NCBI RefSeq assembly: GCF_039649665.1
Contig: NZ_JBDJAW010000005.1
Span: forward strand, 124,001 to 188,000
Reading direction: 5' to 3'
Origin: Microbispora sp. ZYX-F-249
GTDB lineage: Bacteria; Actinomycetota; Actinomycetes; Streptosporangiales; Streptosporangiaceae
DNA: 64,000 nt
The position numbers and the translations under genes were made by a program. Under the pieces are notes generated by a model. That model searched no databases. It saw only the letters and a list, made by a program, of their open reading frames with translations, and was not told the DNA's origin. Within the stretch, counting starts at the first letter, position 1; each line of letters opens with the position of its first letter. Positions 1-64,000 of the stretch are shown piece after piece.

Positions 1-43
1 GCCGCGCAGGCGCCGCGGATACGGGAAGACGGTCTCGCATCTT

Positions 44-1783
44 TCAGCCGGCCAGGAGCTGTGCGCCGGCCAGTTCCCGGTAGAGGCTGTCACCGCGGAG
101 CAGTTGTGCGTGCCTTCCCTGCGCTCTCACCCGTCCCCGTTCCAGGACGATGATGCGGTCCGCGTCCATGACCGTGGAGAGGCGGTGAGCGATCATTATC
201 ACCGTCGCCGTTCTGGCCACCTCCGTGACCGTCTCCCGCAGCGCGAGCTCGTTGGCGGCGTCCAACTGGGATGTCGCCTCGTCCATCAGGAGTATCCGCG
301 GGCGGCGCAGCAGAGCCCGGGCGATCGCGATCCGTTGCCGCTGGCCCCCCGACAGCGTCGTTCCCCTGTGACCGACCTCGGTGTCGAGGCCGGCGGGAAG
401 CCCGGTGACGAAGTCCGTCAGTCTCGTCTTCGCCAGCGCCTGCCACAGTTCTTCTTCGGTGGCGCCGGGGGCCGAGTAGCAGATGTTGTCGCGAAGACTC
501 CCGGCGAGCACGGGTGCGTCCTGTTCGACGTAGCCGATCTGGCCGCGCAACTCCGTCAGCGGCCAGTCGGCCACGTCCCTGCCGTCGATCGAGATCGTCC
601 CGGAGGTGGGCTCGTAGAAACGCTCGAGAAGTGAGAAGAGCGTGGTCTTGCCGGCGCCCGACTCGCCGACGAACGCGGTGACGCCTCCCGGAGGGATTTC
701 GAAGGAGACGTCATGTATCACCGGGTCCGCGCGATAGCCGAAGGACACGTTGCGGAAGCTCGCACCGGCGGGCGGACGAGATGCGGGCTCCACTGTGGAT
801 GCGGCCGCGGCCACCGCCTCCGCCGGCATCTGCTGAACCTCACGCATGCGGCGGACGGCCGCGACACCCGACTGGAACTCGGTGGCGCTCTGGACGAGCG
901 TCGAGATCGGCTGACTCAGGTTGAAGAGATAGAGCAGAAACGCCACAAGGGACGACACACCCAGATCGCCCGCGGCGACCCGCGCTCCGCCCGTGCCGAG
1001 CACGACGAGAAACGCAAGCTGGACGGCGATCCCCGCGGATCCCCTGGCGACGGAGTTCCACTTCGCCGTACTCGTCTCGAATCTCCACGCCTCGTCCACG
1101 GCGGCCCGCAGTTTCGATGTCTCTCTGTCCTCCGCGACACTCGCCTTCACGGTGCGGAAGGCGCCGAGCACGCGTTCCAGGGCGGCCCCGATGTCACCGA
1201 CCGCCCGTTGCACACCTTCCTGGGCACGGGAGATCCGGGTCATGACAAGACTCGCCGCACCGAGCGCGAGAACGAGGACCGCCCCCGATATGCCGAGAAG
1301 AATCGGGTCGAGGACGGCCATCATGACGATCCCGCCGATCAACATGACGAGCGCGTTGGCGGAGTTGACCACCGCTTGCGTGGCGGCGCTGCTCAGCAAG
1401 GTCGTGTCGGAGGTGACCCGGGAGATCAGGTCACCGGGCCGGTCGAGAGCGTCGACACGCAGGCGGACGATCCGCGTGACGAGTTGCCCGCGGGCGGCGC
1501 GGACCACGCCCGCCGCCGTTCGTTCCAGGAGATAGGTACCCGCACCCGCCGCGACCGCGCCGAGGACGACCAGGCCGGCGAGGACCACGACCGGACCCCA
1601 GACCGGTCCCCGTGCGCCGACGGAGTCCATGACCCACTTGGCCGCGAGCGGCTGCGCCAGCCCCGTCGCCGTTCCCGCGAACCCCAGGACTCCTCCCACC
1701 GCGAGGGCACGCCGGTGGGGGCGGACATGTTCCAGCAGAAGCCGCCGGACCTCGCCCCGCATACGGGCCTCCTTGGCGCTCAT
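44..1783 (-). CDS. ABC exporter of the lasso peptide cluster (D-type protein)
   Basis: A 579-residue half-transporter with an N-terminal six-helix membrane domain (about residues 20-310) fused to an ATPase domain. The Walker A motif GESGAGKTT, signature LSGGQRQR, Walker B ILLMDEATS and the H-loop in IAHRLS are all intact. Lasso D proteins of this build export the mature peptide and often give self-protection. The start is the ATG at 1783: an AAGGAGG ribosome site lies about 8 bases upstream and the codon overlaps the TGA of the upstream permease gene (TGATG), so translation is probably coupled. The open frame continues further upstream, but only as antisense shadow of that gene. It is the last gene of the minus-strand operon. 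It is clearly similar to the exporter at 25822-27600 (shared [11 protein letters not shown] and DEATSQLDA stretches). Family is certain; the lasso peptide as substrate is inferred from position. Confidence 0.93.
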   Translation of the reverse strand: MSAKEARMRGEVRRLLLEHVRPHRRALAVGGVLGFAGTATGLAQPLAAKWVMDSVGARGPVWGPVVVLAGLVVLGAVAAGAGTYLLERTAAGVVRAARGQLVTRIVRLRVDALDRPGDLISRVTSDTTLLSSAATQAVVNSANALVMLIGGIVMMAVLDPILLGISGAVLVLALGAASLVMTRISRAQEGVQRAVGDIGAALERVLGAFRTVKASVAEDRETSKLRAAVDEAWRFETSTAKWNSVARGSAGIAVQLAFLVVLGTGGARVAAGDLGVSSLVAFLLYLFNLSQPISTLVQSATEFQSGVAAVRRMREVQQMPAEAVAAAASTVEPASRPPAGASFRNVSFGYRADPVIHDVSFEIPPGGVTAFVGESGAGKTTLFSLLERFYEPTSGTISIDGRDVADWPLTELRGQIGYVEQDAPVLAGSLRDNICYSAPGATEEELWQALAKTRLTDFVTGLPAGLDTEVGHRGTTLSGGQRQRIAIARALLRRPRILLMDEATSQLDAANELALRETVTEVARTATVIMIAHRLSTVMDADRIIVLERGRVRAQGRHAQLLRGDSLYRELAGAQLLAG

Positions 1784-4368
1784 CAAATCGTCGCCTCCTT
1801 GTCCGTGCCGCGCATCGCGGAACGAGCCGTGATCAGGCACCCGACGATCGCCGTGACCAACGCGAGCACTCCGAAGGCGGCGAACGCGGCCAGGGGAAGG
1901 GCTCTCACGGTCGCCCCGGCATCGCCACCGGACATGAGGAACGCCATCCACACAGTCGCCGCCACACCCAGCAGCCAGGCGGGGACGACGGTCAGCACCA
2001 TCTCCCAGACGATCATCAGGGTGATCTGCGCGGGTAGCGCGCTGACCTGCCGGAGTGAAGTGAATTCGGCCGCGCGGTCGGCCGCGCTGAGCACCAGCGC
2101 GCTGACAGCCGCCAGAAGCAGGAACCCACCGACCAGAACCACGGCGAGAATCCCGATGTTGGAGGTGTTCGCCGAGCGCTCTCTCACGTACTCCTGCTGG
2201 AACTCCTTCTTGTCCTCGACCTTGACGATCGTGGTCGTACCGGCGATGTCCTCGAGAGCCCTGCGGACATCCGGCCGCGCACCTGATCCGGTGCCGACCA
2301 GAATCCGGTTGTAGGGCACCTCGGCCATGTGAGCGGCAAGCGCACGGCCGGGGAGGACGAGTCCTTCCTGGCCTCCCTTGTCGAGGCCGAAGACGGCCGC
2401 CACAGGGAGGACGACGGGACTCGACGCTCCGGTGATGCGCACCTCCACCTGGTCGCCGAGCGCGATGCCGCGCTGCCGGGCGTAGGAGGCGCCGACCGCG
2501 GCGCCGAGACCGGCGTCGACCTTCGCCAGGTCTCCCTGCAACACCTGGAGGTCGAGCAGCCGGCTGGGGGCGCCCGTCGCGACGGTCGCGTACGTGGAGG
2601 CGGCGTTCTGGACCGACCTGTCGGAGCCCTGCCGAAGCGACGTGGCCTGTGCCCACGCGTCCCACAATCCGGCCGTGGCCGTGACTCCGGGGACCGCCGC
2701 CGCCCTCTTGCGGAACTCCTCGTCGAGGCCGATGTAGGTGTCGCGCACGAGCGGAGTCCGAACGATGTAGTCCGCGTCGATCCGTGCCGCGGCCTCCGCC
2801 GTGGTGCTCAGGGTGTACAGCGGGAGACTGCTGAGCGCCCATCCGGCGATCGCCACGCCTACGGCGAGCGGAGCAACGACCCCGGCGTACCGGCGGTGCT
2901 GAAACCGTGTGTTCGCCGCGGCCAGGTAGCCGCTGACGGGAGAGAGCGCTCCTACCGGGACGCGCGCCAGGAACGCCATGCCGAACACGATCCATGAGCC
3001 GATGAGCCCGATGCCGATCATGACGAGGCCGCTCGCCGCCACGCCGTAGACGCCGCGCAGAGCGGGCGGCATCAGGCCTGCCATGCCCAGGACCTGTATG
3101 CCGCCCGCACCGGCGAGCGACAGAAGCCCGAGCACCACCCTGGTCCTGACGCCACCCCGTCTTCCGATGGACGCGAACGCGTTCGTCAACGCCTCAGCGG
3201 GCCTGATCTTCAAAGCGGCACGCGCGGCGAACCAGGCGGCCACCTGACTCGCCAGAACGGCGATCAGCACGGCCAGCGCGATCGGCCGAAGATCGTAGAC
3301 AACCCGGAAAGCCGGATTGAAGATCCCGCGGGACCTCAGAGCCACGGCGAGCACCTCTGCCAGGACCAGCCCCAGCGCGCTTCCCGTAAGGGCGCCCAGT
3401 ACGCCGAGCAGCAACGCCTCGGCCAGGCACAGCAGCCTGATCTGCCCCGGGGTGGCGCCGATCGCCCGCAGCAAGGCGAGTTGTCTCGCTCGACGTCGAA
3501 CGGACGTGATCAGCGCGCCGCTGATGACGGTGATCGCCATGAATGCGACGATCACCATCAACATCCCCATGGTCTGGGCGGTGGTCCGATCGTCGGGCAG
3601 GCTGGCTTCCAGCGCGCCCCGGGCGGTCCCCGAAGCTACCCGCAGGGTGGGCAGGTCGGCGGGACCCGGGGTGTCGCCCCGGATCTCGCCGGCGAGCGCC
3701 GCCCGGACCCGCGCCTCCACCGCCGCCGGATCGGCGCCGGGGGTGACGAAGACACCGAGACCGTCCGCTCTGCCGGCGCCGTGCGCCGCCGCCTTCGCCG
3801 CCTGCGCCGGTGTGAAGAAGAGCGTCCTCTGATAGCGCAGCGGCGCGGCTCGGTCCGGTTCGGCTATCCCGGCCACGCGGTATTCGCGAGGGATCCCGGC
3901 GACCAGAACCGTCACCCTGCCGCCGGGCGACACCGCGGCCGCCTCCGCCCAGGTGCGGTCCAGGACCACCTCGTCGTCCGATCCGGGGCTCCGGCCCTCG
4001 ATGAGCGAGAACGGCGTGAGCTTCGCGCTGGTCCACCCGTGACCGAACTGAGCGATCGTCGCCGGGTCGAGCGCCGGCTGCCCCTGCCGGTTCAGGACGA
4101 CCGCGGTGAACGTGAGCTCGGGCACGACCTCGCGTACCCCCGGCAACGCCTCGACGCTTTTCACCGCCTCGGCGGTGAAAAGGCCCGGCGCGCCTCCCGC
4201 CACGACGGGGACCGCCGCGTACCGTTCGACCGGCGCCTCGGAACGGGCCGCCGAACCCTGGATCACCGAGAAGGCGCTGATCAGGCCGGCACCGATGACG
4301 ATCATCAGGAACGCGCCGGCGAGCGTCCCCGGCTGACGCCGTAAAGTACGCCATGCGACGCCCAGCAT
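1783..4368 (-). CDS. FtsX/MacB-type ABC transporter permease, two FtsX domains
   Basis: An 861-residue membrane protein with a membrane segment near residues 15-35, a large extracytoplasmic domain, three closely spaced FtsX helices near residues 260-390 and a second, similar set at the C-terminus. This duplicated layout is typical of actinobacterial LolC/MacB-like permeases that work with a separate ATPase. The ATG at 4368 is chosen because it overlaps the stop of the ATPase gene (TGATG), although the frame stays open further upstream. The ATPase partner is the next gene upstream in the same operon. Transporters of this class usually act on substrates in the envelope and often confer resistance to antimicrobial peptides. 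A self-immunity or export role for the lasso peptide is therefore reasonable but not shown by the sequence. Confidence 0.9.
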   Translation of the reverse strand: MLGVAWRTLRRQPGTLAGAFLMIVIGAGLISAFSVIQGSAARSEAPVERYAAVPVVAGGAPGLFTAEAVKSVEALPGVREVVPELTFTAVVLNRQGQPALDPATIAQFGHGWTSAKLTPFSLIEGRSPGSDDEVVLDRTWAEAAAVSPGGRVTVLVAGIPREYRVAGIAEPDRAAPLRYQRTLFFTPAQAAKAAAHGAGRADGLGVFVTPGADPAAVEARVRAALAGEIRGDTPGPADLPTLRVASGTARGALEASLPDDRTTAQTMGMLMVIVAFMAITVISGALITSVRRRARQLALLRAIGATPGQIRLLCLAEALLLGVLGALTGSALGLVLAEVLAVALRSRGIFNPAFRVVYDLRPIALAVLIAVLASQVAAWFAARAALKIRPAEALTNAFASIGRRGGVRTRVVLGLLSLAGAGGIQVLGMAGLMPPALRGVYGVAASGLVMIGIGLIGSWIVFGMAFLARVPVGALSPVSGYLAAANTRFQHRRYAGVVAPLAVGVAIAGWALSSLPLYTLSTTAEAAARIDADYIVRTPLVRDTYIGLDEEFRKRAAAVPGVTATAGLWDAWAQATSLRQGSDRSVQNAASTYATVATGAPSRLLDLQVLQGDLAKVDAGLGAAVGASYARQRGIALGDQVEVRITGASSPVVLPVAAVFGLDKGGQEGLVLPGRALAAHMAEVPYNRILVGTGSGARPDVRRALEDIAGTTTIVKVEDKKEFQQEYVRERSANTSNIGILAVVLVGGFLLLAAVSALVLSAADRAAEFTSLRQVSALPAQITLMIVWEMVLTVVPAWLLGVAATVWMAFLMSGGDAGATVRALPLAAFAAFGVLALVTAIVGCLITARSAMRGTDKEATI

Positions 4369-5126
4369 CAGTCGCCCACCATGCCCGTCAGGCTGCCGGC
4401 GACGCGCTCCGGTGTAGGGGCGTCCATCACGTCGACGATCTCGCCGTCCACGAGGAAGAGCACCTGATCCGCGTACGCGGCGGCCACCGGATCGTGCGTC
4501 ACCATGATCATGCTTTGGCCGAGGTCGTTCACGGTCTCGCGCAGCACCGACAGGACCGCCCTGCTGGACGCCTTGTCGAGGGCCCCGGTCGGCTCGTCGG
4601 CGCACAGGATCCCGGGTTTCGTGACGAGCGCCCGGCATATGGCCACCCGTTGCTGCTGCCCGCCCGACAGCTCGTGCGGACGATGGCCGAGGCGATCGGC
4701 GATGCCGGCGCGACTGACGATGGCGTTCATCCAGTCCTCGTCGGCGGAGCGACCGGCCAGGCGCAGGGGAAGCGTGATGTTCTCCGCCGCGGTCAGCGCG
4801 GGCATCAGGTTGAAGGACTGGAAGACGAACCCGACCCGCTCACGGCGGATCATGGCGAGTCGCTTCTCGGGCAGGCCGGTCAGCTTGGTGTCGCCCAGGT
4901 AGACCGATCCCGAACTCGGTTCGAGCAGTCCCGCCGCGCACTGCAACAAGGTCGTCTTGCCCGAGCCGGAAGGACCCATGACGGCGGTGAAGGTGCCGGA
5001 GGCGAAGCTCCAGTTCGCGTTCTTCAACGCGACCACCGCCGTCTGCCCCTCACCGTAAACGTGGGTCACCTCTTCCAGGCGGACGGCGGCCCGCGTGTCC
5101 ACAGTGTTCGTCTCAGCGCGCGTCAT
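4368..5126 (-). CDS. ABC transporter ATP-binding protein (LolD/MacB-like)
   Basis: A 252-residue stand-alone ATPase with Walker A GPSGSGKTT (about residues 52-60), Q-loop FVFQSFNLMPALTA, signature LSGGQQQR, Walker B ILCADEPTGALD and H-loop VTHD. The LMPxLTAxENI stretch is typical of ATPases that energise FtsX-type permeases, and the permease gene follows with a one-base overlap. The ATG at 5126 lies 14 bases inside the end of the upstream B2 gene, so the transporter genes belong to the lasso operon rather than being mere neighbours. Confidence 0.93.
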   Translation of the reverse strand: MTRAETNTVDTRAAVRLEEVTHVYGEGQTAVVALKNANWSFASGTFTAVMGPSGSGKTTLLQCAAGLLEPSSGSVYLGDTKLTGLPEKRLAMIRRERVGFVFQSFNLMPALTAAENITLPLRLAGRSADEDWMNAIVSRAGIADRLGHRPHELSGGQQQRVAICRALVTKPGILCADEPTGALDKASSRAVLSVLRETVNDLGQSMIMVTHDPVAAAYADQVLFLVDGEIVDVMDAPTPERVAGSLTGMVGD

Positions 5127-5541
5127 GAACCGCCACCTTCATGGTCACGAAGAAGTGAGCGATCTCCGCCGGGTTCTCACCGATGGGCTTTCCGTTCACC
5201 TCGACCCAGGCGTGGGCCTCGAACGGATGCGTGCTGACTCCCGTGCACCACTCCGGCCAGCCGCCGCTCAGCCGGCACAGCAGGGCCGTCGCGATGGACC
5301 GTTCGAGGCAGCGCGGGCCGGCGAGCCGGATGCCCATGCCGACGACCGCCCCTCGCGCGCGCTCCGCCTCGTGTTCCGTGGCCGGGCGCGCGCCGCGGCT
5401 GAAGATCTCCAGAAGGCGCCTCAGCCGGTACGGGCTGCAGCGAGCCAGCGGCCAGGCCAGGCCCATGGCGAGCAGCGCGGGCGGGCGCAGACGCCAGGGC
5501 GGCCGCTCCGCCGTCTCGAGCGTCACCAACTTCGGGCTCAT
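5113..5541 (-). CDS. Lasso peptide leader peptidase B2 (transglutaminase-like cysteine protease)
   Basis: A 142-residue protein matching the lasso B2 family. The N-terminal part is Arg/Leu-rich, the predicted nucleophile lies in RCLERSIATALLCR and the histidine in FEAHAWVEVNGKPIG. Members cut the leader from the precursor after RRE-protein B1 has bound it. In most homologues an acidic residue follows the AHAWVE strand and completes the Cys-His-Asp triad; here that stretch reads GENPAEIAHFF, so the third residue is not obvious. The start ATG overlaps the TGA of B1 (ATGA), and the 3' end overlaps the next gene by 14 bases. Confidence 0.9.
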   Translation of the reverse strand: MSPKLVTLETAERPPWRLRPPALLAMGLAWPLARCSPYRLRRLLEIFSRGARPATEHEAERARGAVVGMGIRLAGPRCLERSIATALLCRLSGGWPEWCTGVSTHPFEAHAWVEVNGKPIGENPAEIAHFFVTMKVAVHDAR

Positions 5542-5795
5542 CGGACCACCAACTCGGCCGCCTCGAGCTTCTCCAGCATGCGATGGACGTCCGCCGCCAG
5601 ATCTCCGGCCGCTTCCGGATAGCGCTCACGGAGATCCGCGAGCGCCGACTCGACGCCCTCCTCCTCCGTGAGGTGCCGGATGACCAGCGCGGCGGTGTCG
5701 TTCATCTGCCAGTACCGTCCGCGCCGGGTGTCGAGAAGCACCGCGCCGGTACTGGTCTGCGTGAACGTGATGTGAGACGGCAGATGCCAGGTCAT
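5538..5795 (-). CDS. Lasso peptide RRE protein B1 (PqqD-like)
   Basis: An 85-residue PqqD-fold protein, the RiPP recognition element that binds the conserved Tyr-Pro and Gly-Phe positions of the leader and presents it to B2. Family hallmarks are an N-terminal strand, LLDTRRGRYWQMNDTA, and a helical C-terminus ending LEKLEAAELVV. The ATG at 5795 has an AAGGAGT ribosome site and gives the usual length. A second in-frame ATG at 5837 would add 14 residues; it overlaps the cyclase stop (ATGA) and also has a GGGAG upstream, so it remains possible. The stop overlaps the B2 start. Confidence 0.9.
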   Translation of the reverse strand: MTWHLPSHITFTQTSTGAVLLDTRRGRYWQMNDTAALVIRHLTEEEGVESALADLRERYPEAAGDLAADVHRMLEKLEAAELVVR

Positions 5796-5833
5796 CCCAA
5801 CTCCTTGAAATCCGTCCGGACGGCGTTCCACAC

Positions 5834-7630
5834 TCATCCGATCGCTTCTCCCGATAGCGACCTGAGCCACAGTTCGACCCCGAGCGTGGTGTCGAACGGC
5901 ATGAACGGCCTCGCGTCCGCGTGCTCCTCGAAGAGGACGGACCGCAGACCGCCGGGATCGATCAACCCCATGCGGGCCAGATGGGAATCCCCGCAGATCT
6001 CCCACAACCGCTGCCGGTGCATCCGGAGCCCTTCGTAGAACTCGGCGCTCCCGTCGCCCTTGGTCTGCCGGTCGAGGACGTACGGCACCAACCCCCGCAT
6101 CGCGGCGGCGAGGACGGGCTTCGCACGGGCCGTCGACAGCCGGTCTTCGAGGCGGACCGACAGAGCCGCGTCGAGCACGAGGTCGTCCAGGTACGGGGCC
6201 TCGAGCGAAACCCCGAACTGCTCGGCCATTCGGGAGACCCCGCGGATGTTCCAGCCCGTCGCCTGGACCGACCGGACCATCTCATGCTGGACCGGCAGTG
6301 CGGAGAAGGGCGCGGGCTGTTCCTCCGCGAGTTCGTACAGCAGCCGGCGAGCGGTGCGTACCGCGTCCTCGGTCGCCCACGGCGGCATCCGGGGGACGAT
6401 CTCCCAGCCCGTCTCGTCGCCCCACAGCCGCTGGTCGTCGATCTGGTCCGCGTTCCAGGCGAGCCAGCGGGGATACGGCTTCATGGTCGAGAACCGCCGG
6501 ATCGTGTCGCTCGGGCTCCAGCGGTACCGGGCCCTGGCCGACCTGATGTGGCGAAGTGATCGCCACGGTGTCTGACGCGACATGGTGTAGACGCCCGTCG
6601 TCGTCGTGTGGAACAGCTCGTCACCGCCGGAGCCCTGCATGTGTCGCGTGGAGCCCATATCGGCGACCAGTTTCAGCACGTGTTCGAGCCGCGCGCGAGG
6701 ACGGGCGAGCGGGACGGGCCCTTCCAGGTCGAGCCGGGCCGTGGACAGCGGGGCGTACAACGCCGGTCCCGTACCGCGTGACAGGACCACGTGCTCGGCG
6801 TGCGGGAGTTCGGCTCGGCACCGATCCGCCCAGACCTTGTCGTCGTTGAGATCACCGGCCGCCTCGTAGTGCACGGTCACCAGGCGGCCGGGGTTCGCCG
6901 CCGCGAGGAAACACAGGGCGGTCGAATCCATTCCGCCGGAGAAGTCCGAGCTGATGGTCTCGGCCCGGTGGCTGCGTGCCGCCACCGCCGCCCGCAGAGC
7001 GTCGCGGACCATCCCTGCTCCGTCGGCGAGGGATACTTCGGGCGCCGGCGGGGCCCACCAGGGCTCGACGTTCCCGGCTCCGTCCGAGGTCATACGCAGA
7101 TAGCAGCCAGGCCGTAGCGCTCGGACGCCTTTCCAGAGCGAATTCTCGCTCAACGGCCAAGGGGCGCCGAAGGGAGTCAGGAGGTGCAGCGCCAGACGCT
7201 CTTCGTCGATCCACGCGCTGGTCAGCTGTGCGATGGTCTGCGGCCGGTCCGCCGCGACCGTGACGCCCAGGACAGTGCCGTAGAAGATCTGGCGGGCGGT
7301 CGAGATGGTCCCCTGCGCCCGCACCTGCCCGCCGACAGATCCGATCAAATGGAAGGAACCGGAGATCGACCTGCTCAACGCGTCGAGGTCCCGGACGGTC
7401 CGCAGACGACGGAGCCGGTCGGACAGGTCTTCCTCGGCGACGGCCGAGGTGCCCAGGAGCGCGATCCCCCCGTGCGGGGACTCGGCCAGTACGACGTCGG
7501 CGTCGCGCCACCGGCCCACCAGCCAGGGACGGCCGGAGGGATGTCTCAGGACCTTTTCACGCAGCGATGCGGGAAGCAGGTCCTCGATTTCGTTCGCCGC
7601 CGGACTGTCGGGCAGAACGACGAATTCCAT
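5834..7630 (-). CDS. Lasso cyclase (asparagine synthetase-like C protein)
   Basis: A 598-residue homologue of asparagine synthetase B. The C-terminal half has the ATP-pyrophosphatase loop SGGMDST (near residue 230) and a GSGGDELF segment. Lasso C proteins adenylate the side-chain carboxylate of an Asp or Glu in the core and couple it to the N-terminal amine, closing the macrolactam ring. The N-terminal half is the degenerate glutaminase-like domain: it begins MEFVVLPDS, with no catalytic Cys2, as expected for a cyclase that does not use glutamine. The ATG at 7630 is preceded by GGAAGG at good spacing. It lies about 110 bases downstream of the hairpin at 7739-7766 and so is separated from the precursor genes, while every downstream junction is tight. 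Confidence 0.94.
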   Translation of the reverse strand: MEFVVLPDSPAANEIEDLLPASLREKVLRHPSGRPWLVGRWRDADVVLAESPHGGIALLGTSAVAEEDLSDRLRRLRTVRDLDALSRSISGSFHLIGSVGGQVRAQGTISTARQIFYGTVLGVTVAADRPQTIAQLTSAWIDEERLALHLLTPFGAPWPLSENSLWKGVRALRPGCYLRMTSDGAGNVEPWWAPPAPEVSLADGAGMVRDALRAAVAARSHRAETISSDFSGGMDSTALCFLAAANPGRLVTVHYEAAGDLNDDKVWADRCRAELPHAEHVVLSRGTGPALYAPLSTARLDLEGPVPLARPRARLEHVLKLVADMGSTRHMQGSGGDELFHTTTTGVYTMSRQTPWRSLRHIRSARARYRWSPSDTIRRFSTMKPYPRWLAWNADQIDDQRLWGDETGWEIVPRMPPWATEDAVRTARRLLYELAEEQPAPFSALPVQHEMVRSVQATGWNIRGVSRMAEQFGVSLEAPYLDDLVLDAALSVRLEDRLSTARAKPVLAAAMRGLVPYVLDRQTKGDGSAEFYEGLRMHRQRLWEICGDSHLARMGLIDPGGLRSVLFEEHADARPFMPFDTTLGVELWLRSLSGEAIG

Positions 7631-7738
7631 AGCCAGCCTTCCAGTCCCAAATCGAATAACACTCGTACGCCTCGACATTTCCGCGAGCGGACCGGCGCGA
7701 GGAGTACGCCCACACGATTTTGGTCCGGGGGAGGGCGA

Positions 7739-7766
7739 CTTCCGACGGCATGTGCGCCGTCGGAAG
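7739..7766 (-). terminator. Hairpin between lasso precursors and cyclase (attenuator or processing site)
   Basis: A perfect 11-base-pair inverted repeat: CTTCCGACGGC at 7739-7749 and GCCGTCGGAAG at 7756-7766, with a six-base loop. The stem extends by two more GC pairs after one mismatch. It lies between the last precursor stop (7813) and the cyclase start (7630) with no clear T run in the direction of transcription. Such a structure commonly leaves precursor transcripts abundant while letting a minority of transcripts read into the enzyme genes. Confidence 0.75.
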
Positions 7767-7812
7767 CCGCCGTCTCAGGACGGATCGATCACGCCATGCG
7801 GCTACTCCCGGC

Positions 7813-7938
7813 TCAGAGCCAGTACCAGCCCAAAATGCTGTCGATCCACTTACCGCGGAGGGCATCCCGGGTCAGCTCGGAGAAGTCGCCGACCTCGGCG
7901 ACAGCCGGAGCCTCGTAAGGCGCCTTCTGCTCGTTCAT
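7813..7938 (-). CDS. Lasso peptide precursor A1
   Basis: A 41-residue precursor. Residues 1-23 are identical to those of the second precursor at 8050-8175. They carry the class II lasso leader landmarks Tyr8-x-x-Pro11, Gly17-x-Phe19 and Leu22-Thr23, which B1 recognises. Placing Thr23 at the usual -2 position gives the core DALRGKWIDSILGWYWL (residues 25-41), in which Asp33 is core residue 9 and could form a nine-membered ring with the N-terminus. An Asp as core residue 1 is unusual, so either the cut site differs or this product is atypical. The ribosome site AAAGGGGAG stands 4 bases before the ATG. It is too short for normal ORF calling and was found by reading the repeat. Confidence 0.88.
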   Translation of the reverse strand: MNEQKAPYEAPAVAEVGDFSELTRDALRGKWIDSILGWYWL

Positions 7939-8049
7939 GTTCTCCCCTTTCATGCGCCGGCGGCGCATCACCCGGACGTCAGGGCCGATGAGTCGTCTCG
8001 TCGGCCACCGCCCAGGACGGATCGATCACGACGTGCGGCTACGCCCGAC

Positions 8050-8175
8050 TCAGTCCCAGTAGTAGCCCCAGATGCTGTCCGCCCACTTACCGCGGTTGGT
8101 GAGCTGGGTCAGCTCGGAGAAGTCGCCGACCTCGGCGACAGCCGGAGCCTCGTAAGGCGCCTTCTGCTCGTTCAT
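8050..8175 (-). CDS. Lasso peptide precursor A2
   Basis: A 41-residue precursor, first of the tandem pair in transcription order. Its leader (residues 1-23) is identical to A1. Taking Thr23 as -2, the core is LTNRGKWADSIWGYYWD (residues 25-41); Asp33 is then core position 9, the only acidic residue within the usual 7-9 range. Leu as first core residue has precedent in the citrulassin family. The core is rich in aromatic residues (Trp7, Trp12, Tyr14, Tyr15, Trp16) that could act as steric plugs. Ribosome site AAAGGGGAG precedes the ATG. About 200 bases separate it from the hydrolase gene upstream, leaving room for a promoter of its own. Confidence 0.92.
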   Translation of the reverse strand: MNEQKAPYEAPAVAEVGDFSELTQLTNRGKWADSIWGYYWD

Positions 8176-8372
8176 GTTCTCCCCTTTCGTGCGCCGGCGG
8201 CGCATCGATTGGATATCACGGCCGATGAATCCTTTCTTCGGCCGCGGCCCTTCGGACAGATCAAACTCTGCCCCACGAGAATTCCCCGGCGCTTCCCCGC
8301 CGATTCCTCCGCCGCGTTCTCCGACCACTTCGCGTTTTCCGCCGCGCGAATTCGGGAGCACGCCCGGGCGTT
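8176..8372 (-). other. Intergenic region upstream of lasso precursor A2
   Basis: This 197-base non-coding stretch lies between the hydrolase stop and precursor A2 and is locally less GC-rich (for example near 8255-8290) than its surroundings. It is the natural place for the precursor promoter, but I could not find a convincing pair of -35 and -10 hexamers. A TTGATC on the minus strand near 8259-8264 has no good partner. Confidence 0.4.
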
Positions 8373-9806
8373 TCAGGGCCGGCAGACGGCAGTGGGCGGG
8401 GGGAGCCGGAGATTTTCGATGTAGCGGACGAGGTGCCCGACGACGCATGCGCCACCCGCTGTCCCGTTCAGGTAGGAGACGTGACCGGGACCGTCGTAGT
8501 GGATGGTCACCGAGCCCGGGACATGCCGCAGCAGGCGGCGGGTGGTCTCGTAGTCGCCGGGATCGCTACCACTGCCGAGGAACGGCGGCAGCCGTCCGCC
8601 GGCCAGCGGCCGGGGCGGATTGACGACAGGGGTGGTCCAGCCCGTGCACGCGATGGTGGTGAAGGAGACGCTTCCGAAGTCGGCCGACGATCTCTCGGCG
8701 GCTCGGCGGCTCCTGCGCAGGTCCGCGTAGCCCGTCCTGCCCCAGAGACCGTCGGCACACTGCATCGCCAGGCTGACCGGTGCCGTCCAGATCTGCGACA
8801 TCCCGAAGCTCGTGTCGCCGAAACCGGAACCGTCCCCGTGACGCGCCCTGTCGATCGCCTCCGCGAACGCCTTCCAGGAGGTGCGGTCGGAAGCGGCGTC
8901 GACGAGGAAGACCGGAGCGCTGATCTTGAGATGCCATGCGGTCAGCCTCCGGCCGCGGAAGGGTCCCGACCTCACCGGCAGGGGAGCGGTGCCGGCCTGC
9001 TTCAGCAGCGCCCGCCAGAGCGATCGGACCGGCCTGCCGTGCAGCCGGCAGGCGGCGGTGGCGGCGCACCAGGAGGCGAAGCGGGTGAACGCCTTCTCCG
9101 TGCCGGTCAGCCACATCGCGCCGGAATCACTCCACGCGTCGACGTGATCGGGCACTCCGTCGAAGTAGGCCGCGCGGACATGCTGTGGGAACAGCCGGGC
9201 GTAGGCGGTCATCGGCACTCCGCCGTTCGATCTGGCCACGAACGTCAGCCGCTCCTGTCCGAGAGCCCGGCGAACCGCGTCCATGTCCCTGGCGATCGAG
9301 ATCGAGTCCAGGTGCGCGAGCAGGCCGCTGCGGTCGGCCCGGCGGCAGTCGCCGACGCTTCTGTCCAGAACCGCGGCCTGCCTCGCATAGGCGCCGCGGG
9401 TGCGGGGGTCGGTGAGCGACGGCCCTGGCCGGGTACAGGCGCGCGGCAGGATGGCCTGCGCGACGTTGGTCCGCGGGTTGTAGCTGACCACGTCGAACCG
9501 CCGGCGCATCGCCCGATGAGCCGCCGAAAGCCTGCTCAGTGCGTCGACGCCCGACTCCCCGGGCCCACCCGGGACATCGAGGACGGCCCCGATGCGGTGG
9601 GCCGGATCGGAGGCCGGGAGTTTGGCCAGCGTGAGCGTGATCGTCCCGCCGTGCGGACGTGCCCAGTCGACCGGCACTCGCAGGGTCGCGCAATACACGG
9701 TGCGGGCTTGGGAGCAGGGACGCCACGAAAGGGACGGGCGCACCCCCGGCGAACAGGCGCAGGACGCCGCCACGACCAGGGAACACCCCACGGCCACCGG
9801 TCGCAT
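8373..9806 (-). CDS. Secreted alpha/beta hydrolase, tripeptidyl-aminopeptidase (Slp) type
   Basis: A 477-residue exported hydrolase resembling Streptomyces SlpD/SlpE/TAP enzymes, which remove short N-terminal peptides outside the cell. It has an N-terminal membrane-export segment ending near VAASCAC, a possible weak lipobox, then the oxyanion strand LDVPGGPGESG and the C-terminal TAP-like part with His in GPGHVSYLNG and a conserved late Cys pair. Two landmarks are altered: the nucleophile elbow reads ARSNGG rather than GxSYGG, and the usual DPRGxGxS stretch reads NPRTNVAQ. A catalytic Ser is still present. The start ATG at 9806 has GAGGAGG upstream. It sits between the two-component genes and the lasso precursors; a role in trimming or inactivating peptide is conjecture. 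Confidence 0.85.
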   Translation of the reverse strand: MRPVAVGCSLVVAASCACSPGVRPSLSWRPCSQARTVYCATLRVPVDWARPHGGTITLTLAKLPASDPAHRIGAVLDVPGGPGESGVDALSRLSAAHRAMRRRFDVVSYNPRTNVAQAILPRACTRPGPSLTDPRTRGAYARQAAVLDRSVGDCRRADRSGLLAHLDSISIARDMDAVRRALGQERLTFVARSNGGVPMTAYARLFPQHVRAAYFDGVPDHVDAWSDSGAMWLTGTEKAFTRFASWCAATAACRLHGRPVRSLWRALLKQAGTAPLPVRSGPFRGRRLTAWHLKISAPVFLVDAASDRTSWKAFAEAIDRARHGDGSGFGDTSFGMSQIWTAPVSLAMQCADGLWGRTGYADLRRSRRAAERSSADFGSVSFTTIACTGWTTPVVNPPRPLAGGRLPPFLGSGSDPGDYETTRRLLRHVPGSVTIHYDGPGHVSYLNGTAGGACVVGHLVRYIENLRLPPPTAVCRP

Positions 9807-9898
9807 GCGCCCTCCTCGAAGTCGTCACGACGTGCGGACTTCTTCAGGATCACGGCCGAAGGCCCGGATGTCCTCACTCCGGAAGAGGAATCGTCTCT

Positions 9899-9942
9899 GG
9901 GAGCACGCTCCTAGGGACCGCTCTGGGTGGGAGCGTGCTCCC
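9899..9942 (-). terminator. 13-bp hairpin overlapping the end of the response-regulator gene
   Basis: GGGAGCACGCTCC at 9899-9911 pairs perfectly with GGAGCGTGCTCCC at 9930-9942 across an 18-base loop. The right arm codes for the last residues of the response regulator and the stop lies at its left arm, so the structure forms just as transcription leaves the gene. It may terminate or attenuate transcription into the hydrolase and lasso genes. There is no T run, so factor-independent termination is uncertain. Confidence 0.55.
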
Positions 9943-10603
9943 CCGGCTTCACCAGTCCCGCCTCGTAGGCGACGATCACGGCCTGAGCCCGATCACGCGC
10001 TCCGATCTTGGCGAACAGGCTGGTCACGTGGTTTTTCAAGGTCGAATCCGCTACCCGCAAGGCGGCCGATATCTCCGCGTTGGAGTAGCCGCGGGCGATC
10101 AGCGTCAGCACCTCGCGCTCGCGTTCCGTAACCCCCTCCAGACGTGGCCGCCGCCACACGCGCGGCACCCGGACGAACGTCTCGATGAGCCGGGTCAGCA
10201 GCCTCGGCGCCACGACCGCGTCCCCGCGGTGCGCCACTCGTATCCCCTGCACCAGTTCCTCGGGCGAGATGTCCTTCGGCATGAAGCCGCAGGCCCCGGC
10301 CCGTAGCGCGTCCATCACATACTCATCCAAATCGAACGTGCTGATCGCCAGAACCCGTACGCCGGGGAGTTCGGCCGTGATCCGCTTCGTCGCGGTGATC
10401 CCGTCGGTGCCGTTCGGCATGTGGACGTCCATGAGGACCACGTCCGGGGAGGACTCGCAGCTCAACCGATACGCGTCGGCACCGTCGTGCGCCTCGCCAA
10501 CGACCGTGATGTCCTCCTGGGCGTCGAGGATCATACGGAACCCCATCCGGACCAGGGCCTGGTCATCGACGACGAGCACCTTTATCGACGGGAATGCGCG
10601 CAT
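9911..10603 (-). CDS. NarL/LuxR-family response regulator
   Basis: A 230-residue regulator with a receiver domain (VLVVDDQ acidic pocket, phospho-acceptor Asp in VVLMDVHMP near residue 54, Thr in ISTFD, Lys in MPKDI) and a C-terminal LuxR helix-turn-helix (LTEREREVL-like VTEREREVLTLIARGYSNAEIS). The ATG at 10603 is chosen over an upstream ATG because the receiver domain normally begins about seven residues before VLVVDD. Its start lies 41 bases inside the kinase gene, showing a coupled two-component pair. It probably controls the lasso genes downstream. Confidence 0.94.
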   Translation of the reverse strand: MRAFPSIKVLVVDDQALVRMGFRMILDAQEDITVVGEAHDGADAYRLSCESSPDVVLMDVHMPNGTDGITATKRITAELPGVRVLAISTFDLDEYVMDALRAGACGFMPKDISPEELVQGIRVAHRGDAVVAPRLLTRLIETFVRVPRVWRRPRLEGVTEREREVLTLIARGYSNAEISAALRVADSTLKNHVTSLFAKIGARDRAQAVIVAYEAGLVKPGEHAPTQSGP

Positions 10604-11801
10604 GAATGTGGAACCCTCCCTCCGCTGTAGGCCCGGCATGCAACTCCCCGCCACACAGGGCGACCCGCTCGGCCATCCCGATCAATCCCAGGCCCCCGGT
10701 CATGGCCGCGTTCCTCGTGCCGGGCTTTCTCACCGCCGGACCGCTGTCGGACACCCTCACCTCGATCGAATCAGGGCGATATCTCACAACGACGGAGGCA
10801 TCGGCGCCCCCGGCATGTTTGCGGGTGTTGGTGAGTGCCTCCTGGACAATCCGATACACGGCGTGTTCCGTCGAAGCGGGGAGGGTGAAGCGCCTGCCCA
10901 TCACATCCAGCCCGATTTTCTGCCCCGTCTCCCTCAGGCGGCGTACCAGGTTGGGCAGGGCGTCGACACCGGCCGCGTGATCCTCCGTATGGGGCCGCCG
11001 GGCATCCTCCGCGCGGAGCACGTGCAGCAGGTGCCGCAGTTCCTCGACAGCGTCCCGCCCGCTCGTCTCGGCCCTCGTGAGCGCGTCCTCCGCAGCCGCG
11101 CAATCGTTCCTTAGAGTGACGCGTGCCCCGCCGATCAGCACACTCATCGTGGTGACGTGATGCACCACCACGTCGTGGAGCTCCCGCGCGATGCGCGCCC
11201 GTTCTGCCCGCACGGCCGCCGTCGCCAGCGCCTCCTTGCTCCGCTCCTTCAGCTCATGGCGCAGCCGTATCACCTGGCCCACCGCGACCAGCAGCAGGAT
11301 CGGGATCAGCAGCAGACCCGCGAAGACGACAGCGGTGGAGAACCGCCCGCCGGCGTCGCGGCTCAGGATCGCCATGTCCATGCTGTGCAGGGCGACGAGC
11401 ACGCCGGAGTAGGACAGACCGGCGACGGCGGCCGCGGGCCAGGCGAGACGGGCCCGCAGGTGCCGTCCGGTGGAATACAGCGCCACCGCGAACGCACCGG
11501 GAAGCACGGGGTGCGGCGAGTAGCAGGTGATCGACAGGACACAGACGAGGTTGACGGCCAGCACCGCGAAGGTGCGTTCCCGTCGCCACAGCAGAGCGAT
11601 CGAGGCCACCGCGCTGGCGAACAACTGAACGGCGAGGCCCGCCGGGCCCGCGTGTGCGCCCACTCCGGGTTGCGAGAGCAGCCATGCGAGCAGGACCAGC
11701 GCGACGTCGGCGACCCGCGGTGGGCCCAGCCGGCCGGTCGGCCTTCTCCGCGCGCCGGACCGCCGCGATGCCGGCGCCTCCGGAGGCGCTAGGAAGGGCA
11801 C
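10563..11801 (-). CDS. NarL-type sensor histidine kinase (HisKA_3)
   Basis: A 412-residue kinase with five or six predicted membrane helices in residues 25-185, a dimerisation helix carrying the phospho-accepting His in RIARELHDVVVHH (about residue 212), and a HATPase domain with N-box EALTNTRKHA and G-box GGLGLIGM. Enzymes of this family phosphorylate the LuxR-type regulator encoded immediately downstream. The GTG start at 11801 has a GGAG at 5 bases and lies 13 bases inside the end of the SARP gene, so SARP, kinase and regulator form one transcript. The ligand is unknown. Confidence 0.93.
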   Translation of the reverse strand: MPFLAPPEAPASRRSGARRRPTGRLGPPRVADVALVLLAWLLSQPGVGAHAGPAGLAVQLFASAVASIALLWRRERTFAVLAVNLVCVLSITCYSPHPVLPGAFAVALYSTGRHLRARLAWPAAAVAGLSYSGVLVALHSMDMAILSRDAGGRFSTAVVFAGLLLIPILLLVAVGQVIRLRHELKERSKEALATAAVRAERARIARELHDVVVHHVTTMSVLIGGARVTLRNDCAAAEDALTRAETSGRDAVEELRHLLHVLRAEDARRPHTEDHAAGVDALPNLVRRLRETGQKIGLDVMGRRFTLPASTEHAVYRIVQEALTNTRKHAGGADASVVVRYRPDSIEVRVSDSGPAVRKPGTRNAAMTGGLGLIGMAERVALCGGELHAGPTAEGGFHIHARIPVDKGARRR

Positions 11802-13570
11802 GGCGCTCCGTCTGGGCGGGCGTGCCGCAGCCGAGGAAGGCTCGCGACGAGCTCGGCGGCGGGGCTTTCGGCCAGCGCCTTCTCCCGGGCATGCGCGAGG
11901 ATCATCGCAGTGCAGTGGTACCTGAGGCCACCCCCCTCACCAGCCCTCACGTGGAGGAGCTTCGCCTCGGCGAGGGCTTCGAGGCGTCGTTCCGTCTCCG
12001 TCAGCGCAAGGCCCGCGATTCGGGACACCTCCCGAGCGGAGATCTCGGTGCTTCCGTGGTGACCGATGACGCGCAGGAGGACTCGCAGGTCGGGGGACAG
12101 AGTGCGGTAGCCACGATCCAGCGCGACACGGAGGTGGAGGTCGTCGTGCCGGAGCTCGTCCAGCAGCGCGTCGTGATCCCGCAGGCGGGCAGCCAGGCGC
12201 CCGATGCTCCAGTGAGGTTTGGCGGCCAGTTTGGCGGCGACGATGTCCAGCGCCAAGGGCAATCCCCCACACACCTCCAGCACATACCTCGTGGCGTCGG
12301 GCTCGGCCTCCAGGCGACGCGCGCCCACGCTCTCGGCAAGCAGGGTCCAGGCGTCACTGAAGGGCAGCTCGGCCAGGGTCACCTGGACGGCGTCGCGGAG
12401 CGGCATCAGCGAGCACGAGCTGGTCACGATCAACGCGCATTCACTGCTCGCGGGAAGTACGGGACGGATCTGCGCCGCACTGGTGACGTCCTCCAGCACG
12501 ATCATGACCCGTCTGCCGGCCAGCAGCGTCTGCATGCGCGCGCTACCTTCCTCCCCCCGGTTCGGCACATACCCACCGTCGAGGGCTCGCAGGATCGCCG
12601 GGAGCGCGTTGTCCGGCTTGGTGATGTACAAGTGTCCGTCCGGGAACATGCTCGCCACCTCGTGGGCGGCCTCGAGCGCGAGAGTGGTCTTCCCCGACCC
12701 GGCGGCTCCGACGACGGCCACCACACGGCTGCCGGTCTCCAGTGCTCCCCGGATTCTCGTCAACTCGCCATGCCTGCCGATGACCCTCCAAGGTCTGCGG
12801 GGAAGCTGCCGCGGCACGGACCCTTGCGGAATCGGGACGGGTTCCTGGCGGAGGATTCGTTCATAGAGTCGCTGGACATCGGCCGACGGGTCGATGCCCA
12901 GCTCCTCGGCGAGGTTCGTACGGAGTTCGGCGTACGCGGTCAGTGCCTCGCCCGGTCTCCCCGCGCGGTAGTAGGCCAGCATCAACCGCTCATGTGAGCT
13001 CTCCCGCAGAGGGTGATCGATGACCAGGCGCTGCAGCTCGGGAATGATCTCGCCGTGACCTCCGAGAGCGAGTTCGGCGTCGACGCGGGCCTCCAGGGCG
13101 GTCAGACGTCGCTCCTCCCACTCGATGGCCGCGGCCCGGAAGACGTCGCTGTCCAGGTCGCCCAGCGCCGGACCCCGCCAGACGCGCAGCGCACGCCACA
13201 GGAGCGTCGCCTTGTCGGCCGGCGGGACGGCTGCGCTCGCCTGTTCGGTGAGCTTCTTGAACTCCCACGCGTCGACGGCGTCCAGGCTTGTGTCGATCAT
13301 GTAGGAACCGTCGCGCTCGATGATGGAGACGCCGTGCTTGCGCAGTTCACCGACGCCACGCTGGACCTGGTTCCGAGCGCTTTTGGTCGGATGCCCGCCG
13401 TACAGGCCCTCGATGAGGGCAGTCATGCTCACCAGCCGGTTCGGAGACAGAAGCAAGCGCGCCATGACCGCGCGCGAACGTCTGGTGGCCAGCCTGACCT
13501 CTCCGCCGTTCCTCCAGAGTGCTACAGCCCCCAAAATTCCATAGGACATCGACGCGGACGTTTCCCCCAT
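11789..13570 (-). CDS. SARP-type activator with NB-ARC domain (AfsR-like)
   Basis: A roughly 593-residue regulator. It contains an OmpR-like winged helix (residues about 10-100, ILGAVALW and RRSRAVMARLLLSPNRLVS), a bacterial transcriptional activation domain with LEELGIDPSADVQRLYERIL, and an NB-ARC P-loop ATPase with GAAGSGKTT and LALDIV. It lacks the long TPR tail of full AfsR proteins. SARPs activate antibiotic and RiPP clusters by binding short direct repeats near -35. The ATG at 13570 has AAGGA upstream; the ATG at 13549 would start at the usual SARP N-terminus, and the frame is open to 13681. It leads the regulator operon, overlapping the kinase gene. Confidence 0.88.
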   Translation of the reverse strand: MGETSASMSYGILGAVALWRNGGEVRLATRRSRAVMARLLLSPNRLVSMTALIEGLYGGHPTKSARNQVQRGVGELRKHGVSIIERDGSYMIDTSLDAVDAWEFKKLTEQASAAVPPADKATLLWRALRVWRGPALGDLDSDVFRAAAIEWEERRLTALEARVDAELALGGHGEIIPELQRLVIDHPLRESSHERLMLAYYRAGRPGEALTAYAELRTNLAEELGIDPSADVQRLYERILRQEPVPIPQGSVPRQLPRRPWRVIGRHGELTRIRGALETGSRVVAVVGAAGSGKTTLALEAAHEVASMFPDGHLYITKPDNALPAILRALDGGYVPNRGEEGSARMQTLLAGRRVMIVLEDVTSAAQIRPVLPASSECALIVTSSCSLMPLRDAVQVTLAELPFSDAWTLLAESVGARRLEAEPDATRYVLEVCGGLPLALDIVAAKLAAKPHWSIGRLAARLRDHDALLDELRHDDLHLRVALDRGYRTLSPDLRVLLRVIGHHGSTEISAREVSRIAGLALTETERRLEALAEAKLLHVRAGEGGGLRYHCTAMILAHAREKALAESPAAELVASLPRLRHARPDGAPCPS

Positions 13571-13893
13571 AACGAATTCATCCTTCGCATTAATGGTCCC
13601 ACCGTGGACCGGCAAAAAGCCGGTCGTTCCATCAGCGCGCAGTATCGCCCCCGGGGAGAAGCAGGAAAGTCGCGTTTCCATTCACCAGCGCGTGCCGCCC
13701 CGCGAACAAAATCGCCACTTCAGCTGACAGATCTCCCGATTGCCATGGTTTCCACGAAAATCACATCTGTCAACCCAATGCCTGCTCCTGAGTGTGAGCC
13801 GTGGCGCCGATAACCGCTTCAAAGGACGCATCGAGGCACTGTGTGCAACTGCTGAATCTCCGCAATCGCACACGGCGCGTCTCAGCCTTCTGC
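13571..13893. other. Intergenic region upstream of the SARP gene
   Basis: This 323-base stretch between the StrR-like gene and the SARP gene is lower in GC than its neighbours. On the minus strand a perfect TTGACA lies at 13768-13773, but the hexamer 17 bases further on is AACCAT, a poor -10 element. A promoter for the SARP gene is expected here. No coding sequence, repeat or terminator stands out. Confidence 0.4.
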
Positions 13894-14961
13894 TCACACC
13901 CTGCATCGCTCGCTTCTGCGTTCGAGGCGTTCGGCGAACTCCGTCCAGGCCGCGGCGCTCTCCTTGGCCACCTCGCAGACCAGGCCGACACAGTGCTCGG
14001 GAATCGCCTCCATCAACTCGTCCCGGCTCGGCGCGAGGGAAGCGCCCACGCTGAGAATGCGAAGGAGTTGCCGGCCCCGCTCCCCTGACCGGAGAGACGG
14101 ATCCCCGATCAGAGTGCTCAGCGGCGAAGGCCGATCCCGGTCGTGTCTCGCTCGAGCCAGAGCCTGCCGCCCTGGCGTATCCGGATGCGTGGCAGCCGGC
14201 GAGTCCGGCCATTCCCGGTCCCCCGCTCCGGGCACCGCTCCGGACGACCGCAACGAACTCGGCAGAGGATCTTCCCCTCTCCGCAGACGGTCGCGAACGT
14301 CCCGCACCGTGCTGGGTGATATCCCTGCCTTCTGCGCAATCTCCCGGAGGGATGTCTGCGGCTCTCGCGCGAGCAGTGCGGCCGCGCGGATTCGGCCGGC
14401 GGAGCTGTCCAGCGGACGAACCCGGCCGTCACGCCCAAGCCGTTCCGACGGCTGATCGTCCCCCGGAAGTGCGTCACGGCGGACGTTTCTCACCGTCCTG
14501 GCCGAGAGTCCGGCGATCTCGGCGATGGCCCTGTCGGACAAATGAGGATGCGAGCGCAGGATTCGGGCAACCGCTGCGGCCCGGTCGCGGGCGGAGAGCG
14601 GAAGCCCGTGAGCGACGTTCGCTTTCACCGCGAGGAGAAAGGCGTCACGTTCGTCGCCGTCGAAGTACTGGACCTGGATGGTCTCCTGCCCACGCAGCAC
14701 CGCTGCCCGCAACCGGTGCATGCCGTCCACGACCCGCATGGTGGGCCGATGCACGATCACCGGGGGCAGTGCGGTGTCCGATTCAGAGAGCAGACGGACG
14801 TGGTCGAGATCTTCGCCGTCGCTCCGCGGCGAGTCCGCCGGTAGCAGTGTCAAAACGGGGACGGTCTCGACTGCCGACAGCTTGGATATCAGGTCCTCCC
14901 TCGGCTCCTTCTCCTCCATCTTGGACGCTTCCGATGCCTTGGCCGGCATCCGGGCAGCCAA
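13894..14961 (-). CDS. StrR/ParB-like transcriptional regulator
   Basis: A regulator of about 355 residues with an N-terminal ParB-like domain (SPRSDGEDLDHVRLL, LPPVIVHRPTMRVVDGMHRLRAA), then helix-turn-helix segments (LSDRAIAEIAGLSARTVRNVRR and TSLREIAQKAGISPSTVRDVR). This arrangement matches StrR, NovG and relatives, which activate antibiotic clusters, rather than chromosomal ParB, and there is no parA beside it. Start choice is open: the TTG at 14961 has AGGAGGGGGAG just upstream, whereas ATG at 14949 lacks a site at good spacing, and ATG at 14979 overlaps the ribosome site itself. It probably feeds the SARP and lasso genes. Confidence 0.82.
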   Translation of the reverse strand: MAARMPAKASEASKMEEKEPREDLISKLSAVETVPVLTLLPADSPRSDGEDLDHVRLLSESDTALPPVIVHRPTMRVVDGMHRLRAAVLRGQETIQVQYFDGDERDAFLLAVKANVAHGLPLSARDRAAAVARILRSHPHLSDRAIAEIAGLSARTVRNVRRDALPGDDQPSERLGRDGRVRPLDSSAGRIRAAALLAREPQTSLREIAQKAGISPSTVRDVRDRLRRGEDPLPSSLRSSGAVPGAGDREWPDSPAATHPDTPGRQALARARHDRDRPSPLSTLIGDPSLRSGERGRQLLRILSVGASLAPSRDELMEAIPEHCVGLVCEVAKESAAAWTEFAERLERRSERCRV

Positions 14962-15459
14962 AATTCTCCCCCTCCTCATGCTTGAAGCGCCGGCGGCCAC
15001 CCCGTCGTGAATTCCCCCGAGCACGTCACGAGCAGCCGGTTTCGCGAATGGCGCACGACTCCCGGCAACCGTTCGCACGATTGCGGCGGTGCCTCCGAAC
15101 GTCCAAACGGACGCGCCCGCGCCATGAACGAGCGGTCGCCGTGTCAGACCGCAGGCCAGTCGCTCCTGCGGCCGAACCTCGTGGATCATCGCACACCGGA
15201 ATACGGTCCCCCTTAGAACTGATACAGGCGATGCCTTTTGCAGGATGCCGCTGCCGGCGTCGCGGTAATCAAAGCCAAGGCTCCAGAAGAGGCGTTAACC
15301 GGTGACAGACGGGAGGTGCGACGTGGTCGTTGCTGGTTTACACTCTACGACGACATTGGACAACGCAAGCAGGATATTGTCAACCTTCGTCCCCGTTCTT
15401 GATAACTTATATAAATTCTCTACACGACGACCGACGGCGAAACAGGGAGGATAGAGAGG
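14962..15459. other. Divergent intergenic region with a promoter for the XRE gene
   Basis: This 498-base region separates the StrR-like gene (minus) from the XRE gene (plus). The right part is distinctly AT-rich. A plus-strand TTGTCA at 15377-15382 is followed after 17 bases by TGATAA at 15400-15405, placing a start point about 48 bases ahead of the GTG of the XRE gene. Nothing coding is apparent. Confidence 0.5.
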
Positions 15460-15888
15460 GTGGCCACTCTGGCCGAGCGACTGACCGAGGCGTTGCGGCA
15501 GAAGAAGCTGTCAAACCGGGAAGCGGCCCGAGCACTCCGCAGAGCGGGCACGCCGATTTCACACGTCTATATCGGTCTGCTGTGCAACGGCAACAGGGTC
15601 AATCCCACTCTGGAGCAGATGGAGGCACTCGCCGGGCTCTTGGGCACGACGGTGGGGTGGCTGGCGGGCGAGGACGTCCCTCGCGAACCGGCGCCGCGAT
15701 CGGAGCGCGCACCCACGCGCGCGGAGGAGCAGCGGCCGCGCAAGGTCCTGGACGATCTCGACGCGCTCGGCGTGTTGAACGTCGCCGAGCGGATGACCGG
15801 GCTGTCCCCGCTGTCCATCGACGCCATCGCGACCATGGTCGAGGCCATGCGCGCGGCCGAGCAACTTGACGACCGCCACGACGCTTAG
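15460..15888 (+). CDS. XRE-family DNA-binding regulator
   Basis: A 142-residue protein with an N-terminal helix-turn-helix (residues about 5-68: AERLTEALRQKK, NREAARALRR, SHVYIGLLCNGNRVNPTLEQMEALAGLLG) and an Arg/Pro-rich linker to a short helical tail. The GTG at 15460 is preceded by GGGAGG at 9 bases. The stop TAG directly abuts the GTG of the ImmA/IrrE-like gene, which shows a two-gene unit: in ImmR/ImmA-type pairs the metallopeptidase cleaves or antagonises the repressor. Confidence 0.88.
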   Translation: MATLAERLTEALRQKKLSNREAARALRRAGTPISHVYIGLLCNGNRVNPTLEQMEALAGLLGTTVGWLAGEDVPREPAPRSERAPTRAEEQRPRKVLDDLDALGVLNVAERMTGLSPLSIDAIATMVEAMRAAEQLDDRHDA

Positions 15889-16431
15889 GTGCCGGCGAGA
15901 CGAGAGCGCAAGCACCTTCCGCTCGAGAGGTCCGAGCCATTGCCATCCCCTGAGCTACGGGCCGCCCTGGAATCGGCCCGGATTCCCGTCCCGTTCAGAC
16001 TCGAGACGTACCTGGAGGAAGTCGAGCGCATCCGCGACAGGCGCTTGCACACGCACGACCTGCCCATCGAAGCGACCAGCGTCGTCTCCGGCCTGTGGAT
16101 CGCCACCCGCAAGGCCGACCATATCTTCGTCGCTCCCGGCGCAGTGGGTGTGCTGCGGATCAACATAGTGCTACACGAAGTGAGCCATATGCTCCTGAAC
16201 CACGGCAAGGTCGGGGACGTGGAGGAAGTCCTGTCCCGTCTCATGAGGCCGGCTGTCGGAGCGATAGGAGCGGTCGCCGCCCGTACCCGGTACGAAGCGC
16301 GTGAGGAACGCGAGGCCGAGGCACTCGCGACACTTATCTTGATGAGGGCGAACGAGTGGCCTTCCGAGGGCGATCATGGGCTGCGCATCATCGAACAGAC
16401 CTTTGGATACGGCGGACGATACCCCGTATGA
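15889..16431 (+). CDS. ImmA/IrrE-like metallopeptidase
   Basis: A 180-residue protein with the zinc-peptidase motif HEVSH (about residue 100) in INIVLHEVSHMLLNHG and a downstream acidic helix EEREAEALATLI that can supply the third ligand. Proteins of this family work with XRE repressors as de-repression switches and sometimes as toxin-like units. The GTG start follows the stop of the regulator without spacing, and its TGA overlaps the ATG of the next gene. Confidence 0.88.
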   Translation: MPARRERKHLPLERSEPLPSPELRAALESARIPVPFRLETYLEEVERIRDRRLHTHDLPIEATSVVSGLWIATRKADHIFVAPGAVGVLRINIVLHEVSHMLLNHGKVGDVEEVLSRLMRPAVGAIGAVAARTRYEAREEREAEALATLILMRANEWPSEGDHGLRIIEQTFGYGGRYPV

Positions 16432-17514
16432 GCATCGTCGACTGGGCGGCCCTCGTCCTACTGTGGAGCGTCACACTGCTTCGCCTGTCCTCTGCACGGC
16501 GTTCCCACCGGCATCGGCCGCTCTGGGGGGCGTTCTTCTGGCTGGCGATCTCCCGGGTGTTCTCCGCCGAACCGGTCGTGGCATGGCTGGACGCGACCAC
16601 CCGGATGGAGTGGGCGACACTGTGCCGGCATCTGAGCGGCCTCACCGCGGCCACGTGCCTCCTGGCCTATGTCGAGGTGATCGGCCGGGGTAGCCGCATA
16701 TCCCGGACGTACTGGGCCTGGCCGCCGGCCGTGATCGTCATGACCGCCCTCACCGTGATGTTCGCGGTCCGGGGCGGCCGGATCTACTGGGTCGACGGCG
16801 CCTACGCGCCGGGTCTCACCTCGACGGCCGGCCGTGTCTATCTCACCGTCTTCGACCTCTGGCTGATGTACTGCCTCGGTGTGGCCGCGTGGATGTCCGC
16901 CGGTTACGTCCGCCTGGCTGCGCCGTTGCTGCGCCTGGGTTTGGTGCTGTCCACGATCGGCATGCTCGCGGGCGTCCTCAACCGCGGCCATGTCATGGTG
17001 GTCAACCTGATCAATTTGTTGTGGGCTCATGCGCGCGCCCAGGAGTGGGCGCTCTTCCATCGGGCTACGTTCCTGCTGTGCGTTGTGGGGATGACAGCAG
17101 GGACGTAGCCCGGCCTCGCGGGCGGCGTCGGTCCTTATCCGGCAGGCCCGTGCCTTGCACGAACTACGTCCGCTGTGGAAGGCATTGATCGGCCGGTATC
17201 CGGACATCGCGCTGGACATGGACGGTCCGCTTCGGTTCCGGCTCTACAGGCGTGTGCTTGAGATCCGTGACGGGATGCTGTCACTCACCTCCGTCATGCC
17301 GGCGCCGGCGAGCGAAGATCCACGGGAGGTGGCGGCATGGGTGACGTCAGCGTTGCGGGCGAGCCGTCCGGAACAGGGGCAGAGCGTGCCGTCCGGAAGC
17401 ATTCCGGGACCGGACTTCGCCGGTGACATCGAAAGGGAGACCCAGTGGCTTCGGCAGGTCGCAGCGGCGTGCAAGCAGGTCGCCAAGGAGAGAACCGTTT
17501 CGCCCGCGGACTGA
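16428..17514 (+). pseudogene. DUF6545 (MAB_1171c-type) membrane protein gene split by a frameshift
   Basis: The first part (16428-17108, 226 residues) has about seven predicted membrane helices and ends at TAG 17106-17108. The frame one base later resumes family-like sequence: PASRAASVLIRQARALHELRPLW leads into the cytoplasmic domain with RLYRRVLEIRDGMLSL, stopping at 17514. These two halves together make up one normal-length DUF6545 protein, a family regularly found behind XRE and ImmA-like genes. A TGA in the second frame at 17092-17094 confines the shift to about 17095-17108. A one-base insertion, a two-base deletion or a sequencing error would all explain it. The second frame also has an ATG-like internal start at 17155 (TTG), so a split pair is possible but less likely. 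Confidence 0.75.
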
Positions 17515-18065
17515 CCGAAGTGTTCGCGCCCGCGCACATCGTCATAGTGCTGCCGCTGCTGGTGGGCGCGGTCAGCAGCGGTTGGTCGGGCGTCGCCTGG
17601 GGTGCGCTGGCCGCGGCCCTGTGCGGGGGGATTCCCCTCGGGGTGCTCCTGGCGGGCGTCCGTTCGGGCCGCTTGGGCGACAAGCACGTCAGGGACCGTG
17701 CCCAGCGGCCGAAACTGATCGGCCTGATCGTCGTCCTGGTGGTCGCCGCGCTGGCCCTGATGGTCCTGCTCGGCGCTCCGCGCCTGATGGTCGCAGGCGC
17801 AACCGCAATGCTCACCACGCTGGCCGTGACCGGCCCGGTCACGCTCTGGTGGAAGATCAGTTTCCACACGGCGGTGGCGGCGGGCGGCGTGGTGATGCTC
17901 GCATGGGTCCTGCCGCCGGTTCCGGTCTACGCGGCCGGCGCCGTGCTGGTGGCGGCGCTGGCCTGGTCCCGGGTGGTCATCCGCGATCACACCGCCGCCC
18001 AGACCGTCGCGGGAGCGGTGGCGGGCGGCGCCGCCACGTGGCTCACCCTCGCCGTCCTCCTCTGA
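17445..18065 (+). CDS. PAP2-like membrane protein
   Basis: A 206-residue protein with about five membrane helices. Remnants of the phosphatidic-acid phosphatase 2 signature are visible: KISFHTAVAAGGV corresponds to the SxH region and SRVVIRDHTAAQTVAG to the last SRxxxxxHxxxD-type motif, here with Gln in place of Asp. Such proteins hydrolyse lipid phosphates or, when degenerate, serve other membrane roles. The GTG at 17445 has AGGGAG at good spacing and overlaps the end of the DUF6545 reading frame by 70 bases. The end of the gene is duplicated at the DNA level (see repeat at 18048-18122). Confidence 0.75.
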   Translation: MASAGRSGVQAGRQGENRFARGLTEVFAPAHIVIVLPLLVGAVSSGWSGVAWGALAAALCGGIPLGVLLAGVRSGRLGDKHVRDRAQRPKLIGLIVVLVVAALALMVLLGAPRLMVAGATAMLTTLAVTGPVTLWWKISFHTAVAAGGVVMLAWVLPPVPVYAAGAVLVAALAWSRVVIRDHTAAQTVAGAVAGGAATWLTLAVLL

Positions 18066-18122
18066 CCGCAGGCGCCGCGGCTCCTTCTCGCCGTCCTCCT
18101 CTGACCGCGAGCGCCGCGGCTC
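18048..18122. repeat. Two-copy direct repeat at the 3' end of the PAP2-like gene
   Basis: A 36-base sequence containing GCCGTCCTCCTCTGACC and GCGCCGCGGCTC occurs at 18048-18083 and again, with only two differences, at 18087-18122 (39-base period). Copy one includes the gene's stop codon. Copy two repeats the last codons and stop outside the gene and runs into the convergent acyltransferase stop at 18121. Confidence 0.85.
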
Positions 18123-19293
18123 ACGCACCGTCCGGCAGGCGCCCCCGCTCACCCCGCACGGCTTCGGACCCGGCGGCGGCGCCGCGCCTGGTGTTCAGGC
18201 GGCGGCCGAGGCGCTGGCCGGGGGACTCCACGAGCCGGTACGCCACATGGCCGAGGACCAGCAGGGCGAGGAAGAACACCGGCAGGTTCGGGACGGCCCG
18301 CAGCAGGAGCGGGTGCAGCAGATACAGGGAGAAGCTGATCACCCCGAGGTATGCGAGCCACCGGGGGAACGACCGGCGCCGCAGCGCGAACACGAGCACG
18401 AAGAACCCGGCCGCCAGCAGGACCGCCGAAGCCCAGGCGGGCTCGCGCGCCACCAGGACACCGCAGGCGAGGACCGTCAGCAGGGCGGCGACGGCCCACC
18501 TCCACCGGAGCATGCCCCGCTCCGCGCGGTGGACGGCCGTCCCGGCGAACATCATGGCCGCGATGACCAGCCCTTGGCCCGCGCCGATCCTGCTGCCGAG
18601 GACGACCAGGGCCAGGCCGAGAAGGCCGCCGATCACCGCGGCAGCCGTCCTGAGGCGCCCGTTCGCGAGCATGGTCACGGCGATGACCAGGACCACCGCG
18701 ACGCCCAGGATCGCGGCGGCCGGGTCCGCGCCGCCGTTGATCGTCGCGTGCGGCATGAGCAGCCCGAGCGGCACGGCCGCCACCGCGAGGACCACGGCGA
18801 TCGGCGCCGGCCTGTGTGCCTGCCGTACGGCGAACAGCCCCGCCGTCATCAGGTAGAACGCCATCTCGTACGACAGCGTCCACATCACGCCGATCACCGA
18901 GGGGACGCCGAGGAGTTCCTGCAGCATCGTGAGGTTGGCCAGCGCGACGAGCGGCGGTGGCCGGTTGTCGAGACCCGGGGACGTCTCGAACACCCCGGCG
19001 TACGCGAGGAGCAGCGCGAGGGCGAGCGCGGCGAGCAGCAGCGGGAGGAGCCGGAAGGCCCGGCCGGTCCAGAAGGCCCGCAGGTCGCCCCGCCGCTCCA
19101 GCGAGGCCGGAATGATGTACCCGCTGACCAGGAAGAACACGAAGACACCCCAGGTGCCGACGTCGACCCTGCGGTCGACCTCCGCCCAGACGGCCGGGAC
19201 GAAGGTCCAGGCCGAGTGGTGCAGCGCCACGGCCGGAGCGGCGACCCCCCGCAAGGCGTCCAGCCATGCCAGCCGGGAGCGGTTTGATGCCAT
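18121..19293 (-). CDS. Acyltransferase 3 (OafA/YrhL-type) membrane protein
   Basis: A 390-residue integral membrane protein with ten or so predicted helices. Family marks are WLDALRGVAAPAVALHHS at the N-terminus (the conserved R and H), GVFVFFLVSGYIIP, a WTLSYEMAFYL motif and FSLYLLHPLLLR near the C-terminus. Such enzymes transfer acyl groups to sugars, peptidoglycan or secondary metabolites. It stands alone, convergent with the PAP2-like gene. The start ATG at 19293 has only a weak ribosome site. Confidence 0.88.
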   Translation of the reverse strand: MASNRSRLAWLDALRGVAAPAVALHHSAWTFVPAVWAEVDRRVDVGTWGVFVFFLVSGYIIPASLERRGDLRAFWTGRAFRLLPLLLAALALALLLAYAGVFETSPGLDNRPPPLVALANLTMLQELLGVPSVIGVMWTLSYEMAFYLMTAGLFAVRQAHRPAPIAVVLAVAAVPLGLLMPHATINGGADPAAAILGVAVVLVIAVTMLANGRLRTAAAVIGGLLGLALVVLGSRIGAGQGLVIAAMMFAGTAVHRAERGMLRWRWAVAALLTVLACGVLVAREPAWASAVLLAAGFFVLVFALRRRSFPRWLAYLGVISFSLYLLHPLLLRAVPNLPVFFLALLVLGHVAYRLVESPGQRLGRRLNTRRGAAAGSEAVRGERGRLPDGA

Positions 19294-19335
19294 TCAGGTG
19301 ACTTTAGGCGATAAATGGGGACGTGATCCCCCGGG

Positions 19336-20979
19336 TCAATTCGCCTTGCGGACGCTGAAATCGTCGAACGATACGGTGACCGCGCTGCTCCCGGCCTCGG
19401 GCACGCGAGCGAGGATCCCCGCCTGGTGGTGCGGGCCGGGCGGCAGAGGTTGGGCGTCCTCGGCGTCGAGAGCGCGCGTGCCGTCGACCCAGAACGTGAG
19501 GCGGGAGCCCCGGCAGGCGGCCTGGAGGCGCACCGCGCGCCCGGCGCGCGGCGGGGCCGCCTTCACCGGCGGCACGACGTCGAGACGCGTCCCCCCGGAC
19601 TGCCGCACCACGCGGGCGGTGCCGTCCAGCCCGAGCAGGAACGCGTATCCGCTGGGGGCGTCCTCGTCCCACCGGCACACGAGCCCGAAGCCGCCCTGTC
19701 CCGCCCCCTCCCGCAGCTCGGCCGTCACGCCGACCAGCACGTCGCGCCCGGCCGCGGCGTCGGTTTTGGCGGGCACGGGCGACAGCGCGGTGTTGACCGG
19801 GCCGGAGCGGTCGGCGCGGACCGTGAAGACACCGCGCTCGATCTCGTAACCGCGCGTCGTGCGCCGGTCGCCGGTCGCGCCGGGATCGAAGGTGTAACCG
19901 TCCCAGTTGCCCCGCTCGCCGAAGTCGTCGCCGTACAGCAGGCTGCCGCCCGGAGGAACCGCCTCGTCGCCGTCGCGGGGCACGTACAGCAGGAGGACTC
20001 CGCCCGCGACGAGCAGGGCCGTCACGCCCGCCGCGAGCCCCACGGCCCACCGCCGCCTCGGGCGGCCTTCGGCGATCGCGGCGCCCGAGCCGACCGTCTG
20101 AGCCTGCTCGTCCGGCCGCGGCACCGCTGCTGAATCGGCCGGCCGGGTGACCGCGGCGGCGTCGCCGCCGCCGGTGAGGGCGCGCAGCAGGCCGGAGGCG
20201 GCGGGCCGGGCGGCGGGATCCTTCGCCAGGCCCGCCTCCAGCAGCGGGCGAAGGTCGGCGGGCACGCCGGACAGGTCGGGCTCGCGGGCCGAGATGGCCA
20301 TCAGGATGGCCGGCACGGTCGGCCCGGCGAAGGGCAGGCGCCCGGTCGCGGCGTACGCGATCGTCACGGCCCAGCTGAACACGTCGGAGGCGGGGCCGGG
20401 CCGCTGCCCGGCGAGCTGCTCGGGGGCGATGAAGGCGGGCGTGCCGGCCATGCCGCCCCCGCTGACGGTGTGGTCGGCGGCGGTCGCGATGCCGAAGTCG
20501 ATGACCACGGGCCCCTCGGGGCCGAGGATCACGTTGCCCGGCTTGAAGTCGCGGTGCACGATCCCGGCCCGGTGGATCGCGGCGAGGGACGTCAGCGTGG
20601 CGACGGCGAGGCGGTGGAGCCCGCTGCCCGTACGCGGGCCGTCCTCGGCGACCGCCGTCGCCAGCGAGGGCCCGGGGATGTACTCGGTGACGATGTACGG
20701 CCGCCCGTGATGGGACCCGGCGTCGAGCACGCGGGCCGTGCAGAAGGGGGCGAGCCTGCGGGCCGTCTCCGCCTCCCGCAGGAAGCGGCGGCGGCTCGTG
20801 GCGTCCATGGCGGCCCTGGCGTGCAGCACCTTGATCGCGACCTGGGCTCCCGAGGCGTCCCGCGCGAGGTAGACCGTGCCCTGGCCGCCTTCGCCGAGGA
20901 CGCCGACGAGCCGGTGGTCGCCGATCCGCTCGGGATCACCGGGGTCGAGGGGGTGCGGCGGCACGACGCGGTTCGTCAC
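19336..20979 (-). CDS. Serine/threonine protein kinase with extracytoplasmic sensor-like domain
   Basis: An N-terminal Hanks-type kinase carries GEGGQGTVYLA, the catalytic Lys in VAIKVL, HRDFKPGN, DFGIA, and APE. A Pro-rich linker and one membrane helix (WAVGLAAGVTALLVAGGVLLL) lead to a C-terminal domain of about 180 residues that looks like a jelly-roll (LamG/DUF1080-like: WDGYTFDPG, GFGLVCRWDED, FWVDG, AGILA). The kinase would phosphorylate cytoplasmic targets in response to an outside ligand. The start is uncertain: GTG at 20979 begins a typical VPPHPLDPGDPERIG kinase N-terminus, but no ribosome site is visible, and the frame is open to an ATG at 21078. Confidence 0.88.
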   Translation of the reverse strand: MTNRVVPPHPLDPGDPERIGDHRLVGVLGEGGQGTVYLARDASGAQVAIKVLHARAAMDATSRRRFLREAETARRLAPFCTARVLDAGSHHGRPYIVTEYIPGPSLATAVAEDGPRTGSGLHRLAVATLTSLAAIHRAGIVHRDFKPGNVILGPEGPVVIDFGIATAADHTVSGGGMAGTPAFIAPEQLAGQRPGPASDVFSWAVTIAYAATGRLPFAGPTVPAILMAISAREPDLSGVPADLRPLLEAGLAKDPAARPAASGLLRALTGGGDAAAVTRPADSAAVPRPDEQAQTVGSGAAIAEGRPRRRWAVGLAAGVTALLVAGGVLLLYVPRDGDEAVPPGGSLLYGDDFGERGNWDGYTFDPGATGDRRTTRGYEIERGVFTVRADRSGPVNTALSPVPAKTDAAAGRDVLVGVTAELREGAGQGGFGLVCRWDEDAPSGYAFLLGLDGTARVVRQSGGTRLDVVPPVKAAPPRAGRAVRLQAACRGSRLTFWVDGTRALDAEDAQPLPPGPHHQAGILARVPEAGSSAVTVSFDDFSVRKAN

Positions 20980-21282
20980 GCGCGGCGGCCGCACGTGATC
21001 GGCTCCGGCCGTTCCCGCATTCGTCCCGCTCCCCCACGATGCCGTCGGTATGTCGATCAACCAGGCGGATCCTGTCATATCCGGAGGTCACCCGGCAGCG
21101 AATCGGCCTCAGCCGTCGTGGCAGGAGCCGGAAGGCCCGGCCGCGCGGGCCCTGCCGGCATCCGCGCAGTTCATCCCGCGTAACACGCGGTTCACAAGTA
21201 AGTCTCAACCGGATGACAAGAGCGGTCGGGAGAAATGGATCCCGTTGCAGCGGTTCCACGGGGAATGGAACGGGGGCACCAC
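20980..21282. other. Divergent intergenic region ahead of the lanthipeptide cluster
   Basis: The region lies between the kinase gene (minus) and the P450 fusion gene (plus) and should hold the lanthipeptide promoter. A small palindrome CCGCG-TAACA-CGCGG lies at 21176-21190. GTTCACAAGTAAG follows directly. No good -10 hexamer is evident. If the kinase starts at its upstream ATG (21078), part of this is coding. Confidence 0.35.
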
Positions 21283-22905
21283 ATGACAACGATCGTCGGC
21301 GGCGGGGGCCGGACCCTGCTGATCCTCAACGCCGAGGGCGCGACGGGCCGCCTGGAGAGCGAACTCGCCGGCCTGGGCTGGCACACGGGCAGGGCCGACC
21401 TGATCGCGGGGGACCTTGCCGGCCTGGTGGACCGGCTCGCGGACCTGATGGCCGCGCCCGGCAGCCCGGACCGCACCGCGATCCTCGGATTCGGCGAGGC
21501 GGGCCTGGCGGCGCTGGAGATCGCCGACCGCCACCCGGAGCGGGTCACCGCCGTGGTCGTCGTGGGCACGGCGGAGCACGACCTCGCCGGGGAGCTGTCC
21601 TGCCCGACGCTGACGCTGCCCGCCTCCGGGCGGGAGTCCGTGGTCTCGGCGGTCGTCCCCTTCCTGACCACGCTGGACGCGGCGGACGCGGAGGCGGAGG
21701 CTCCCCCGCACCTGCCCGCCACGCTCCGGCCGCTCACACCGGCGCTGCTCAACGACGCCGAACTGCTCGGGCGGTTCCGTGAGATCGGGCCGGTCCACCG
21801 GCTCACCGCGGAGGGCGGCGCGACGACCTGGATCCTGACCGGTCACGCGGCGTCCACCCGGACGCTCACCGACCCGCGCCTCGCCGGAGAGGTGGAGATC
21901 ACCGCGGGGTTCCGGCTCCAGTCGGACGATCCGGCCCTCGCCCACAAGGGCGACCTGGACCTCATCACGATCGACGGCGGGGAGCACGCCCGGCTGCGCC
22001 GGCTCCTCGAGCGGCACCTCACCCCCGAGCGTGTCGAGGCGCTGCGCCCGCGGATCCGGCGCGCGGCCGACGCCCTGCTCGACGCGATCCCCGCCGGGGA
22101 GGTGGTGGACTTCCTCCACGCGTTCGCCTACCCGCTGCCGGTCCTCGTGCTGTGCGAGCTGCTCGGCGTGCCGGAGGACCGGCGGGGCCACATCCGCGAG
22201 TGGATCCTGGAGCGGCTGGTCACTCCGCCGCCGAAGGCGCACCCCGACATCGACGAGCTCCTGCGGGACCTGATCGCGGCGCGGCGCGAGAGCCCGTCGG
22301 ACGACCTGCTCGGCTGGGTCGTCGCGGCCGAGGGAGACGACCTGGCGGAGGACGACCTCGTGTCGGCGGCCCGGTTCCTCATGGTGAACGGCCACCGCGC
22401 CCCGACGACGGTGCTGGCGAGCGGCCTGGCCGCCCTGCTGAAGCGCCCGGAGCAGTGGGCCCGGCTCGTGGCCGAGCCCGCGCTGGTCGCCACGGCGGTC
22501 GAGGAGCTGCTGCGGCTCGTCACGCCCTTCCCCGTCACCATCGCCCGGCAGGTGACGGCCCCGATGGAGGTGGGAGACACCCCGATCCCCAAGGGCGATC
22601 TGCTCGGCGCGTCGCTCGTGGCCGCCAACCGCGACCCGTCGTTCTTCCCCGACCCCGATCTGCTGGACGTGGGACGGCGGGACAACCCGCACCTCGCGTT
22701 CGGCCACGGTCACCACCACTGTCTCGGTGCGGACCTGGCCAGGGCCCAGCTGCGGGTCGCCTTCGGCACGCTCGCGCGGCGCTTCCCCGACGTCGAGCTC
22801 GCCCGCGACTCGCGGAGCCTGCACTACCGGCAGAGCAGCGTGCGTTACCTCCTCGGCCTGCCGGTCGTCCTGCGCCCGGATCGTCGCGGGGAGCCCGCCG
22901 CCTGA
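21283..22905 (+). CDS. Degenerate alpha/beta-hydrolase domain fused to cytochrome P450
   Basis: A 540-residue fusion. Residues 5-135 look like a minimal alpha/beta hydrolase: TLLILNAEG strand, ILGFGEAGLAALEIA where the nucleophile elbow should be, and VTAVVVVG. The serine position is Gly71, so it is probably not catalytic. From about residue 150 it is a P450: DGGEHARLRRL (C-helix), EELLRL (ExxR), the haem loop FGHGHHHCLG with Cys480. The I-helix reads NGHRAPTT (369-376) where AGHETT is usual; the Glu-Thr pair for proton delivery is lost. It precedes LanKC by 70 bases and probably acts on, or scaffolds modification of, the lanthipeptide. ATG 21283 follows GGGGG; ATG 21265 lacks a site. Confidence 0.85.
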   Translation: MTTIVGGGGRTLLILNAEGATGRLESELAGLGWHTGRADLIAGDLAGLVDRLADLMAAPGSPDRTAILGFGEAGLAALEIADRHPERVTAVVVVGTAEHDLAGELSCPTLTLPASGRESVVSAVVPFLTTLDAADAEAEAPPHLPATLRPLTPALLNDAELLGRFREIGPVHRLTAEGGATTWILTGHAASTRTLTDPRLAGEVEITAGFRLQSDDPALAHKGDLDLITIDGGEHARLRRLLERHLTPERVEALRPRIRRAADALLDAIPAGEVVDFLHAFAYPLPVLVLCELLGVPEDRRGHIREWILERLVTPPPKAHPDIDELLRDLIAARRESPSDDLLGWVVAAEGDDLAEDDLVSAARFLMVNGHRAPTTVLASGLAALLKRPEQWARLVAEPALVATAVEELLRLVTPFPVTIARQVTAPMEVGDTPIPKGDLLGASLVAANRDPSFFPDPDLLDVGRRDNPHLAFGHGHHHCLGADLARAQLRVAFGTLARRFPDVELARDSRSLHYRQSSVRYLLGLPVVLRPDRRGEPAA

Positions 22906-22975
22906 TCGCGAGGCCGGTGCCCGTCTCACCAGAAAAGTCCCCCACGCACGCCTTCAGCAGCCAGGAGCCGACCCG

Positions 22976-25546
22976 ATGAAAGAGACGATTCCGCAGTTAG
23001 TGGCCTACTGTCAGGCCGACCCGCTGTTCTTCGAGCCGGTCTGGCGCATCCCCGACGACGACAACCGCTTCCCGGCGGGCTCCCGGCCGCTGCCCGCCGG
23101 ATGGCGCCGCGGCGAGAGCGAGCTGTGGGTCGTGCTGCTCCCGCCGGACCTCGCGCTTCCGGAACAGGGATGGAAGATCCACGTCTCGGCGACCGACGCC
23201 GACGCCGCCGCCGTCTGCGACCTCGTGGCCGGCTTCTGCCTGGAACGCGGCATCGCCGTCAAGTTCCTGCGCAGCAGGATGGCGGTGCGGCTGATGAACA
23301 ACAAGTACGCCGACCGGGGCAGCAGCGGCAAGCTGGTCACCCTGTATCCGGTGGACGAGGAGCAGTTCGCCGAGGTGCTGCCCGCGCTGGCCGAGCTGCT
23401 CAGGGGATACACCGGGCCGTACATCCTCAGCGACCTGCGCTACGAGGACTCGCCGGTCTACGTCAGATACGGCGCGTTCCAGCCGATGACGTACACCAAA
23501 TCGGACGGCAGCCTCGGATACGCGATCCGCACGCCGGACGGCAGGCTGGTGCCCGACCAGCGCACTCCCGCGTTCACCGTGCCGGAGTGGGTCACCCTCC
23601 CCGAGGTGCTGCGCGGGTCGTACGAGAAGCACACGGCGGGCGACGGGGAGGAGCTGCCGTACCAGATCGAGCGGGCGCTGCACTTCTCCAACGGCGGCGG
23701 CGTCTACCTCGCCCGTGACGCGGCGTCCGGCGGGTACGTGGTGCTGCTGGAGGCCCGGCCCCACGCGGGCCTGGACGCCGGGGGCGTGGACGCGGTCGCC
23801 CGGCTGGCGCACGAGCGCGACATCCTGGAGCGGCTGAGCGGGCTCGACTGCGTGCCCCGGCTGCTCGGCCACAAGGTGATCTGGGAGCACCACTTCCTGG
23901 TCGAGGAGTACATCGAGGGCAAGACCCTGCTCGACGAGGTGTTCGAGCGCTACCCGCTCGCCACCCCCGACCCGGCCCCCGAGACGCTGGCCGCCTACAC
24001 CCGCTGGGCGATCGACATCCTGGCCAAGGTCGACCACGCCCTGATGTCGATCCACGCCAGAGGCGTGCGGATCGCCGACCTGCACCCCGAGAACATCATC
24101 GTCCGGCCCGACGGGCGCGTCGCGCTCATCGACTTCGAGATCGCGTCCGACCTGACGGACACGCGGCCGCCCGGCCTCGCGGCGGCGGGGTTCGCCGCGC
24201 CCAAGGAGCTGAGCGGCCGCGCGGCCGACAACTACGTGCTGAACTGCCTGCGGCAGTGGATGTTCCTGCCGATCAGCCCGCTGCAGGACCGCGACCCGGT
24301 CAAGCTGGCCAGCCTCACCGACGTCATCACCGGTCACTTCCCCCTGCCGCCGGGGTTCGGTGCGCGTATGGTCCGCAACTTCGAGGCGGTGCGGGGACCC
24401 CTCGGCGAGGACGCCGCGGCGCGGATGTTCGCCGAGCCGGACTGGCCGGCCATCCGCGACTCCATCGCGGCGGGCATCACGGCCGGCGCGACGCCCGATC
24501 GGAAGGACCGGCTCTTCCCCGGAGACCCGCAGCAGTTCGCGACCGGCGGGTTCACCGTGGCCAACGGCGCCGCCGGAGTGCTGTGGGCCCTGCGGCAGGC
24601 CGGTGTCCCGGTGCCGGAGGAGTACGTGGACTGGCTCGTCACGGCCGTGCGCCGGGCGCCCGATCCGCGTCCCGGCCTGCTGAACGGCCTGCACGGCGTG
24701 GCCGCGACGCTCGAGTCGCTCGGCCGCCGCGACGACGCGCTCGACGTGCTCGACCGGGCCCGCAAACTGCACGACGGCCTGGAGGTCCCCGGCCTCCACG
24801 GCGGCCTGGCCGGAGCCGGCCTCAACCTCCTGCACTTCTTCGCGATCACCGGCGACGAGGACCTGCGCGCGGAGGCCGTGCGCATCGCCGACCGGCTCGC
24901 CCGCGAGCTCGGCGACGACGGGTCGCGCGTGTTCCGCCCGGACGGCAGGGTCGGCCTGCAGCACGGCCTGACCGGGGTCGCGTCCTACTTCCTGCGGATG
25001 CACGACGTCACCGGGGAGTCCGGCTATCTCGACCTGGCCCGTACGGCGCTGCGGCGCGAGATCGGCCGCGGCCAGACGCTGCCGGACGGCGGCTTCTGTC
25101 TCCTGGACAGCAACCGATACCTGCTCTACCTCGGCACCGGCAGCGGCGGGCTGGCCCTGGTGCTGTCCCAGTATCTCGGCCGGCGTGAGGAGCCGGGCTT
25201 CGCCGACGTGGTCGGCGGCGTCCGCCGCGCCCTGCGCGCGCCGTTCACCCGCCACCCGGCCCTGCTCGAGGGCCGGGCGGGCACCATCGCGACCCTCCGC
25301 CTCATGGGCCTGCCGGAGGACCGGCCGCTCGTCGACGAGCACGTACGCCGGCTCTCCTGGCACGCCCTGTCCTACGAAGGCCACCTGGCCTTCCCCGGCA
25401 ACCAGCTCATGCGGCTCTCCATGGACCTGGAAACGGGTTCCGCCGGTGTGCTGGCCGCCCTCAGCGTCGCGTTCGACCAGAGCGCGTCGGTAATGCCGGT
25501 TCTCGATCTGCGGACCCCCGCGTTCGAGACGACAGAAAGGAAATAG
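22976..25546 (+). CDS. lanKC: Class III lanthipeptide synthetase
   Basis: An 856-residue three-domain enzyme. The N-terminal lyase-like part (1-~220) is followed by a Ser/Thr kinase-like domain with ADLHPEN (Asp368, Asn373) and DFE (Asp386 in ALIDFEIA), then a LanC-like cyclase domain (about 500-856) with LLNGLHG, GLHGGLAG and GLQHGLTG but without the zinc ligands of class I/II cyclases. Such enzymes phosphorylate Ser/Thr of the precursor, eliminate phosphate and close lanthionine or labionin rings. ATG 22976 has GGAG at 8 bases, and the frame further upstream is a shadow. The precursor gene starts 4 bases after the stop. Confidence 0.95.
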   Translation: MKETIPQLVAYCQADPLFFEPVWRIPDDDNRFPAGSRPLPAGWRRGESELWVVLLPPDLALPEQGWKIHVSATDADAAAVCDLVAGFCLERGIAVKFLRSRMAVRLMNNKYADRGSSGKLVTLYPVDEEQFAEVLPALAELLRGYTGPYILSDLRYEDSPVYVRYGAFQPMTYTKSDGSLGYAIRTPDGRLVPDQRTPAFTVPEWVTLPEVLRGSYEKHTAGDGEELPYQIERALHFSNGGGVYLARDAASGGYVVLLEARPHAGLDAGGVDAVARLAHERDILERLSGLDCVPRLLGHKVIWEHHFLVEEYIEGKTLLDEVFERYPLATPDPAPETLAAYTRWAIDILAKVDHALMSIHARGVRIADLHPENIIVRPDGRVALIDFEIASDLTDTRPPGLAAAGFAAPKELSGRAADNYVLNCLRQWMFLPISPLQDRDPVKLASLTDVITGHFPLPPGFGARMVRNFEAVRGPLGEDAAARMFAEPDWPAIRDSIAAGITAGATPDRKDRLFPGDPQQFATGGFTVANGAAGVLWALRQAGVPVPEEYVDWLVTAVRRAPDPRPGLLNGLHGVAATLESLGRRDDALDVLDRARKLHDGLEVPGLHGGLAGAGLNLLHFFAITGDEDLRAEAVRIADRLARELGDDGSRVFRPDGRVGLQHGLTGVASYFLRMHDVTGESGYLDLARTALRREIGRGQTLPDGGFCLLDSNRYLLYLGTGSGGLALVLSQYLGRREEPGFADVVGGVRRALRAPFTRHPALLEGRAGTIATLRLMGLPEDRPLVDEHVRRLSWHALSYEGHLAFPGNQLMRLSMDLETGSAGVLAALSVAFDQSASVMPVLDLRTPAFETTERK

Positions 25547-25549
25547 GAA

Positions 25550-25660
25550 ATGGCTCAGGTTCTGCAGCTCCAGACCCTCAACCCGAACGAGGCCAAGGCG
25601 CACCCGTGCTCCAGCATCGTGACCTCGTACAACGGCACCGCCTGCTACATCTGCGTCTGA
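25550..25660 (+). CDS. Class III lanthipeptide precursor
   Basis: A 36-residue precursor placed directly behind LanKC. Its leader has the class III recognition motif VLQLQTL (residues 4-10). The likely core is the tail from about His18: HPCSSIVTSYNGTACYICV, with three Cys (20, 32, 35), three Ser and two Thr. Ser22-x-x-Thr25 and Ser26 ahead of Cys32 resemble labionin/lanthionine precursors but do not fit the canonical Ser-x2-Ser-x-Cys spacing exactly, and the leader is unusually short. An AGGAAA ribosome site lies in the end of lanKC. Too short for ordinary ORF calling. Confidence 0.9.
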   Translation: MAQVLQLQTLNPNEAKAHPCSSIVTSYNGTACYICV

Positions 25661-25684
25661 CCGAGGCCGATCGAGCGGGCGCCG

Positions 25685-25709
25685 GGGTGGTCGCCGCCGG
25701 TGACCACCC
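25685..25709 (+). terminator. Hairpin after the lanthipeptide precursor
   Basis: GGGTGGTC (25685-25692) and GACCACCC (25702-25709) form an 8-base-pair stem around a nine-base loop, 25 bases after the precursor stop and 113 bases before the exporter gene. Its position mirrors the hairpin behind the lasso precursors and suggests partial termination or protection of the precursor transcript. Confidence 0.6.
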
Positions 25710-25821
25710 GGTGAACGCTCGCGGACGGTGAGACACCCGGCCCCGGCCGGTCGCGCCCGGCGCGGCCCGGCCGGGGCCGGACTCTACGCTCTCCCTCTCC
25801 CACAGTCTTTGCGAGGAATCC

Positions 25822-27600
25822 GTGGACACGCAGCGCGACCAGTCCGCCGCGCCGGCGGCGGCTCCGGCCACGTGGCGGGTGCTGCTGCGCTACATGCGCC
25901 CGTCCTGGCGCTGGCTCGCCCTCGGCGGGCTGCTGAACCTCACGACCGGAGCGGTCGGGCTGACGCTCCCGCTCGTCGCCAGGCGGCTGATCGACGACCT
26001 CGGCGCCGACCGGCCGCTGACCGGCGTCCTGCTGCTGATGGGCCTGCTCGTCGTCGTGACCGCGGGCGTCGGCCCGCTGGGCGAGTGGGTGCTGCGCCGC
26101 ACCGGCGAGTCGATCGTGCTCACCGCCCGCCGGCGCCTGGTCTCTCATCTGCTGCGGCTGCGGGTGCCGGCCCTCGACCGCGCCGAACCCGGCGACCTGA
26201 TGTCCCGGGTCACCTCCGACACGATCCTGCTGCGCCAGGTCACCACCGATTCGGTGATCGGCATCGTCACCGGGAGCCTCACGGTCCTGGCGACCGCCAC
26301 GCTTATGGGCCTGCTCGACCCCGTGCTCCTCGTGGTCACGCTCGGCGTGCTGGTGCTCGCCGGGACGCTCATCCGGGTGGTCATGCCGCGCGTCGGCAGG
26401 ATGAGCAAGGACGCGCAGAAGTCCGTCGGGGCGATGGGCGCCGCCCTCGAACGCGCGCTCGGAGCACTGCGCACGATCAAGGCCTCCGGCGCCGAGCACC
26501 GGGAGGAGGCCGCCGTCCACCGCTCCGCGGAGGAGTCGTGGCGGGCCTCCGTACGTGCCGGCAAGTGGCTGGCGATCGCCGGGCACACCGCGGAGCTGGC
26601 CCTCCAGGTGGCCTTCTTCGTCGTCCTCTCCGTGGGCGGAAGCCGGGTGGCCTCCGGGGCGATCGACGTGGGCACGCTGATCGCGTTCCTGATGTACGTC
26701 TTCTTCCTGGTGCCGCCGCTTCAGCAGCTCATCGGCGCGGCCGGGCAGTACCAGGTCGGCGCCGCCGCGGTCGCCCGCATCACCGAGGCGGAGCGGCTGC
26801 CCGCGGAGCCGGTCGCGCCGGCCGCGACGCTCCCGGCGTCCGGCGCGGCCCCCGCGGAGCTGGAGTTCCGCGACGTGCACTTCCGCTACGGGCCGGAGCT
26901 GCCGCCGGTCCATCACGGGATCAGCTTCCGCGTGCCCGCCCGGGGCATGACCGCCTTCGTCGGGCCCTCCGGCGCGGGCAAGACCACGGTGTTCTCCCTC
27001 ATCGAGCGGTTCTACGAGCCGGCCTCGGGGAGCATCCTCATCGACGGCGGCGACATCGCCACCTGGGACATCCCGCGCCTGCGGGCCGCCATCGGCTACG
27101 TCGAGCAGGACGCTCCCGTCCTGTCGGGCTCCCTGCGCGACAACCTCCTGCTCGGCGCGCCCGAGGCCACTGGCGAGGAGATCGAGCGCGTCCTGCGCGT
27201 CGCCCGCCTCGACGCTCTGGTGGCGCGGCTGCCCGAGGGCCTGGACACCCTGGTCGGCCATCGCGGCACCCGCCTGTCCGGCGGTGAGCGCCAGCGCGTG
27301 GCCATCGCCCGCGCGCTTCTGCGCCGCCCCCGCCTGCTGCTGCTGGACGAGGCCACCTCCCAGCTCGACGCCGTCAACGAGGCGGCGCTGCGCGACACGA
27401 TCGCCGAGATCGCGCGTACGACGACGGTCCTGGTCGTGGCGCACCGGCTGTCCACGGTCACGCTGGCCGACCGGATCGTCGTGATGGACGCGGGCGTGGT
27501 GCGGGCCGTCGGCACGCACGAGGAGCTGGTCGGGGCCGACCCCCTCTACGCCGAGCTGGCCGCCACCCAGTTCCTCGCCGCCTCCGCCGTGACCGCGTGA
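25822..27600 (+). CDS. ABC exporter of the lanthipeptide cluster
   Basis: A 592-residue fused exporter: six-helix membrane domain (about 35-325), then an ATPase with [26 protein letters not shown] and AHRLS. It has no N-terminal peptidase domain, so it should export rather than trim the peptide. The GTG at 25822 has GAGGA upstream. It is closely related to the lasso exporter at 44-1783, sharing the order of motifs and long identical stretches in the ATPase part. It is followed after 21 bases by the radical SAM gene. Confidence 0.93.
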
Positions 27601-27621
27601 ACCATCCTCTTTGGAGCATCC

Positions 27622-28650
27622 ATGGAAACGCCCGACCGCCCGCTTGAGATCATCTGGGACATCACGTACGCCTGCCCGCTGCGGTGCTTCCACTGCTACT
27701 CCGAGTCCGGCCGCCGTCCCTCGCGGCAGCTGGAGCGGGACGAGATGCTGCGGGCGGCGGACGCCGTCATCGCGATGCGGCCGTACGGCGTCTGCCTGGC
27801 CGGCGGCGAGCCCCTCCTGGTGCCGGGCGTGCTCGACGTCGCCGGCCGCATGACGGCCGCGGGCGTGCGGGTCTCCCTCTTCACCGGAGGCTGGACGCTG
27901 CGCCCGCAGATGGTCGGGGACCTCGCGCGGACCGCCGCCAGGGTGAGCGTGAGCCTCGACGGCGCCACGGCGGAGGTGCACGACCGCGTCCGCGGCCGCC
28001 GCGGCTCGTTCGACCGGGCGATGGACGCCCTCGCCTTGCTCGACGCCGCCGCGCGGGAGCGGCGTCTGGCCGGAGACGGACCGCTGTCCTTCGGGATCGA
28101 CTGCGTCGTCGTGCGCAGCAACTTCGACCAGATCGACCAGTTCTGCACCGACATCGCGCCGAGGTTCCCCGAGCTGGAGTACGTGTCGTTCGGCGCGGTC
28201 ATCCCGGAGGGGCTCGCCAGCCGCACGGGGGTCGTGGAGCACGAGCTGCTGTCCGACGCCCAGGTCGCCCTGCTCGGCAGCCGCGAGTTCACCCGCCGCC
28301 TGCGCGCGCTGGCGCCGCCGTCCGTCCAGGTGAGCGCGACCGACAACCTCGCGCTGCAGATGCACCCCGACCGGCCGTTCCTCCCCGTGCTGCAGGTCGA
28401 GCCCGACGGAGCGGTCCGGGCCATGCCGGCGTACGAGGGCACGGTCGGCAACCTGCTGACGGACCCGCCGGAACGGCTGTGGGAACGCGCGCTGGAGCGC
28501 TGGCGCGACCCCTTCGTGGTCGAGACGTTGAGGTCCGTGCACACGATGGAGCAGTGGGCGGAGGCGACCCGGAAGATCGACTACCGCTTCGGCTCCGACG
28601 CCGACCGCGCCCGCATCGACCGCCGGCCGCACTTCGCGCCCACGGCCTGA
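27622..28650 (+). CDS. Radical SAM protein of the lanthipeptide cluster
   Basis: A 342-residue radical SAM protein with the cluster-binding motif CPLRCFHC (Cys18, Cys22, Cys25), the GGEPLL motif and a SPASM-like C-terminal stretch LQVEPDGAVRAMPAYEGTVGN. The cysteine that normally follows VxP in that stretch is replaced by Met, and the C-terminal third has no cysteine set for auxiliary clusters, so a single [4Fe-4S] cluster is expected. SPASM-type relatives act on peptides (thioether, C-C bond or epimerisation). The spacing of 21 bases after the exporter and an SD (TTTGGAGC) point to one operon with the lanthipeptide genes. Radical SAM enzymes are not a standard part of class III clusters; the reaction is unknown. 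Confidence 0.87.
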   Translation: METPDRPLEIIWDITYACPLRCFHCYSESGRRPSRQLERDEMLRAADAVIAMRPYGVCLAGGEPLLVPGVLDVAGRMTAAGVRVSLFTGGWTLRPQMVGDLARTAARVSVSLDGATAEVHDRVRGRRGSFDRAMDALALLDAAARERRLAGDGPLSFGIDCVVVRSNFDQIDQFCTDIAPRFPELEYVSFGAVIPEGLASRTGVVEHELLSDAQVALLGSREFTRRLRALAPPSVQVSATDNLALQMHPDRPFLPVLQVEPDGAVRAMPAYEGTVGNLLTDPPERLWERALERWRDPFVVETLRSVHTMEQWAEATRKIDYRFGSDADRARIDRRPHFAPTA

Positions 28651-28669
28651 CGTCTCCGGCGGGGCGCGT

Positions 28670-29587
28670 TCAGTCCTCCGGCCCGCCGCCGGGCCGGGGT
28701 CGTACGTCGCAGTCCGGCAGGCCCGCCAGGACGGCGGCGAGCTGGCGGGCGTTGGTCTGGGCGTGGTCGCGGTAGCAGTTGTTCATCAGCACGTGGGTCG
28801 TGGCCGCCCGGCCGCCGAGCTCGCGCAGCCTGGGCGCCCACCGCTTCAGCTCCTCCAGCGAGTAGCGGTAGCCGAAGCGCTCGTGGATGTCGTGGCTGGT
28901 CCACTTGTCGCTGTGGCCGTGGAACCGGACGACCTCCAGGTCGGACGTGGCCGCGACGACCGGCGGGATCGAGTCCGGGTAGCCCTGCGGCATGTCCACG
29001 CAGACGTACGGAAGGGCGTACGAGCGGAGGAAGTCGAGGGTCTCCGCCTGGTTCTCCTCGGTCATCCACGTGTGGTTGCGGAACTCCACCGAGATCCGCA
29101 ACGGCTCACAGCGCCGCTTGCACTCCAGGATGTACTGCTTGTTGGCCCTCCCGATCGGGAACCACCGGGGGAACTGGAAGAGCACCGCCCCGAGCTTGCC
29201 CGCCTCCCGCAGCGGCAGCAGGGCGCCGACGAACCGCTCCCAGACCTGGTCCACGACCTTCGGGTCGAGATCGCGGGCGTACAGGTTCTTGCCCGCGCCG
29301 CCCGGCCGCAGGTCCTTCGGCAGCGCGGCCGGCCGGGTCGGGTGCCGCGTGAGCAGCGAGAACGCCTTGACGTCGAACGTGAAGTCCGCAGGCGTGCGCT
29401 CGGCCCACAGCCGTGCGGTGGCCTCGGCGGGCGGCGCGTAGTAGGTCGAGTCGACCTCCACCACCGGGAACACGCTCGCGTAGTGGCGCAGGCGTTGCTC
29501 GGGCGTCGTGACCTCGGGCGGATACCACCCCGACTCCAGCAGCGTCTTGTCCGTCCACGACGCGGTGCCGACCAGGATCGTCCCCAT
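28670..29587 (-). CDS. DUF72 family protein
   Basis: A 305-residue protein of the widespread DUF72 family with a TIM-barrel fold: GTASWTDKTLLESGWYPP, VEVDSTYYAPP, LGAVLFQFPRWF, RISVEFRNHTW and ATTHVLMNNCYRDHAQTNA are conserved. No enzymatic function is established. It runs convergent to the lanthipeptide operon and divergent from the cysteine-rich peptide gene, so it appears unrelated to either. Confidence 0.9.
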   Translation of the reverse strand: MGTILVGTASWTDKTLLESGWYPPEVTTPEQRLRHYASVFPVVEVDSTYYAPPAEATARLWAERTPADFTFDVKAFSLLTRHPTRPAALPKDLRPGGAGKNLYARDLDPKVVDQVWERFVGALLPLREAGKLGAVLFQFPRWFPIGRANKQYILECKRRCEPLRISVEFRNHTWMTEENQAETLDFLRSYALPYVCVDMPQGYPDSIPPVVAATSDLEVVRFHGHSDKWTSHDIHERFGYRYSLEELKRWAPRLRELGGRAATTHVLMNNCYRDHAQTNARQLAAVLAGLPDCDVRPRPGGGPED

Positions 29588-29732
29588 ATCTCACGATAGG
29601 CGCGCCCGCCGTACGCCGGTGGACACGCGGAGTCGATGTACGGAGAACGTATTCGGCCGGTATCGGTATTATTTCGACCCTTTTTACAGTTTCGGTGACC
29701 CTGAACGGTTCTCCATTGAGAGGCGGTTCGAC
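29588..29732 (+). promoter_or_regulatory. AT-rich region ahead of the cysteine-rich peptide gene
   Basis: The 145 bases between DUF72 and the peptide gene include the clearly AT-rich stretch GGTATTATTTCGACCCTTTTT near 29664-29685, which stands out in this GC-rich window. It is the likely promoter area for the plus-strand operon, but I cannot assign hexamers with confidence. Confidence 0.4.
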
Positions 29733-29906
29733 ATGTTCACCAAGATGGCCGACCGGCTGATTTCCCGGCTGGCGCCGAAGCACTCGGCGCAGGCCGCGTG
29801 CCCCTGCTGGTATGAGGGCACCGCCTGTCTCTTCCGCAAGTGCTGCACCTACGGAGCGTCCTGCGGCACCGGTGAGTCCTGCGGCAACTGGATCCTGAAC
29901 TGCTAG
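29733..29906 (+). CDS. Cysteine-rich peptide precursor (eight Cys)
   Basis: A 57-residue peptide. Residues 1-21 form a basic, helical leader without a hydrophobic core (MFTKMADRLISRLAPK), ending in Ala19-Gln20-Ala21, an A-x-A signal-peptidase-like site. The remaining 36 residues hold Cys 23, 25, 32, 37, 38, 44, 50 and 57, i.e. C-x-C-x6-C-x4-CC-x5-C-x5-C-x6-C, plus Trp26 and Trp53. Four disulfides are possible. Downstream genes encode a signal peptidase, two disulfide-type redox proteins and an exporter, so this is probably a secreted disulfide-rich peptide. The CxxG and Trp-x-x-x-Cys spacing faintly recalls the light chain of methylamine dehydrogenase, whose maturation needs MauE and MauD. 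No family is recognised with certainty. Confidence 0.8.
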   Translation: MFTKMADRLISRLAPKHSAQAACPCWYEGTACLFRKCCTYGASCGTGESCGNWILNC

Positions 29907-29922
29907 CCCGGACGGAGTGACG

Positions 29923-30354
29923 ATGCTCGCGTGGACGGCCGCACTCGTCGTCGTCGCCGGCCTGGCTCTGCTGTGGCTGCGGCGTAGTCTCGCCGTCGTC
30001 GTGGTGTCCGGCGTCAGCATGGAGCCGGCCTTCCACGCGAGCGACCGGCTCCTCGTCCGCCGGTCCGGACCGTCCCGGCTCAAGGTCGGAGACGTCGTCG
30101 TCTTCACCCGGCCCGGCCGCTACGCCGGCGAGGAACTCCTGCCGGTCGAGGAGCGCTGGATGGTCAAGCGGGTGGCGGCGCTTCCCGGAGACCCGGTGCC
30201 CGAATCGGTCCTTCCCGCGGTCGCGCAGCCGCGGGTCGCCGCCGACCGGCTGGTCGTGCTGGGAGACAACCCGGCGGCCAGCTACGACTCACGCCAGTTC
30301 GGATTCCTCCCGGCGGACCTTCTCCTCGGGGTCGTGCTGCGGCGGATGCACTGA
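29923..30354 (+). CDS. Type I (S26) signal peptidase, single membrane anchor
   Basis: A 143-residue signal peptidase with one N-terminal membrane helix. Box B SGVSMEPAF carries the catalytic Ser32, box D MVKRVAALPGD the Lys82 base, and GDNPAASYDSRQFG closes the domain. It is shorter than a housekeeping LepB and lies 16 bases behind the cysteine-rich peptide, so it is likely dedicated to cutting that precursor after Ala-Gln-Ala. ATG 29923 follows GGACGGAG; a GTG at 29917 is an alternative. Confidence 0.9.
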   Translation: MLAWTAALVVVAGLALLWLRRSLAVVVVSGVSMEPAFHASDRLLVRRSGPSRLKVGDVVVFTRPGRYAGEELLPVEERWMVKRVAALPGDPVPESVLPAVAQPRVAADRLVVLGDNPAASYDSRQFGFLPADLLLGVVLRRMH

Positions 30355-30368
30355 CCGAAGGAGCAACG

Positions 30369-30893
30369 GTGGACTACCTCACTGTGGGCTGCCGCAGCCT
30401 GCTGGCGCTGCTGTTCCTGGCCTCGGCCGGGGGCAAGCTGCGCGGCGCCGGCGCCTACCGGGACTTCGTGGCGGCCACCGGCAGACTCGCCCCGCGGTTC
30501 CTCCCCACCCGCTGGGCCGCGGTCGCGGTGGTCGTCACGGAGATCGCCATCGCGGCGCTGGTCGCCGTGCCCGCGACGACCACGGCCGGGTTCCTGCTGG
30601 CCGCCGTCCTTCTCACCGCGTTCACGCTCGCGATCCTGGCCGCGTTGCGGCGCGACGAACGGACGCCGTGCGCCTGCTTCGGCCGCTCCCGCCGTCGTCT
30701 CGGGGGCGGCCACGTGGTGCGCAACCTCCTCCTCCTGGTCGTCGCGGGGCTCGGTCTCGCGGGATCGGCGTCCGCGGCGGCCGGGCCGGCCGACACCGCG
30801 GGCATCCTGACGGCCGTCGCGGCCGGCGCGGCGGGCGCCCTCCTCGTGTCCCTCGCCGACGACTTCATCGACCTGTTCAGCCCTGTCGCCTGA
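30369..30893 (+). CDS. MauE/DoxX-like membrane oxidoreductase
   Basis: A 174-residue protein with four to five membrane helices, an N-terminal LFLASAGGKLRG stretch typical of MauE/DoxX proteins, and a PCACFG motif (Cys101, Cys103) on a loop facing the membrane surface. MauE is required for folding of the heavily disulfide-bonded small subunit of methylamine dehydrogenase. With a cysteine-rich peptide in the same operon, a function in electron transfer for disulfide formation or exchange is likely. GTG 30369 follows AAGGAG. No methylamine dehydrogenase genes are in the window. Confidence 0.87.
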   Translation: MDYLTVGCRSLLALLFLASAGGKLRGAGAYRDFVAATGRLAPRFLPTRWAAVAVVVTEIAIAALVAVPATTTAGFLLAAVLLTAFTLAILAALRRDERTPCACFGRSRRRLGGGHVVRNLLLLVVAGLGLAGSASAAAGPADTAGILTAVAAGAAGALLVSLADDFIDLFSPVA

Positions 30894-30911
30894 GATCGGA
30901 AAGGCCGCCCG

Positions 30912-31457
30912 ATGCCGTACCTCGTCACGCTCGTCGTCCTCGTGGGTGTGCTCTGCCTGGTGAACCTCGTCCTGATCGTCGGCGTGATCCGGCGGCTGCG
31001 CGAGCACGGCGAAGCCCTTGCCGACAGAAGCGCACAGGAGCAGAACCGGCGGGCCATCCTTCCCGAGGGAGAGGTGGCGGAGCCGTTCGAGACCGTCTCC
31101 ACCGACGGCAGCGTCGTCTCACGCGACCGGTTGGAGCAGCCCACGCTGGTCGGCTTCTTCTCCCCCGGCTGCACGGCCTGCCACGAGGCGCTGCCGGACT
31201 TCCTCGCCCTGGCCGCGCGCTTCCCCGGCGGTCCTGAGCAGGTGCTCGCCGTCATCCTGGACGAGAACGGCGAGCTGGGCGAGCAGCGCGAGGCACTCGA
31301 ACCGGTCGCCCGTGTGGTGGTCGAGAAGCTGGGCGGTCCGGTCAGCTCCGCGCTCCACGTCCGGGCCCTCCCCTCGTTCGGCCTCGTCGGTCCCGGCGGC
31401 AGGGTGATGTCCAGCGGCCTGCGCCTGGAGCAGGTCCTCACCACCGCACCCGCCTGA
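30912..31457 (+). CDS. MauD/TlpA-like thioredoxin-fold protein
   Basis: A 181-residue membrane-anchored redox protein: one N-terminal helix (residues 4-27), then a thioredoxin-like domain with the active site SPGCTACHE (Cys87, Cys90) and the cis-Pro region ALPSFGLV. MauD, its counterpart in mau operons, forms disulfides in the small subunit together with MauE. The CTAC motif and extracytoplasmic position suit an oxidase or isomerase for the eight-cysteine peptide. It follows the MauE-like gene by 18 bases with a GGAAAGG site. Confidence 0.88.
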   Translation: MPYLVTLVVLVGVLCLVNLVLIVGVIRRLREHGEALADRSAQEQNRRAILPEGEVAEPFETVSTDGSVVSRDRLEQPTLVGFFSPGCTACHEALPDFLALAARFPGGPEQVLAVILDENGELGEQREALEPVARVVVEKLGGPVSSALHVRALPSFGLVGPGGRVMSSGLRLEQVLTTAPA

Positions 31458-31516
31458 GCACGCGCCCCCGCCGGTCCCGTCGAGTCCCCATCCCGTCCAG
31501 TCACGGAGCAGCGCCG

Positions 31517-33427
31517 ATGTCGGACACGCCACCGCAGAACGGCCCCGCGAGCTCCCCCGAGCCGCCCGCGCCGCCCGTGCCCCCCAGGGCCACCCCCGCC
31601 GCCCTGGCCGCGGCGCTCGCCCTGGCCTGGCGGGCGGGCCCCTGGCACACCCTCGCGTACGGGCTGCTGGTGCTGGTGGAGGCGGCTCTGCCGGTCGCCA
31701 CGGCCTGGCTGACCAAGTCCGCTCTCGACCTGCTCGTCAGCCGGGCGCACGGCAGTGCCTTCTGGACGGTCGGGGCCGGGCTGGCCGCCACCGGCCTGGC
31801 GTCGACCGTGCTGCCGCACACCTCCGGATATCTGCGTCAGGAGCTGGCCCGTCGCACCGGACGGCTCGCCCAGGACCGGCTGTTCGCGGCCGTGGAGCGG
31901 TTCGCCGGCCTGGGCCGCTTCGAGGACCCGGTGTTCCACGACCGCCTCAGCCTGGCCTACCAGTCGGGCGGCGTGGCGCCGAACGCGGTGGTGGGGGGCA
32001 CTCTCGCGACCGCCCGAGGGCTGGTCACCGTGCTGGGCTTCCTCGGCTCGCTGCTGGTGATCAACGCCGTGCTGGCGGTGGCGGTCCTGGCCGCCGCGGT
32101 GCCCGCGTTCCTCGCCGAGCTGCGGCTGTCGCGGCAGCGGGCCACCATGTTGTGGCGGATCGGACCGGTCGAGCGGCGGGAGCTGTTCTACCGTCAGCTG
32201 CTGACCAGCGTGCGGGCCGCCAAGGAGATGCGCCTGTTCGGCGCGGGACGATACTTCCGCGAACGGATGATCGAGGAACGCGCCGTCGCCGACGCCGAGC
32301 GGCGGGGGCAGGACCGCCGCGAGCTCACCGCCGAGGGCGGGCTGGGCCTGCTGTCGGCGGCGATCGCCGGCGGCGGCCTGATCTGGGCGCTGTTCGCCGC
32401 CGCCGGCGGACGCATCACCGCGGGCGACGTCGCGCTGCTCACCGCCTCGATCGTGGGCGTCCAGGCCGCCGTCGCGGCGCTGGTCGGCGAGGTGACGACG
32501 GCCCACCAGCAGGTGCTGACGTTCGGCCATTACCTGGCCGTGGTCCGGGCCGGGCCGGACCTCCCCGTACGCGAGCGGGCGATCGCGCCGGGGAACCTGC
32601 GGCAGGGCATCGAGTTCCGCGATGTCTGGTTCCGCTACTCCCCCGGCCATCCGTGGACGCTGCGCGGGGTTCGTTTCACCATCCCCGCGGGCACGGCGGT
32701 CGGACTGGTGGGCCGCAACGGCGCGGGCAAGAGCACGATCGTCAAGCTGCTGTGCCGGTTCTACGACCCGGTGCGGGGCTCGATCCTGTGGGACGGCGTG
32801 GACCTGCGCGACCTCGACCCCGCCGAGTTGCGGCGGCGTGTGGGCGCGGTGTTCCAGGACTACATGGAGTACGACCTGACGGCGGCGGAGAACATCGCGG
32901 TCGGCGACCTGCGCGACGGCCGGATGGACCTCGACGACGGCCGCATCGAGGCGGCCGCGCGCCGCGCCGGCGTGCACGAGACCGTCGCCGCGCTGCCGCT
33001 TGGCTACCGGACGATGCTCACGCGCATGTTCTTCGGCCCACCCGGCGAAGGGGCGGACGCCGAGAGCGGGGTCGTGCCGTCAGGCGGCCAATGGCAGCGG
33101 CTGGCGCTCGCCCGTGCGCTGCTGCGCGACCGGCAGGACCTGCTCATCCTGGACGAACCGAGCTCGGGCCTGGACGCCGAGGCGGAGCACGAGATCCACA
33201 CGAGGCTCCGGGCGCACCGCGCCGGGCGCACGAGCCTGCTGATCTCACACCGGCTCGGCGCGATCCGGGAGGCGGACCTGCTCGTCGTGCTCGACGAGGG
33301 ACGGGTGGCCGAGAGCGGCACGCACGAGGAGCTCATGCGGCTCGGCGGCCTCTACCACCGGCTGTTCCTGCTGCAGGCACAGGGTTACCAGGAGCAGACC
33401 GTGGAATCCCCTGCTGCGGGCGGATGA
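31517..33427 (+). CDS. ABC exporter of the cysteine-rich peptide operon
   Basis: A 636-residue fused half-transporter with a Pro-rich N-terminal extension (about 30 residues), six membrane helices and an ATPase domain: GRNGAGKST, VFQDYMEYDLTAAENI, VPSGGQWQRLALARALL, LLILDEPSSGLD and SHRLG. The signature SGGQWQR and the type of membrane domain place it with exporters commonly found in RiPP loci of actinomycetes; there is no peptidase domain. It should move the peptide across the membrane before or together with cleavage by the signal peptidase. The ATG at 31517 has only a weak GGAG upstream. Confidence 0.9.
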   Translation: MSDTPPQNGPASSPEPPAPPVPPRATPAALAAALALAWRAGPWHTLAYGLLVLVEAALPVATAWLTKSALDLLVSRAHGSAFWTVGAGLAATGLASTVLPHTSGYLRQELARRTGRLAQDRLFAAVERFAGLGRFEDPVFHDRLSLAYQSGGVAPNAVVGGTLATARGLVTVLGFLGSLLVINAVLAVAVLAAAVPAFLAELRLSRQRATMLWRIGPVERRELFYRQLLTSVRAAKEMRLFGAGRYFRERMIEERAVADAERRGQDRRELTAEGGLGLLSAAIAGGGLIWALFAAAGGRITAGDVALLTASIVGVQAAVAALVGEVTTAHQQVLTFGHYLAVVRAGPDLPVRERAIAPGNLRQGIEFRDVWFRYSPGHPWTLRGVRFTIPAGTAVGLVGRNGAGKSTIVKLLCRFYDPVRGSILWDGVDLRDLDPAELRRRVGAVFQDYMEYDLTAAENIAVGDLRDGRMDLDDGRIEAAARRAGVHETVAALPLGYRTMLTRMFFGPPGEGADAESGVVPSGGQWQRLALARALLRDRQDLLILDEPSSGLDAEAEHEIHTRLRAHRAGRTSLLISHRLGAIREADLLVVLDEGRVAESGTHEELMRLGGLYHRLFLLQAQGYQEQTVESPAAGG

Positions 33428-33485
33428 TCGGGATCGTGAGATCCGGTCGCGCCGGTCGCGGCGGCTCGGGCACCGGGGGCGGCGG

Positions 33486-34298
33486 TCAGCGGCGGCTCGG
33501 GCGCCGGGGTCGGGGGCAGGCCGTCCTCCTGGACCGCCACCCGACGGCGGGCCCGGCCAGCCGAGGGTCACGGTTGAGCATGAGATGGTGCAGCTCGGTG
33601 AGCTCAGGCCCCGGTTCTATACCGAGGTGCAGATTCAGCGCCTCCCGCGCCTCGCCGTAGACGGTCAGCGCCCCCGCCACGTCCCCCGTCCGGTAGAGGG
33701 CGACCATGAGGTGGCCCCAGAGCCGCTCACGTGTGGGACGCAGCGCCAGGGTCTCCCGTAGCCCGCCGATGACCTCGGCGTACCGCCCGAGAGCCAGTCT
33801 CGCCCGCGCCGCCTCCTCGACCGCCAGGAATCGCTGTTCCTCAAGCGCGTCGAGCTGGGCCGCGACTCCCATCGTGCGGGGAACGTCCTCGGCCGCGCCA
33901 CCCCGCCACAGCCCGAGCGCCGCGCTGAAGTGACGCAGCCCTTCCGCGTGGTCGCTTCTCGCCATCGCCTCCCGTCCCTGGCGCAGCGACTCACGGAACT
34001 CCAGCACGTCGAGCTCTTCGTCGCAGACCGTGAGCGAGTAGCCCGGCGGCCGGGCTCGCAGACGGTGGTCGTCCAGCCGCCTGCGCAGCAGGTTGACGTA
34101 GCTGCGCACGTTGGCGAGCGCCGACTTCGGCGGCCGGTCCTCCCACAGCGCGGCGAAGAGCCGCTCGATGGAGACGGGTCTGTTCGGTTCGAGCAGCAGG
34201 CAGGTGAGCAGTAGACGCTGCTTGGCCGCACCGAGGTGGACGGGTTCTCCGCCCTGCCACACCTGAACCGGACCGAGAATGCCGAACCTGAGGCGCAT
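33486..34298 (-). CDS. Small SARP-type activator
   Basis: A 270-residue SARP consisting of a winged-helix DNA-binding domain (RFGILGPVQVWQGGEP, AKQRLLLTCLLLEPNRPVS) and a BTAD domain (ALNLHLGIEPGPELTELHHLML) with no ATPase or TPR part. ATG 34298 has GGGGAGGGG just upstream; the frame is open to 34367. It converges with the exporter gene and is the likely activator of the cysteine-rich peptide operon. Its last codons read through a GC-rich imperfect repeat (GGCGGCTCGGGC, twice). A perfect CebR-type box lies 31 bases before its start. Confidence 0.9.
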   Translation of the reverse strand: MRLRFGILGPVQVWQGGEPVHLGAAKQRLLLTCLLLEPNRPVSIERLFAALWEDRPPKSALANVRSYVNLLRRRLDDHRLRARPPGYSLTVCDEELDVLEFRESLRQGREAMARSDHAEGLRHFSAALGLWRGGAAEDVPRTMGVAAQLDALEEQRFLAVEEAARARLALGRYAEVIGGLRETLALRPTRERLWGHLMVALYRTGDVAGALTVYGEAREALNLHLGIEPGPELTELHHLMLNRDPRLAGPAVGWRSRRTACPRPRRPSRR

Positions 34299-34328
34299 CC
34301 ACCCCTCCCCGACTTCGCTCCCGGGTGG

Positions 34329-34342
34329 TGGGAGCGCTCCCA
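34329..34342 (-). promoter_or_regulatory. CebR/CelR-type operator upstream of the SARP gene
   Basis: TGGGAGCGCTCCCA, a perfect 14-base palindrome, is identical to the consensus site of the LacI-family cellobiose regulators CebR (Streptomyces) and CelR (Thermobifida). It lies 31 bases upstream of the SARP start codon, where repressor binding would block transcription. No CebR-like gene is in the window. Confidence 0.75.
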
Positions 34343-34773
34343 GGGAAGGTATGCGCCTGTCGATCACGTGTCAACGATGTTCTGTATTCGTTTACAGGAG
34401 ATGACGGACGCCCGGAAACGGTCAGCCGTTTGGCCCTGGCGACGCCTGCGGCCTGCGTTGACGCGAGACGCTGACGTGCGGCGACGCATGGGTGTCACGG
34501 CCCGCACACGGTCCGTGCGCCACGGCCGCGATTAGTTGCCGGGGTACACCAAATGAAAGCTTCACCTTGCGGCTTCACGCGCAGCCGGCGACTCGATCCC
34601 GGCCGCCGGTTCCGCGCCGGGGGCGGGGACGAGGCCGGAGATCACGTCACCCCGAGGGGCCGGGACCGATGCGGCAGGAGTGACCCGTGAAGCGGCGGCG
34701 GGTCTATGATGTCGGAAAATAAAGTGCCCCGGTGTTCCGGTGGCACCTCAAAGCATGCACACCGGAGGTGGCG
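34343..34773. other. Intergenic region between SARP and the XRE-linked gene pair
   Basis: About 430 bases without a convincing gene. A short palindrome CTGTA-N6-TACAG lies at 34382-34397. The AT-rich stretch GTCGGAAAATAAAG around 34711-34724 precedes the gene at 34774 and may hold its promoter. Small open frames here do not look coding. Confidence 0.35.
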
Positions 34774-35559
34774 ATGCTGTCGACCTGGGCCCTGGAGACG
34801 TTCGGCCCGCGTGCCGAGCAGATCCGCCACGGAGTGGCCGAGGCGCTGGCGCTCGCGCTGGAGAACGCGCAGGACGCCCAGAAGACGGCACGGACCGACC
34901 ACCTCCATCCGTTCGGCTTCACGCTGATGTCGCGCAAGTTCGAGGCGCTCGCCCGCACGTTCGCCGACATGGCCGATGTGGAGATCATCAAGCCGCCCGG
35001 CTCGCAGCACGAGCTCGTCGTGCTCGGCGGCAACCTGCTGTTCCCCTTCCGCTACGCCAAGGACCGCTCGGTGAGCGTGGTCAACGCCCGGATCGGCGAC
35101 GGCAGGCCGTCCGGGCTGGTCCAGGCGCTGTTCAGCAGGTTCGGCCCGCAGCCGTGGGCCGAGCAGCTCGCGCTCGGCGGCGTCGAGGCCGCCCTGCCGG
35201 AGCCCGCGACTCCGGCCGCCCGTGCGCTCACCCGGCTGCCCGAGGACACCCGCCTGGTCCTCATCGCGTACGCCTGCAACGCGCGGGCCGGTCTCCTCGA
35301 CGTGTGGTGGGGCGAGGCCGAGCTGCTGGACCGCACCGGCAGCCTGCACTGGCACCACTGCGAGGAGATCCCGCTCGCCGGAGCCCTGCCCGCCGGGCTG
35401 CCTTTGGTCGCCCCGGCCGGACAGGAGTCCCCGTTCGCCGGGGGCGCGATGCCGGCTCCGGAGCTGAACCCCCGGCCACGCCACGAGCGCGCGACGGCCC
35501 TGCCCGCGACCGGTGAGGCACCGTACGCACCGGACGCCGCGGCTTATGAAGGACGGTAG
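34774..35559 (+). CDS. Unknown protein paired with an XRE-ImmA regulator
   Basis: A 261-residue soluble protein that I do not recognise. The N-terminal half is helical (EQIRHGVAEALALALENAQDAQ); a middle section (HELVVLGGNLLFPFRYAKDRSVSVVNARI) looks like a beta-sheet; WWGEAELLDRTGSLHWHHCEEI is aromatic; the tail is Pro-rich. No signal peptide or membrane helix. ATG 34774 has CGGAGG at 6 bases. Its stop overlaps the start of the next gene by 14 bases, so it forms an operon with an XRE-ImmA fusion and may be the partner that this protein controls. Confidence 0.75.
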   Translation: MLSTWALETFGPRAEQIRHGVAEALALALENAQDAQKTARTDHLHPFGFTLMSRKFEALARTFADMADVEIIKPPGSQHELVVLGGNLLFPFRYAKDRSVSVVNARIGDGRPSGLVQALFSRFGPQPWAEQLALGGVEAALPEPATPAARALTRLPEDTRLVLIAYACNARAGLLDVWWGEAELLDRTGSLHWHHCEEIPLAGALPAGLPLVAPAGQESPFAGGAMPAPELNPRPRHERATALPATGEAPYAPDAAAYEGR

Positions 35560-36724
35560 GCGGCTCCGCCCGGCCGGAGACGGAGGAGTCCCGCCCGAAC
35601 CGAGCCCGCAGGCCGTGGCGGACGCCTTCGACGGCACGCGGCTCACGCAGGCGCGGCGGCTGGCCGCGCTCACCAAGAAGGAGGTGGCCGAGCGCATCGG
35701 GGTGTCGCCCGCGGCGGTCGGCCAGTACGAGGCCGGGGTCACCCGGCCGCGTCCCGACCTGGTCCCGCTCCTCGCCGAGGTGCTCGCGGTCCCGGCGGCC
35801 TTCTTCCTGCCCGGCCGTCCGCACGGCAAGCTGGACGGCTCGATGGCGCACTTCCGCAGCCTGCGCTCCACCCGGGCCTATCAGCGGGCCAAGGCGGTGG
35901 CCTTCGTCGAGCAGGTCTGGGAGCTGACGTACGCGCTGGAGAAGCGGGTGCGGCTCCCGCACGTCGACCTGCCGGGATTCGCCGGGGGCGAGGTCGATTC
36001 GGGCAGCGCTCTGCCGCGCGACCCCGCGGGAGCGGCGCGCGCGCTGCGCGCGCACTGGGGGCTCGGCGCCGGGCCGATCAGTCACGTGGTGCGGCACATG
36101 GAGTCGCGGGGAATCGTCGTCGTCTTCCCCGAGGCCGACGAGGACGCGGTGACGGTGGACGCGTTCTCCACCTCCAGCCTGCCCCGGCCCATCGTCGTGC
36201 TGACGCCCAACCGGTTCGACGACGTCTACCGGCACCGTTTCACCGCCGCGCACGAGCTGGGACACCTGGTGTTGCACGGGGACGCCGCGGCCGGGGACAG
36301 CCAGCAGGAGCGCGAGGCGGACTCGTTCGCCGCGGAGTTCCTCACCCCGCGCGACAGCATCCTGCCGAGCCTGCCCGCACGGGCCGACCTGCGGCGGCTC
36401 GCCGAGCTCCGCCGCGTCTGGGGCGTGTCGGTCGACTCGCTGCTGTACCGGTGCCGCGAGGTGGGACTGCTGTCCGACTCCGCGGCCGGGCGCGCCTATC
36501 AGCGGCTCGCCGCGCTGCGCGACCAGCCGGGCTTCGCCACCGAGCCGGTGTCGGGCTACCCCGGCGAGCAGCCCGTCCTGCTCAGCCGGGCGTTCGAGAT
36601 GGCGGCGGCCGAGACCGGGCTCACCGCGCCCGCACTCGCCCGGGAGCTCGCCTGGCCGATCCCGAGGGTGCGTGAGCTGATCGGCCTGCCCGCCCACCGC
36701 CCGGAGCTGAGACTCGTCCCCTGA
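35546..36724 (+). CDS. XRE regulator fused to ImmA/IrrE metallopeptidase
   Basis: A 392-residue fusion. Residues about 30-95 form a helix-turn-helix (LTQARRLAALTKKEVAERIGVSPAAVGQYEAG). The C-terminal half carries the zinc-binding HELGH in RFTAAHELGHLVLHGD and the acidic helix EREADSFAAEFLTP. Such one-piece proteins combine repressor and protease of ImmR/ImmA systems. The ATG at 35546 lies inside the end of the upstream gene. Regulatory input is unknown. Confidence 0.92.
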   Translation: MKDGRRLRPAGDGGVPPEPSPQAVADAFDGTRLTQARRLAALTKKEVAERIGVSPAAVGQYEAGVTRPRPDLVPLLAEVLAVPAAFFLPGRPHGKLDGSMAHFRSLRSTRAYQRAKAVAFVEQVWELTYALEKRVRLPHVDLPGFAGGEVDSGSALPRDPAGAARALRAHWGLGAGPISHVVRHMESRGIVVVFPEADEDAVTVDAFSTSSLPRPIVVLTPNRFDDVYRHRFTAAHELGHLVLHGDAAAGDSQQEREADSFAAEFLTPRDSILPSLPARADLRRLAELRRVWGVSVDSLLYRCREVGLLSDSAAGRAYQRLAALRDQPGFATEPVSGYPGEQPVLLSRAFEMAAAETGLTAPALARELAWPIPRVRELIGLPAHRPELRLVP

Positions 36725-36745
36725 CGACCGGGCTCGAAGAGGCGG

Positions 36746-38107
36746 TCAGACGAGTGGGGCGGGGTCGCCGGGGGTGAGCAGGCGCCGGGTGGTCTCCAGG
36801 CCCCACGCGTCGAGGCCGTACAGGCGGTCGCCGGAGGCGCGCAGGCCGCCGTAGCGCTCCACCGTGCGGGCCCAGTCCTCCCGGCGCTCGACCTCCGAGC
36901 GGAGCATCAGGCAGTCGGGGTCGTTGATCCAGAACCTGCCGTGCTGCCAGGCGCGGGCGACGGTGTTCCTGGTCGCGTTGGCCTGGCTGGGCTCGGTCGG
37001 ATGCCCGGTCGGGCTCTGCCAGTAGGCGGCGATGTCGGGGCCGACCCGCATGGCGTCGACCATGCCGACCGAGGGCAGGATCGGGGCGCCGCAGCCCAGC
37101 AGGTACGCCTCCGGCCCGATCGCCTCCCGGATGAGCCGCAGGCCGCGCCGGTAGGCCTCCACGCCCGTCACGTCCTCGTGGCGGCGGCCCTCCAGCGCCC
37201 CGGCGTAGACGAAGTCGATTTTGACGTAGTCGACGCCCCAGCCGCGCAGGGTGCGCAGCACGTCGGCCAGGTATTCGGCCGCGCCGGGGTGGGTGAGGTC
37301 GAGCGCGGCGCAGGAGTCGCCGAGGACGTCTCCCGCGACCACGGGTTCTCCGCTCTCCGGATCGGTGACCAGCCATTCGGGATGGGCCGAGAACAACCGG
37401 CTCGCGCGCGCCACGACCATGGGGGCGATCCAGATGCCGGCCCGCCGTCCGTGGTCGCGGATGCGGCGCAGCAGACCGGGCAGGTCCTCGAAACGGCCCG
37501 ACGAGACCAGCCAGTCGCCCGGCGCCGCCTGGTAGCCGTCGTCGATCTGCACCACGTCCACGGGGAGTGCCAGATCGTCCATGGCCGCGAGGTTCTCTTC
37601 GACGTCCCGCTGCGTGACGCCGGAGAAGTACTGGTACCAGGAGCACCAGACCGTGGGCGACGGGCGCGGGCGCACACCGCCGGCCTCCCCGGCGAACGCG
37701 TCGCCCCACCGGGCCAGTGCCGCCTCCAGGCCGCCACCGGCCGTCGTGTGGCGCACCGGGGCGTCCGCGGCGATCACGACCCGCCGGCCGTACGGCCGCG
37801 CCTCGACGACCGGGACGCGGGCGGCGGCGGTCTCGGCCCCGAACACGTGGACCGGCCCGCCGTCTCCGGGGTCGACCGCCAGCAGCCCCTCGCCCCGGAA
37901 CACGCCCTCGTCGGGGGCCGAGCAGTAGTGGCAGTCGATGACGAGCGAGTTCGGCAGCGTCACCCGATAGGGCACCTCGGCCAGCGGGAGGGGGGCCGTC
38001 AGGCTCCAGGACTGCCAGCCCTCGGCGTACACGCGGGCCCTCGCCGGGTCCACGTCCAGTGCGGTAATGTCCTCGGTCGCGACTCTCATCACGACCAGTC
38101 CAGCCAT
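36746..38107 (-). CDS. GH36-type alpha-galactosidase
   Basis: A protein of about 453 residues with an N-terminal beta-domain (GWQSWS near residue 30) and a TIM barrel typical of GH36/GH27: VWCSWYQYFSGVT, VDVVQIDDGYQ, GIWIAPMVV, DYVKIDFVYAG with the nucleophile Asp, and DAMRVGPDIAAYW with the acid/base Asp. It lacks a signal peptide, so it would cleave alpha-galactosides inside the cell. Length is short relative to large GH36 enzymes. The start is uncertain: ATG 38107 or 38089 lack ribosome sites, and the frame runs to a GTG at 38137. Confidence 0.87.
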   Translation of the reverse strand: MAGLVVMRVATEDITALDVDPARARVYAEGWQSWSLTAPLPLAEVPYRVTLPNSLVIDCHYCSAPDEGVFRGEGLLAVDPGDGGPVHVFGAETAAARVPVVEARPYGRRVVIAADAPVRHTTAGGGLEAALARWGDAFAGEAGGVRPRPSPTVWCSWYQYFSGVTQRDVEENLAAMDDLALPVDVVQIDDGYQAAPGDWLVSSGRFEDLPGLLRRIRDHGRRAGIWIAPMVVARASRLFSAHPEWLVTDPESGEPVVAGDVLGDSCAALDLTHPGAAEYLADVLRTLRGWGVDYVKIDFVYAGALEGRRHEDVTGVEAYRRGLRLIREAIGPEAYLLGCGAPILPSVGMVDAMRVGPDIAAYWQSPTGHPTEPSQANATRNTVARAWQHGRFWINDPDCLMLRSEVERREDWARTVERYGGLRASGDRLYGLDAWGLETTRRLLTPGDPAPLV

Positions 38108-38158
38108 GAACCGGTTAAGGGTCAAGATCTGTCTCACCGCGTGGACGGCCCCTCCCGG

Positions 38159-38527
38159 TCAGGCGGCGACGGCGCCCTCCACGATCTGCTCTCTCAGCGG
38201 CGCGAGGGCGCCGGCGATGGATCCGATCGTCTCGGCGTCGACGCCGCACGACTCGAGCGCCCCGGCCAGATGGAGGACCACCTGGCCGAACTCCTCGGCG
38301 GTGATGCCGAGCCCGGCGTGCGCCTCGCCCATCGACTTGCCCCGATACTCCTGCGGGCCGCCGAGCGCCGCGGCGACGAAGCTGCGCTGGTGCGCCTTGA
38401 GCTTGGCCATGTCCGTGTCCGCGAAGTAGCCGCGCAGCATCGGGTCGGCGACGACCCGCGCGTAGAACACCTCGACCACGGCCGCGACCGCGTCCGAACC
38501 GCCGATCCGATCGAAAATGGACCCCAT
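38159..38527 (-). CDS. Truncated haemoglobin, group I
   Basis: A 122-residue 2-on-2 globin: SIFDRIGGSDAVAAVVEVFYARVVAD, FADTDMAKLKAHQRSFVAAALGG with the proximal-His region, YRGKSMGEAHAGLGIT with the E-helix His. Members bind O2/NO and protect against nitrosative stress. ATG 38527 has GGGAGG upstream. It is separated from the GH36 gene by about 50 bases and may share its transcript. Confidence 0.93.
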   Translation of the reverse strand: MGSIFDRIGGSDAVAAVVEVFYARVVADPMLRGYFADTDMAKLKAHQRSFVAAALGGPQEYRGKSMGEAHAGLGITAEEFGQVVLHLAGALESCGVDAETIGSIAGALAPLREQIVEGAVAA

Positions 38528-38890
38528 ACGCTTTCCTCCCGCGCCGATGTGACCTCGTGCCCACGACGATCGCCACGGATCGTTACGCACCGATGACGGG
38601 ACGGAAATACGTGCGTAGCGGGGCGCTCACCCGGTCGACACGACCGAAAAGGCCACACGCGGGTGCCGGTTGTCGCCCCAAGTAGTTGCCAGATCCCACT
38701 GGCCACGGGAGGCAGGCGGGGATACGGTTCCCACCGGGAAGGACCTTTTTCACCATCACGACAAGAAAAGCGTCAGCGAATTCAGTCTCGATATACCGCG
38801 CCATTTCGGGGTTGCCGACGCTTGAGAGCGATGTCTACCTTTGACATCAAATGCAACTCGGGGGCGAGCGGCGGGGCAGCAGGGGGCGGC
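38528..38890. other. Divergent intergenic region between globin and WXG-like gene
   Basis: This 363-base region separates the globin (minus) from the WXG-like gene (plus). It is moderately AT-richer around 38740-38790. Promoters for both directions are expected, but I see no clear hexamers. If the WXG-like gene starts at the ATG at 38831, its last 60 bases are coding. Confidence 0.35.
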
Positions 38891-39199
38891 GTGGCGGAAG
38901 AGATGGTGCCCAACCCTCGCCACGCACAGCTGGTGGAACTTCTCAAAGAGGTACACAACCGATCTCAGGAGGTCGGGCACGCATATCAGCGCGTCCACGC
39001 GTCGATGCAGTCCGGCACGGTCTGGACGGGGCCGACCGCCGCGAAATGGGCTACCGAGGTCGCCGATCGGCACCACCGCCTGGCGCGGCTCGTACGGCAG
39101 ATGACCCACGCCATCGAGGAGGAGATGCACCGGCACCCGGCGATGGTGTCCCGCTCCCAGGCCGAGCTCATCCGTCGCCGGCTGACCGGACGCCCCTGA
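38891..39199 (+). CDS. WXG100-like small helical protein
   Basis: About 102 residues, two helices around a TVWTGPTAAKW turn that carries a W-x-G motif. The size and shape resemble WXG100/ESX substrates, which are secreted by type VII systems as helical hairpins, though no ESX secretion genes lie nearby. Start options: GTG 38891 (AGGGGG just upstream), ATG 38903, or ATG 38831 with a weak site and a Gly-rich N-terminus. The stop is 27 bases before the large gene downstream, to which it is probably a partner. Confidence 0.65.
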   Translation: MAEEMVPNPRHAQLVELLKEVHNRSQEVGHAYQRVHASMQSGTVWTGPTAAKWATEVADRHHRLARLVRQMTHAIEEEMHRHPAMVSRSQAELIRRRLTGRP

Positions 39200-39226
39200 G
39201 CCGGGCGCCACGCGAGGAAGGACGCG

Positions 39227-41185
39227 ATGACATCCCCCAGCGGCGACTTCTGCGGCATCGACCCGGCGGCGATGAACGCCATGGCGGCCGACCTGCGCCA
39301 GGCGTCCGACCGGCTCACCACCTTCGCCACCGACTTCGAGGGGCTCTTCCGGGCCAACGGAGTGAGCACCACGCCACTCGCGCAGATCGCCGCCATCGCC
39401 GACTGGGGCAGAAGCCAGGCCCCCACGCTGTCGGAGCGGGCCGAGCTGATCAAAGCGCTGAACGGGACCGGCGACCACACCTTCGCCCACCTGCCCGACG
39501 CGCTGGACAGCCTCGCGGCCGGCCGAGACCTGGGCCTGATGTACGGCACCGGCATCCTCACCAACCCCGGCATCAGTGCCGAGACCAAGGGCGAGCTCTC
39601 TCACCAGCACATCAAGGAGATCGCCGCACTGGCCAAGGACCCCGCCGCCGCCGCGGCGTTCTTCGCCACCCTTCCGAAAGAGGTGCGCGAGGCGTTGCCC
39701 GACCTGCTCGCCTCGACGGGCAGCCCCACCGCCAAGGAGGATCTGGCCGCCTTCGGCGCCGCCCTGGGCGCCGCGCTGCGCGCACCCGGCCGCATCCCGG
39801 CCATGGAGAAGGTGAAGGCCGAACTGCTGAGCAGACCGGCCGACCGGGGTGTGGCGTGGAACCGGCTGGCGCTGCTGGCCGGGGCGAAGGCCCCGGCCGA
39901 TGTCCGCGTGGCCGCCGCCCGCGCGCTTGCGCTGGACGATTTCACGAAGAATCCGCGGCAGGAGTGGCGGGGCGGCAGCCCGAGCCTGTCCCGGACGTAC
40001 GGCTACTCCCCCGACACCATCGCCCTCGCGCTGGAGGTGCTCGCAGGGGACGGCAAGGCCGCGCGGGCCGCCTTCGCCCAGATGGGCGGCGACGGGGTCA
40101 CGCTCACCCAGGTCGAGAAGATGAAGCAGTTCCTGGGCTACGCCAAGACTCGTGGGACAGGTGACCAGGTCGCCGACGCCTTCGGCCGGGTGATGGAGTC
40201 GGGCAGCGAGGCCACGACGGAGAAGCCGGGCAAGCACTCGGCGGAGGCCGCGGCGTTCGCCCTGGACGCGATCCTGGCGACCGGTTCCTTCGGCAGGGAC
40301 CTCCCGAACTCCGCTCGGGACTCCATGGCCTCGATCGCCACGTCGTACATCCACGAACTCGCCTCCGGCGCCCGCTTCGACAAAGCCGCCTACCGGACCT
40401 CCGGCATGACCCGGCCCGACGAGTGGATCCCGATCCCCGGCGTCACTCCTGCCTTCTACCTGAGCCCCGGCGACACCTACCGCTTCCTCCAGACGTTCGC
40501 CGGCGAAGAGCGACTCACCGACAACTTCGACAAGACCGCCGCGCGATTCCGTTACGACATCCTGACGAACGCGGCTCGGTTCGAAGCCGACGAGAAAAGT
40601 GATCATCTCGAAAACGCCTCCCAGATGTTCGGAGACCTCGGCGGCATCGAGTTCAAGGCGGCGCTTGAGGTTCGAGGCGAGAAGGACGCCACGGACAGTC
40701 TGCTCAGGGACCTCACCAAGAACACCATGGGCCTGGGCATCGATCAGCTTCCAATCGCGGGCGCCGTCATCGAGGCAGGCTGGACGCTGACGAAAACCTA
40801 TGTCGCGAGCAAATTGCTCGACAATTGGGCAGCCAGTTTCGAGACCCGCGTTCAGGCACTGACCGAAGCGCGGGCAAATTTCACTCTTCGCCAGAAGTAC
40901 GACATGGCGTACCTGTTACATGAGGCGGGTTACCCGGCGAGCAAACCACCGAAAGAGCTGATCAGCGCGGAGACTCGCCGTCTCAAAACATTCGACGAAC
41001 TGATGCTCGAAGCCAAGCAAGAGGCGACTCGCACCGGAAAGAACCGGGAGACCGTCCTCCGCGCGAAGCTGACCCCATACGAACGATGGATGGACAGCAA
41101 CGAAGCCCTCGACAAACAGGTTGAGAGGTCTTCGCGCGCGCAGACAAGCGAGTTGGCCAAGGAACTCATCCGCACATGGGATTGA
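39227..41185 (+). CDS. Large helical protein, possible type VII substrate (DUF6571-like)
   Basis: A 652-residue, largely alpha-helical protein. The N-terminus (AMAADLRQASDRLTTFATDFEGLFRANGVSTTPL) has the look of WXG/LXG-type entry domains; the middle resembles DUF6571 family proteins known from actinomycetes. The C-terminal 200 residues (GIDQLPIAGAVIEAGWTLTKTYVASKLLDNWAASF and a charged helical tail) do not match a toxin I know. No signal peptide. It forms a unit with the WXG-like gene, with a GAGGAAGGA site at good spacing. The lipoprotein gene converges on it 3 bases away. Confidence 0.7.
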   Translation: MTSPSGDFCGIDPAAMNAMAADLRQASDRLTTFATDFEGLFRANGVSTTPLAQIAAIADWGRSQAPTLSERAELIKALNGTGDHTFAHLPDALDSLAAGRDLGLMYGTGILTNPGISAETKGELSHQHIKEIAALAKDPAAAAAFFATLPKEVREALPDLLASTGSPTAKEDLAAFGAALGAALRAPGRIPAMEKVKAELLSRPADRGVAWNRLALLAGAKAPADVRVAAARALALDDFTKNPRQEWRGGSPSLSRTYGYSPDTIALALEVLAGDGKAARAAFAQMGGDGVTLTQVEKMKQFLGYAKTRGTGDQVADAFGRVMESGSEATTEKPGKHSAEAAAFALDAILATGSFGRDLPNSARDSMASIATSYIHELASGARFDKAAYRTSGMTRPDEWIPIPGVTPAFYLSPGDTYRFLQTFAGEERLTDNFDKTAARFRYDILTNAARFEADEKSDHLENASQMFGDLGGIEFKAALEVRGEKDATDSLLRDLTKNTMGLGIDQLPIAGAVIEAGWTLTKTYVASKLLDNWAASFETRVQALTEARANFTLRQKYDMAYLLHEAGYPASKPPKELISAETRRLKTFDELMLEAKQEATRTGKNRETVLRAKLTPYERWMDSNEALDKQVERSSRAQTSELAKELIRTWD

Positions 41186-41188
41186 TGC

Positions 41189-41668
41189 CTATGACCTTGG
41201 CAGGCAGTCGGTCTTCGCGACCAGCCGCCAGGTTGGCGACTCCGGCACCACGATCACATTGACAGTGATCCCGGGGATATCCTTCCTACCTGCGATCAAT
41301 CGCGCGTCCTTCCAGTCCAACTGCGACAAGTCGTAGGTCACTGTGTAGTGAAGGAATGAGGAGAGAGTGCTCTCCATCACCCGCTCAGCCTGGTCAAGGT
41401 GACTATCCACATCAGAGCTTTCACGTTCGTAGTCAGCGGTTGCCCGTAGCACCCGCTGAAACTTTCCCTTATCACAGGGAAGATCCTGGTCAGGGCGCTG
41501 CACGATCCGCAGGTTGCTGTATGGCTTCTTCAAAAGGCTGTCGCTCTGCAGGCGGTGCGAGTCTTTCTGGAGCTCTGTGGTGGCCGCCTGCAGGGTCGGA
41601 CCTGAACCACACCCGGAAACCATTCCGCCGAGCAGGAGAAACGCCACCGCGATCCGTGCAACGCGCAC
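41189..41668 (-). CDS. Small secreted lipoprotein of unknown function
   Basis: A 159-residue protein with an N-terminal lipoprotein signal: ARIAVAFLLLGGMVSGC with lipobox V-S-G-C. The mature part is hydrophilic and has a Cys pair (LPCDK and TDCLP) that may form a disulfide. GTG 41668 is chosen for its GGAGGTAGAGG site and correct signal-peptide length, rather than the upstream ATG at 41725. It could be an immunity-type partner of the convergent large protein, but that is a guess. Confidence 0.75.
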   Translation of the reverse strand: MRVARIAVAFLLLGGMVSGCGSGPTLQAATTELQKDSHRLQSDSLLKKPYSNLRIVQRPDQDLPCDKGKFQRVLRATADYERESSDVDSHLDQAERVMESTLSSFLHYTVTYDLSQLDWKDARLIAGRKDIPGITVNVIVVPESPTWRLVAKTDCLPRS

Positions 41669-41836
41669 GCCTCTACCTCCAGCGAGTAGACAGGCAGACA
41701 ACGCAATCTTGACCCAAATCCCCACCCCTCGTCATCCCGTCGAATAATTCAGCGGGCAGAGCCTCGAGGAGGCCTTGGGAGCGCAGAGCGATACCAACGG
41801 CTCGGTCTCGGTGGTCGGTCTTGTGGGACAGCGAGA

Positions 41837-41868
41837 CGGTGCCCGCCCCCCGATGGGCGCGGGCACCG
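41837..41868 (-). terminator. Terminator-like hairpin behind the GerMN gene
   Basis: CGGTGCCCGC (41837-41846) and GCGGGCACCG (41859-41868) form a perfect 10-base-pair stem with a 12-base loop. It lies about 65 bases after the stop at 41935, in the direction of that gene's transcription. Confidence 0.75.
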
Positions 41869-41934
41869 GTCATGGGGAGGGTCAGTTCCTTCCGGCGACG
41901 CGCAGGGCGCTCCGGATCGCGGGCCCTCGTGCCG

Positions 41935-42867
41935 TCACGGTTCGAGGCTGTCCGGGATGGAGTCCGAGCGGCCCTTCGGACGCTCGGTGCGGCCGTGGGC
42001 GTCGTAGATCTTCACCCAGCGGATGCCGGGAAGCCGCTTGAGCGTGGGCATGATCTCGTCGGCGACGGTGAACGCCGACCCTCCGCTCGTGACGGAACCG
42101 GTGAGCCGCACGTGGGCGACCCCGTCCCGGACGACGACCGAACGGACGCCGGTGGCCCCCGAGGCGACGAAACGCAGGCCCTTGGCGTACTCGGCCTGCG
42201 TCGGCCCGGCGAACAGCCGCTGGAGCGCGCCGCGCGCGGTGGACGGCGGCGTCACCGGCCGCGACACCGCCACGGTGTACGGCCCCCGCCCCGCGGCGTA
42301 CGCCCGGGAGTCGAGGAAGTACGTCCCCACCGGCACGGTCCGGTAGGGCGTCTTGACGTCCACGACCACCCGGCTCGGGCGAGTGAGGGTGTAGACGCGG
42401 TAGGACGACTTCCGGGCCAGGCCGATGCCGAAGGTGAGCTCCGCCTCGAAGTCGCCCGCGTTGACGACCTGGATCACGCCGGGCAGCGCGAAGGTCTCGC
42501 GGGCGGGCCCGTAGGTGGGGCGCCCGTTCAGGTCGTGGCCGGCCGCGCCGCCGAAGCGGAGCCCGAGGATCGCGTCACCGGCCACCGGGACCGTGCGGCC
42601 CGAGCCGTCGGCGATCAGCCGGGACACGTAGCGGGCGCTCCGCCGCGCCGGGAGCGGCCCGCCGAACTCGAAGACGACCCGGTCCAGGCCGGGATGGTGC
42701 GAGGCGCGTACGTCGACCAGGGTCGCCACGCGGGGAGCCGCATGGGCGGCGGCGGCCGGACGGACGGACGTGGCGGCGGCCGGGGTGGCCGGGACCGCCA
42801 GCAGGGTGGTCGCGCTCACCAGCGACACGGCCAACGCCGCGAGCGAGCGCTTGGGGGGCAGAAACAT
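41935..42867 (-). CDS. Secreted GerMN-domain protein with AMIN-like domain
   Basis: A 310-residue exported protein: Sec signal peptide (residues 1-34, SLAALAVSLVSATTLLAVPATPAAA), an AMIN-like beta-domain (about 45-195, DVRASHHPGLDRVVFEFGG, SRVVVDVKTPYRTV) and a C-terminal GerMN domain (ALQRLFAGPTQAEYAKGLRF, VRDGVAHVRLTGSV). Both domains occur in proteins that bind the cell wall. ATG 42867 follows GAGGAG. No partner gene is adjacent. Confidence 0.87.
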   Translation of the reverse strand: MFLPPKRSLAALAVSLVSATTLLAVPATPAAATSVRPAAAAHAAPRVATLVDVRASHHPGLDRVVFEFGGPLPARRSARYVSRLIADGSGRTVPVAGDAILGLRFGGAAGHDLNGRPTYGPARETFALPGVIQVVNAGDFEAELTFGIGLARKSSYRVYTLTRPSRVVVDVKTPYRTVPVGTYFLDSRAYAAGRGPYTVAVSRPVTPPSTARGALQRLFAGPTQAEYAKGLRFVASGATGVRSVVVRDGVAHVRLTGSVTSGGSAFTVADEIMPTLKRLPGIRWVKIYDAHGRTERPKGRSDSIPDSLEP

Positions 42868-43295
42868 GAGGGCTCCTCTGCCGGGTTCCTTTCGCGAGTT
42901 GGGGGACCCGCGGGCGGGCGCCCGGACCCGTTTCCGGCACCGGCGCCCAATTGAAGTATCTCCAGGTGGACGGGGATCGGGACGGGCCTTTCGGCCCGAC
43001 TTACCTTCCCCGTTGACGGCGACGTGGGCCGTATGTAACATCTGGGCAACCTGATGTAAGAAATTTGCATCTACAAATCGAGACTTTGCGGTCCCCCGCA
43101 AGTTCCGGCAGGAAGCACTGCGTCCGTGCGCCCCGCCACCGTCACCTTTCGCATGAAAGGACTTGAGGTGATGTCGGCCACGGCAGTGGGCAACCGGTCG
43201 CCGCCGCGACCTCGTGCGCCCCGGTCTTCGAAATCCCCCCACGACCGCGGATCGGATGGCCCGCCGGTCGGTTCCTGCCGGACAGAGGAACGCCA
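42868..43295. other. Divergent intergenic region with a palindrome upstream of the GH87-like gene
   Basis: The 428-base region separates the GerMN gene (minus) and the glucanase gene (plus). At 43145-43160 CCTTTC-GCAT-GAAAGG is a candidate operator about 135 bases ahead of the glucanase start. The stretch 43030-43085 is AT-rich for this window (TGTAAGAAATTTGCATCTACAAATC) and may hold promoters. Confidence 0.45.
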
Positions 43296-46200
43296 ATGTC
43301 GAAAACGCACGTCCCCTTATCGCGCCTGATCGCTGTGGTGGTCGCGGCCTGCCTGCTCGCCGTGGCCGCGCCCCTCTCCCCCGCCTCGGCCGCCGGCGGC
43401 CCCAACCTCGCCGCCGGCAAGACCATGAAGGAAAGCGCCCACGCCGACGTGTACGGCGCGGGCAACGCCAACGACGGTAACCAGGCGACCTATTGGGAGA
43501 GCGCCAACAACGCCTTCCCGCAGTGGCTCCAGGTGGACCTCGGCTCGGCCGTCAGCATCAACCAGCTGGTGTTGAAGCTCCCCAACCTGTCGGCCTGGCA
43601 GACCCGCACGCAGACGCTGTCGGTGCTGACCGGCACCACCGACAACCCGACCACCACGACGGTCCCCTCCGCCGGCTACACCTTCAACCCGGCCGGCGGC
43701 AACACCGTCACCATCGACTTCACCGCCACCACCGCCCGGTACGTACGGCTGAACATCACCGCCAACACCGGCTGGCCCGCCGGGCAGATCTCCGAGTTCG
43801 AGGTCTACGGCCCGGGCGAGCCCGGTGGTGACGATCAGAAGCCGACCGCTCCGGGCACCCTGGCCTACACCCAGCCCGCCTCCGGGCAGATCCGGCTCAC
43901 CTGGAACGCCTCGACCGACAACGTGGGGGTGACCGGGTACACCGTCTACGCCAACGGCACGCAGCGCGGCGCGGTGGCCGGCAACGTGCTCACCTACACC
44001 GACAACCAGCCCGACACCGCCACGGTGTCCTACTACGTGACCGCCAAGGACGCCGCCGGCAACGAGTCCGGCCCGTCCAACACCGTGACCCGCACCGGGA
44101 CCGGCGGGCCTGGCGGCACCAACCTGGCACTCGGCAGACCGATCACGGCCAACGGCTCCGTGTTCACCTTCGTGGCCACCAACGCCAACGACAACAACAC
44201 CGCCACCTATTGGGAGGGCGCGAGCGGCGGCTACCCCAACACCCTCACCGTGGCGCTCGGCGCCAACGCCGACATCTCCCAGGTGAACGTCAAGCTCAAC
44301 CCCGACAGCTCCTGGGGACCGCGCACGCAGACGATCCAGGTGCTGGGCCGCGAGCAGAGCGCGTCCGGGTTCACCAATCTGACCAGCGCGACCCAGTACT
44401 CCTTCAGTCCGGCCACCGGCAACTCGGTGTCCATCCCGGTGAGCGGCCGGGTCGCGGACGTGCAGCTGAAGTTCACCGGCAACTCCGGCGCCCCGGCGGG
44501 CCAGGCGGCCGAGTTCCAGGTCGTCGGCGTCCCCGCCCCCAACCCCGACCTGACCGTCGGCGGCCTCAGCGCGTCCCCGGCCTCCCCGGCGGAGACCGAC
44601 CCGGTCACGCTCACCGCGACCGTCAAGAACATCGGCAACGCCGCCTCCGGCGCGACGAACCTGAACTTCTACTTCGGCACCACCAAGGTCGGCACGGCGA
44701 ACGTCGGCGCGCTCGCGGCCGGCGCCTCGGCCACCGTGACGGCGGACGCCGGCCGGCGCGACGCGGGCAGCTACCCGCTGAGCGCCAAGGTCGACGAGTC
44801 CAACGCGGTGATCGAGCAGAACGAGACCAACAACTCCTTCAGCGCCTCGTCGCCGCTGGTCGTGCGGCCGGTGGACAGCTCCGACCTGGTGGCCTCGCCG
44901 GTGAGCTGGTCGCCGGGCAACCCGGCCGGCGGGACCCCGGTGACGTTCACCGTGGCGATCAAGAACCAGGGCACGGTCGCGACGGCCGGCGGCGCCCACG
45001 GCGTCACGCTGACGATCGCCAACGACGCCGGGACCGTGGTGAAGACGCTGACCGGCTCCTACAGCGGCGCGATCGCGGCCGGCGCCACGACGAGCCCGGT
45101 GAACCTGGGCACGTGGACGGCGGTCAACGGCAGATACACGGTGAAGACGGTGCTCGCCGCCGACGCGAACGAGCTGCCGGTCAAGCAGGCCAACAACACC
45201 TCCAGCCTGCCGTTCTTCGCCGGCCGCGGCGCGAACATGCCGTACGACATGTACGAGGCCGAGGACGGCGTGACCGGCGGCGGGGCGACGGTCGCCGGTC
45301 CCAACCGGACCATCGGCGACCTGGCGGGCGAGGCGTCCGGCCGCAGGGCCGTGCGGCTCACCACGACGGGCAGCTACGTCGAGTGGACGACCAGGGCGAG
45401 CACCAACACCCTGGTCACCCGTTTCTCGATCCCGGACGCGCCGGGCGGGGGCGGCACCGACGCCACGCTGAACGTCTACGTCAACGGCAGCTTCCTCAAG
45501 GCGATCAACCTGACCTCGAAGTACGCCTGGTTGTACGGCGACGAGGCGAGCCCCGGCAACTCGCCGAGCGCGGGCGGCCCGCGGCACATCTACGACGAGG
45601 CCAACGTCATGCTCGGGACGACCGTCCCGGCGGGCAGCAAGATCCGGCTGCAGAAGGACGCCGCCAACACCTCCACGTACGCGATCGACTTCGTCAACCT
45701 GGAGCAGGTGTCGGCGATCCCCAACCCCGACCCCGCGGCGTACGCCGTGCCCGCCGGGTTCACCCACCAGGACGTGCAGAACGCGCTCGACAAGGTGCGG
45801 ATGGACACCACGGGCAAGCTCGTGGGCGTCTACCTGCCGCCGGGCGACTACCAGACGTCGAGCAAGTTCCAGGTGTACGGCAAGGCGGTCAAGGTGGCCG
45901 GCGCCGGGCCGTGGTTCACCCGGTTCCACGCGCCGTCGACGCAGGAGAACACCGACATCGGCTTCCGGGCGGAGTCGTCGGCCAACGGCTCGGTGTTCTC
46001 CGGATTCGCCTACTTCGGCAACTACACCACCCGCATCGACGGGCCGGGCAAGGTGTTCGACTGGCAGAACGTCGCGAACATGACGATCGACAACATCTGG
46101 GTCGAGCACCAGGTCTGCATGTACTGGGGCGCGAACACCGACAACATCACGATCAGGAACTCGCGGATCCGCGACACCTTCGCCGACGGCGTCAACATGA

Positions 46201-46907
46201 CCAACGGCAGCACGGACAACCTGGTCTCGAACATCGAGGCGAGGACGACCGGCGACGACAGCTTCGCGCTGTTCTCGGCCATCGACGCGGGAGGCGCCGA
46301 CGAGAAGAACAACGTCTACGAGAACCTGACCGCGATCCTGCCGTGGCGCGCGGCCGGCCTCGCCGTCTACGGCGGGTACGCGAACACGTTCAGGAACATC
46401 TACATCGCGGACACGCTGACCTACTCCGGGATCACCATCAGCTCGCTCGACTTCGGCTACCCGATGAACGGCTTCGGCGCGAGCCCGCCCACCGTGTTCG
46501 ACAACATCTCGATCGTCCGCGCGGGCGGCCATTTCTGGGGCCAGCAGACCTTCCCGGCGATCTGGCTGTTCTCCGCCTCGAAGGTGTTCCAGGGCATCCG
46601 GGTCAGCAACGTGGACATCGTCGACCCGACGTACTCGGGGATCATGTTCCAGACCCAGTACCTCGGCGGCCGGCCGGTCAACCCGATCAAGGACACCGTC
46701 TTCACCAACGTCTCGATCTCCGGAGCGCGCAAGAGCGGCGACGCGTTCGACGCGAAGTCGGGCTTCGGCCTGTGGGCGAACGAGATGCCGGAGCCGGGCC
46801 AGGGCCCGGCGGTCGGGTCGGTGACCTTCGACAACCTGAGGCTCAGCGACAACTACCAGGACGTCAGGAACACGACGTCCACCTTCGCCATCGACATCAG
46901 ACCCTGA
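43296..46907 (+). CDS. Secreted GH87-like alpha-1,3-glucanase with carbohydrate-binding modules
   Basis: A 1203-residue modular exoenzyme: signal peptide (1-32); discoidin/CBM32 module (~36-172); Fn3 (~183-270); second discoidin (~275-415); two CARDB domains (~420-520 and 530-640); a CBM6/35-like module starting YDMYEAEDGV (~650-770); and a right-handed beta-helix (~775-1203) with GFRAESSANGSVFSGF, IRDTFADGVNMTNGSTDN and TTGDDSFALFS. The Asp clusters in the last two stretches fit the catalytic region of GH87 mycodextranases/alpha-1,3-glucanases. Such enzymes attack fungal wall glucan. ATG 43296 follows an AGAGGA site. Family is likely; substrate is inferred. Confidence 0.87.
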   Translation: MSKTHVPLSRLIAVVVAACLLAVAAPLSPASAAGGPNLAAGKTMKESAHADVYGAGNANDGNQATYWESANNAFPQWLQVDLGSAVSINQLVLKLPNLSAWQTRTQTLSVLTGTTDNPTTTTVPSAGYTFNPAGGNTVTIDFTATTARYVRLNITANTGWPAGQISEFEVYGPGEPGGDDQKPTAPGTLAYTQPASGQIRLTWNASTDNVGVTGYTVYANGTQRGAVAGNVLTYTDNQPDTATVSYYVTAKDAAGNESGPSNTVTRTGTGGPGGTNLALGRPITANGSVFTFVATNANDNNTATYWEGASGGYPNTLTVALGANADISQVNVKLNPDSSWGPRTQTIQVLGREQSASGFTNLTSATQYSFSPATGNSVSIPVSGRVADVQLKFTGNSGAPAGQAAEFQVVGVPAPNPDLTVGGLSASPASPAETDPVTLTATVKNIGNAASGATNLNFYFGTTKVGTANVGALAAGASATVTADAGRRDAGSYPLSAKVDESNAVIEQNETNNSFSASSPLVVRPVDSSDLVASPVSWSPGNPAGGTPVTFTVAIKNQGTVATAGGAHGVTLTIANDAGTVVKTLTGSYSGAIAAGATTSPVNLGTWTAVNGRYTVKTVLAADANELPVKQANNTSSLPFFAGRGANMPYDMYEAEDGVTGGGATVAGPNRTIGDLAGEASGRRAVRLTTTGSYVEWTTRASTNTLVTRFSIPDAPGGGGTDATLNVYVNGSFLKAINLTSKYAWLYGDEASPGNSPSAGGPRHIYDEANVMLGTTVPAGSKIRLQKDAANTSTYAIDFVNLEQVSAIPNPDPAAYAVPAGFTHQDVQNALDKVRMDTTGKLVGVYLPPGDYQTSSKFQVYGKAVKVAGAGPWFTRFHAPSTQENTDIGFRAESSANGSVFSGFAYFGNYTTRIDGPGKVFDWQNVANMTIDNIWVEHQVCMYWGANTDNITIRNSRIRDTFADGVNMTNGSTDNLVSNIEARTTGDDSFALFSAIDAGGADEKNNVYENLTAILPWRAAGLAVYGGYANTFRNIYIADTLTYSGITISSLDFGYPMNGFGASPPTVFDNISIVRAGGHFWGQQTFPAIWLFSASKVFQGIRVSNVDIVDPTYSGIMFQTQYLGGRPVNPIKDTVFTNVSISGARKSGDAFDAKSGFGLWANEMPEPGQGPAVGSVTFDNLRLSDNYQDVRNTTSTFAIDIRP

Positions 46908-46916
46908 TCACATGAA

Positions 46917-46952
46917 AGGCGCCGCCGGAGAGACTCCTCTCCGGCGGCGCCT
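46917..46952. terminator. Bidirectional terminator between the two glycoside hydrolase genes
   Basis: A perfect 16-base-pair stem (left arm 46917-46932, right arm 46937-46952, core GCCGCCGGAGAG / CTCTCCGGCGGC) with a four-base loop lies between the convergent glucanase and GH12 genes, ten bases behind the glucanase stop. A run of three A/T on each flank suits termination from both sides. Confidence 0.92.
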
Positions 46953-46981
46953 GCTTCGCGGAAACGCTTCTCAGGGATGTG

Positions 46982-48109
46982 TCACGAGCAGCGGGTGCCG
47001 TTCAGCGTGAAGCCGGTCGGGTTGCCGTTCGAGCCGTTCCAGGTGCCCTGGAAGCCGAACGAGACGTTGCCGCCCGCCGGGATCGAGCCGTTGTACGACA
47101 GGTTCCTCGCGGTCACCGTGGACCCGTTCTGGCTGACGTCGGCGCCCCAGTAGCCGGTGATCCTCTGCCCGTTCGGGAAGGAGAAGCCGACATTCCAGCC
47201 GTTCACCGCGCTGGAGGAGGTGTTGGTGACGGTCACGTTGCCGGTGAACCCGCCCTGCCACTCGTTCTTGCTGTAGCTCACCCGGCAGGCGCCGCTGCCG
47301 TTGCCGCCGGTCGGCGAGACGGCGGGGGACGGCGAGGGGTTCTGCACCACGCCGCCGATGCTGTAGGAGAAGTTGTTCACCGCGAGGCCGGCGCCGCCCA
47401 CCCAGGGCTCGAATCCGGCCTGGACGCTGGTGAGGTACCACGACCGCTGGGCGTAGCCCCGGTTCACCATGTCGTCGAAGAAGGTGCGTACGGCGAAGCT
47501 GATGGAGTTCGTCGCTGAGGTGCGGACGTAGGAGACGACGTTCCAGCCGGTGTTGCCGTACCAGACGTCCCACGTCCCGCCCGCGAGGTTGACCGTGCCG
47601 ACCTTCGAGCCGACGGGCTGGACCGAGCCGGTGTGGTTCAGCCAGACCATGAGCTCGGCGCCGGTGTTCTGGCCGTCCCGGCGCGCCGTGGGGTCGAACC
47701 AGATGTCGTACGCGGCGTCGTAGACCCCCGAACCCGGGTAGCTCATGCTGACGCTGGTCTGGACCGTGTTGAACTGGCTGTTGCTGACGGCGAGGGGCAG
47801 GCCGCTGCCGCTGGAGCAGTTGGCGTAGTGGCAGCCGGCGTAGATCGCCGGATAGGACGCCGGAGCGCCGTTCTGCGCCTTGTTGTGCCCCGCCTGCGTC
47901 ACCGTGAAGCCGGTGTTGGTGACGTTGATGCACTGCTGGGCGTCGCTGCCCCAGACGTTGTTGATGACGACGTACTTGCCGCCCTGGATCGTGGTCGATC
48001 CGTACTTCTCGCAGATCGTGGTGTCCGCGTGCGCCGCCTGACCGACGACGAGCGACGCGGCGACGGAGGCCAGCATGGCGAGGCCCGCCGTGATCATTCG
48101 CATCCTCAT
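46982..48109 (-). CDS. Secreted GH12 endoglucanase with CBM2
   Basis: A 375-residue enzyme: signal peptide (about residues 1-33, ending QAAHA), GH12 jelly-roll catalytic domain (~36-260, with AELMVWLNHTG holding one catalytic Glu and SFAVRTFFDDMVNRGY, FEPWVGGAGLAV), a short Ser/Pro linker (NPSPSPAVSPTGG) and a C-terminal CBM2 (CRVSYSKNEWQGGFTGNVTVTN to TRCS, with paired Cys and surface Trp). It should hydrolyse cellulose or mixed-linked glucan. The start is uncertain among ATGs at 48121, 48109, 48103 and 48097; none has a strong ribosome site. Confidence 0.93.
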   Translation of the reverse strand: MRMRMITAGLAMLASVAASLVVGQAAHADTTICEKYGSTTIQGGKYVVINNVWGSDAQQCINVTNTGFTVTQAGHNKAQNGAPASYPAIYAGCHYANCSSGSGLPLAVSNSQFNTVQTSVSMSYPGSGVYDAAYDIWFDPTARRDGQNTGAELMVWLNHTGSVQPVGSKVGTVNLAGGTWDVWYGNTGWNVVSYVRTSATNSISFAVRTFFDDMVNRGYAQRSWYLTSVQAGFEPWVGGAGLAVNNFSYSIGGVVQNPSPSPAVSPTGGNGSGACRVSYSKNEWQGGFTGNVTVTNTSSSAVNGWNVGFSFPNGQRITGYWGADVSQNGSTVTARNLSYNGSIPAGGNVSFGFQGTWNGSNGNPTGFTLNGTRCS

Positions 48110-48206
48110 GTTCCGGACCATAGACATCGGGCCAAGACGGGCGACATGGGACGTTTTAATCGACAACGCGGACGAAATCCCGACCAGCGACAACACCCTT
48201 ACCGTG

Positions 48207-48221
48207 AGTGAAACTTTCACT
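48207..48221. promoter_or_regulatory. LacI-type operator candidate upstream of the GH12 gene
   Basis: AGTGAAACTTTCACT is a 7+1+7 palindrome with the GAAAnTTTC core of LacI-family operators that control glycoside hydrolase genes in actinomycetes. It sits about 100 bases ahead of the GH12 start and also ahead of the divergent DUF488 gene. Confidence 0.55.
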
Positions 48222-48302
48222 TACACGTCTTGTCCGGCTGCCGGACGACCGGCGTACGCCGTCCCCCCGCTGGGGAGGATGGCCACAGGAGGAGGTGAGG
48301 CG

Positions 48303-48659
48303 ATGGCCGTCACGGTCCGCCGCGTGTACGAGGACCCCGCGCCCGGGGACGGAACGAGGGTGCTGGTCGACCGGGTGTGGCCGCGCGGCCTCACCAAGGA
48401 GGCCGCTCATCTGGACGAATGGGTCAAGGACGTGGCGCCGTCCGGCGAGCTGCGCTCCTGGTACGGCCACGTCCCGGAGAGGTTCGCCGAGTTCCGCAGC
48501 CGCTACCTCGCCGAGCTCGGCGACCCCGAGCGGCGCGCCGCCCTCGACCGGCTGCGCGGGCTCATGGAGGACGGGCCGCTGACCCTGCTCACCGCGACCA
48601 GGGACGTCGAGCACAGCCAGGCCGCCGTCCTCGCCGAGGTCCTGTCCGAACCCGGCTGA
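48303..48659 (+). CDS. DUF488 family protein
   Basis: A 118-residue DUF488 protein with the usual VRRVYEDPAPGDGTRVLVDRVWPRGLTKEAAHLDEWVKDVAPS stretch, WYGHVPERFAEFRSRY and LTLLTATRDVEHSQAAVL. The family is widespread and has no firmly assigned function. ATG 48303 has an ideal GGAGGAGG site. Confidence 0.92.
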   Translation: MAVTVRRVYEDPAPGDGTRVLVDRVWPRGLTKEAAHLDEWVKDVAPSGELRSWYGHVPERFAEFRSRYLAELGDPERRAALDRLRGLMEDGPLTLLTATRDVEHSQAAVLAEVLSEPG

Positions 48660-48695
48660 CCCGCCCCACCCGAGCTGGGGGAAGCCCTCCCGGGT

Positions 48696-49271
48696 TCAGT
48701 GGGTCGCGCGGGTCCGGTGGCCGCCGGTGAGGTGGAGCCGGACCATCGCGGGAAGGCGGCGCAGGCCGAGCGTGGTGCGCAGGTTCGGGACGGCCTCGTC
48801 GTGCAACCGCGTGACCAGGGCCCCGATGTCGGCCGGTTCGACGGCGGAGACACCCAGGTCGAGGCGTGGGTGATCGGACGGGCCGCGCAGCACGGCGTGC
48901 GCCCTGCGCACGTCCGGATAGGCGCTGACCTGCTCGGCGAGGGCCTCGCTCGCGGGATGCGCGTCGACCTCGGTGACCCCCGCCGTGCCGGACTCGAGGC
49001 GCAGTCTGCGCAGCCGGTCGACTCGCAGCAGCGCGAGCAGCCAGGCCAGTCCGATGAGCGCGAGCACGACGCCCACGGCGGCCAGGACCGGCCAGAACCA
49101 CGGCGTCGTCGCGGCGAAGCTCCTGGTCCCGGCGTCCAGCACGGGCCGCCGCGCGGCGGCGCCACCGAAGGCGCCGAGCGCCCGCGCGAGCGCGAGGCCG
49201 CCCGCGACCAGCGGCACCAGCCCGCACAGAGCGAGCCCGATGCGGTTGCCCTTGCCCGATCTCGTCCTCAC
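48696..49271 (-). CDS. AmaP-like alkaline shock accessory membrane protein
   Basis: A 191-residue protein with two membrane helices (residues 12-33 and 57-82) followed by an Asp23-like soluble domain. It matches the accessory proteins that anchor Asp23/Gls24 proteins at the membrane in actinobacteria. GTG 49271 has GGAGGAG upstream. It is the last gene of the stress operon, about 100 bases behind the DUF6286 gene. Confidence 0.82.
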   Translation of the reverse strand: MRTRSGKGNRIGLALCGLVPLVAGGLALARALGAFGGAAARRPVLDAGTRSFAATTPWFWPVLAAVGVVLALIGLAWLLALLRVDRLRRLRLESGTAGVTEVDAHPASEALAEQVSAYPDVRRAHAVLRGPSDHPRLDLGVSAVEPADIGALVTRLHDEAVPNLRTTLGLRRLPAMVRLHLTGGHRTRATH

Positions 49272-49368
49272 AGCCGATCTCCTCCAGCCTCTGCCCGCCG
49301 GAGTGCGCGGCGGGCCTCATGCGCCAGGGCGCGTGAGCGCTCCATCTGGGCCCATTGGGCCCTCGCGG

Positions 49369-49977
49369 TCAGGTCGGGCCGTGGACCCGGACATGCAGCG
49401 AGACGCGGTGGGCGGGGGAGAGCCGGGCCAGCTCGTCGCCGACGGCAGCCCGCACACGCTCCCCGATCGCGGCCGTGTCGCGCAGGTCGGTCCGGACCGA
49501 GACGTCCGCGTGCCAGCCGCGCATTCTCGCCCCGGCCGCGCGCACCCCGTCCACCGCGTTCGCCCTGGCTCTGAGCGCCCGCGCCAGCGTGCGCCGCGGC
49601 AGGCCGACCATCAGATCGGGGTCCCCGGTGCGCAGCGCGATCATCCGCCCCCGTCCGGGTACCGCCGCGATCAGCATCAGCACCAGGCCGATCAGGGCCA
49701 GCGCGGCGGCCACCGCGAGCGCCCGGTTGTCGTCCCAGGCCGTGGTCCTCGCCCAGCGCGCCCAATCCTCGTACGGCACGATCCTGATGGGACGCCCCAG
49801 CAGCGCGGAGACCACATGGGCGGCGGTCAGCCCGCCGATCCCCAGCAGCGCGAGCGCGGCGACCGCGGCGGGCAGCCCCCGGCTGGGCCGGAAGGCCCGG
49901 GCGGCCTTCGCGCCCTCGAACCCCCGCATCGGGACGAAGAGCGGGAGCTTCTCAGACGGGTCTCGTCCTTCGGTCAT
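49369..49977 (-). CDS. DUF6286 membrane protein of the Asp23 operon
   Basis: A 202-residue protein with two membrane helices (about 36-60 and 85-106) and a soluble C-terminal domain (LRARANAVDGVRAAGARMRGWHADVSVRTDL). DUF6286 proteins accompany Asp23 genes in actinomycetes. The start lies 26 bases inside the Asp23 gene upstream. Confidence 0.83.
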   Translation of the reverse strand: MTEGRDPSEKLPLFVPMRGFEGAKAARAFRPSRGLPAAVAALALLGIGGLTAAHVVSALLGRPIRIVPYEDWARWARTTAWDDNRALAVAAALALIGLVLMLIAAVPGRGRMIALRTGDPDLMVGLPRRTLARALRARANAVDGVRAAGARMRGWHADVSVRTDLRDTAAIGERVRAAVGDELARLSPAHRVSLHVRVHGPT

Positions 49978-50290
49978 GCCCCCTCCTCGGCCCGGGCCTC
50001 TGTTCGGGCACCAGCTCCACGACCTCGATGTCCACGTTCTCCACGGCGATGCCGGTGAGCTCCCGCAACCGCCGCCGCACGTGGTCGCGGATCTCGGCGG
50101 CCAGCCGCGGCACCGGCGCCGGGTAGCGCACGGCCAGGTCGCAGTGCACCGCCGCGACCGCCCCGCTCACCGACGCCGACACGTGGGGCCGGCCGGTCAC
50201 GTGCTCGTCCTCGCTCGCCAGTCTCTCCGCGATCTTCGTGAAGGCGCGGTCGGAGATCGTCGTCGTGCCGCGCGCCGCCGGCACGCTCAC
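49952..50290 (-). CDS. Asp23/Gls24 family protein (third copy)
   Basis: A 112-residue Asp23-like protein: GTTTISDRAFTKIAERLAS, AAVHCDLAVRYPAPVPRLAAEIRDHVRRRL and VENVDIEVVELVP. GTG 50290 overlaps the stop of the DUF2273 gene (GTGA). Asp23 proteins form membrane-associated networks induced by alkaline or envelope stress. Confidence 0.88.
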   Translation of the reverse strand: MSVPAARGTTTISDRAFTKIAERLASEDEHVTGRPHVSASVSGAVAAVHCDLAVRYPAPVPRLAAEIRDHVRRRLRELTGIAVENVDIEVVELVPEQRPGPRRGHDRRTRPV

Positions 50291-50478
50291 TGCCGCCTCG
50301 GGTGCATCTGCGGCATGTGCACGCCGCCTTCGAGCACCATGCCGACGAAGAACCCGACGATCCCGAGGACCAGGACGATGAGGAACGCGCTGAGGCCGCC
50401 GAAGGCCCCGACGACCCCCAGCACGACGCCGAACAGCAGTCCGACGAGGGCCCAGACCGGATACCCTTCCATGATCAA
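50287..50478 (-). CDS. DUF2273-like small membrane protein
   Basis: A 63-residue protein with two membrane helices (WALVGLLFGVVLGVVGAFGG and AFLIVLVLGIVGFFVGMVL), typical of the small membrane proteins in Asp23 operons. The TTG at 50478 is chosen: GGAAGG lies 7 bases upstream and the codon overlaps the preceding stop (TTGA), as at neighbouring junctions. An ATG at 50472 would be two codons shorter. Confidence 0.85.
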   Translation of the reverse strand: MIMEGYPVWALVGLLFGVVLGVVGAFGGLSAFLIVLVLGIVGFFVGMVLEGGVHMPQMHPRRQ

Positions 50479-50813
50479 TCATTCCTTCCACTGTCGTCAG
50501 TGACCACGTCGGCGATCGTCACGTCCACCCTGCGGCCGCCCGCGAGGCCGCCGATCGCGTCGCGGACCAGGTCGGCCACCTCCGGCAGCGGCCTGCCGTA
50601 CCGGGCGACGACGTCGACCTCGATCGCGTCGTCCCGTACGGCGACGCCGGGGACCTGACCACCGGGCAGGTAGGTCGCGACCACCCCGAACGGTCCCCGG
50701 GACAGGCCGGCGACGTCGGGGCACGACAACACGCGGTCGGCGAGCCTCCGGGCGGACACCTCGCGTTCCTCGCCCTCCGGCGCCACGTCCGCCCTCTCCG
50801 GAACGGTGCTCAC
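50475..50813 (-). CDS. Asp23/Gls24-related protein (second copy, divergent)
   Basis: A 112-residue protein of the Asp23 operon. The N-terminal part (EREVSARRLADRVLSCPDVAGL) replaces the usual VSxxVIxxIA start; the C-terminal half (AIEVDVVARYGRPLPEVADLVRDAI, RRVDVTIADVV) is Asp23-like. GTG 50813 overlaps the stop of the first Asp23 gene (GTGA). Confidence 0.85.
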   Translation of the reverse strand: MSTVPERADVAPEGEEREVSARRLADRVLSCPDVAGLSRGPFGVVATYLPGGQVPGVAVRDDAIEVDVVARYGRPLPEVADLVRDAIGGLAGGRRVDVTIADVVTDDSGRND

Positions 50814-51286
50814 AGGACTCGCGGCTCCCCTTCGGACGGCTCCCGCGTCTCCTCCTGCCTCGGCAGGTGGACGTCGTCGACCGCGATGTTCACCTCGGTG
50901 ACCTCCAGCCCGCACATGCGCTCCACCGCGCGGATGACGTGGCTCCGGACCGCCTGCGCGAGATCGGGGATCGCGACGCCGTACTCGACGATGAGGTGGA
51001 TGTCCACGGCGGCCTGCCGCTCGCCGACCTCCACCGCCATGCCCCGGGTGACGCCGTCCTCGCCGCCGAACGCGCCCTTGATCGCGCCGAACGCGCGGGC
51101 CGTGCCGGTGCCGAAGTCGTGGACCCCGTCGATCTCGCGGGCCGCCATGCCGGCGATCTTCGCGACCACTCCGTCGGCGATCGTGGTGCGGCCCCGCTCG
51201 GTCACCAGGCCGGAACCGCCCTGCACCCCGAAGGATCGCCCGGACGCCTGCTCGACGGTCGCGGTCGACGTTCTGGTTTCGGTCAT
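50810..51286 (-). CDS. Asp23/Gls24 family envelope stress protein
   Basis: A 158-residue protein, first gene of the minus-strand stress operon: TTIADGVVAKIAGMAAREIDGVHDFG, the central strand AAVDIHLIVEYGVAIPDLAQAVRSHVIRAVERMCGLEVTEVNIAVDDVHLP is full Asp23 signature. ATG 51286. A SigB-like promoter at 51345-51368 lies about 50-80 bases upstream. Confidence 0.93.
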   Translation of the reverse strand: MTETRTSTATVEQASGRSFGVQGGSGLVTERGRTTIADGVVAKIAGMAAREIDGVHDFGTGTARAFGAIKGAFGGEDGVTRGMAVEVGERQAAVDIHLIVEYGVAIPDLAQAVRSHVIRAVERMCGLEVTEVNIAVDDVHLPRQEETREPSEGEPRVL

Positions 51287-51344
51287 GTGACTCCCCCGCT
51301 TCGTATGCGCGGTTCGTGCCGCTTACCGCCGATACATGCCCGTG

Positions 51345-51368
51345 ATACCCAATTTGCGCACAGTAACC
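51345..51368 (-). promoter_or_regulatory. SigB-like promoter of the Asp23 operon
   Basis: On the minus strand GGTT (51368-51365), 14 bases, then GGGTAT (51350-51345) fits the actinobacterial general-stress sigma consensus GNNT-N14-16-GGGTAY exactly. Transcription would begin near 51337, about 50 bases before the ATG at 51286. Confidence 0.65.
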
Positions 51369-51504
51369 AGCACAGGTAGGGCGAGGTTGGGTCAGCGGAA
51401 CTCCTTGAACCTCCCAAGACGAGCGAGCCTTTGGCGAGACAGGGCCGATAGCCCTAACGCGGAGATCAAGCCGGACCAAAACTGCCCGGTATGTCCGAGA
51501 TCGA

Positions 51505-51529
51505 GTTTTTCTGTGCCCGTCTAGGGCAT
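51505..51529 (+). promoter_or_regulatory. SigB-like promoter of the gas-vesicle operon
   Basis: GTTT at 51505-51508, 15 bases, then GGGCAT at 51524-51529 fits the general-stress sigma consensus with one mismatch (C for T). It lies about 95 bases ahead of the first gene of the operon. Gas-vesicle genes of Streptomyces coelicolor are known to respond to osmotic stress in a SigB-linked way, which fits this assignment. Confidence 0.5.
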
Positions 51530-51622
51530 TCATACCGTTCAGTCGGGTCGCAGCGCCGCGCGGCGAGCCGGGCGGTCGCCCGGAGCCGGCGCTTCGGGGG
51601 CGGGCCAGTAGGAGGCGCGATC

Positions 51623-52180
51623 ATGAAAGACGGACTGAAGGTGGCTTTGGCGGTCATCGCGGGCTACTACCTCGGCCGGCACCAGAAGCTCCGTTTCGCG
51701 CTGATGCTGGCGCTGGCCATCCTCGCCGCCCGCCTGAAGGGAGAGGGAGCGGCCGGCGCCCTGCTGGAACAGGTCCCCAAGATCCTGGGTGGAGCCGCCC
51801 CCGACGTCGGCAAGATCACCGAACGCGTGCGCGGCGACCTGCTGGACATCGGCAAGGCGGCGGCCATGCGCGCCACCAGCAAGCAGATCGACAACCTGAG
51901 CGACAAGCTGCACGAACGCGCCGAGGCGCTGCGGCACCCCAAGGGCAAGGGCCGGGCCGCGGAGGAGGAAGAGGAAGAAGCGGAGGAGCGGCCGGAGGAG
52001 AGCCGCCGCCGCGCTCCCCGCCGCCGCCCGCCGCAGCGCGAACCCGAACCCGAAGAGGCCTACGACGAGGAAGAGGAGTACGAGGAGGAGCCCGACGAGG
52101 AGGAGGCCGAGGAGCCCGAACCCGAGGAGCGGCGCCGGCCCCGGATCCGTCCCACCCGTCCCGTGCTGCGGAGGAGGTGA
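51623..52180 (+). CDS. First gene of gas-vesicle operon (GvpY-like, acidic tail)
   Basis: A 185-residue protein with one or two membrane-like helices at the start (VALAVIAGYYLG, LRFALMLALAILAARL), an amphipathic helical middle and a long Glu/Arg/Pro-rich tail (EEEEEEAEERPEE and later). Actinomycete gas-vesicle clusters contain such accessory proteins, named gvpY in S. coelicolor as far as I recall; function is unknown. ATG 51623 has TAGGAGG upstream. Next gene starts 6 bases after its stop. Confidence 0.75.
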   Translation: MKDGLKVALAVIAGYYLGRHQKLRFALMLALAILAARLKGEGAAGALLEQVPKILGGAAPDVGKITERVRGDLLDIGKAAAMRATSKQIDNLSDKLHERAEALRHPKGKGRAAEEEEEEAEERPEESRRRAPRRRPPQREPEPEEAYDEEEEYEEEPDEEEAEEPEPEERRRPRIRPTRPVLRRR

Positions 52181-52185
52181 GACCG

Positions 52186-53619
52186 ATGACCGAACAGACG
52201 CGAGAGCACGACCAGGGCACACGGGCGCCGGACGAGGGGACGCTGCCCACCCAGCGGCTCGGGCAGGAGTTCCAGAACCTCGCCACCGCCGTCGCGGAGC
52301 GCGCCCTGTCCCGGGTCGCCGAGAAGATCGACGGCCTGGCCGGCCGTCTCACCGACTACGTGGAACACGGCGGCTCGGGGCTGCTCAGCGCACTCACCGG
52401 CAAGGAGGGCGGCGGACGGAACGCGCTCGGCGGAGTGCTCGGCGCCCTCACCGGCGGCCGGGACGCCCGGACACTGCTCAAGACGGTGACCGACCGGCTC
52501 GGCGCGACGGGCGGAGGCGGCCTGCTCAGCGCGCTCACCGAGGACGGCGGGGGCAGTCACCCCGTACGCGCGGCGCTCATGGCGTACGGCAAGGAGAAGA
52601 TCAAGGGCCTGTTCGGCGGCGGCGGTGGCGGGGGCAAGGGCCGCAAGGGCAAGAAGCTCAAGGTCACCAACATCGTCGAGTCGCTCGACATCGGCGCGCC
52701 CATCCGCCTGGTCTACAACCAGTGGACGCAGTTCGAGGACTGGCCGAGCTTCATGAAGAAGGTCGAGACCGTCGAGCAGAAGTCCGACGAGAAGCTCGGA
52801 TGGAAGGCTCAGGTCTTCTGGTCCCACCGCACGTGGGAGTCGACCATCATCGAGCAGGTCCCCGACAGCAGGATCGTCTGGCGCTCACAGGGGCCGAAGG
52901 GCTTCCCCGACGGCGGGGTGACCTTTCACGAGATCACTCCGGAACTGACCCGGGTGCTCCTCGTCGTCGAGTATCACCCGCAGGGTCTCTTCGAGCGCAT
53001 CGGGAACCTGTGGCGCGCCCAGGGCCGCCGGGTCCGGCTCGAGTTCAAGCACTTCAGACGGCACGTCATGACCAACGCCCTGCTGAACGCCGACGGCATC
53101 GAGGGCTGGCGGGGCGAGATCCGCGACAGCCAGGTCGTCAAGGACCACGAGACGGCGCTGCGCGAGGAACGCGAGCGCGAGGAGGGCCCCGAGGAGTCCG
53201 AGGAATTCGAGGAGCACGAGGAGGAGCCCGAGGAGGAGCCCGAGGAGCAGGCCGAAGAGGAGGAGCCGTACGAGGAAGAGGAGGAGGAAGAAGAGGAGGA
53301 GGAAGAGCCCGGGCGGGCACGCAGGCCCGCCTACGCGGGCGCCTCGACCGGCGGGCAAGGCGGACCGGCCACCCGCAGGCGCGGGGCCGAATCCGGGGAG
53401 CGCGGCACGCGCGCACCGGACCGTCGGCGCGAAGCGGAGGCCGGGCAGGGCCGCGGCGACGAGCCCCGCAGGGGCGAGCAGACGCGCAGAACCGAGGAAG
53501 CCGAGGAAACCGAGGAGCCGCGCGGGCAGACGCGCGGGGACGAGGAAGCCGAGGAGACGGGCGAGCGGCGGAAGCAGGCGCGCCGTCCGCTGATCCGGCG
53601 CCGCCGGCCCTCTCAGTAG
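52186..53619 (+). CDS. SRPBCC-domain gas-vesicle cluster protein (GvpZ-like)
   Basis: A 477-residue protein. Residues about 1-160 are Gly-rich with the repeated SGLLSALTGKEG/GGLLSALTEDG motif; 160-310 form an SRPBCC (polyketide cyclase/START-like) domain (VYNQWTQFEDWPSFMKKVETVEQ, GPKGFPDGGVTFHEI, VVEYHPQGLFERI); the rest is a Glu-rich then Arg-rich low-complexity tail. It corresponds to the large accessory protein of Streptomyces gas-vesicle clusters (gvpZ there, as far as I recall). ATG 52186 has GGAGGAGG at 6 bases; a GTG at 52177 overlaps the previous stop. Confidence 0.83.
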   Translation: MTEQTREHDQGTRAPDEGTLPTQRLGQEFQNLATAVAERALSRVAEKIDGLAGRLTDYVEHGGSGLLSALTGKEGGGRNALGGVLGALTGGRDARTLLKTVTDRLGATGGGGLLSALTEDGGGSHPVRAALMAYGKEKIKGLFGGGGGGGKGRKGKKLKVTNIVESLDIGAPIRLVYNQWTQFEDWPSFMKKVETVEQKSDEKLGWKAQVFWSHRTWESTIIEQVPDSRIVWRSQGPKGFPDGGVTFHEITPELTRVLLVVEYHPQGLFERIGNLWRAQGRRVRLEFKHFRRHVMTNALLNADGIEGWRGEIRDSQVVKDHETALREEREREEGPEESEEFEEHEEEPEEEPEEQAEEEEPYEEEEEEEEEEEEPGRARRPAYAGASTGGQGGPATRRRGAESGERGTRAPDRRREAEAGQGRGDEPRRGEQTRRTEEAEETEEPRGQTRGDEEAEETGERRKQARRPLIRRRRPSQ

Positions 53620-53685
53620 CGGACACGAGCGGCGGCGGAGGCGGCCAATGATCGCAGACATCACACAACCGAGGAGGGGAAACGC

Positions 53686-54102
53686 ATGACGGTAGCCGTT
53701 CCACCAGCGGGTGGCGGCGGACTGCCGGGCCGGTCATCGGGATCGGGCCTGGCCGACGTCATTGACACGATCCTGGACAAGGGCCTCGTGATCGACGCCT
53801 ACGTACGGGTCTCACTGGTCGGCATCGAGATTCTGACCATCGACGTACGCGTCGTCGTCGCGAGCGTCGACACCTACCTCCGTTTCGCCGAGGCGGTGAA
53901 CCGGCTGGACCTGGCATCCCAGCAGCAGGGGCTGCCCGACCTCCTGTCGAGCGCGCCCCAGAGCATCGCCCGCGGGAAGTCCAAGGGCGTGGCCCAGGGC
54001 GTGCTGGAGGCGGCCGGGGAGAAGCTGCAGGACATGTTGGCGAGCTACGCGGAGGAGGAACCCGCCCCGCGTACCCGCCGTCGTCGACGGGAGGATGACT
54101 GA
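53686..54102 (+). CDS. gvpA: Gas vesicle structural protein GvpA
   Basis: A 138-residue protein whose core ([50 protein letters not shown]) is the highly conserved ribbed-wall subunit of gas vesicles. The C-terminal extension after about residue 70 (helical, ending in an Arg/acidic tail) is typical of actinobacterial forms. ATG 53686 follows GAGGGGAAACG. The stop overlaps an upstream ATG of the gvpF frame. Confidence 0.95.
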
Positions 54103-54103
54103 G

Positions 54104-54895
54104 ATGTCGGGCTCCATCAAGCAGTCCGGGGCGGGTGACCGGGCCGAGGCCGCCCGGCCCAACACCGCGTGCTACGTCTACGGCATCCTCCCCGAGGACG
54201 TGGAGATCAGCGAGGACGCCGTCGGCGTGGGCGAGCCCCCCGGCCGGGTCACGATCATCCGCCACGGCGAGATCGCCGCCCTGGTGAGCGACGTGGACGT
54301 GGACCGTCCCCTCGGCCGCGCACAGGACCTGGTGGCCCACGAGCAGTTGCTCGACGATGCCGCGGCGGAGGTCCCCGTGCTCCCCCTGCGGTTCGGCGCG
54401 GTGATGACCACACCCGAGGCGGTCGTGGAGGAACTGCTGGCCCCGCACCACGACTCGTTCGCGGCCGCCCTCAAGCAGATCGAGGGGCGCACCCAGTTCG
54501 TCCTCAAGGCGCGGTACGCCGAGCAGCCGGTGCTGGTCGAGGTGCTGACGGAGAACGCCGAGGCCAGACAGTTGCGCGACCGGATCAGGCAGTTGCCGGA
54601 AGAGGTGACCCGCAACGAACGGATCCGGCTGGGCGAGCTGATCACGCAGATCATCGCCGCGAAGCGCGAGGCCGACACGCAGGCCGTCGTCGAACGCTTC
54701 GAGCCCTTCACCGCCGGTGTGGTCGTCCGCGACCCCAGTCACGAGCGGGACGCCGCGCACGTCGCGTTCCTCGTCGAGAACGACCGCCAGACCGACTTCG
54801 AACGCGCCGTCGGGGAGTTGCGCTCCGAGTGGGGCGACCGGGTCGAGGTCCGCCTGCTCGGGCCGATGGCGCCGTACGACTTCGTCACCACCTGA
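54104..54895 (+). CDS. gvpF: Gas vesicle protein GvpF (GvpL/F family)
   Basis: A 263-residue GvpF/L family protein: YVYGILPEDVEISEDAVGVGEP, GEIAALVSDVDVDRPLGRAQDLVAHEQLLDDAAAEVPVLPLRFGAV, and the C-terminal FLVENDRQTDFERAVGELR ... VRLLGPMAPYDFV. GvpF starts gas-vesicle assembly and binds GvpA. ATG 54104 is preferred, with GGGAGG at 8 bases; ATG 54095 overlaps the end of gvpA. Confidence 0.95.
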   Translation: MSGSIKQSGAGDRAEAARPNTACYVYGILPEDVEISEDAVGVGEPPGRVTIIRHGEIAALVSDVDVDRPLGRAQDLVAHEQLLDDAAAEVPVLPLRFGAVMTTPEAVVEELLAPHHDSFAAALKQIEGRTQFVLKARYAEQPVLVEVLTENAEARQLRDRIRQLPEEVTRNERIRLGELITQIIAAKREADTQAVVERFEPFTAGVVVRDPSHERDAAHVAFLVENDRQTDFERAVGELRSEWGDRVEVRLLGPMAPYDFVTT

Positions 54896-54914
54896 CTCAT
54901 GAGGGGAGGCCGTC

Positions 54915-55148
54915 GTGGGACTGATCAGTGCGTTGTTCACCTGGCCGCTCGCCCCGGTCCACGGCGTGATCCGGCTGGGCGAGCTGATCCAGAAGCAGGT
55001 CGAGCATGAGCTGAGGGACCCCGCGGCGGTCCGGCGGCGGCTGGAGGCCATCGAGGAGGCCAGGCGCTCGGGTCAGATCTCCGAAGAGGAGGAGGCCCAG
55101 GCCGTGGAGGAGATCCTCAGGCTCATGAGCGGCTCGCGGCGGGGGTGA
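54915..55148 (+). CDS. gvpG: Gas vesicle protein GvpG
   Basis: A 77-residue helical protein with the GvpG pattern (LISALFTWPLAPVHGVIRLGELIQKQVEHELRDPAAVRRRLEAIEEARRSGQISEEEEAQAVEEILRLM). A minor, essential assembly factor. GTG 54915 follows GGGGAGG. Confidence 0.94.
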   Translation: MGLISALFTWPLAPVHGVIRLGELIQKQVEHELRDPAAVRRRLEAIEEARRSGQISEEEEAQAVEEILRLMSGSRRG

Positions 55149-55155
55149 GCATCCC

Positions 55156-55590
55156 ATGCCTCCCCGGCGGAGAGCCCGCTACGACGAGGACGCCAGGCCG
55201 TACGGGCGGCGGGCCTCCTCCGGCGCGCCCGCCGGGGAGGACGGGCCGTACGACGAGTCCGCGGGCGACGACGAGGACGAGCGCAGGGGTGAGCGCGGGG
55301 CCGAGCCGCGCCGGCGCAGGGCCGCGCTGAACGCGGTGTCCGCCGGCCGGCTCGGCCTGCGTTACATCGCGGACCTGACTTCCAAGGACACCGAGGGGGT
55401 CACGTCGGTGGAACCCGTGGAGAACGGCTGGCTGGTGGACGTCGAGGTCGTCGAGGACCGCAGGATCCCGTCCACCAGCGACATGCTGTCGATCTACGAG
55501 TGCCAGGTGGACGACGAGGGCAACCTCACGTCCTACCGGCGCACCCGGACCTACCGGCGTGGCACCGGCGCCTACGGCGGTGGGCTATGA
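55156..55590 (+). CDS. gvpO: Gas vesicle protein GvpO
   Basis: A 144-residue protein: acidic/basic low-complexity N-terminus (about 1-55), then the GvpO domain (VSAGRLGLRYIADLTSKDTEGVTSVEPVENGWLVDVEVVEDRRIPSTSDMLSIYECQVDDEGNLTSYRRTRTYRRG). GvpO is required for vesicle formation. Its stop overlaps the next start (ATGA). Confidence 0.94.
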   Translation: MPPRRRARYDEDARPYGRRASSGAPAGEDGPYDESAGDDEDERRGERGAEPRRRRAALNAVSAGRLGLRYIADLTSKDTEGVTSVEPVENGWLVDVEVVEDRRIPSTSDMLSIYECQVDDEGNLTSYRRTRTYRRGTGAYGGGL

Positions 55591-56078
55591 CCGATCCCCG
55601 CTCGCGTCCCGTCCTGCGCGAGTCGTACGCGCCGCCGCCCGTGATGGGCCGGGAGTCGACCAACCTGGGCGACATCCTGGAGCGCGTCCTCGACCGGGGC
55701 ATCGTGATCGCCGGCGACATCCGGGTGAACCTGCTGGAGATCGAACTGCTGACCATCAAGCTGCGGCTGGTCATCGCCTCGGTGGACACCGCGCGGGAGA
55801 TCGGCATCGACTGGTGGGAGCGCGACCCCTGGCTCAGCGGCAAGGACCGCGAACTGGTCGAGGAGAACCGGCGGCTGCGCGAGCGCCTGAACGCGGTCGA
55901 GGAGCGCCTGCTCGCCTGGGAGGAGCGGACGGAACTCGAAGCGGGCGAAGGGGCGAGTGAACGTGCCGGCGAACGTGCGGGGGAACGGGGTGCGGGCGAG
56001 CGGCGGGGCGACCGCCAGGCGGAGGCCCGCGACCGGCGGCCCGGCCGTCCCCCCGGAACGGAGCCCGGCTATGAGTGA
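55587..56078 (+). CDS. gvpJ: GvpA-like minor protein GvpJ (GvpS type)
   Basis: A 163-residue GvpA-family protein (NLGDILERVLDRGIVIAGDIRVNLLEIELLTIKLRLVIASVDTAREIGIDWW) with a charged coiled C-terminus (RRLRERLNAVEERLLAWEE) and a repeat-rich tail (ERAGERAGERGAGERRGD). It is a minor shell or tip component; in Streptomyces the same position is called GvpS. The last 8 bases overlap the gvpL start. Confidence 0.9.
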   Translation: MTDPRSRPVLRESYAPPPVMGRESTNLGDILERVLDRGIVIAGDIRVNLLEIELLTIKLRLVIASVDTAREIGIDWWERDPWLSGKDRELVEENRRLRERLNAVEERLLAWEERTELEAGEGASERAGERAGERGAGERRGDRQAEARDRRPGRPPGTEPGYE

Positions 56079-56907
56079 GAACCAGACGGACGCCCGCGGG
56101 CAGGGGGTCTACCTGTACGCGGTGACGCCGGGCGGTGAGCCCTCTCGTGACCTGCGTGGCGTGCTGGACGGGGTGGTCCGGCCCGTCTCCCACGGCGGGC
56201 TCGTGGCCCATGTCAGCGACGTGCCCCTCGACCGGTTCGGAGAGGAACCGCTGCGCCGCTCGCTTGAGGACCTCGACTGGGTGGAGGGAGTCGCCCGCGC
56301 CCACCACCGGGTCGTCGAGGCGCTGGCGGCGGCCGGGCCGACCGCCCCCGTGCGCCTCGTGACCGTCTACACCGGCGAGGAACAGGTCCGCGACCTGCTC
56401 GACCGGCGGCACGACGACTTCACCGCCATCCTGTCGCGGGTCGCGGGGCGGCGGGAGTGGGGCGTCAAGGCGTACCTGCGCAGGCAGACGCCGCAGCCCG
56501 CACCGGTGCCGCCCGCCACGACCCCGGCCACAACCACAGCCACAGCTCCGACCGGCGGCGACAGTCCCGGCATGGCGTACCTGCGCCGGAAGAAGGAGAA
56601 CCTGCGCGGCAGGGAGGACCTGTGGCGCGCGGCGGCCGAGCGGGCCGAGCACCTCCACGCCGAGCTGGGACGGTTCGCGGTGGCGAGCCTCCGCCACCGC
56701 CCGCAGGATCCCCAGTTGTCCGGGCGGAGCGAGGCGATGGTGCTCAACGGCGCCTATCTGGTGGATCCGGCCCGCGAGGAGGAGTTCGCCGCCGTGCTCG
56801 ACGGCTTCCGCGACCGGTTCCTGGATGTCGAGCTCACCGGCCCGTGGGCGCCGTACTCCTTCACGTCGGTCGACCTCGGGGCCGGCCGGGCCGGAGGTGC
56901 GCGATGA
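56071..56907 (+). CDS. gvpL: Gas vesicle protein of the GvpL/F family (GvpL)
   Basis: A 278-residue second GvpL/F protein: VYLYAVTPGGEPSRDLRGVLDGVVRPVSHGGLVAHVSDV, HHRVVEALAAAGPTAPVRLVTVY, GVKAYLRRQ, and the C-terminal MVLNGAYLVDPAREEEFAAVLDGFRDRFLDVELTGPWAPYSF. A Pro/Thr-rich linker (TPQPAPVPPATTPATT) interrupts the domain. ATG 56071 is chosen; the frame is open further upstream inside gvpJ. Confidence 0.93.
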   Translation: MSENQTDARGQGVYLYAVTPGGEPSRDLRGVLDGVVRPVSHGGLVAHVSDVPLDRFGEEPLRRSLEDLDWVEGVARAHHRVVEALAAAGPTAPVRLVTVYTGEEQVRDLLDRRHDDFTAILSRVAGRREWGVKAYLRRQTPQPAPVPPATTPATTTATAPTGGDSPGMAYLRRKKENLRGREDLWRAAAERAEHLHAELGRFAVASLRHRPQDPQLSGRSEAMVLNGAYLVDPAREEEFAAVLDGFRDRFLDVELTGPWAPYSFTSVDLGAGRAGGAR

Positions 56908-57203
56908 CGCCCGGCGGCACCCCGGCGTTCCTGCCGGAACGGCAGAGACAGTCCTCCCTCGCCGCCGGAAGCCGCCTGCCGCCCGAGCGCGTGGCGCTCG
57001 TCGACCTGCTCGACCGGCTCCTCGCGGGCGGCGTGGTGATCACCGGTGACATCGTGCTGTCGATCGCCGACATCGACCTCGTCCGCATATCCCTGCGGGC
57101 GCTGCTCGGTTCCGTACGCGGCACCGAGCCGTTCGACCCGCTCGGCGAGCCGGACGCGGAGAGCGGGCGATATCGGCCCCGGCAGGAGGGAGAGCGAGGA
57201 TGA
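56904..57203 (+). CDS. Third GvpA-family protein (GvpA/J/M-like)
   Basis: A 99-residue GvpA-like protein: RVALVDLLDRLLAGGVVITGDIVLSIADIDLVRISLRALLGSV is the shell-protein core. The N-terminus is longer and the tail Arg/Glu-rich. A minor GvpA-family member of the kind often called GvpM, GvpJ or a second S. Overlaps its neighbours by 4 bases on both sides. Confidence 0.9.
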   Translation: MTPGGTPAFLPERQRQSSLAAGSRLPPERVALVDLLDRLLAGGVVITGDIVLSIADIDLVRISLRALLGSVRGTEPFDPLGEPDAESGRYRPRQEGERG

Positions 57204-57634
57204 CCGGCGCCGGTGGTGGGACCGGGAACGGAGCGTGGGACACCGCGCGGGGACCGTGGCGGATGGGCGTGCCGGACGGCACGGAGGGCACGGAGGGCAC
57301 GGAGGGCACAGACGGCACGAACGGCATGGACGACACGGAGACCGCGCGGGCGGGCCCCTGGCGCCTGAACACCGACCCGGATGCGGTGCGGCGCGACCTG
57401 AGCCGCCTGGTGCTGACGCTCGTCGAGCTGGTGCGCCAGCTCGTGGAACGGCAGGCCATCCGGCGGATGGACCAGGGAGACCTGTCGGACGAGCAGATCG
57501 AGACGCTGGGCGTGACGCTGATGCGCCTGGAGGAGGCCATGACCGAGCTGTGCGAGCGGTTCGACGTCTCGCCGTCCGAGCTCAACCTCGACCTGGGACC
57601 TCTCGGCACGCTGCTGCCCACCGACGCGCCGTGA
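57200..57634 (+). CDS. gvpK: Gas vesicle protein GvpK
   Basis: A 144-residue protein. Residues 60-144 carry GvpK: RLNTDPDAVRRDLSRLVLTLVELVRQLVERQAIRRMDQGDLSDEQIETLGVTLMRLEEAMTEL. The first 55 residues are Gly-rich with a GTEGTEGTEGTDGT repeat that the family usually lacks. ATG 57200 overlaps the stop of the previous gene. Confidence 0.94.
   Translation: MTGAGGGTGNGAWDTARGPWRMGVPDGTEGTEGTEGTDGTNGMDDTETARAGPWRLNTDPDAVRRDLSRLVLTLVELVRQLVERQAIRRMDQGDLSDEQIETLGVTLMRLEEAMTELCERFDVSPSELNLDLGPLGTLLPTDAP
57278..57331 (+). repeat. 9-bp tandem repeat in gvpK
   Basis: Six 9-base units, the first three identical GGCACGGAG, the rest with single changes (GGCACAGAC, GGCACGAAC, GGCATGGAC). It encodes the Gly-Thr-Glu/Asp stretch of GvpK. 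A slippage-prone tract. Confidence 0.88.
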
Positions 57635-57731
57635 CCGGAGGCGTGTACGGCCAGGTGGCGGGGGTAAGCGGAGGAAACGACCGGGGGCGGAAACCATCGG
57701 GGCGGAAATCGATCGGGGCGGAGGAGTCGTC

Positions 57732-57968
57732 ATGAGTGTCGTCGGCCGGGACGAGGTCCGTGCGCTGCTGGAGTCGCCGTCGCCCGACGCGACGCTGGTT
57801 CTGGTGGGCGGGCGGTGCGAGGTCGCGCCGGAGGAGCGGGCCGAGGGCCTGGTGATCGCCAGCCGGCGCGACCTGGAGAGCCTGGTGGGGGACGGACCGG
57901 TGGACGACCTGCGGCTCGGCGAGCTCGCGGACCGGCTCGACACGGTGGCCCGCGACCTGGGGGCGTGA
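57732..57968 (+). CDS. Small gas-vesicle-linked protein of unknown function
   Basis: A 78-residue protein, MSVVGRDEVRALLESPSPD at the start, then VLVGGRCEVAPEERAEGLVIASRRDLESLVG and a charged C-terminal helix. I do not recognise a family. ATG 57732 has GGAGGAG upstream. About 100 bases behind gvpK, same strand, probably the end of the gas-vesicle operon. Confidence 0.75.
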   Translation: MSVVGRDEVRALLESPSPDATLVLVGGRCEVAPEERAEGLVIASRRDLESLVGDGPVDDLRLGELADRLDTVARDLGA

Positions 57969-58008
57969 CCGGACCGCCGGGTGGCCCCCGTGACACAGGG
58001 GGGAACGT

Positions 58009-58746
58009 ATGGGGGAGTTCGATGCGGCCGCGTACGGGCGGACCATCGCGGACATCTACGACGAGATGGTGGGGCACGTCCCCACCGGACCGGCGGTCGA
58101 GCGGGTCTTCCGGCTTGCGCAGGGAGGGCCCGTCCTGGAGTTCGGGATCGGCACCGGCAGGCTGGCGCTCCCTCTCGCCGCCCGCGGCCTGACCGTGGCG
58201 GGCGTCGACGGGTCTCCCGACATGGTGGCGATCCTGCGGGGCAAGCCCGGCGGAGACCGCATCCCGGTGACCGTGGGCGACTTCTCCGAAGTGAACGTCG
58301 AGGGACGGTTCGCGCTCGTCCTGCTGGCCTTCAACACCGTCTTCGCGCTGCCCTCCCAGGACGCCCAGGTGCGGTGCTTCCGCAACGCGGCGGCCCACCT
58401 GCGGCCCGGGGGACGTTTCGTGATCGAGACCTGGGTGCCGGACCCGGCGGCCTTCCGGGACCGGACGGCGCTGCGACTGCTGTCGCTCGGCGAGGACGAG
58501 GTCGTCGTCGAGGCCGCCCGGCTGAGCCCGGCCGAGCAGTTCATGCACACCACGAAACTGCGGATGACCACGGACGGCCTGCGGCTGTTGCCGGCCAACC
58601 ACCGCTACGCCTGGCCGTGCGAGCTGGACCTCATGGCCCGCCTGGCCGGAATGGAGCGGGAGCACCGCTGGGCCGACTGGTCCTGCGCTCCGTTCACCGA
58701 CGACAGCCGCGCCCACGTGTCCGTCTACCGCCTGCTGGAGAGCTGA
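58009..58746 (+). CDS. Class I SAM-dependent methyltransferase
   Basis: A 245-residue methyltransferase: motif I VLEFGIGTGRLALPLAARG (about residues 42-60), acidic loop VAGVDGSPDMV, and motif LAFNTVFALPSQDAQVRCFRNAAAHLRPGGRFVIE. Substrate unknown. ATG 58009 has AGGGGGG upstream. It overlaps the next gene by one base (TGATG) and leads a three-gene unit. Confidence 0.9.
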   Translation: MGEFDAAAYGRTIADIYDEMVGHVPTGPAVERVFRLAQGGPVLEFGIGTGRLALPLAARGLTVAGVDGSPDMVAILRGKPGGDRIPVTVGDFSEVNVEGRFALVLLAFNTVFALPSQDAQVRCFRNAAAHLRPGGRFVIETWVPDPAAFRDRTALRLLSLGEDEVVVEAARLSPAEQFMHTTKLRMTTDGLRLLPANHRYAWPCELDLMARLAGMEREHRWADWSCAPFTDDSRAHVSVYRLLES

Positions 58747-59762
58747 TGCAGTTGCCCGCGCCCCGAGGCCCGCTGACCGGGCGGCTCTTCACGGAGCTGG
58801 TCCGGCCGCCGCACGCTTTCGCCCCGCCGCCCACCGGCCCGTACGACGGCCCCTACGGCGGCCCGTTCGACGACGAGGACGCCCAGCTCGCGTTGTTCGC
58901 CTGTTACGAGCTGCACTACCAGGGCTTCGACGGCGTCGACGACCGCTGGGAGTGGAACCCGTCGGTGCTGGCCCTGCGCGAGCGCCTGGAACGCTGGTTC
59001 GGGCGCTGGCTGGCCCGGCGCGTGCCCCGCCCGCCCGCTCCGCCGCCGCGGGAGGTGCCCCGCGCCCTGGCGGCGCTGGTGGCGGCCGACGACGGCCCTT
59101 CGCTGTCGGCGTTCATGCGGGCCGGAGCTGACGCGGAGCAGTTCCGCGAGTTCGTGATCCACCGCTCGATCTACCAGCTCAAGGAGGCCGACCCGCACAC
59201 CTGGGGCATCCCGCGCCTGCTCGGCCGGCCGAAGGCGGCGCTCGTGGAGATCCAGGCCGACGAGTACGGCGGGGGCAGGCCGGAACGCATGCACTCCGAA
59301 CTGTTCCGCGCCACCATGCGGGGGCTCGGCCTGGACGACGCCTACGGCGCCTACCTGGGCAGCGTCCCCGGGGTGACGCTGGCGATCAGCAACGTCATGT
59401 CGCTGTTCGGGCTGCACCGCCGCCACCGGGCCGCCCTCCTCGGGCACCTCGCGGCGTTCGAGATGACCTCGTCGATCCCCAACCGCCGCTACAGCCAGGG
59501 CCTGCGGCGGCTCGGCGGGGACGCCGGGGTACGCCGCTACTACGACGAGCACGTGCAGGCCGACGCCGTACACGAGCAGATCGCCGCGCACGACATGTGC
59601 GGAGCCTTCGCCGCCGCGCATGCCGGCCTGACCGGGGACATCCTGTACGGCGCCGCCTGCGCGCTCACCCTCGACCGGCTCTTCGCGGAGCACCTTCTGG
59701 GCCGCTGGCGGGAGGGGCGCACCTCCCTGTGGCACGCGGACGCCGAGGTGACGACCCGATGA
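58746..59762 (+). CDS. Iron-containing redox enzyme, haem-oxygenase-like
   Basis: A 338-residue protein. The C-terminal two-thirds is a helical bundle with possible metal ligands: FVIHRSIYQLKEADPHTWGIPRL, VEIQADEYGGGRPERMHSELFRATM and DEHVQADAVHEQIAAHD (E and H residues placed as in haem-oxygenase-like di-iron enzymes). The N-terminal part is proline-rich. Such enzymes catalyse oxidative reactions on small molecules; substrate unknown. ATG 58746 overlaps the methyltransferase stop. The reading frame is open well upstream, but that is antisense to nothing and is a shadow of the methyltransferase. Confidence 0.85.
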   Translation: MQLPAPRGPLTGRLFTELVRPPHAFAPPPTGPYDGPYGGPFDDEDAQLALFACYELHYQGFDGVDDRWEWNPSVLALRERLERWFGRWLARRVPRPPAPPPREVPRALAALVAADDGPSLSAFMRAGADAEQFREFVIHRSIYQLKEADPHTWGIPRLLGRPKAALVEIQADEYGGGRPERMHSELFRATMRGLGLDDAYGAYLGSVPGVTLAISNVMSLFGLHRRHRAALLGHLAAFEMTSSIPNRRYSQGLRRLGGDAGVRRYYDEHVQADAVHEQIAAHDMCGAFAAAHAGLTGDILYGAACALTLDRLFAEHLLGRWREGRTSLWHADAEVTTR

Positions 59763-60979
59763 CCACGCTCGGCCGCCAAGGCCACGTCCCGCCGGCCACA
59801 CTCGGCCCCCGGGACGACGACCCGGCCGGCACGCTCGGCCACCCGACCGACGACCCGGCCGGCACGCTCGGCCGCCCTGGTGACGATCCGATGGACGGGC
59901 TCGGCCGCCTCCCGCCCGCGCCAGGCCGTCTTGCGCCGCCGTCCGCCTCCGCCACGGCCGAACCGGGCCGGGTCACGCCGGAGATCGATTACGTGCTGCC
60001 CTTGCGCTGGAACGACGACGCGGGGCTCGCGGAGCTGACCGGTTATCTGCGCGGCCTTGCCAGGCATGCCCGGATCGTGGTGATCGATGGTTCCCCGTCC
60101 CCGCTGTTCGAACGGCACGCGCGCGAGTGGCGCGGCATCGCCGAGCACGTGCGGCCCGACGACGACCTGACGGTCGCGAACGGCAAGGTCGCGGGGGTGC
60201 TGAGCGGCATGCGCCGCGCCCGGAACGAGCACGTCGTCATCGCCGACGACGACGTGCGCTACGACGCGGACGCACTGGCCAGGGTCCACGCCCTGCTCGG
60301 CCACGCCGACCTCGTCCGCCCGCAGAACCACTTCCACCCGCTCCCCTGGCACGCCCGCTGGGACAGCGCCCGCACCCTGCTCAACCGCGGCCTCGGCGCT
60401 GACTACCCGGGGACCTTCGGCGTGCGCCGCTCGGCGTTCGAGAAGATGGGCGGCTACGACGGCGACGTGCTGTTCGAGAACCTGGAGCTCATCCGCACCG
60501 TCCGCGCCCACGGCGGCCGCGAGGCCCGCCCGCTCGACCTCTACGTGCGGCGCCTGCCGCCCGACACCCGCCGGTTCTGGTCCCAGCGGATCCGGCAGGC
60601 GTACGACGACCTCGCACAACCCGCCCGGATGGCGGCCTTCCTCGCCGTCCTCCCCTGCGTGGGCGTGGCTCTGTGGCGACGCCGGCCCGAATCGATCGCA
60701 GCGGGCGCCGCTGCGGTGGTGGCCCTGGCCGAAATCGGACGCCGCCGCGCCGGCGGCCGCCGGGTCTTCCCCGCCACCTCCAGCCTTTTCGCCCCGGTCT
60801 GGGTCCTCGAACGCGCCACCTGTAGTTGGGCGGCCCTGACCGCCAGGTTCCTGCTCGGCGGCGTGCCGTACGCCGGACGACGCCTGCGCACCGCCGCCCA
60901 CTCGACCCGCCGCCTCCGCCGCCGCGCCCTCGCGCTCGCTTCCGAACTCCCGACCGCCGTGCCCTCGCAGCCGAGTTGA
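59759..60979 (+). CDS. Family 2-type glycosyltransferase
   Basis: A 406-residue protein: N-terminal low-complexity region (about 1-70, with DDPAGTLG repeats), a GT-A domain (EIDYVLPLRWNDDAG, RIVVIDGSPSPLFE, NGKVAGVLSGMRRARNEHVVIADDDVRYD with the DDD metal motif, FGVRRSAFEKMGGYDGDVLFENLELIRT) and a C-terminal region with one or two membrane helices. Product and acceptor unknown. ATG 59759 overlaps the iron enzyme's stop (ATGA). Confidence 0.88.
   Translation: MTTLGRQGHVPPATLGPRDDDPAGTLGHPTDDPAGTLGRPGDDPMDGLGRLPPAPGRLAPPSASATAEPGRVTPEIDYVLPLRWNDDAGLAELTGYLRGLARHARIVVIDGSPSPLFERHAREWRGIAEHVRPDDDLTVANGKVAGVLSGMRRARNEHVVIADDDVRYDADALARVHALLGHADLVRPQNHFHPLPWHARWDSARTLLNRGLGADYPGTFGVRRSAFEKMGGYDGDVLFENLELIRTVRAHGGREARPLDLYVRRLPPDTRRFWSQRIRQAYDDLAQPARMAAFLAVLPCVGVALWRRRPESIAAGAAAVVALAEIGRRRAGGRRVFPATSSLFAPVWVLERATCSWAALTARFLLGGVPYAGRRLRTAAHSTRRLRRRALALASELPTAVPSQPS
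59816..59881 (+). repeat. 33-bp tandem repeat in the glycosyltransferase N-terminus
   Basis: Two near-identical 33-base units (59816-59848 and 59849-59881) encode DDPAGTLGHPT and DDPAGTLGRPG; a degenerate third copy follows. The glycosyltransferase domain starts about 35 residues later. Confidence 0.8.
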
Positions 60980-61010
60980 GCGACATCGGCCTGATGGGCC
61001 ACGGCTTCCG

Positions 61011-61253
61011 TCAGGCGGGCGGGTCGGGTTCGCTCGCCGCCCGGAAGCCGACCACCTTGTGAGAGCCGTCGCAGAACGGCTTGGTCGAGGACCGGCCGCA
61101 GCGGCACAGCGCGACCGTGGCCCTGCCCGGGTCGATGCGCCGCCCGTCCTGCGTCGTCAGCGTGAACGGCCCGCGCACCAGCAGCGGGCCGTCCTCGCAG
61201 GGCGTCACGGTTACTGCCGCCACCGTGCCCGGGTCCTCCGCCATGTGCTCCAT
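61011..61253 (-). CDS. CDGSH iron-sulfur domain protein
   Basis: An 80-residue protein with the CDGSH cluster motif: CRCGRSSTKPFCDGSHKVVGF holds the three Cys and one His that bind a [2Fe-2S] cluster. Encoded opposite the haem-oxygenase-like enzyme, with which CDGSH proteins frequently co-occur in actinomycetes. ATG 61253 or 61244. Confidence 0.92.
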   Translation of the reverse strand: MEHMAEDPGTVAAVTVTPCEDGPLLVRGPFTLTTQDGRRIDPGRATVALCRCGRSSTKPFCDGSHKVVGFRAASEPDPPA

Positions 61254-61309
61254 GCGGAGCAGCCTGCCCGGGGACGGTGACGGCGTAACACCTGGTCAGC
61301 GATGATTGG

Positions 61310-63313
61310 TCACTCCCATCGCGCGCAGTGTGCGGAGGGACTGAAGGCCCAGCACCCGGCCCGGCCCACGGCCGGTTCCCGCGCCGCGAAAACCGCTCCG
61401 GCGAACGGCGCCCTGACCGCGCCGGGTACGCCCGACGGGCTGGGCACGTCCGCCTTGACACTCGGCGGGGCGAAGGCCCAGCGCGGCGTCGCCGTGCCGC
61501 CCGCCTGCTCGCCGCCGGGGACGGCGTGCGAGTGCCCGGACGTACGGCTCCGCCAGGGCGCCAGGCTCCAGCAGTCGGCGGTCCCGTCCTCCCCGCACCG
61601 GTCCTGCGTGTGGGCGACCAGCGGCGGCAGCGGCAGGTATCCCGGAATCACGAGGGGCGCGGCCGGCGGCTGTGCGGCCGCCGGAGGCGCCGCCACGGCA
61701 CGACCGGTGAGCGACGGCACGGGAGTCACCCACGTCGAATCGTCCGGAGGCGCCGGAACGGCCGTGACATCCGTCGTCGGCGTCACGGCCGGGAAGGCCG
61801 TCCGCGCCGATGTCGCGGTGCCCGGTGCCGTATCCGGCGCTGTGGGAACGGCGGGCGGGGTGGTGGGCCGGCTGGTGGGCGGGGCGGCGGTGGGGAGCGC
61901 GGTCGAGGTGACGGCCGCGCTCGCCCTGGGCTGCGGCGGCTGCTGCTGCGGCGGCCTGTGTGCCGGCTTGGTCGTGGGCTTGGGTTGCGGCGTGGACTTG
62001 GCCGTCGGCTTCTGCGTCGGCTTGTCCGTGGGCTTCCCGGTCGGCTTGTCCGTGGGCTTGCCGGTCGGCTTGTCCGTGGGTTTGCCGGTCGGCTTGTCCG
62101 TGGGTTTGCCGGTCGGCTTGTCGGTGGCCGTGGGGCTCGGCTGGGTGCTCGCCGTGGCGCCCGGGTCGGGTGAGACGCTCACCGCGACGGTCGCCGCCGG
62201 GGTGGCCTGCGGCGTCGCCGCAGCGGTAGCCCCGCTCGGTGTGGGCGCGGGAGCGCCGCTCCCGGCCGGTGCGGGGGTCGCGGTCGCGGTGGGCCCGCTG
62301 CTCGCGGTGGGCGCCGGTGTCCCCTCACCGCTCTGGCCGGGAGTCGCCGTGGCTGCGCCGCCGGTCGTCGGCTGGGGAGTCGGGGCGGTGCCCGGCCCGC
62401 CGTTCGGCCCCGGCTTTGCCTGTCCGCTTGGCGACGGCTGGGCCTTCGTCAGAGGACCGCTGCCCGGCCGGTCGTCTCTGACGCGGCGATCGTCGCGGTT
62501 GTGATAGCGGGACGTCCGATCGCCCCTGTCGCGGCTGTGGCCGCCGGCGTCCCGATCGCGCGGCTCGTGGGCCGTCCGGTCCCGGGTGGAGGCGCCGGCA
62601 GAACCGGCGCCGGGGAGGACTCCGCCGGATCCGCCGGAGTCGTGCGACTTCCCTGACGTGCCGCCGGGACCGTCGGCGGAGTCATGGGCGGCGCCGGACG
62701 AGCCACCGGGAGAATCGGGGCCGGCCTTGTCCGTCGCTTGGGAGTCCGGCCCGGCGTCGTTCGGCGCGTTCGCACCGGCGCCGGGCCCGTCCTCGCCGTT
62801 CGATGCCTTCGCACCGTCACCCGGGGCGTTTCCGGCGCTGTCGGGTGTGTCGGCGGGGGTGTTGCCGGGGGTGTTCCCGGTGCCGTCCGAGGAGTCGTCG
62901 TGGGCCGTACCGGACGGGCCATCCGGACCACCGGACGAGTCCTGCGGCGTGTTCGGCACGCCAGTGGAGTCGCCCGACGAGTGATGGGCCGTACCCGGCG
63001 AATCGGGGCCTGCCTTGTTCACCGTCTGCGTGTCGGGCGCGGCCTGGTCCGGTGCGTTGCCGGAGCCGCCCGGGGAGGATTCCGACGCGGAATCCGATGA
63101 GGACGACGAGGACTCCGCGGAGCCGTCCGCGGAGCCGTCGGAGGTGGGCGCGGCAATGGGACCGGCGCCCTCTACCGGTGGAGGGGCGTCCCAGCCGGGC
63201 TCGGCCACGGCGGCCCAGGGCTGCGCGACCACGGCGCCGCCGGTGGCGGAGACCGCGGCCAGGAGCAGGCCGGAGACCAGGGTGGCGCGCCGGGTGGACA
63301 TTCGGGGGGTCAT
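61310..63313 (-). CDS. Secreted low-complexity Pro/Thr/Ser-rich protein
   Basis: A 667-residue protein with an N-terminal signal sequence (about 1-37, LVSGLLLAAVSATGGAVVA) and an otherwise low-complexity, Ser/Gly/Asp-rich, then Pro/Thr-rich body with DKPTGKPT repeats. The last 100 residues contain four Cys (DRCGEDGTADCWSLAPW and GCWAFSPSAHC) and may be folded. Function unknown; such proteins may span the cell wall. ATG 63313 has GGAAGAG upstream. It is separated by 20 bases from the next gene upstream on the same strand. Confidence 0.7.
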   Translation of the reverse strand: MTPRMSTRRATLVSGLLLAAVSATGGAVVAQPWAAVAEPGWDAPPPVEGAGPIAAPTSDGSADGSAESSSSSSDSASESSPGGSGNAPDQAAPDTQTVNKAGPDSPGTAHHSSGDSTGVPNTPQDSSGGPDGPSGTAHDDSSDGTGNTPGNTPADTPDSAGNAPGDGAKASNGEDGPGAGANAPNDAGPDSQATDKAGPDSPGGSSGAAHDSADGPGGTSGKSHDSGGSGGVLPGAGSAGASTRDRTAHEPRDRDAGGHSRDRGDRTSRYHNRDDRRVRDDRPGSGPLTKAQPSPSGQAKPGPNGGPGTAPTPQPTTGGAATATPGQSGEGTPAPTASSGPTATATPAPAGSGAPAPTPSGATAAATPQATPAATVAVSVSPDPGATASTQPSPTATDKPTGKPTDKPTGKPTDKPTGKPTDKPTGKPTDKPTQKPTAKSTPQPKPTTKPAHRPPQQQPPQPRASAAVTSTALPTAAPPTSRPTTPPAVPTAPDTAPGTATSARTAFPAVTPTTDVTAVPAPPDDSTWVTPVPSLTGRAVAAPPAAAQPPAAPLVIPGYLPLPPLVAHTQDRCGEDGTADCWSLAPWRSRTSGHSHAVPGGEQAGGTATPRWAFAPPSVKADVPSPSGVPGAVRAPFAGAVFAAREPAVGRAGCWAFSPSAHCARWE
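62016..62135 (-). repeat. 24-bp tandem repeat in the low-complexity protein
   Basis: About five units of 24 bases (starting 62016, 62040, 62064, 62088 and a partial one at 62112) encode repeated DKPTGKPT. The units differ only by single bases. Confidence 0.88.
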
Positions 63314-63332
63314 TGAGAGGCTCTTCCTCGAT

Positions 63333-64000
63333 CTAGGGAGTGGGCCGGGGACCGATGAGGGACTTCCAGCCCGCCGCGGCGAACTCGGGCGTCCCTGGGA
63401 GAGCGGCTGCGGGCACGGACGGAGGAGTCGGGTCGGGGATGTTGACCCAGTCGCCCTTGTCCGCGCCGCGCATATCGGGTTTCCACGCCATGAGCAGGCT
63501 CATGGCGTAGGGGCTGGAGTAGACGGGGCCGGTGGCGCCGGCGCCCGTGGTCGCCGTCACCTGGACCAGGACGGAAACCTGCACCTGGTCCTCGGAGCGG
63601 ACCTTCCACTGGACGCCGATCGTCTGCGTCCGCAGCGCCGCCCCCGAGGGAAGGTCGCCTTCGGCGGGAAGGCCGAGGGTCTCCCGCCAGCCGCGTACGG
63701 CATCGCGCGCACCCTCGCGTGCCTCCTTGCGCTGGTCCGGCGGGGCGTACAGCGCGGCCGCCTGTTCGGCCTGGCCGACGTCGAGCGTCCAGGCGGCTTC
63801 CAACGCGGCGGCCGCGGCGGACGCCGCCCCGATCTCCGTGTGGGGGAAGCCGACGGGGTAGCCCCCGTCGCCCTCGTGCCCCGCGGGCGCCGCCAGCGCG
63901 ACGGTCGGCGCCGCCACGCGCACCGGCGTGGACGGCGGCGCCTCCGCCTGGCGCGTCTGCAGCACGATCACCGCGACGGCGATCACGGTGACGACCCCCG
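63333..64000 (-). CDS. Membrane-anchored protein, truncated by the window edge
   Basis: The minus-strand frame is open to the end of the window and is cut at its N-terminal side. The remaining 220 or so residues begin in a hydrophobic helix (VVTVIAVAVIVLQ), then a Pro-rich linker and a soluble domain (VGFPHTEIGAASAAAAALEAAWTLDVGQAEQAAAL, YSSPYAMSLLMAWKPDMRG, FAAAGWKSLIGPRP). The shape, one helix plus a domain with a VGFPHTxxGAxxAA start, resembles proteins from conjugation/type VII-like loci of actinomycetes, but the match is weak. It ends 20 bases before the low-complexity gene. Confidence 0.6.
   Translation of the reverse strand, partial: GVVTVIAVAVIVLQTRQAEAPPSTPVRVAAPTVALAAPAGHEGDGGYPVGFPHTEIGAASAAAAALEAAWTLDVGQAEQAAALYAPPDQRKEAREGARDAVRGWRETLGLPAEGDLPSGAALRTQTIGVQWKVRSEDQVQVSVLVQVTATTGAGATGPVYSSPYAMSLLMAWKPDMRGADKGDWVNIPDPTPPSVPAAALPGTPEFAAAGWKSLIGPRPTP

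What the first reader, a model, noticed from the sequence alone, without database searches (positions are those of the whole stretch)
29733..34298. Possible undescribed system for making a disulfide-rich peptide
An eight-cysteine, 57-residue peptide with an A-Q-A cut site and no hydrophobic signal core is followed by its own small type I signal peptidase, a MauE-like CAC membrane protein, a MauD-like CTAC thioredoxin and a peptidase-free ABC exporter; a SARP gene converges on them. In mau operons MauE and MauD help fold the disulfide-rich dehydrogenase small subunit, but no dehydrogenase genes are present. The peptide's Trp/Cys spacing only faintly recalls that subunit. I know of no named RiPP class with exactly this gene set.
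Basis: partly seen in the sequence, partly recalled or inferred. Interest (0 to 1): 0.88.

Follow-up and report, generated by a model that had tools for sequence, protein, structure and literature searches.

The report
Exported disulfide-rich peptide with dedicated maturation genes
Soil bacteria carry a little-known gene set that appears to switch on, export, cross-link and trim small cysteine-rich peptides; it recurs in many forms and may yield unexplored natural products, but no product has been seen yet.

Summary
A 57-aa, 8-Cys precursor (29733-29906) is followed by an S26 signal peptidase, a MauE-like protein, a MauD/TlpA-like CTAC redoxin and an ABC exporter without a peptidase domain; a SARP gene faces them. 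I found 124 related precursors in 96 other loci. The leader (LxDRLLxRLVPxxxAxA) is conserved, the cores hypervariable. Cysteine number is 4, 6, 8 or 10: even in 84 of 85 non-redundant cores as parsed, the odd one a misplaced start. S26, MauE, MauD and ABC all lie near the precursor in 71 of 96 loci. The reverse holds: 38 of 40 MauD-like genes in the genus, and 13 of 13 opened plasmid loci found by ABC or MauD only, have such a precursor. A triple repeat with SARP-operator spacing occurs once in 64 kb, just before the precursor. The own genome has four copies and no methylamine dehydrogenase gene over the Pfam cut-offs. Best reading: ABC export without Sec, disulfide formation outside, then S26 cleavage. 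Product, bonds and activity are untested. decRiPPter (2020) already listed Streptomyces candidates with mauE/mauD and Cys-rich precursors, so the idea is partly in print.

The parts
29638..29662 (+). Triple direct repeat GTA-N8-GTA-N8-GTA (11-bp period), proposed SARP operator; TATTAT (-10-like) starts 4 bp after the third GTA
   Evidence: only match in 64 kb, 0 in 100 shuffles; kept in five relatives; two-repeat form upstream of 40 of 125 precursor genes against 33 of 2500 random places; sequence
29733..29906 (+). Precursor peptide gene: leader residues 1-21 (ends A-Q-A), core residues 22-57 with 8 Cys
   Evidence: 124 related precursors in 96 other loci
29917..30354 (+). Dedicated type I (S26) signal peptidase with a hydrophobic N-terminus; S34 and K84 invariant in the family (catalytic role recalled)
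   Evidence: PF10502 5.9e-22, TIGR02227 over cut-off, conservation, hydropathy
30369..30893 (+). MauE-like membrane protein with C101-A-C103; both Cys invariant in aligned rows
   Evidence: PF07291 4e-26, conservation
30912..31457 (+). MauD/TlpA-like membrane-anchored redoxin, C87-T-A-C90, P154 invariant
   Evidence: Pfam thioredoxin/AhpC matches below cut-off; conservation; one membrane helix
31517..33427 (+). ABC exporter, membrane and ATPase parts in one chain, no C39 peptidase match
   Evidence: PF00005 1.1e-26; MsbA-type NCBIfam matches; nucleotide-binding motifs kept
33486..34367 (-). SARP regulator (winged helix plus BTAD), convergent
   Evidence: PF03704 4.9e-38, PF00486 8.9e-8

Best explanation
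This is one member of a large actinomycete family of dedicated production lines for disulfide-rich secreted peptides. The SARP binds the 11-bp repeats and switches the precursor on. The precursor has no Sec signal; its amphipathic leader (LxDRLLxRLVP) is recognised by the ABC exporter, which moves the whole precursor across the membrane. Outside, the membrane-anchored MauD-like redoxin, recycled by MauE, forms or reshuffles the disulfides. The membrane-bound S26 peptidase cuts after A-Q-A and releases a 36-residue peptide with four disulfides (predicted monoisotopic mass 3861.47). The released peptide most likely acts on competing bacteria. Shown here: gene content, co-occurrence in both directions, conserved leader with variable core, even cysteine count, kept active-site residues, operator-like repeats. 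Inferred: order of steps, direction of electron flow, cleavage point, disulfides, activity.
For: Within 8 kb of a precursor: S26 90, MauD 86, ABC 83, MauE 76, SARP 58 of 96 loci; the first four together 71 of 96. Reverse: 38 of 40 MauD-like genes; 13 of 13 opened plasmid loci found by ABC or MauD only, with 18 precursors, all of even Cys number. The five largest neighbour clusters are ABC 86, MauE 57, SARP 56, S26 49, MauD 45 loci by BLAST; the next is a LuxR-type response regulator in 24, median 5.3 kb away. Even Cys in 84 of 85 non-redundant cores, the odd one mis-started; 237 of 736 control short ORFs are odd. Leader pN/pS 0.017/0.144 against core 0.161/0.283 in 13 relatives. Leaders are not signal-peptide-like; S26 and MauD have hydrophobic N-termini. 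Operator repeats. AlphaFold core blocks pLDDT 74-91 with three strands, leader below 50.
Against: No product, mass, bond or activity has been observed. Four of 96 loci have none of the four machinery genes near (L069, L073, L083, L139) and MauE is missing near 20 of 96. The operator is found for a minority (40 of 125 same strand, 50 of 125 either strand). In the window's own close group of 6 the core does not change faster than the leader. No immunity candidate recurs, as a bacteriocin might need, though my gene caller skipped ORFs under 70 aa. The 96 loci were collected by precursor similarity and are related, so counts are not independent.
Confidence: 0.72

Rival explanations
1. Same biosynthesis, but the peptide is a developmental or signalling factor rather than an antimicrobial.
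For: One version (own-genome copy on C62) is present with nearly the same leader in 13 of the 15 genomes of the genus, as a conserved trait would be; SARP control; no immunity candidate recurs among genes of 70 aa or more.
Against: Cores are hypervariable; unlike versions sit in one genome (four in G000); the window version was seen in one of 15 genomes of its genus yet is close to those of another genus; related sets occur on Streptomyces and Embleya plasmids.
Confidence: 0.2
2. The Cys-rich core binds a metal and the machinery keeps it reduced; the peptide is a secreted metallophore or metallothionein.
For: High Cys content (17% of core residues); TlpA-type redoxins can also be reductants (general knowledge).
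Against: Even cysteine number with 4, 6, 8 or 10 Cys, His only about 1.5%, and no metal-uptake family among the neighbour clusters that I annotated.
Confidence: 0.07
3. The peptide is a lanthipeptide or other RiPP modified by the enzymes of the neighbouring class III lanthipeptide-like cluster (21.2-28.7 kb).
For: A RamC-like synthetase and a radical SAM gene lie 1-7 kb upstream.
Against: That cluster has its own precursor-like ORF (25550-25660) and a DUF72 gene on the other strand lies between. Its synthetase matches 2 of 117 other fetched loci, one of them a dropped chance locus, and its radical SAM none at 1e-6.
Confidence: 0.03
4. The gene run is a relic or variant of methylamine dehydrogenase maturation.
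For: MauE and MauD-like proteins.
Against: Neither dehydrogenase subunit has a match over the Pfam cut-off in the whole own genome, the peptide matches no such family, and the cores vary beyond any single enzyme subunit.
Confidence: 0.02

Closest known systems
decRiPPter mauE/mauD candidate families in Streptomyces (PMC7794033; passages and section 7 read)
   Same: mauE and in one case mauD homologues beside a predicted precursor with at least 8 Cys; judged likely to modify RiPP precursors
   Different: Its main text does not contain 'signal peptidase' or 'S26', and section 7 mentions neither the leader motif, even cysteine number nor SARP repeats; no product shown for these families in the parts read. 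I could not see its Table S2, so identity of those precursors with this family is likely but not shown
Actifensins, defensin-like bacteriocins of Actinomyces (PMC6989792; passages read)
   Same: Small exported peptides with three disulfides, variable sequences, ABC genes, sometimes several precursor genes in a row
   Different: [quoted passage not shown] no MauE, MauD or S26 in the passages read; the C6 defensin cysteine spacing is not that of this core
mau operons (MauE and MauD, methylamine dehydrogenase; recalled and as cited in PMC7794033)
   Same: MauE plus MauD pair linked to a disulfide-rich small protein
   Different: No dehydrogenase subunit in the own genome over Pfam cut-offs; substrate is a variable short peptide with its own exporter and peptidase
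Class II bacteriocins and sublancin-type peptides with thiol-disulfide helpers (recalled)
   Same: ABC export plus a dedicated redoxin
   Different: Those exporters carry a C39 peptidase that cuts after GG/GA; here the exporter has no C39 match and an S26 enzyme with AxA sites is present

Membership tests
RiPP (leader plus core, post-translational change, cluster) | Conserved leader, variable core, dedicated genes beside the precursor | tested here: met
RiPP (leader plus core, post-translational change, cluster) | Post-translational modification of the product demonstrated | not testable with these tools
   Even Cys number only suggests disulfides
decRiPPter mauE/mauD candidate families | mauE, with or without mauD, beside a precursor of at least 8 Cys in Streptomyces | tested here: inconclusive
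   The window locus fits the description and related sets occur in named Streptomyces plasmids, but the paper's precursor table was not seen
Methylamine dehydrogenase maturation (mau) | Dehydrogenase subunit genes with the mauE/mauD genes | tested here: not met
   None among the nine window proteins scanned; none over the Pfam cut-off in the own genome (no control genome exceeded the cut-off either, so there was no positive control)
Class III lanthipeptide | LanKC synthetase that recurs with this precursor | tested here: not met
   The window's LanKC matches 2 of 117 loci, one a dropped locus, and has its own precursor-like ORF. LanB and LanM were not searched with models of their own
C6 defensin / actifensin | Cys motif C-x5-12-C-x3-C-x9-10-C-x4-5-C-x-C | tested here: not met
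   Window core spacing is 1,6,4,0,5,5,6; motif from PMC6989792
Double-glycine bacteriocins with C39 exporters | C39 peptidase domain in the exporter and GG/GA leader | tested here: not met
   No C39 match; leaders end AxA
Knottin (cystine knot) | Six-Cys order C-C-CC-C-C | tested here: inconclusive
   Exact order in 36 of 87 non-redundant relatives; the window has 8 Cys, six of which, those conserved in A3, follow it; loop lengths often differ from classical knottins (recalled)
Knottin (cystine knot) | Knotted disulfide connectivity | tested here: inconclusive
   [not shown]
SARP-controlled promoter | Direct repeats at 11-bp period before the -10 element | tested here: met
   rule from PMC10936776 and PMC5930380 (passages)
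SARP-controlled promoter | Binding of this SARP to the repeats | not testable with these tools
   needs a gel shift

The most novel reading that the evidence does not exclude
A separate, widespread class of ribosomal natural products in actinomycetes: precursors exported whole by a peptidase-free ABC transporter independent of Sec, oxidised outside by a MauE-MauD pair, and released by their own type I signal peptidase, with a variable library of 2- to 5-disulfide cores (many with knottin-like cysteine order) made from one conserved leader.
Probability: 0.6. Interest if true: 0.85.

Novelty: new variant of a known kind. Interest (0 to 1): 0.76.

Why it matters
If true, a common but unnamed pathway would give bacteria a general way to make disulfide-stabilised mini-proteins, a scaffold type valued in drug design. 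One conserved leader with interchangeable cores is an obvious engineering platform. It would also give MauE and MauD, whose roles in mau operons are described as speculative or unclear (PMC7794033), a small and testable substrate. Targets are at hand: the window's genome holds four such loci, and a studied species, Streptomyces clavuligerus, has one on pSCL4.

Tried and rejected
Considered and set aside: methylamine dehydrogenase relic, LanKC substrate, metallopeptide (see rivals). The radical SAM, ABC and DUF72 genes upstream are not part of the system: in the first 60 loci no DUF72 match and one weak radical SAM match 7.3 kb away in L087.

Led nowhere: plasmid tblastn with the peptide itself (no match); the genome-contig scan gave one locus, Nonomuraea basaltis L009, which is the same contig as L040 by length and position; profile search of solved structures (best E 0.16, unrelated large proteins); Pfam, NCBIfam and PHROGs scans of relatives (scattered weak matches); VIA second look on the model. 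The phylum-wide ABC search scored only three candidates per genome and missed one copy in the own genome, so it says nothing about absence.

Counts and dropped rows: one search listed 80 places; 60 regions were fetched. Dropped before counts: L089, L092, L161, L162, L163 (chance hits), L164 (no precursor), L209 (leader not readable), and the L130 chance match at 1354. An earlier, cruder parse gave 78 even of 81: two odd ones were cuts placed past a Cys, one the L130 chance match. In one search some cut points fall before the true AxA; since the leaders proper hold no Cys this does not change the counts, except L132 at 8309, whose start was wrong (7 by script, 6 by hand). L210's precursor was started at an internal ATG for A2. 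Plasmid matches at E 0.1 or weaker were ignored. The 13 plasmid loci include near-duplicates (L257/L258, L255/L256, L251/L253), and one of the many S. clavuligerus records was opened. Neighbour clusters were named by eye (first five) and by Pfam for ten of the smaller ones; YcaO, LanB and LanM were not searched with their own models.
Full report
WHAT IS THERE. The precursor ORF (29733-29906), S26 peptidase, MauE, MauD-like redoxin, ABC exporter and convergent SARP are all present as described. The peptide reads MFTKMADRLISRLAPKHSAQA / ACPCWYEGTACLFRKCCTYGASCGTGESCGNWILNC, the slash marking the proposed cut. It matches no Pfam or NCBIfam family. In the leader the most hydrophobic 12 residues average 0.06 on the Kyte-Doolittle scale, against 2.31 and 3.09 over 18 residues for the N-termini of the S26 and MauD proteins, so a classical Sec signal peptide is unlikely.

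A FAMILY, NOT A SINGLETON. tblastn with the peptide over 345 genomes of the order gave matches at E 0.01 or better in 62, weak ones included. Of 80 places listed I fetched 60 regions; 58 encode a Cys-rich ORF with the same kind of leader, two (L089, L092) are chance. A profile (A1) matched in 30 of 394 genomes of the class; I fetched 36 regions, 32 with real precursors. Together: 124 precursors in 96 loci, the window not counted; 77 loci have one precursor, 15 two, and four have three to seven. A wider profile (A2) matched 34 of 199 genomes of genus g87, family f20, at 0.001; that genus is unnamed, probably Streptomyces, and those loci were not opened.

LEADER AND CORE. In 42 members D7 and C37 are invariant and P15, A19, A21, C25, C38, C50 nearly so. 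Across 86 members the consensus is LxDRLLxRLVPxxxAxA followed by a variable core, with D7, P15, A19, A21, C25, C37 and C50 at 90% or more. In 13 relatives of the second own-genome copy, non-synonymous change is 0.017 in the leader and 0.161 in the core, with synonymous 0.144 and 0.283. In the window's own close group (6 sequences) leader and core do not differ in this way (0.118 and 0.116), so the contrast is not universal.

CYSTEINE PARITY. After thinning cores to at most 0.70 similarity, 85 remain: 6 with 4 Cys, 51 with 6, 24 with 8, 3 with 10 and one with 7. The one with 7 (L132 at 8309) is a script error in the start; after its own A-R-A it has 6. At a 0.45 limit 54 of 55 are even, with the same exception. 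Among 736 other Cys-rich short ORFs from the same loci 237 are odd. The 18 precursors in the 13 plasmid loci are all even. Homologous cores are not independent draws, but steps between 4, 6, 8 and 10 without odd states are what paired cysteines predict.

CO-OCCURRENCE BOTH WAYS. Within 8 kb of a precursor: S26 90, MauD 86, ABC 83, MauE 76 and SARP 58 of 96 loci; the first four together 71 of 96; none of the four in 4 of 96. Gene order differs between lineages. Reverse test 1: the window's MauD searched in 15 genomes of the genus gave 40 genes in 14 genomes; 38 have a precursor within 8 kb, against about 0.5% expected by chance, and 38 of 40 precursors have a MauD. The exceptions L210 and L209 have, respectively, a precursor found with the wider profile and a Cys-rich ORF without a readable leader. 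One genome (G076) has neither. The precursor profile used here was partly built from the same genus. Reverse test 2: plasmid records found with the ABC (29 records) or MauD (28 records); I opened 13 places and 13 have at least one precursor, though some are near-duplicates. They include S. clavuligerus pSCL4 (two precursors, annotated hypothetical proteins), S. atratus, S. nigrescens, Embleya and Nonomuraea gerenzanensis. Reverse test 3: the own genome has 6 MauE genes over the Pfam cut-off; 4 sit in full sets with precursors (and the window); 2 solitary ones have no precursor or S26 and no significant MauD nearby (one has an ABC gene about 8.8 kb away).

LITTLE ELSE RECURS. Clustering 1368 predicted neighbour genes of 70 aa or more gave ABC (86 loci), MauE (57), SARP (56), S26 (49) and MauD (45) by BLAST; four further clusters reach ten loci or more: a LuxR-type response regulator (24, median 5.3 kb), a short-chain dehydrogenase (13), a histidine kinase (11) and a FUSC-type exporter (10). 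These look like background. The window's own LanKC and radical SAM do not recur. YcaO, LanB and LanM were not searched with their own models, and small immunity genes under 70 aa would be missed. Conserved positions: S26 S34 and K84 in all rows with a letter; MauE C101 and C103 likewise; MauD C87 in all, C90 in 96%, P154 in all; ABC nucleotide-binding motifs. The own genome has no methylamine dehydrogenase subunit over the Pfam cut-offs.

REGULATION. Aligning upstream DNA with five Nonomuraea-type loci (genus inferred from L009 and L040 being one contig) shows three GTA-containing repeats at 11-bp period, about 95 bp before the start. The pattern GTA-N8-GTA-N8-GTA occurs once in the 64 kb and in 0 of 100 shuffles. 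In 1.75 Mb (loci plus window) it occurs 24 times; 13 of 125 precursor genes (window included) have it within 300 bp upstream on the same strand, about 0.002 expected each. Of the ten other hits nine lie within about 105 bp of a precursor, MauD or SARP gene start and one 362 bp from a SARP gene. The two-repeat form is within 250 bp of 40 of 125 genes, random places 33 of 2500, and other periods from 6 to 18 bp give 0 to 5; on either strand 50 of 125 against 47 of 2500. Published SARP sites are direct repeats at 11 bp ahead of the -10 element (PMC10936776 and PMC5930380, passages). Binding by this SARP is inferred.

WHAT IS KNOWN. The only held paper with both MauE and RiPP as whole words since 2018 is decRiPPter. 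Its text reports three Streptomyces candidate families with mauE, one also with mauD, each with a predicted precursor of at least 8 Cys, and argues that the proteins modify RiPP precursors. It shows no product for them in the parts read. The listings showed no characterised member; papers in those listings other than the ones cited were not opened. A review of leader proteases (PMC10885120) does not contain 'signal peptidase' or 'S26', and actifensin loci use other genes (PMC6989792, passages). Most subscription papers and all preprints were not searchable.

JUDGEMENT. The production line is well supported as a unit; its chemistry and purpose are inference. I rate it a new variant of a known kind (leader-directed, disulfide-bonded secreted peptides) with a partly published hint, and a good candidate for a class of its own if a product is isolated.

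Noticed in passing
window 21235-28650 (+): A separate class III lanthipeptide-like cluster: P450, RamC-like LanKC (PF25816 6.1e-75), a 36-aa precursor-like ORF (25550-25660, by eye), ABC exporter and a radical SAM gene. The radical SAM partner may deserve its own look.
   Followed up: partly
window 5113-7971 (-): Lasso-peptide-like cluster: asparagine-synthase-type cyclase, transglutaminase-like B2 protein and a short precursor-like ORF ending LRGKWIDSILGWYWL (precursor judged by eye).
   Followed up: partly
window about 53686-57000 (+): Gas vesicle gene run (PF00741 match at 53686-54102; the rest by eye).
   Followed up: no
L049, L129, L130 (same genome as the window): Three further copies of the system in the same genome with unlike cores (6, 6 and 8 Cys).
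   Followed up: partly
L090 8279-14162: Seven precursor genes around one MauD-ABC-S26-MauE set, all cores of the C-C-CC-C-C order: a natural array of variants.
   Followed up: no
L209 7689-8027: Cys-rich ORF beside MauE-MauD-ABC whose leader is not readable in frame and with no S26 gene found in the stretch: decaying copy or sequence error.
   Followed up: no
L069, L073, L083, L139: Precursor genes with none of the four machinery genes within 8 kb; possibly served by another locus of the genome.
   Followed up: no
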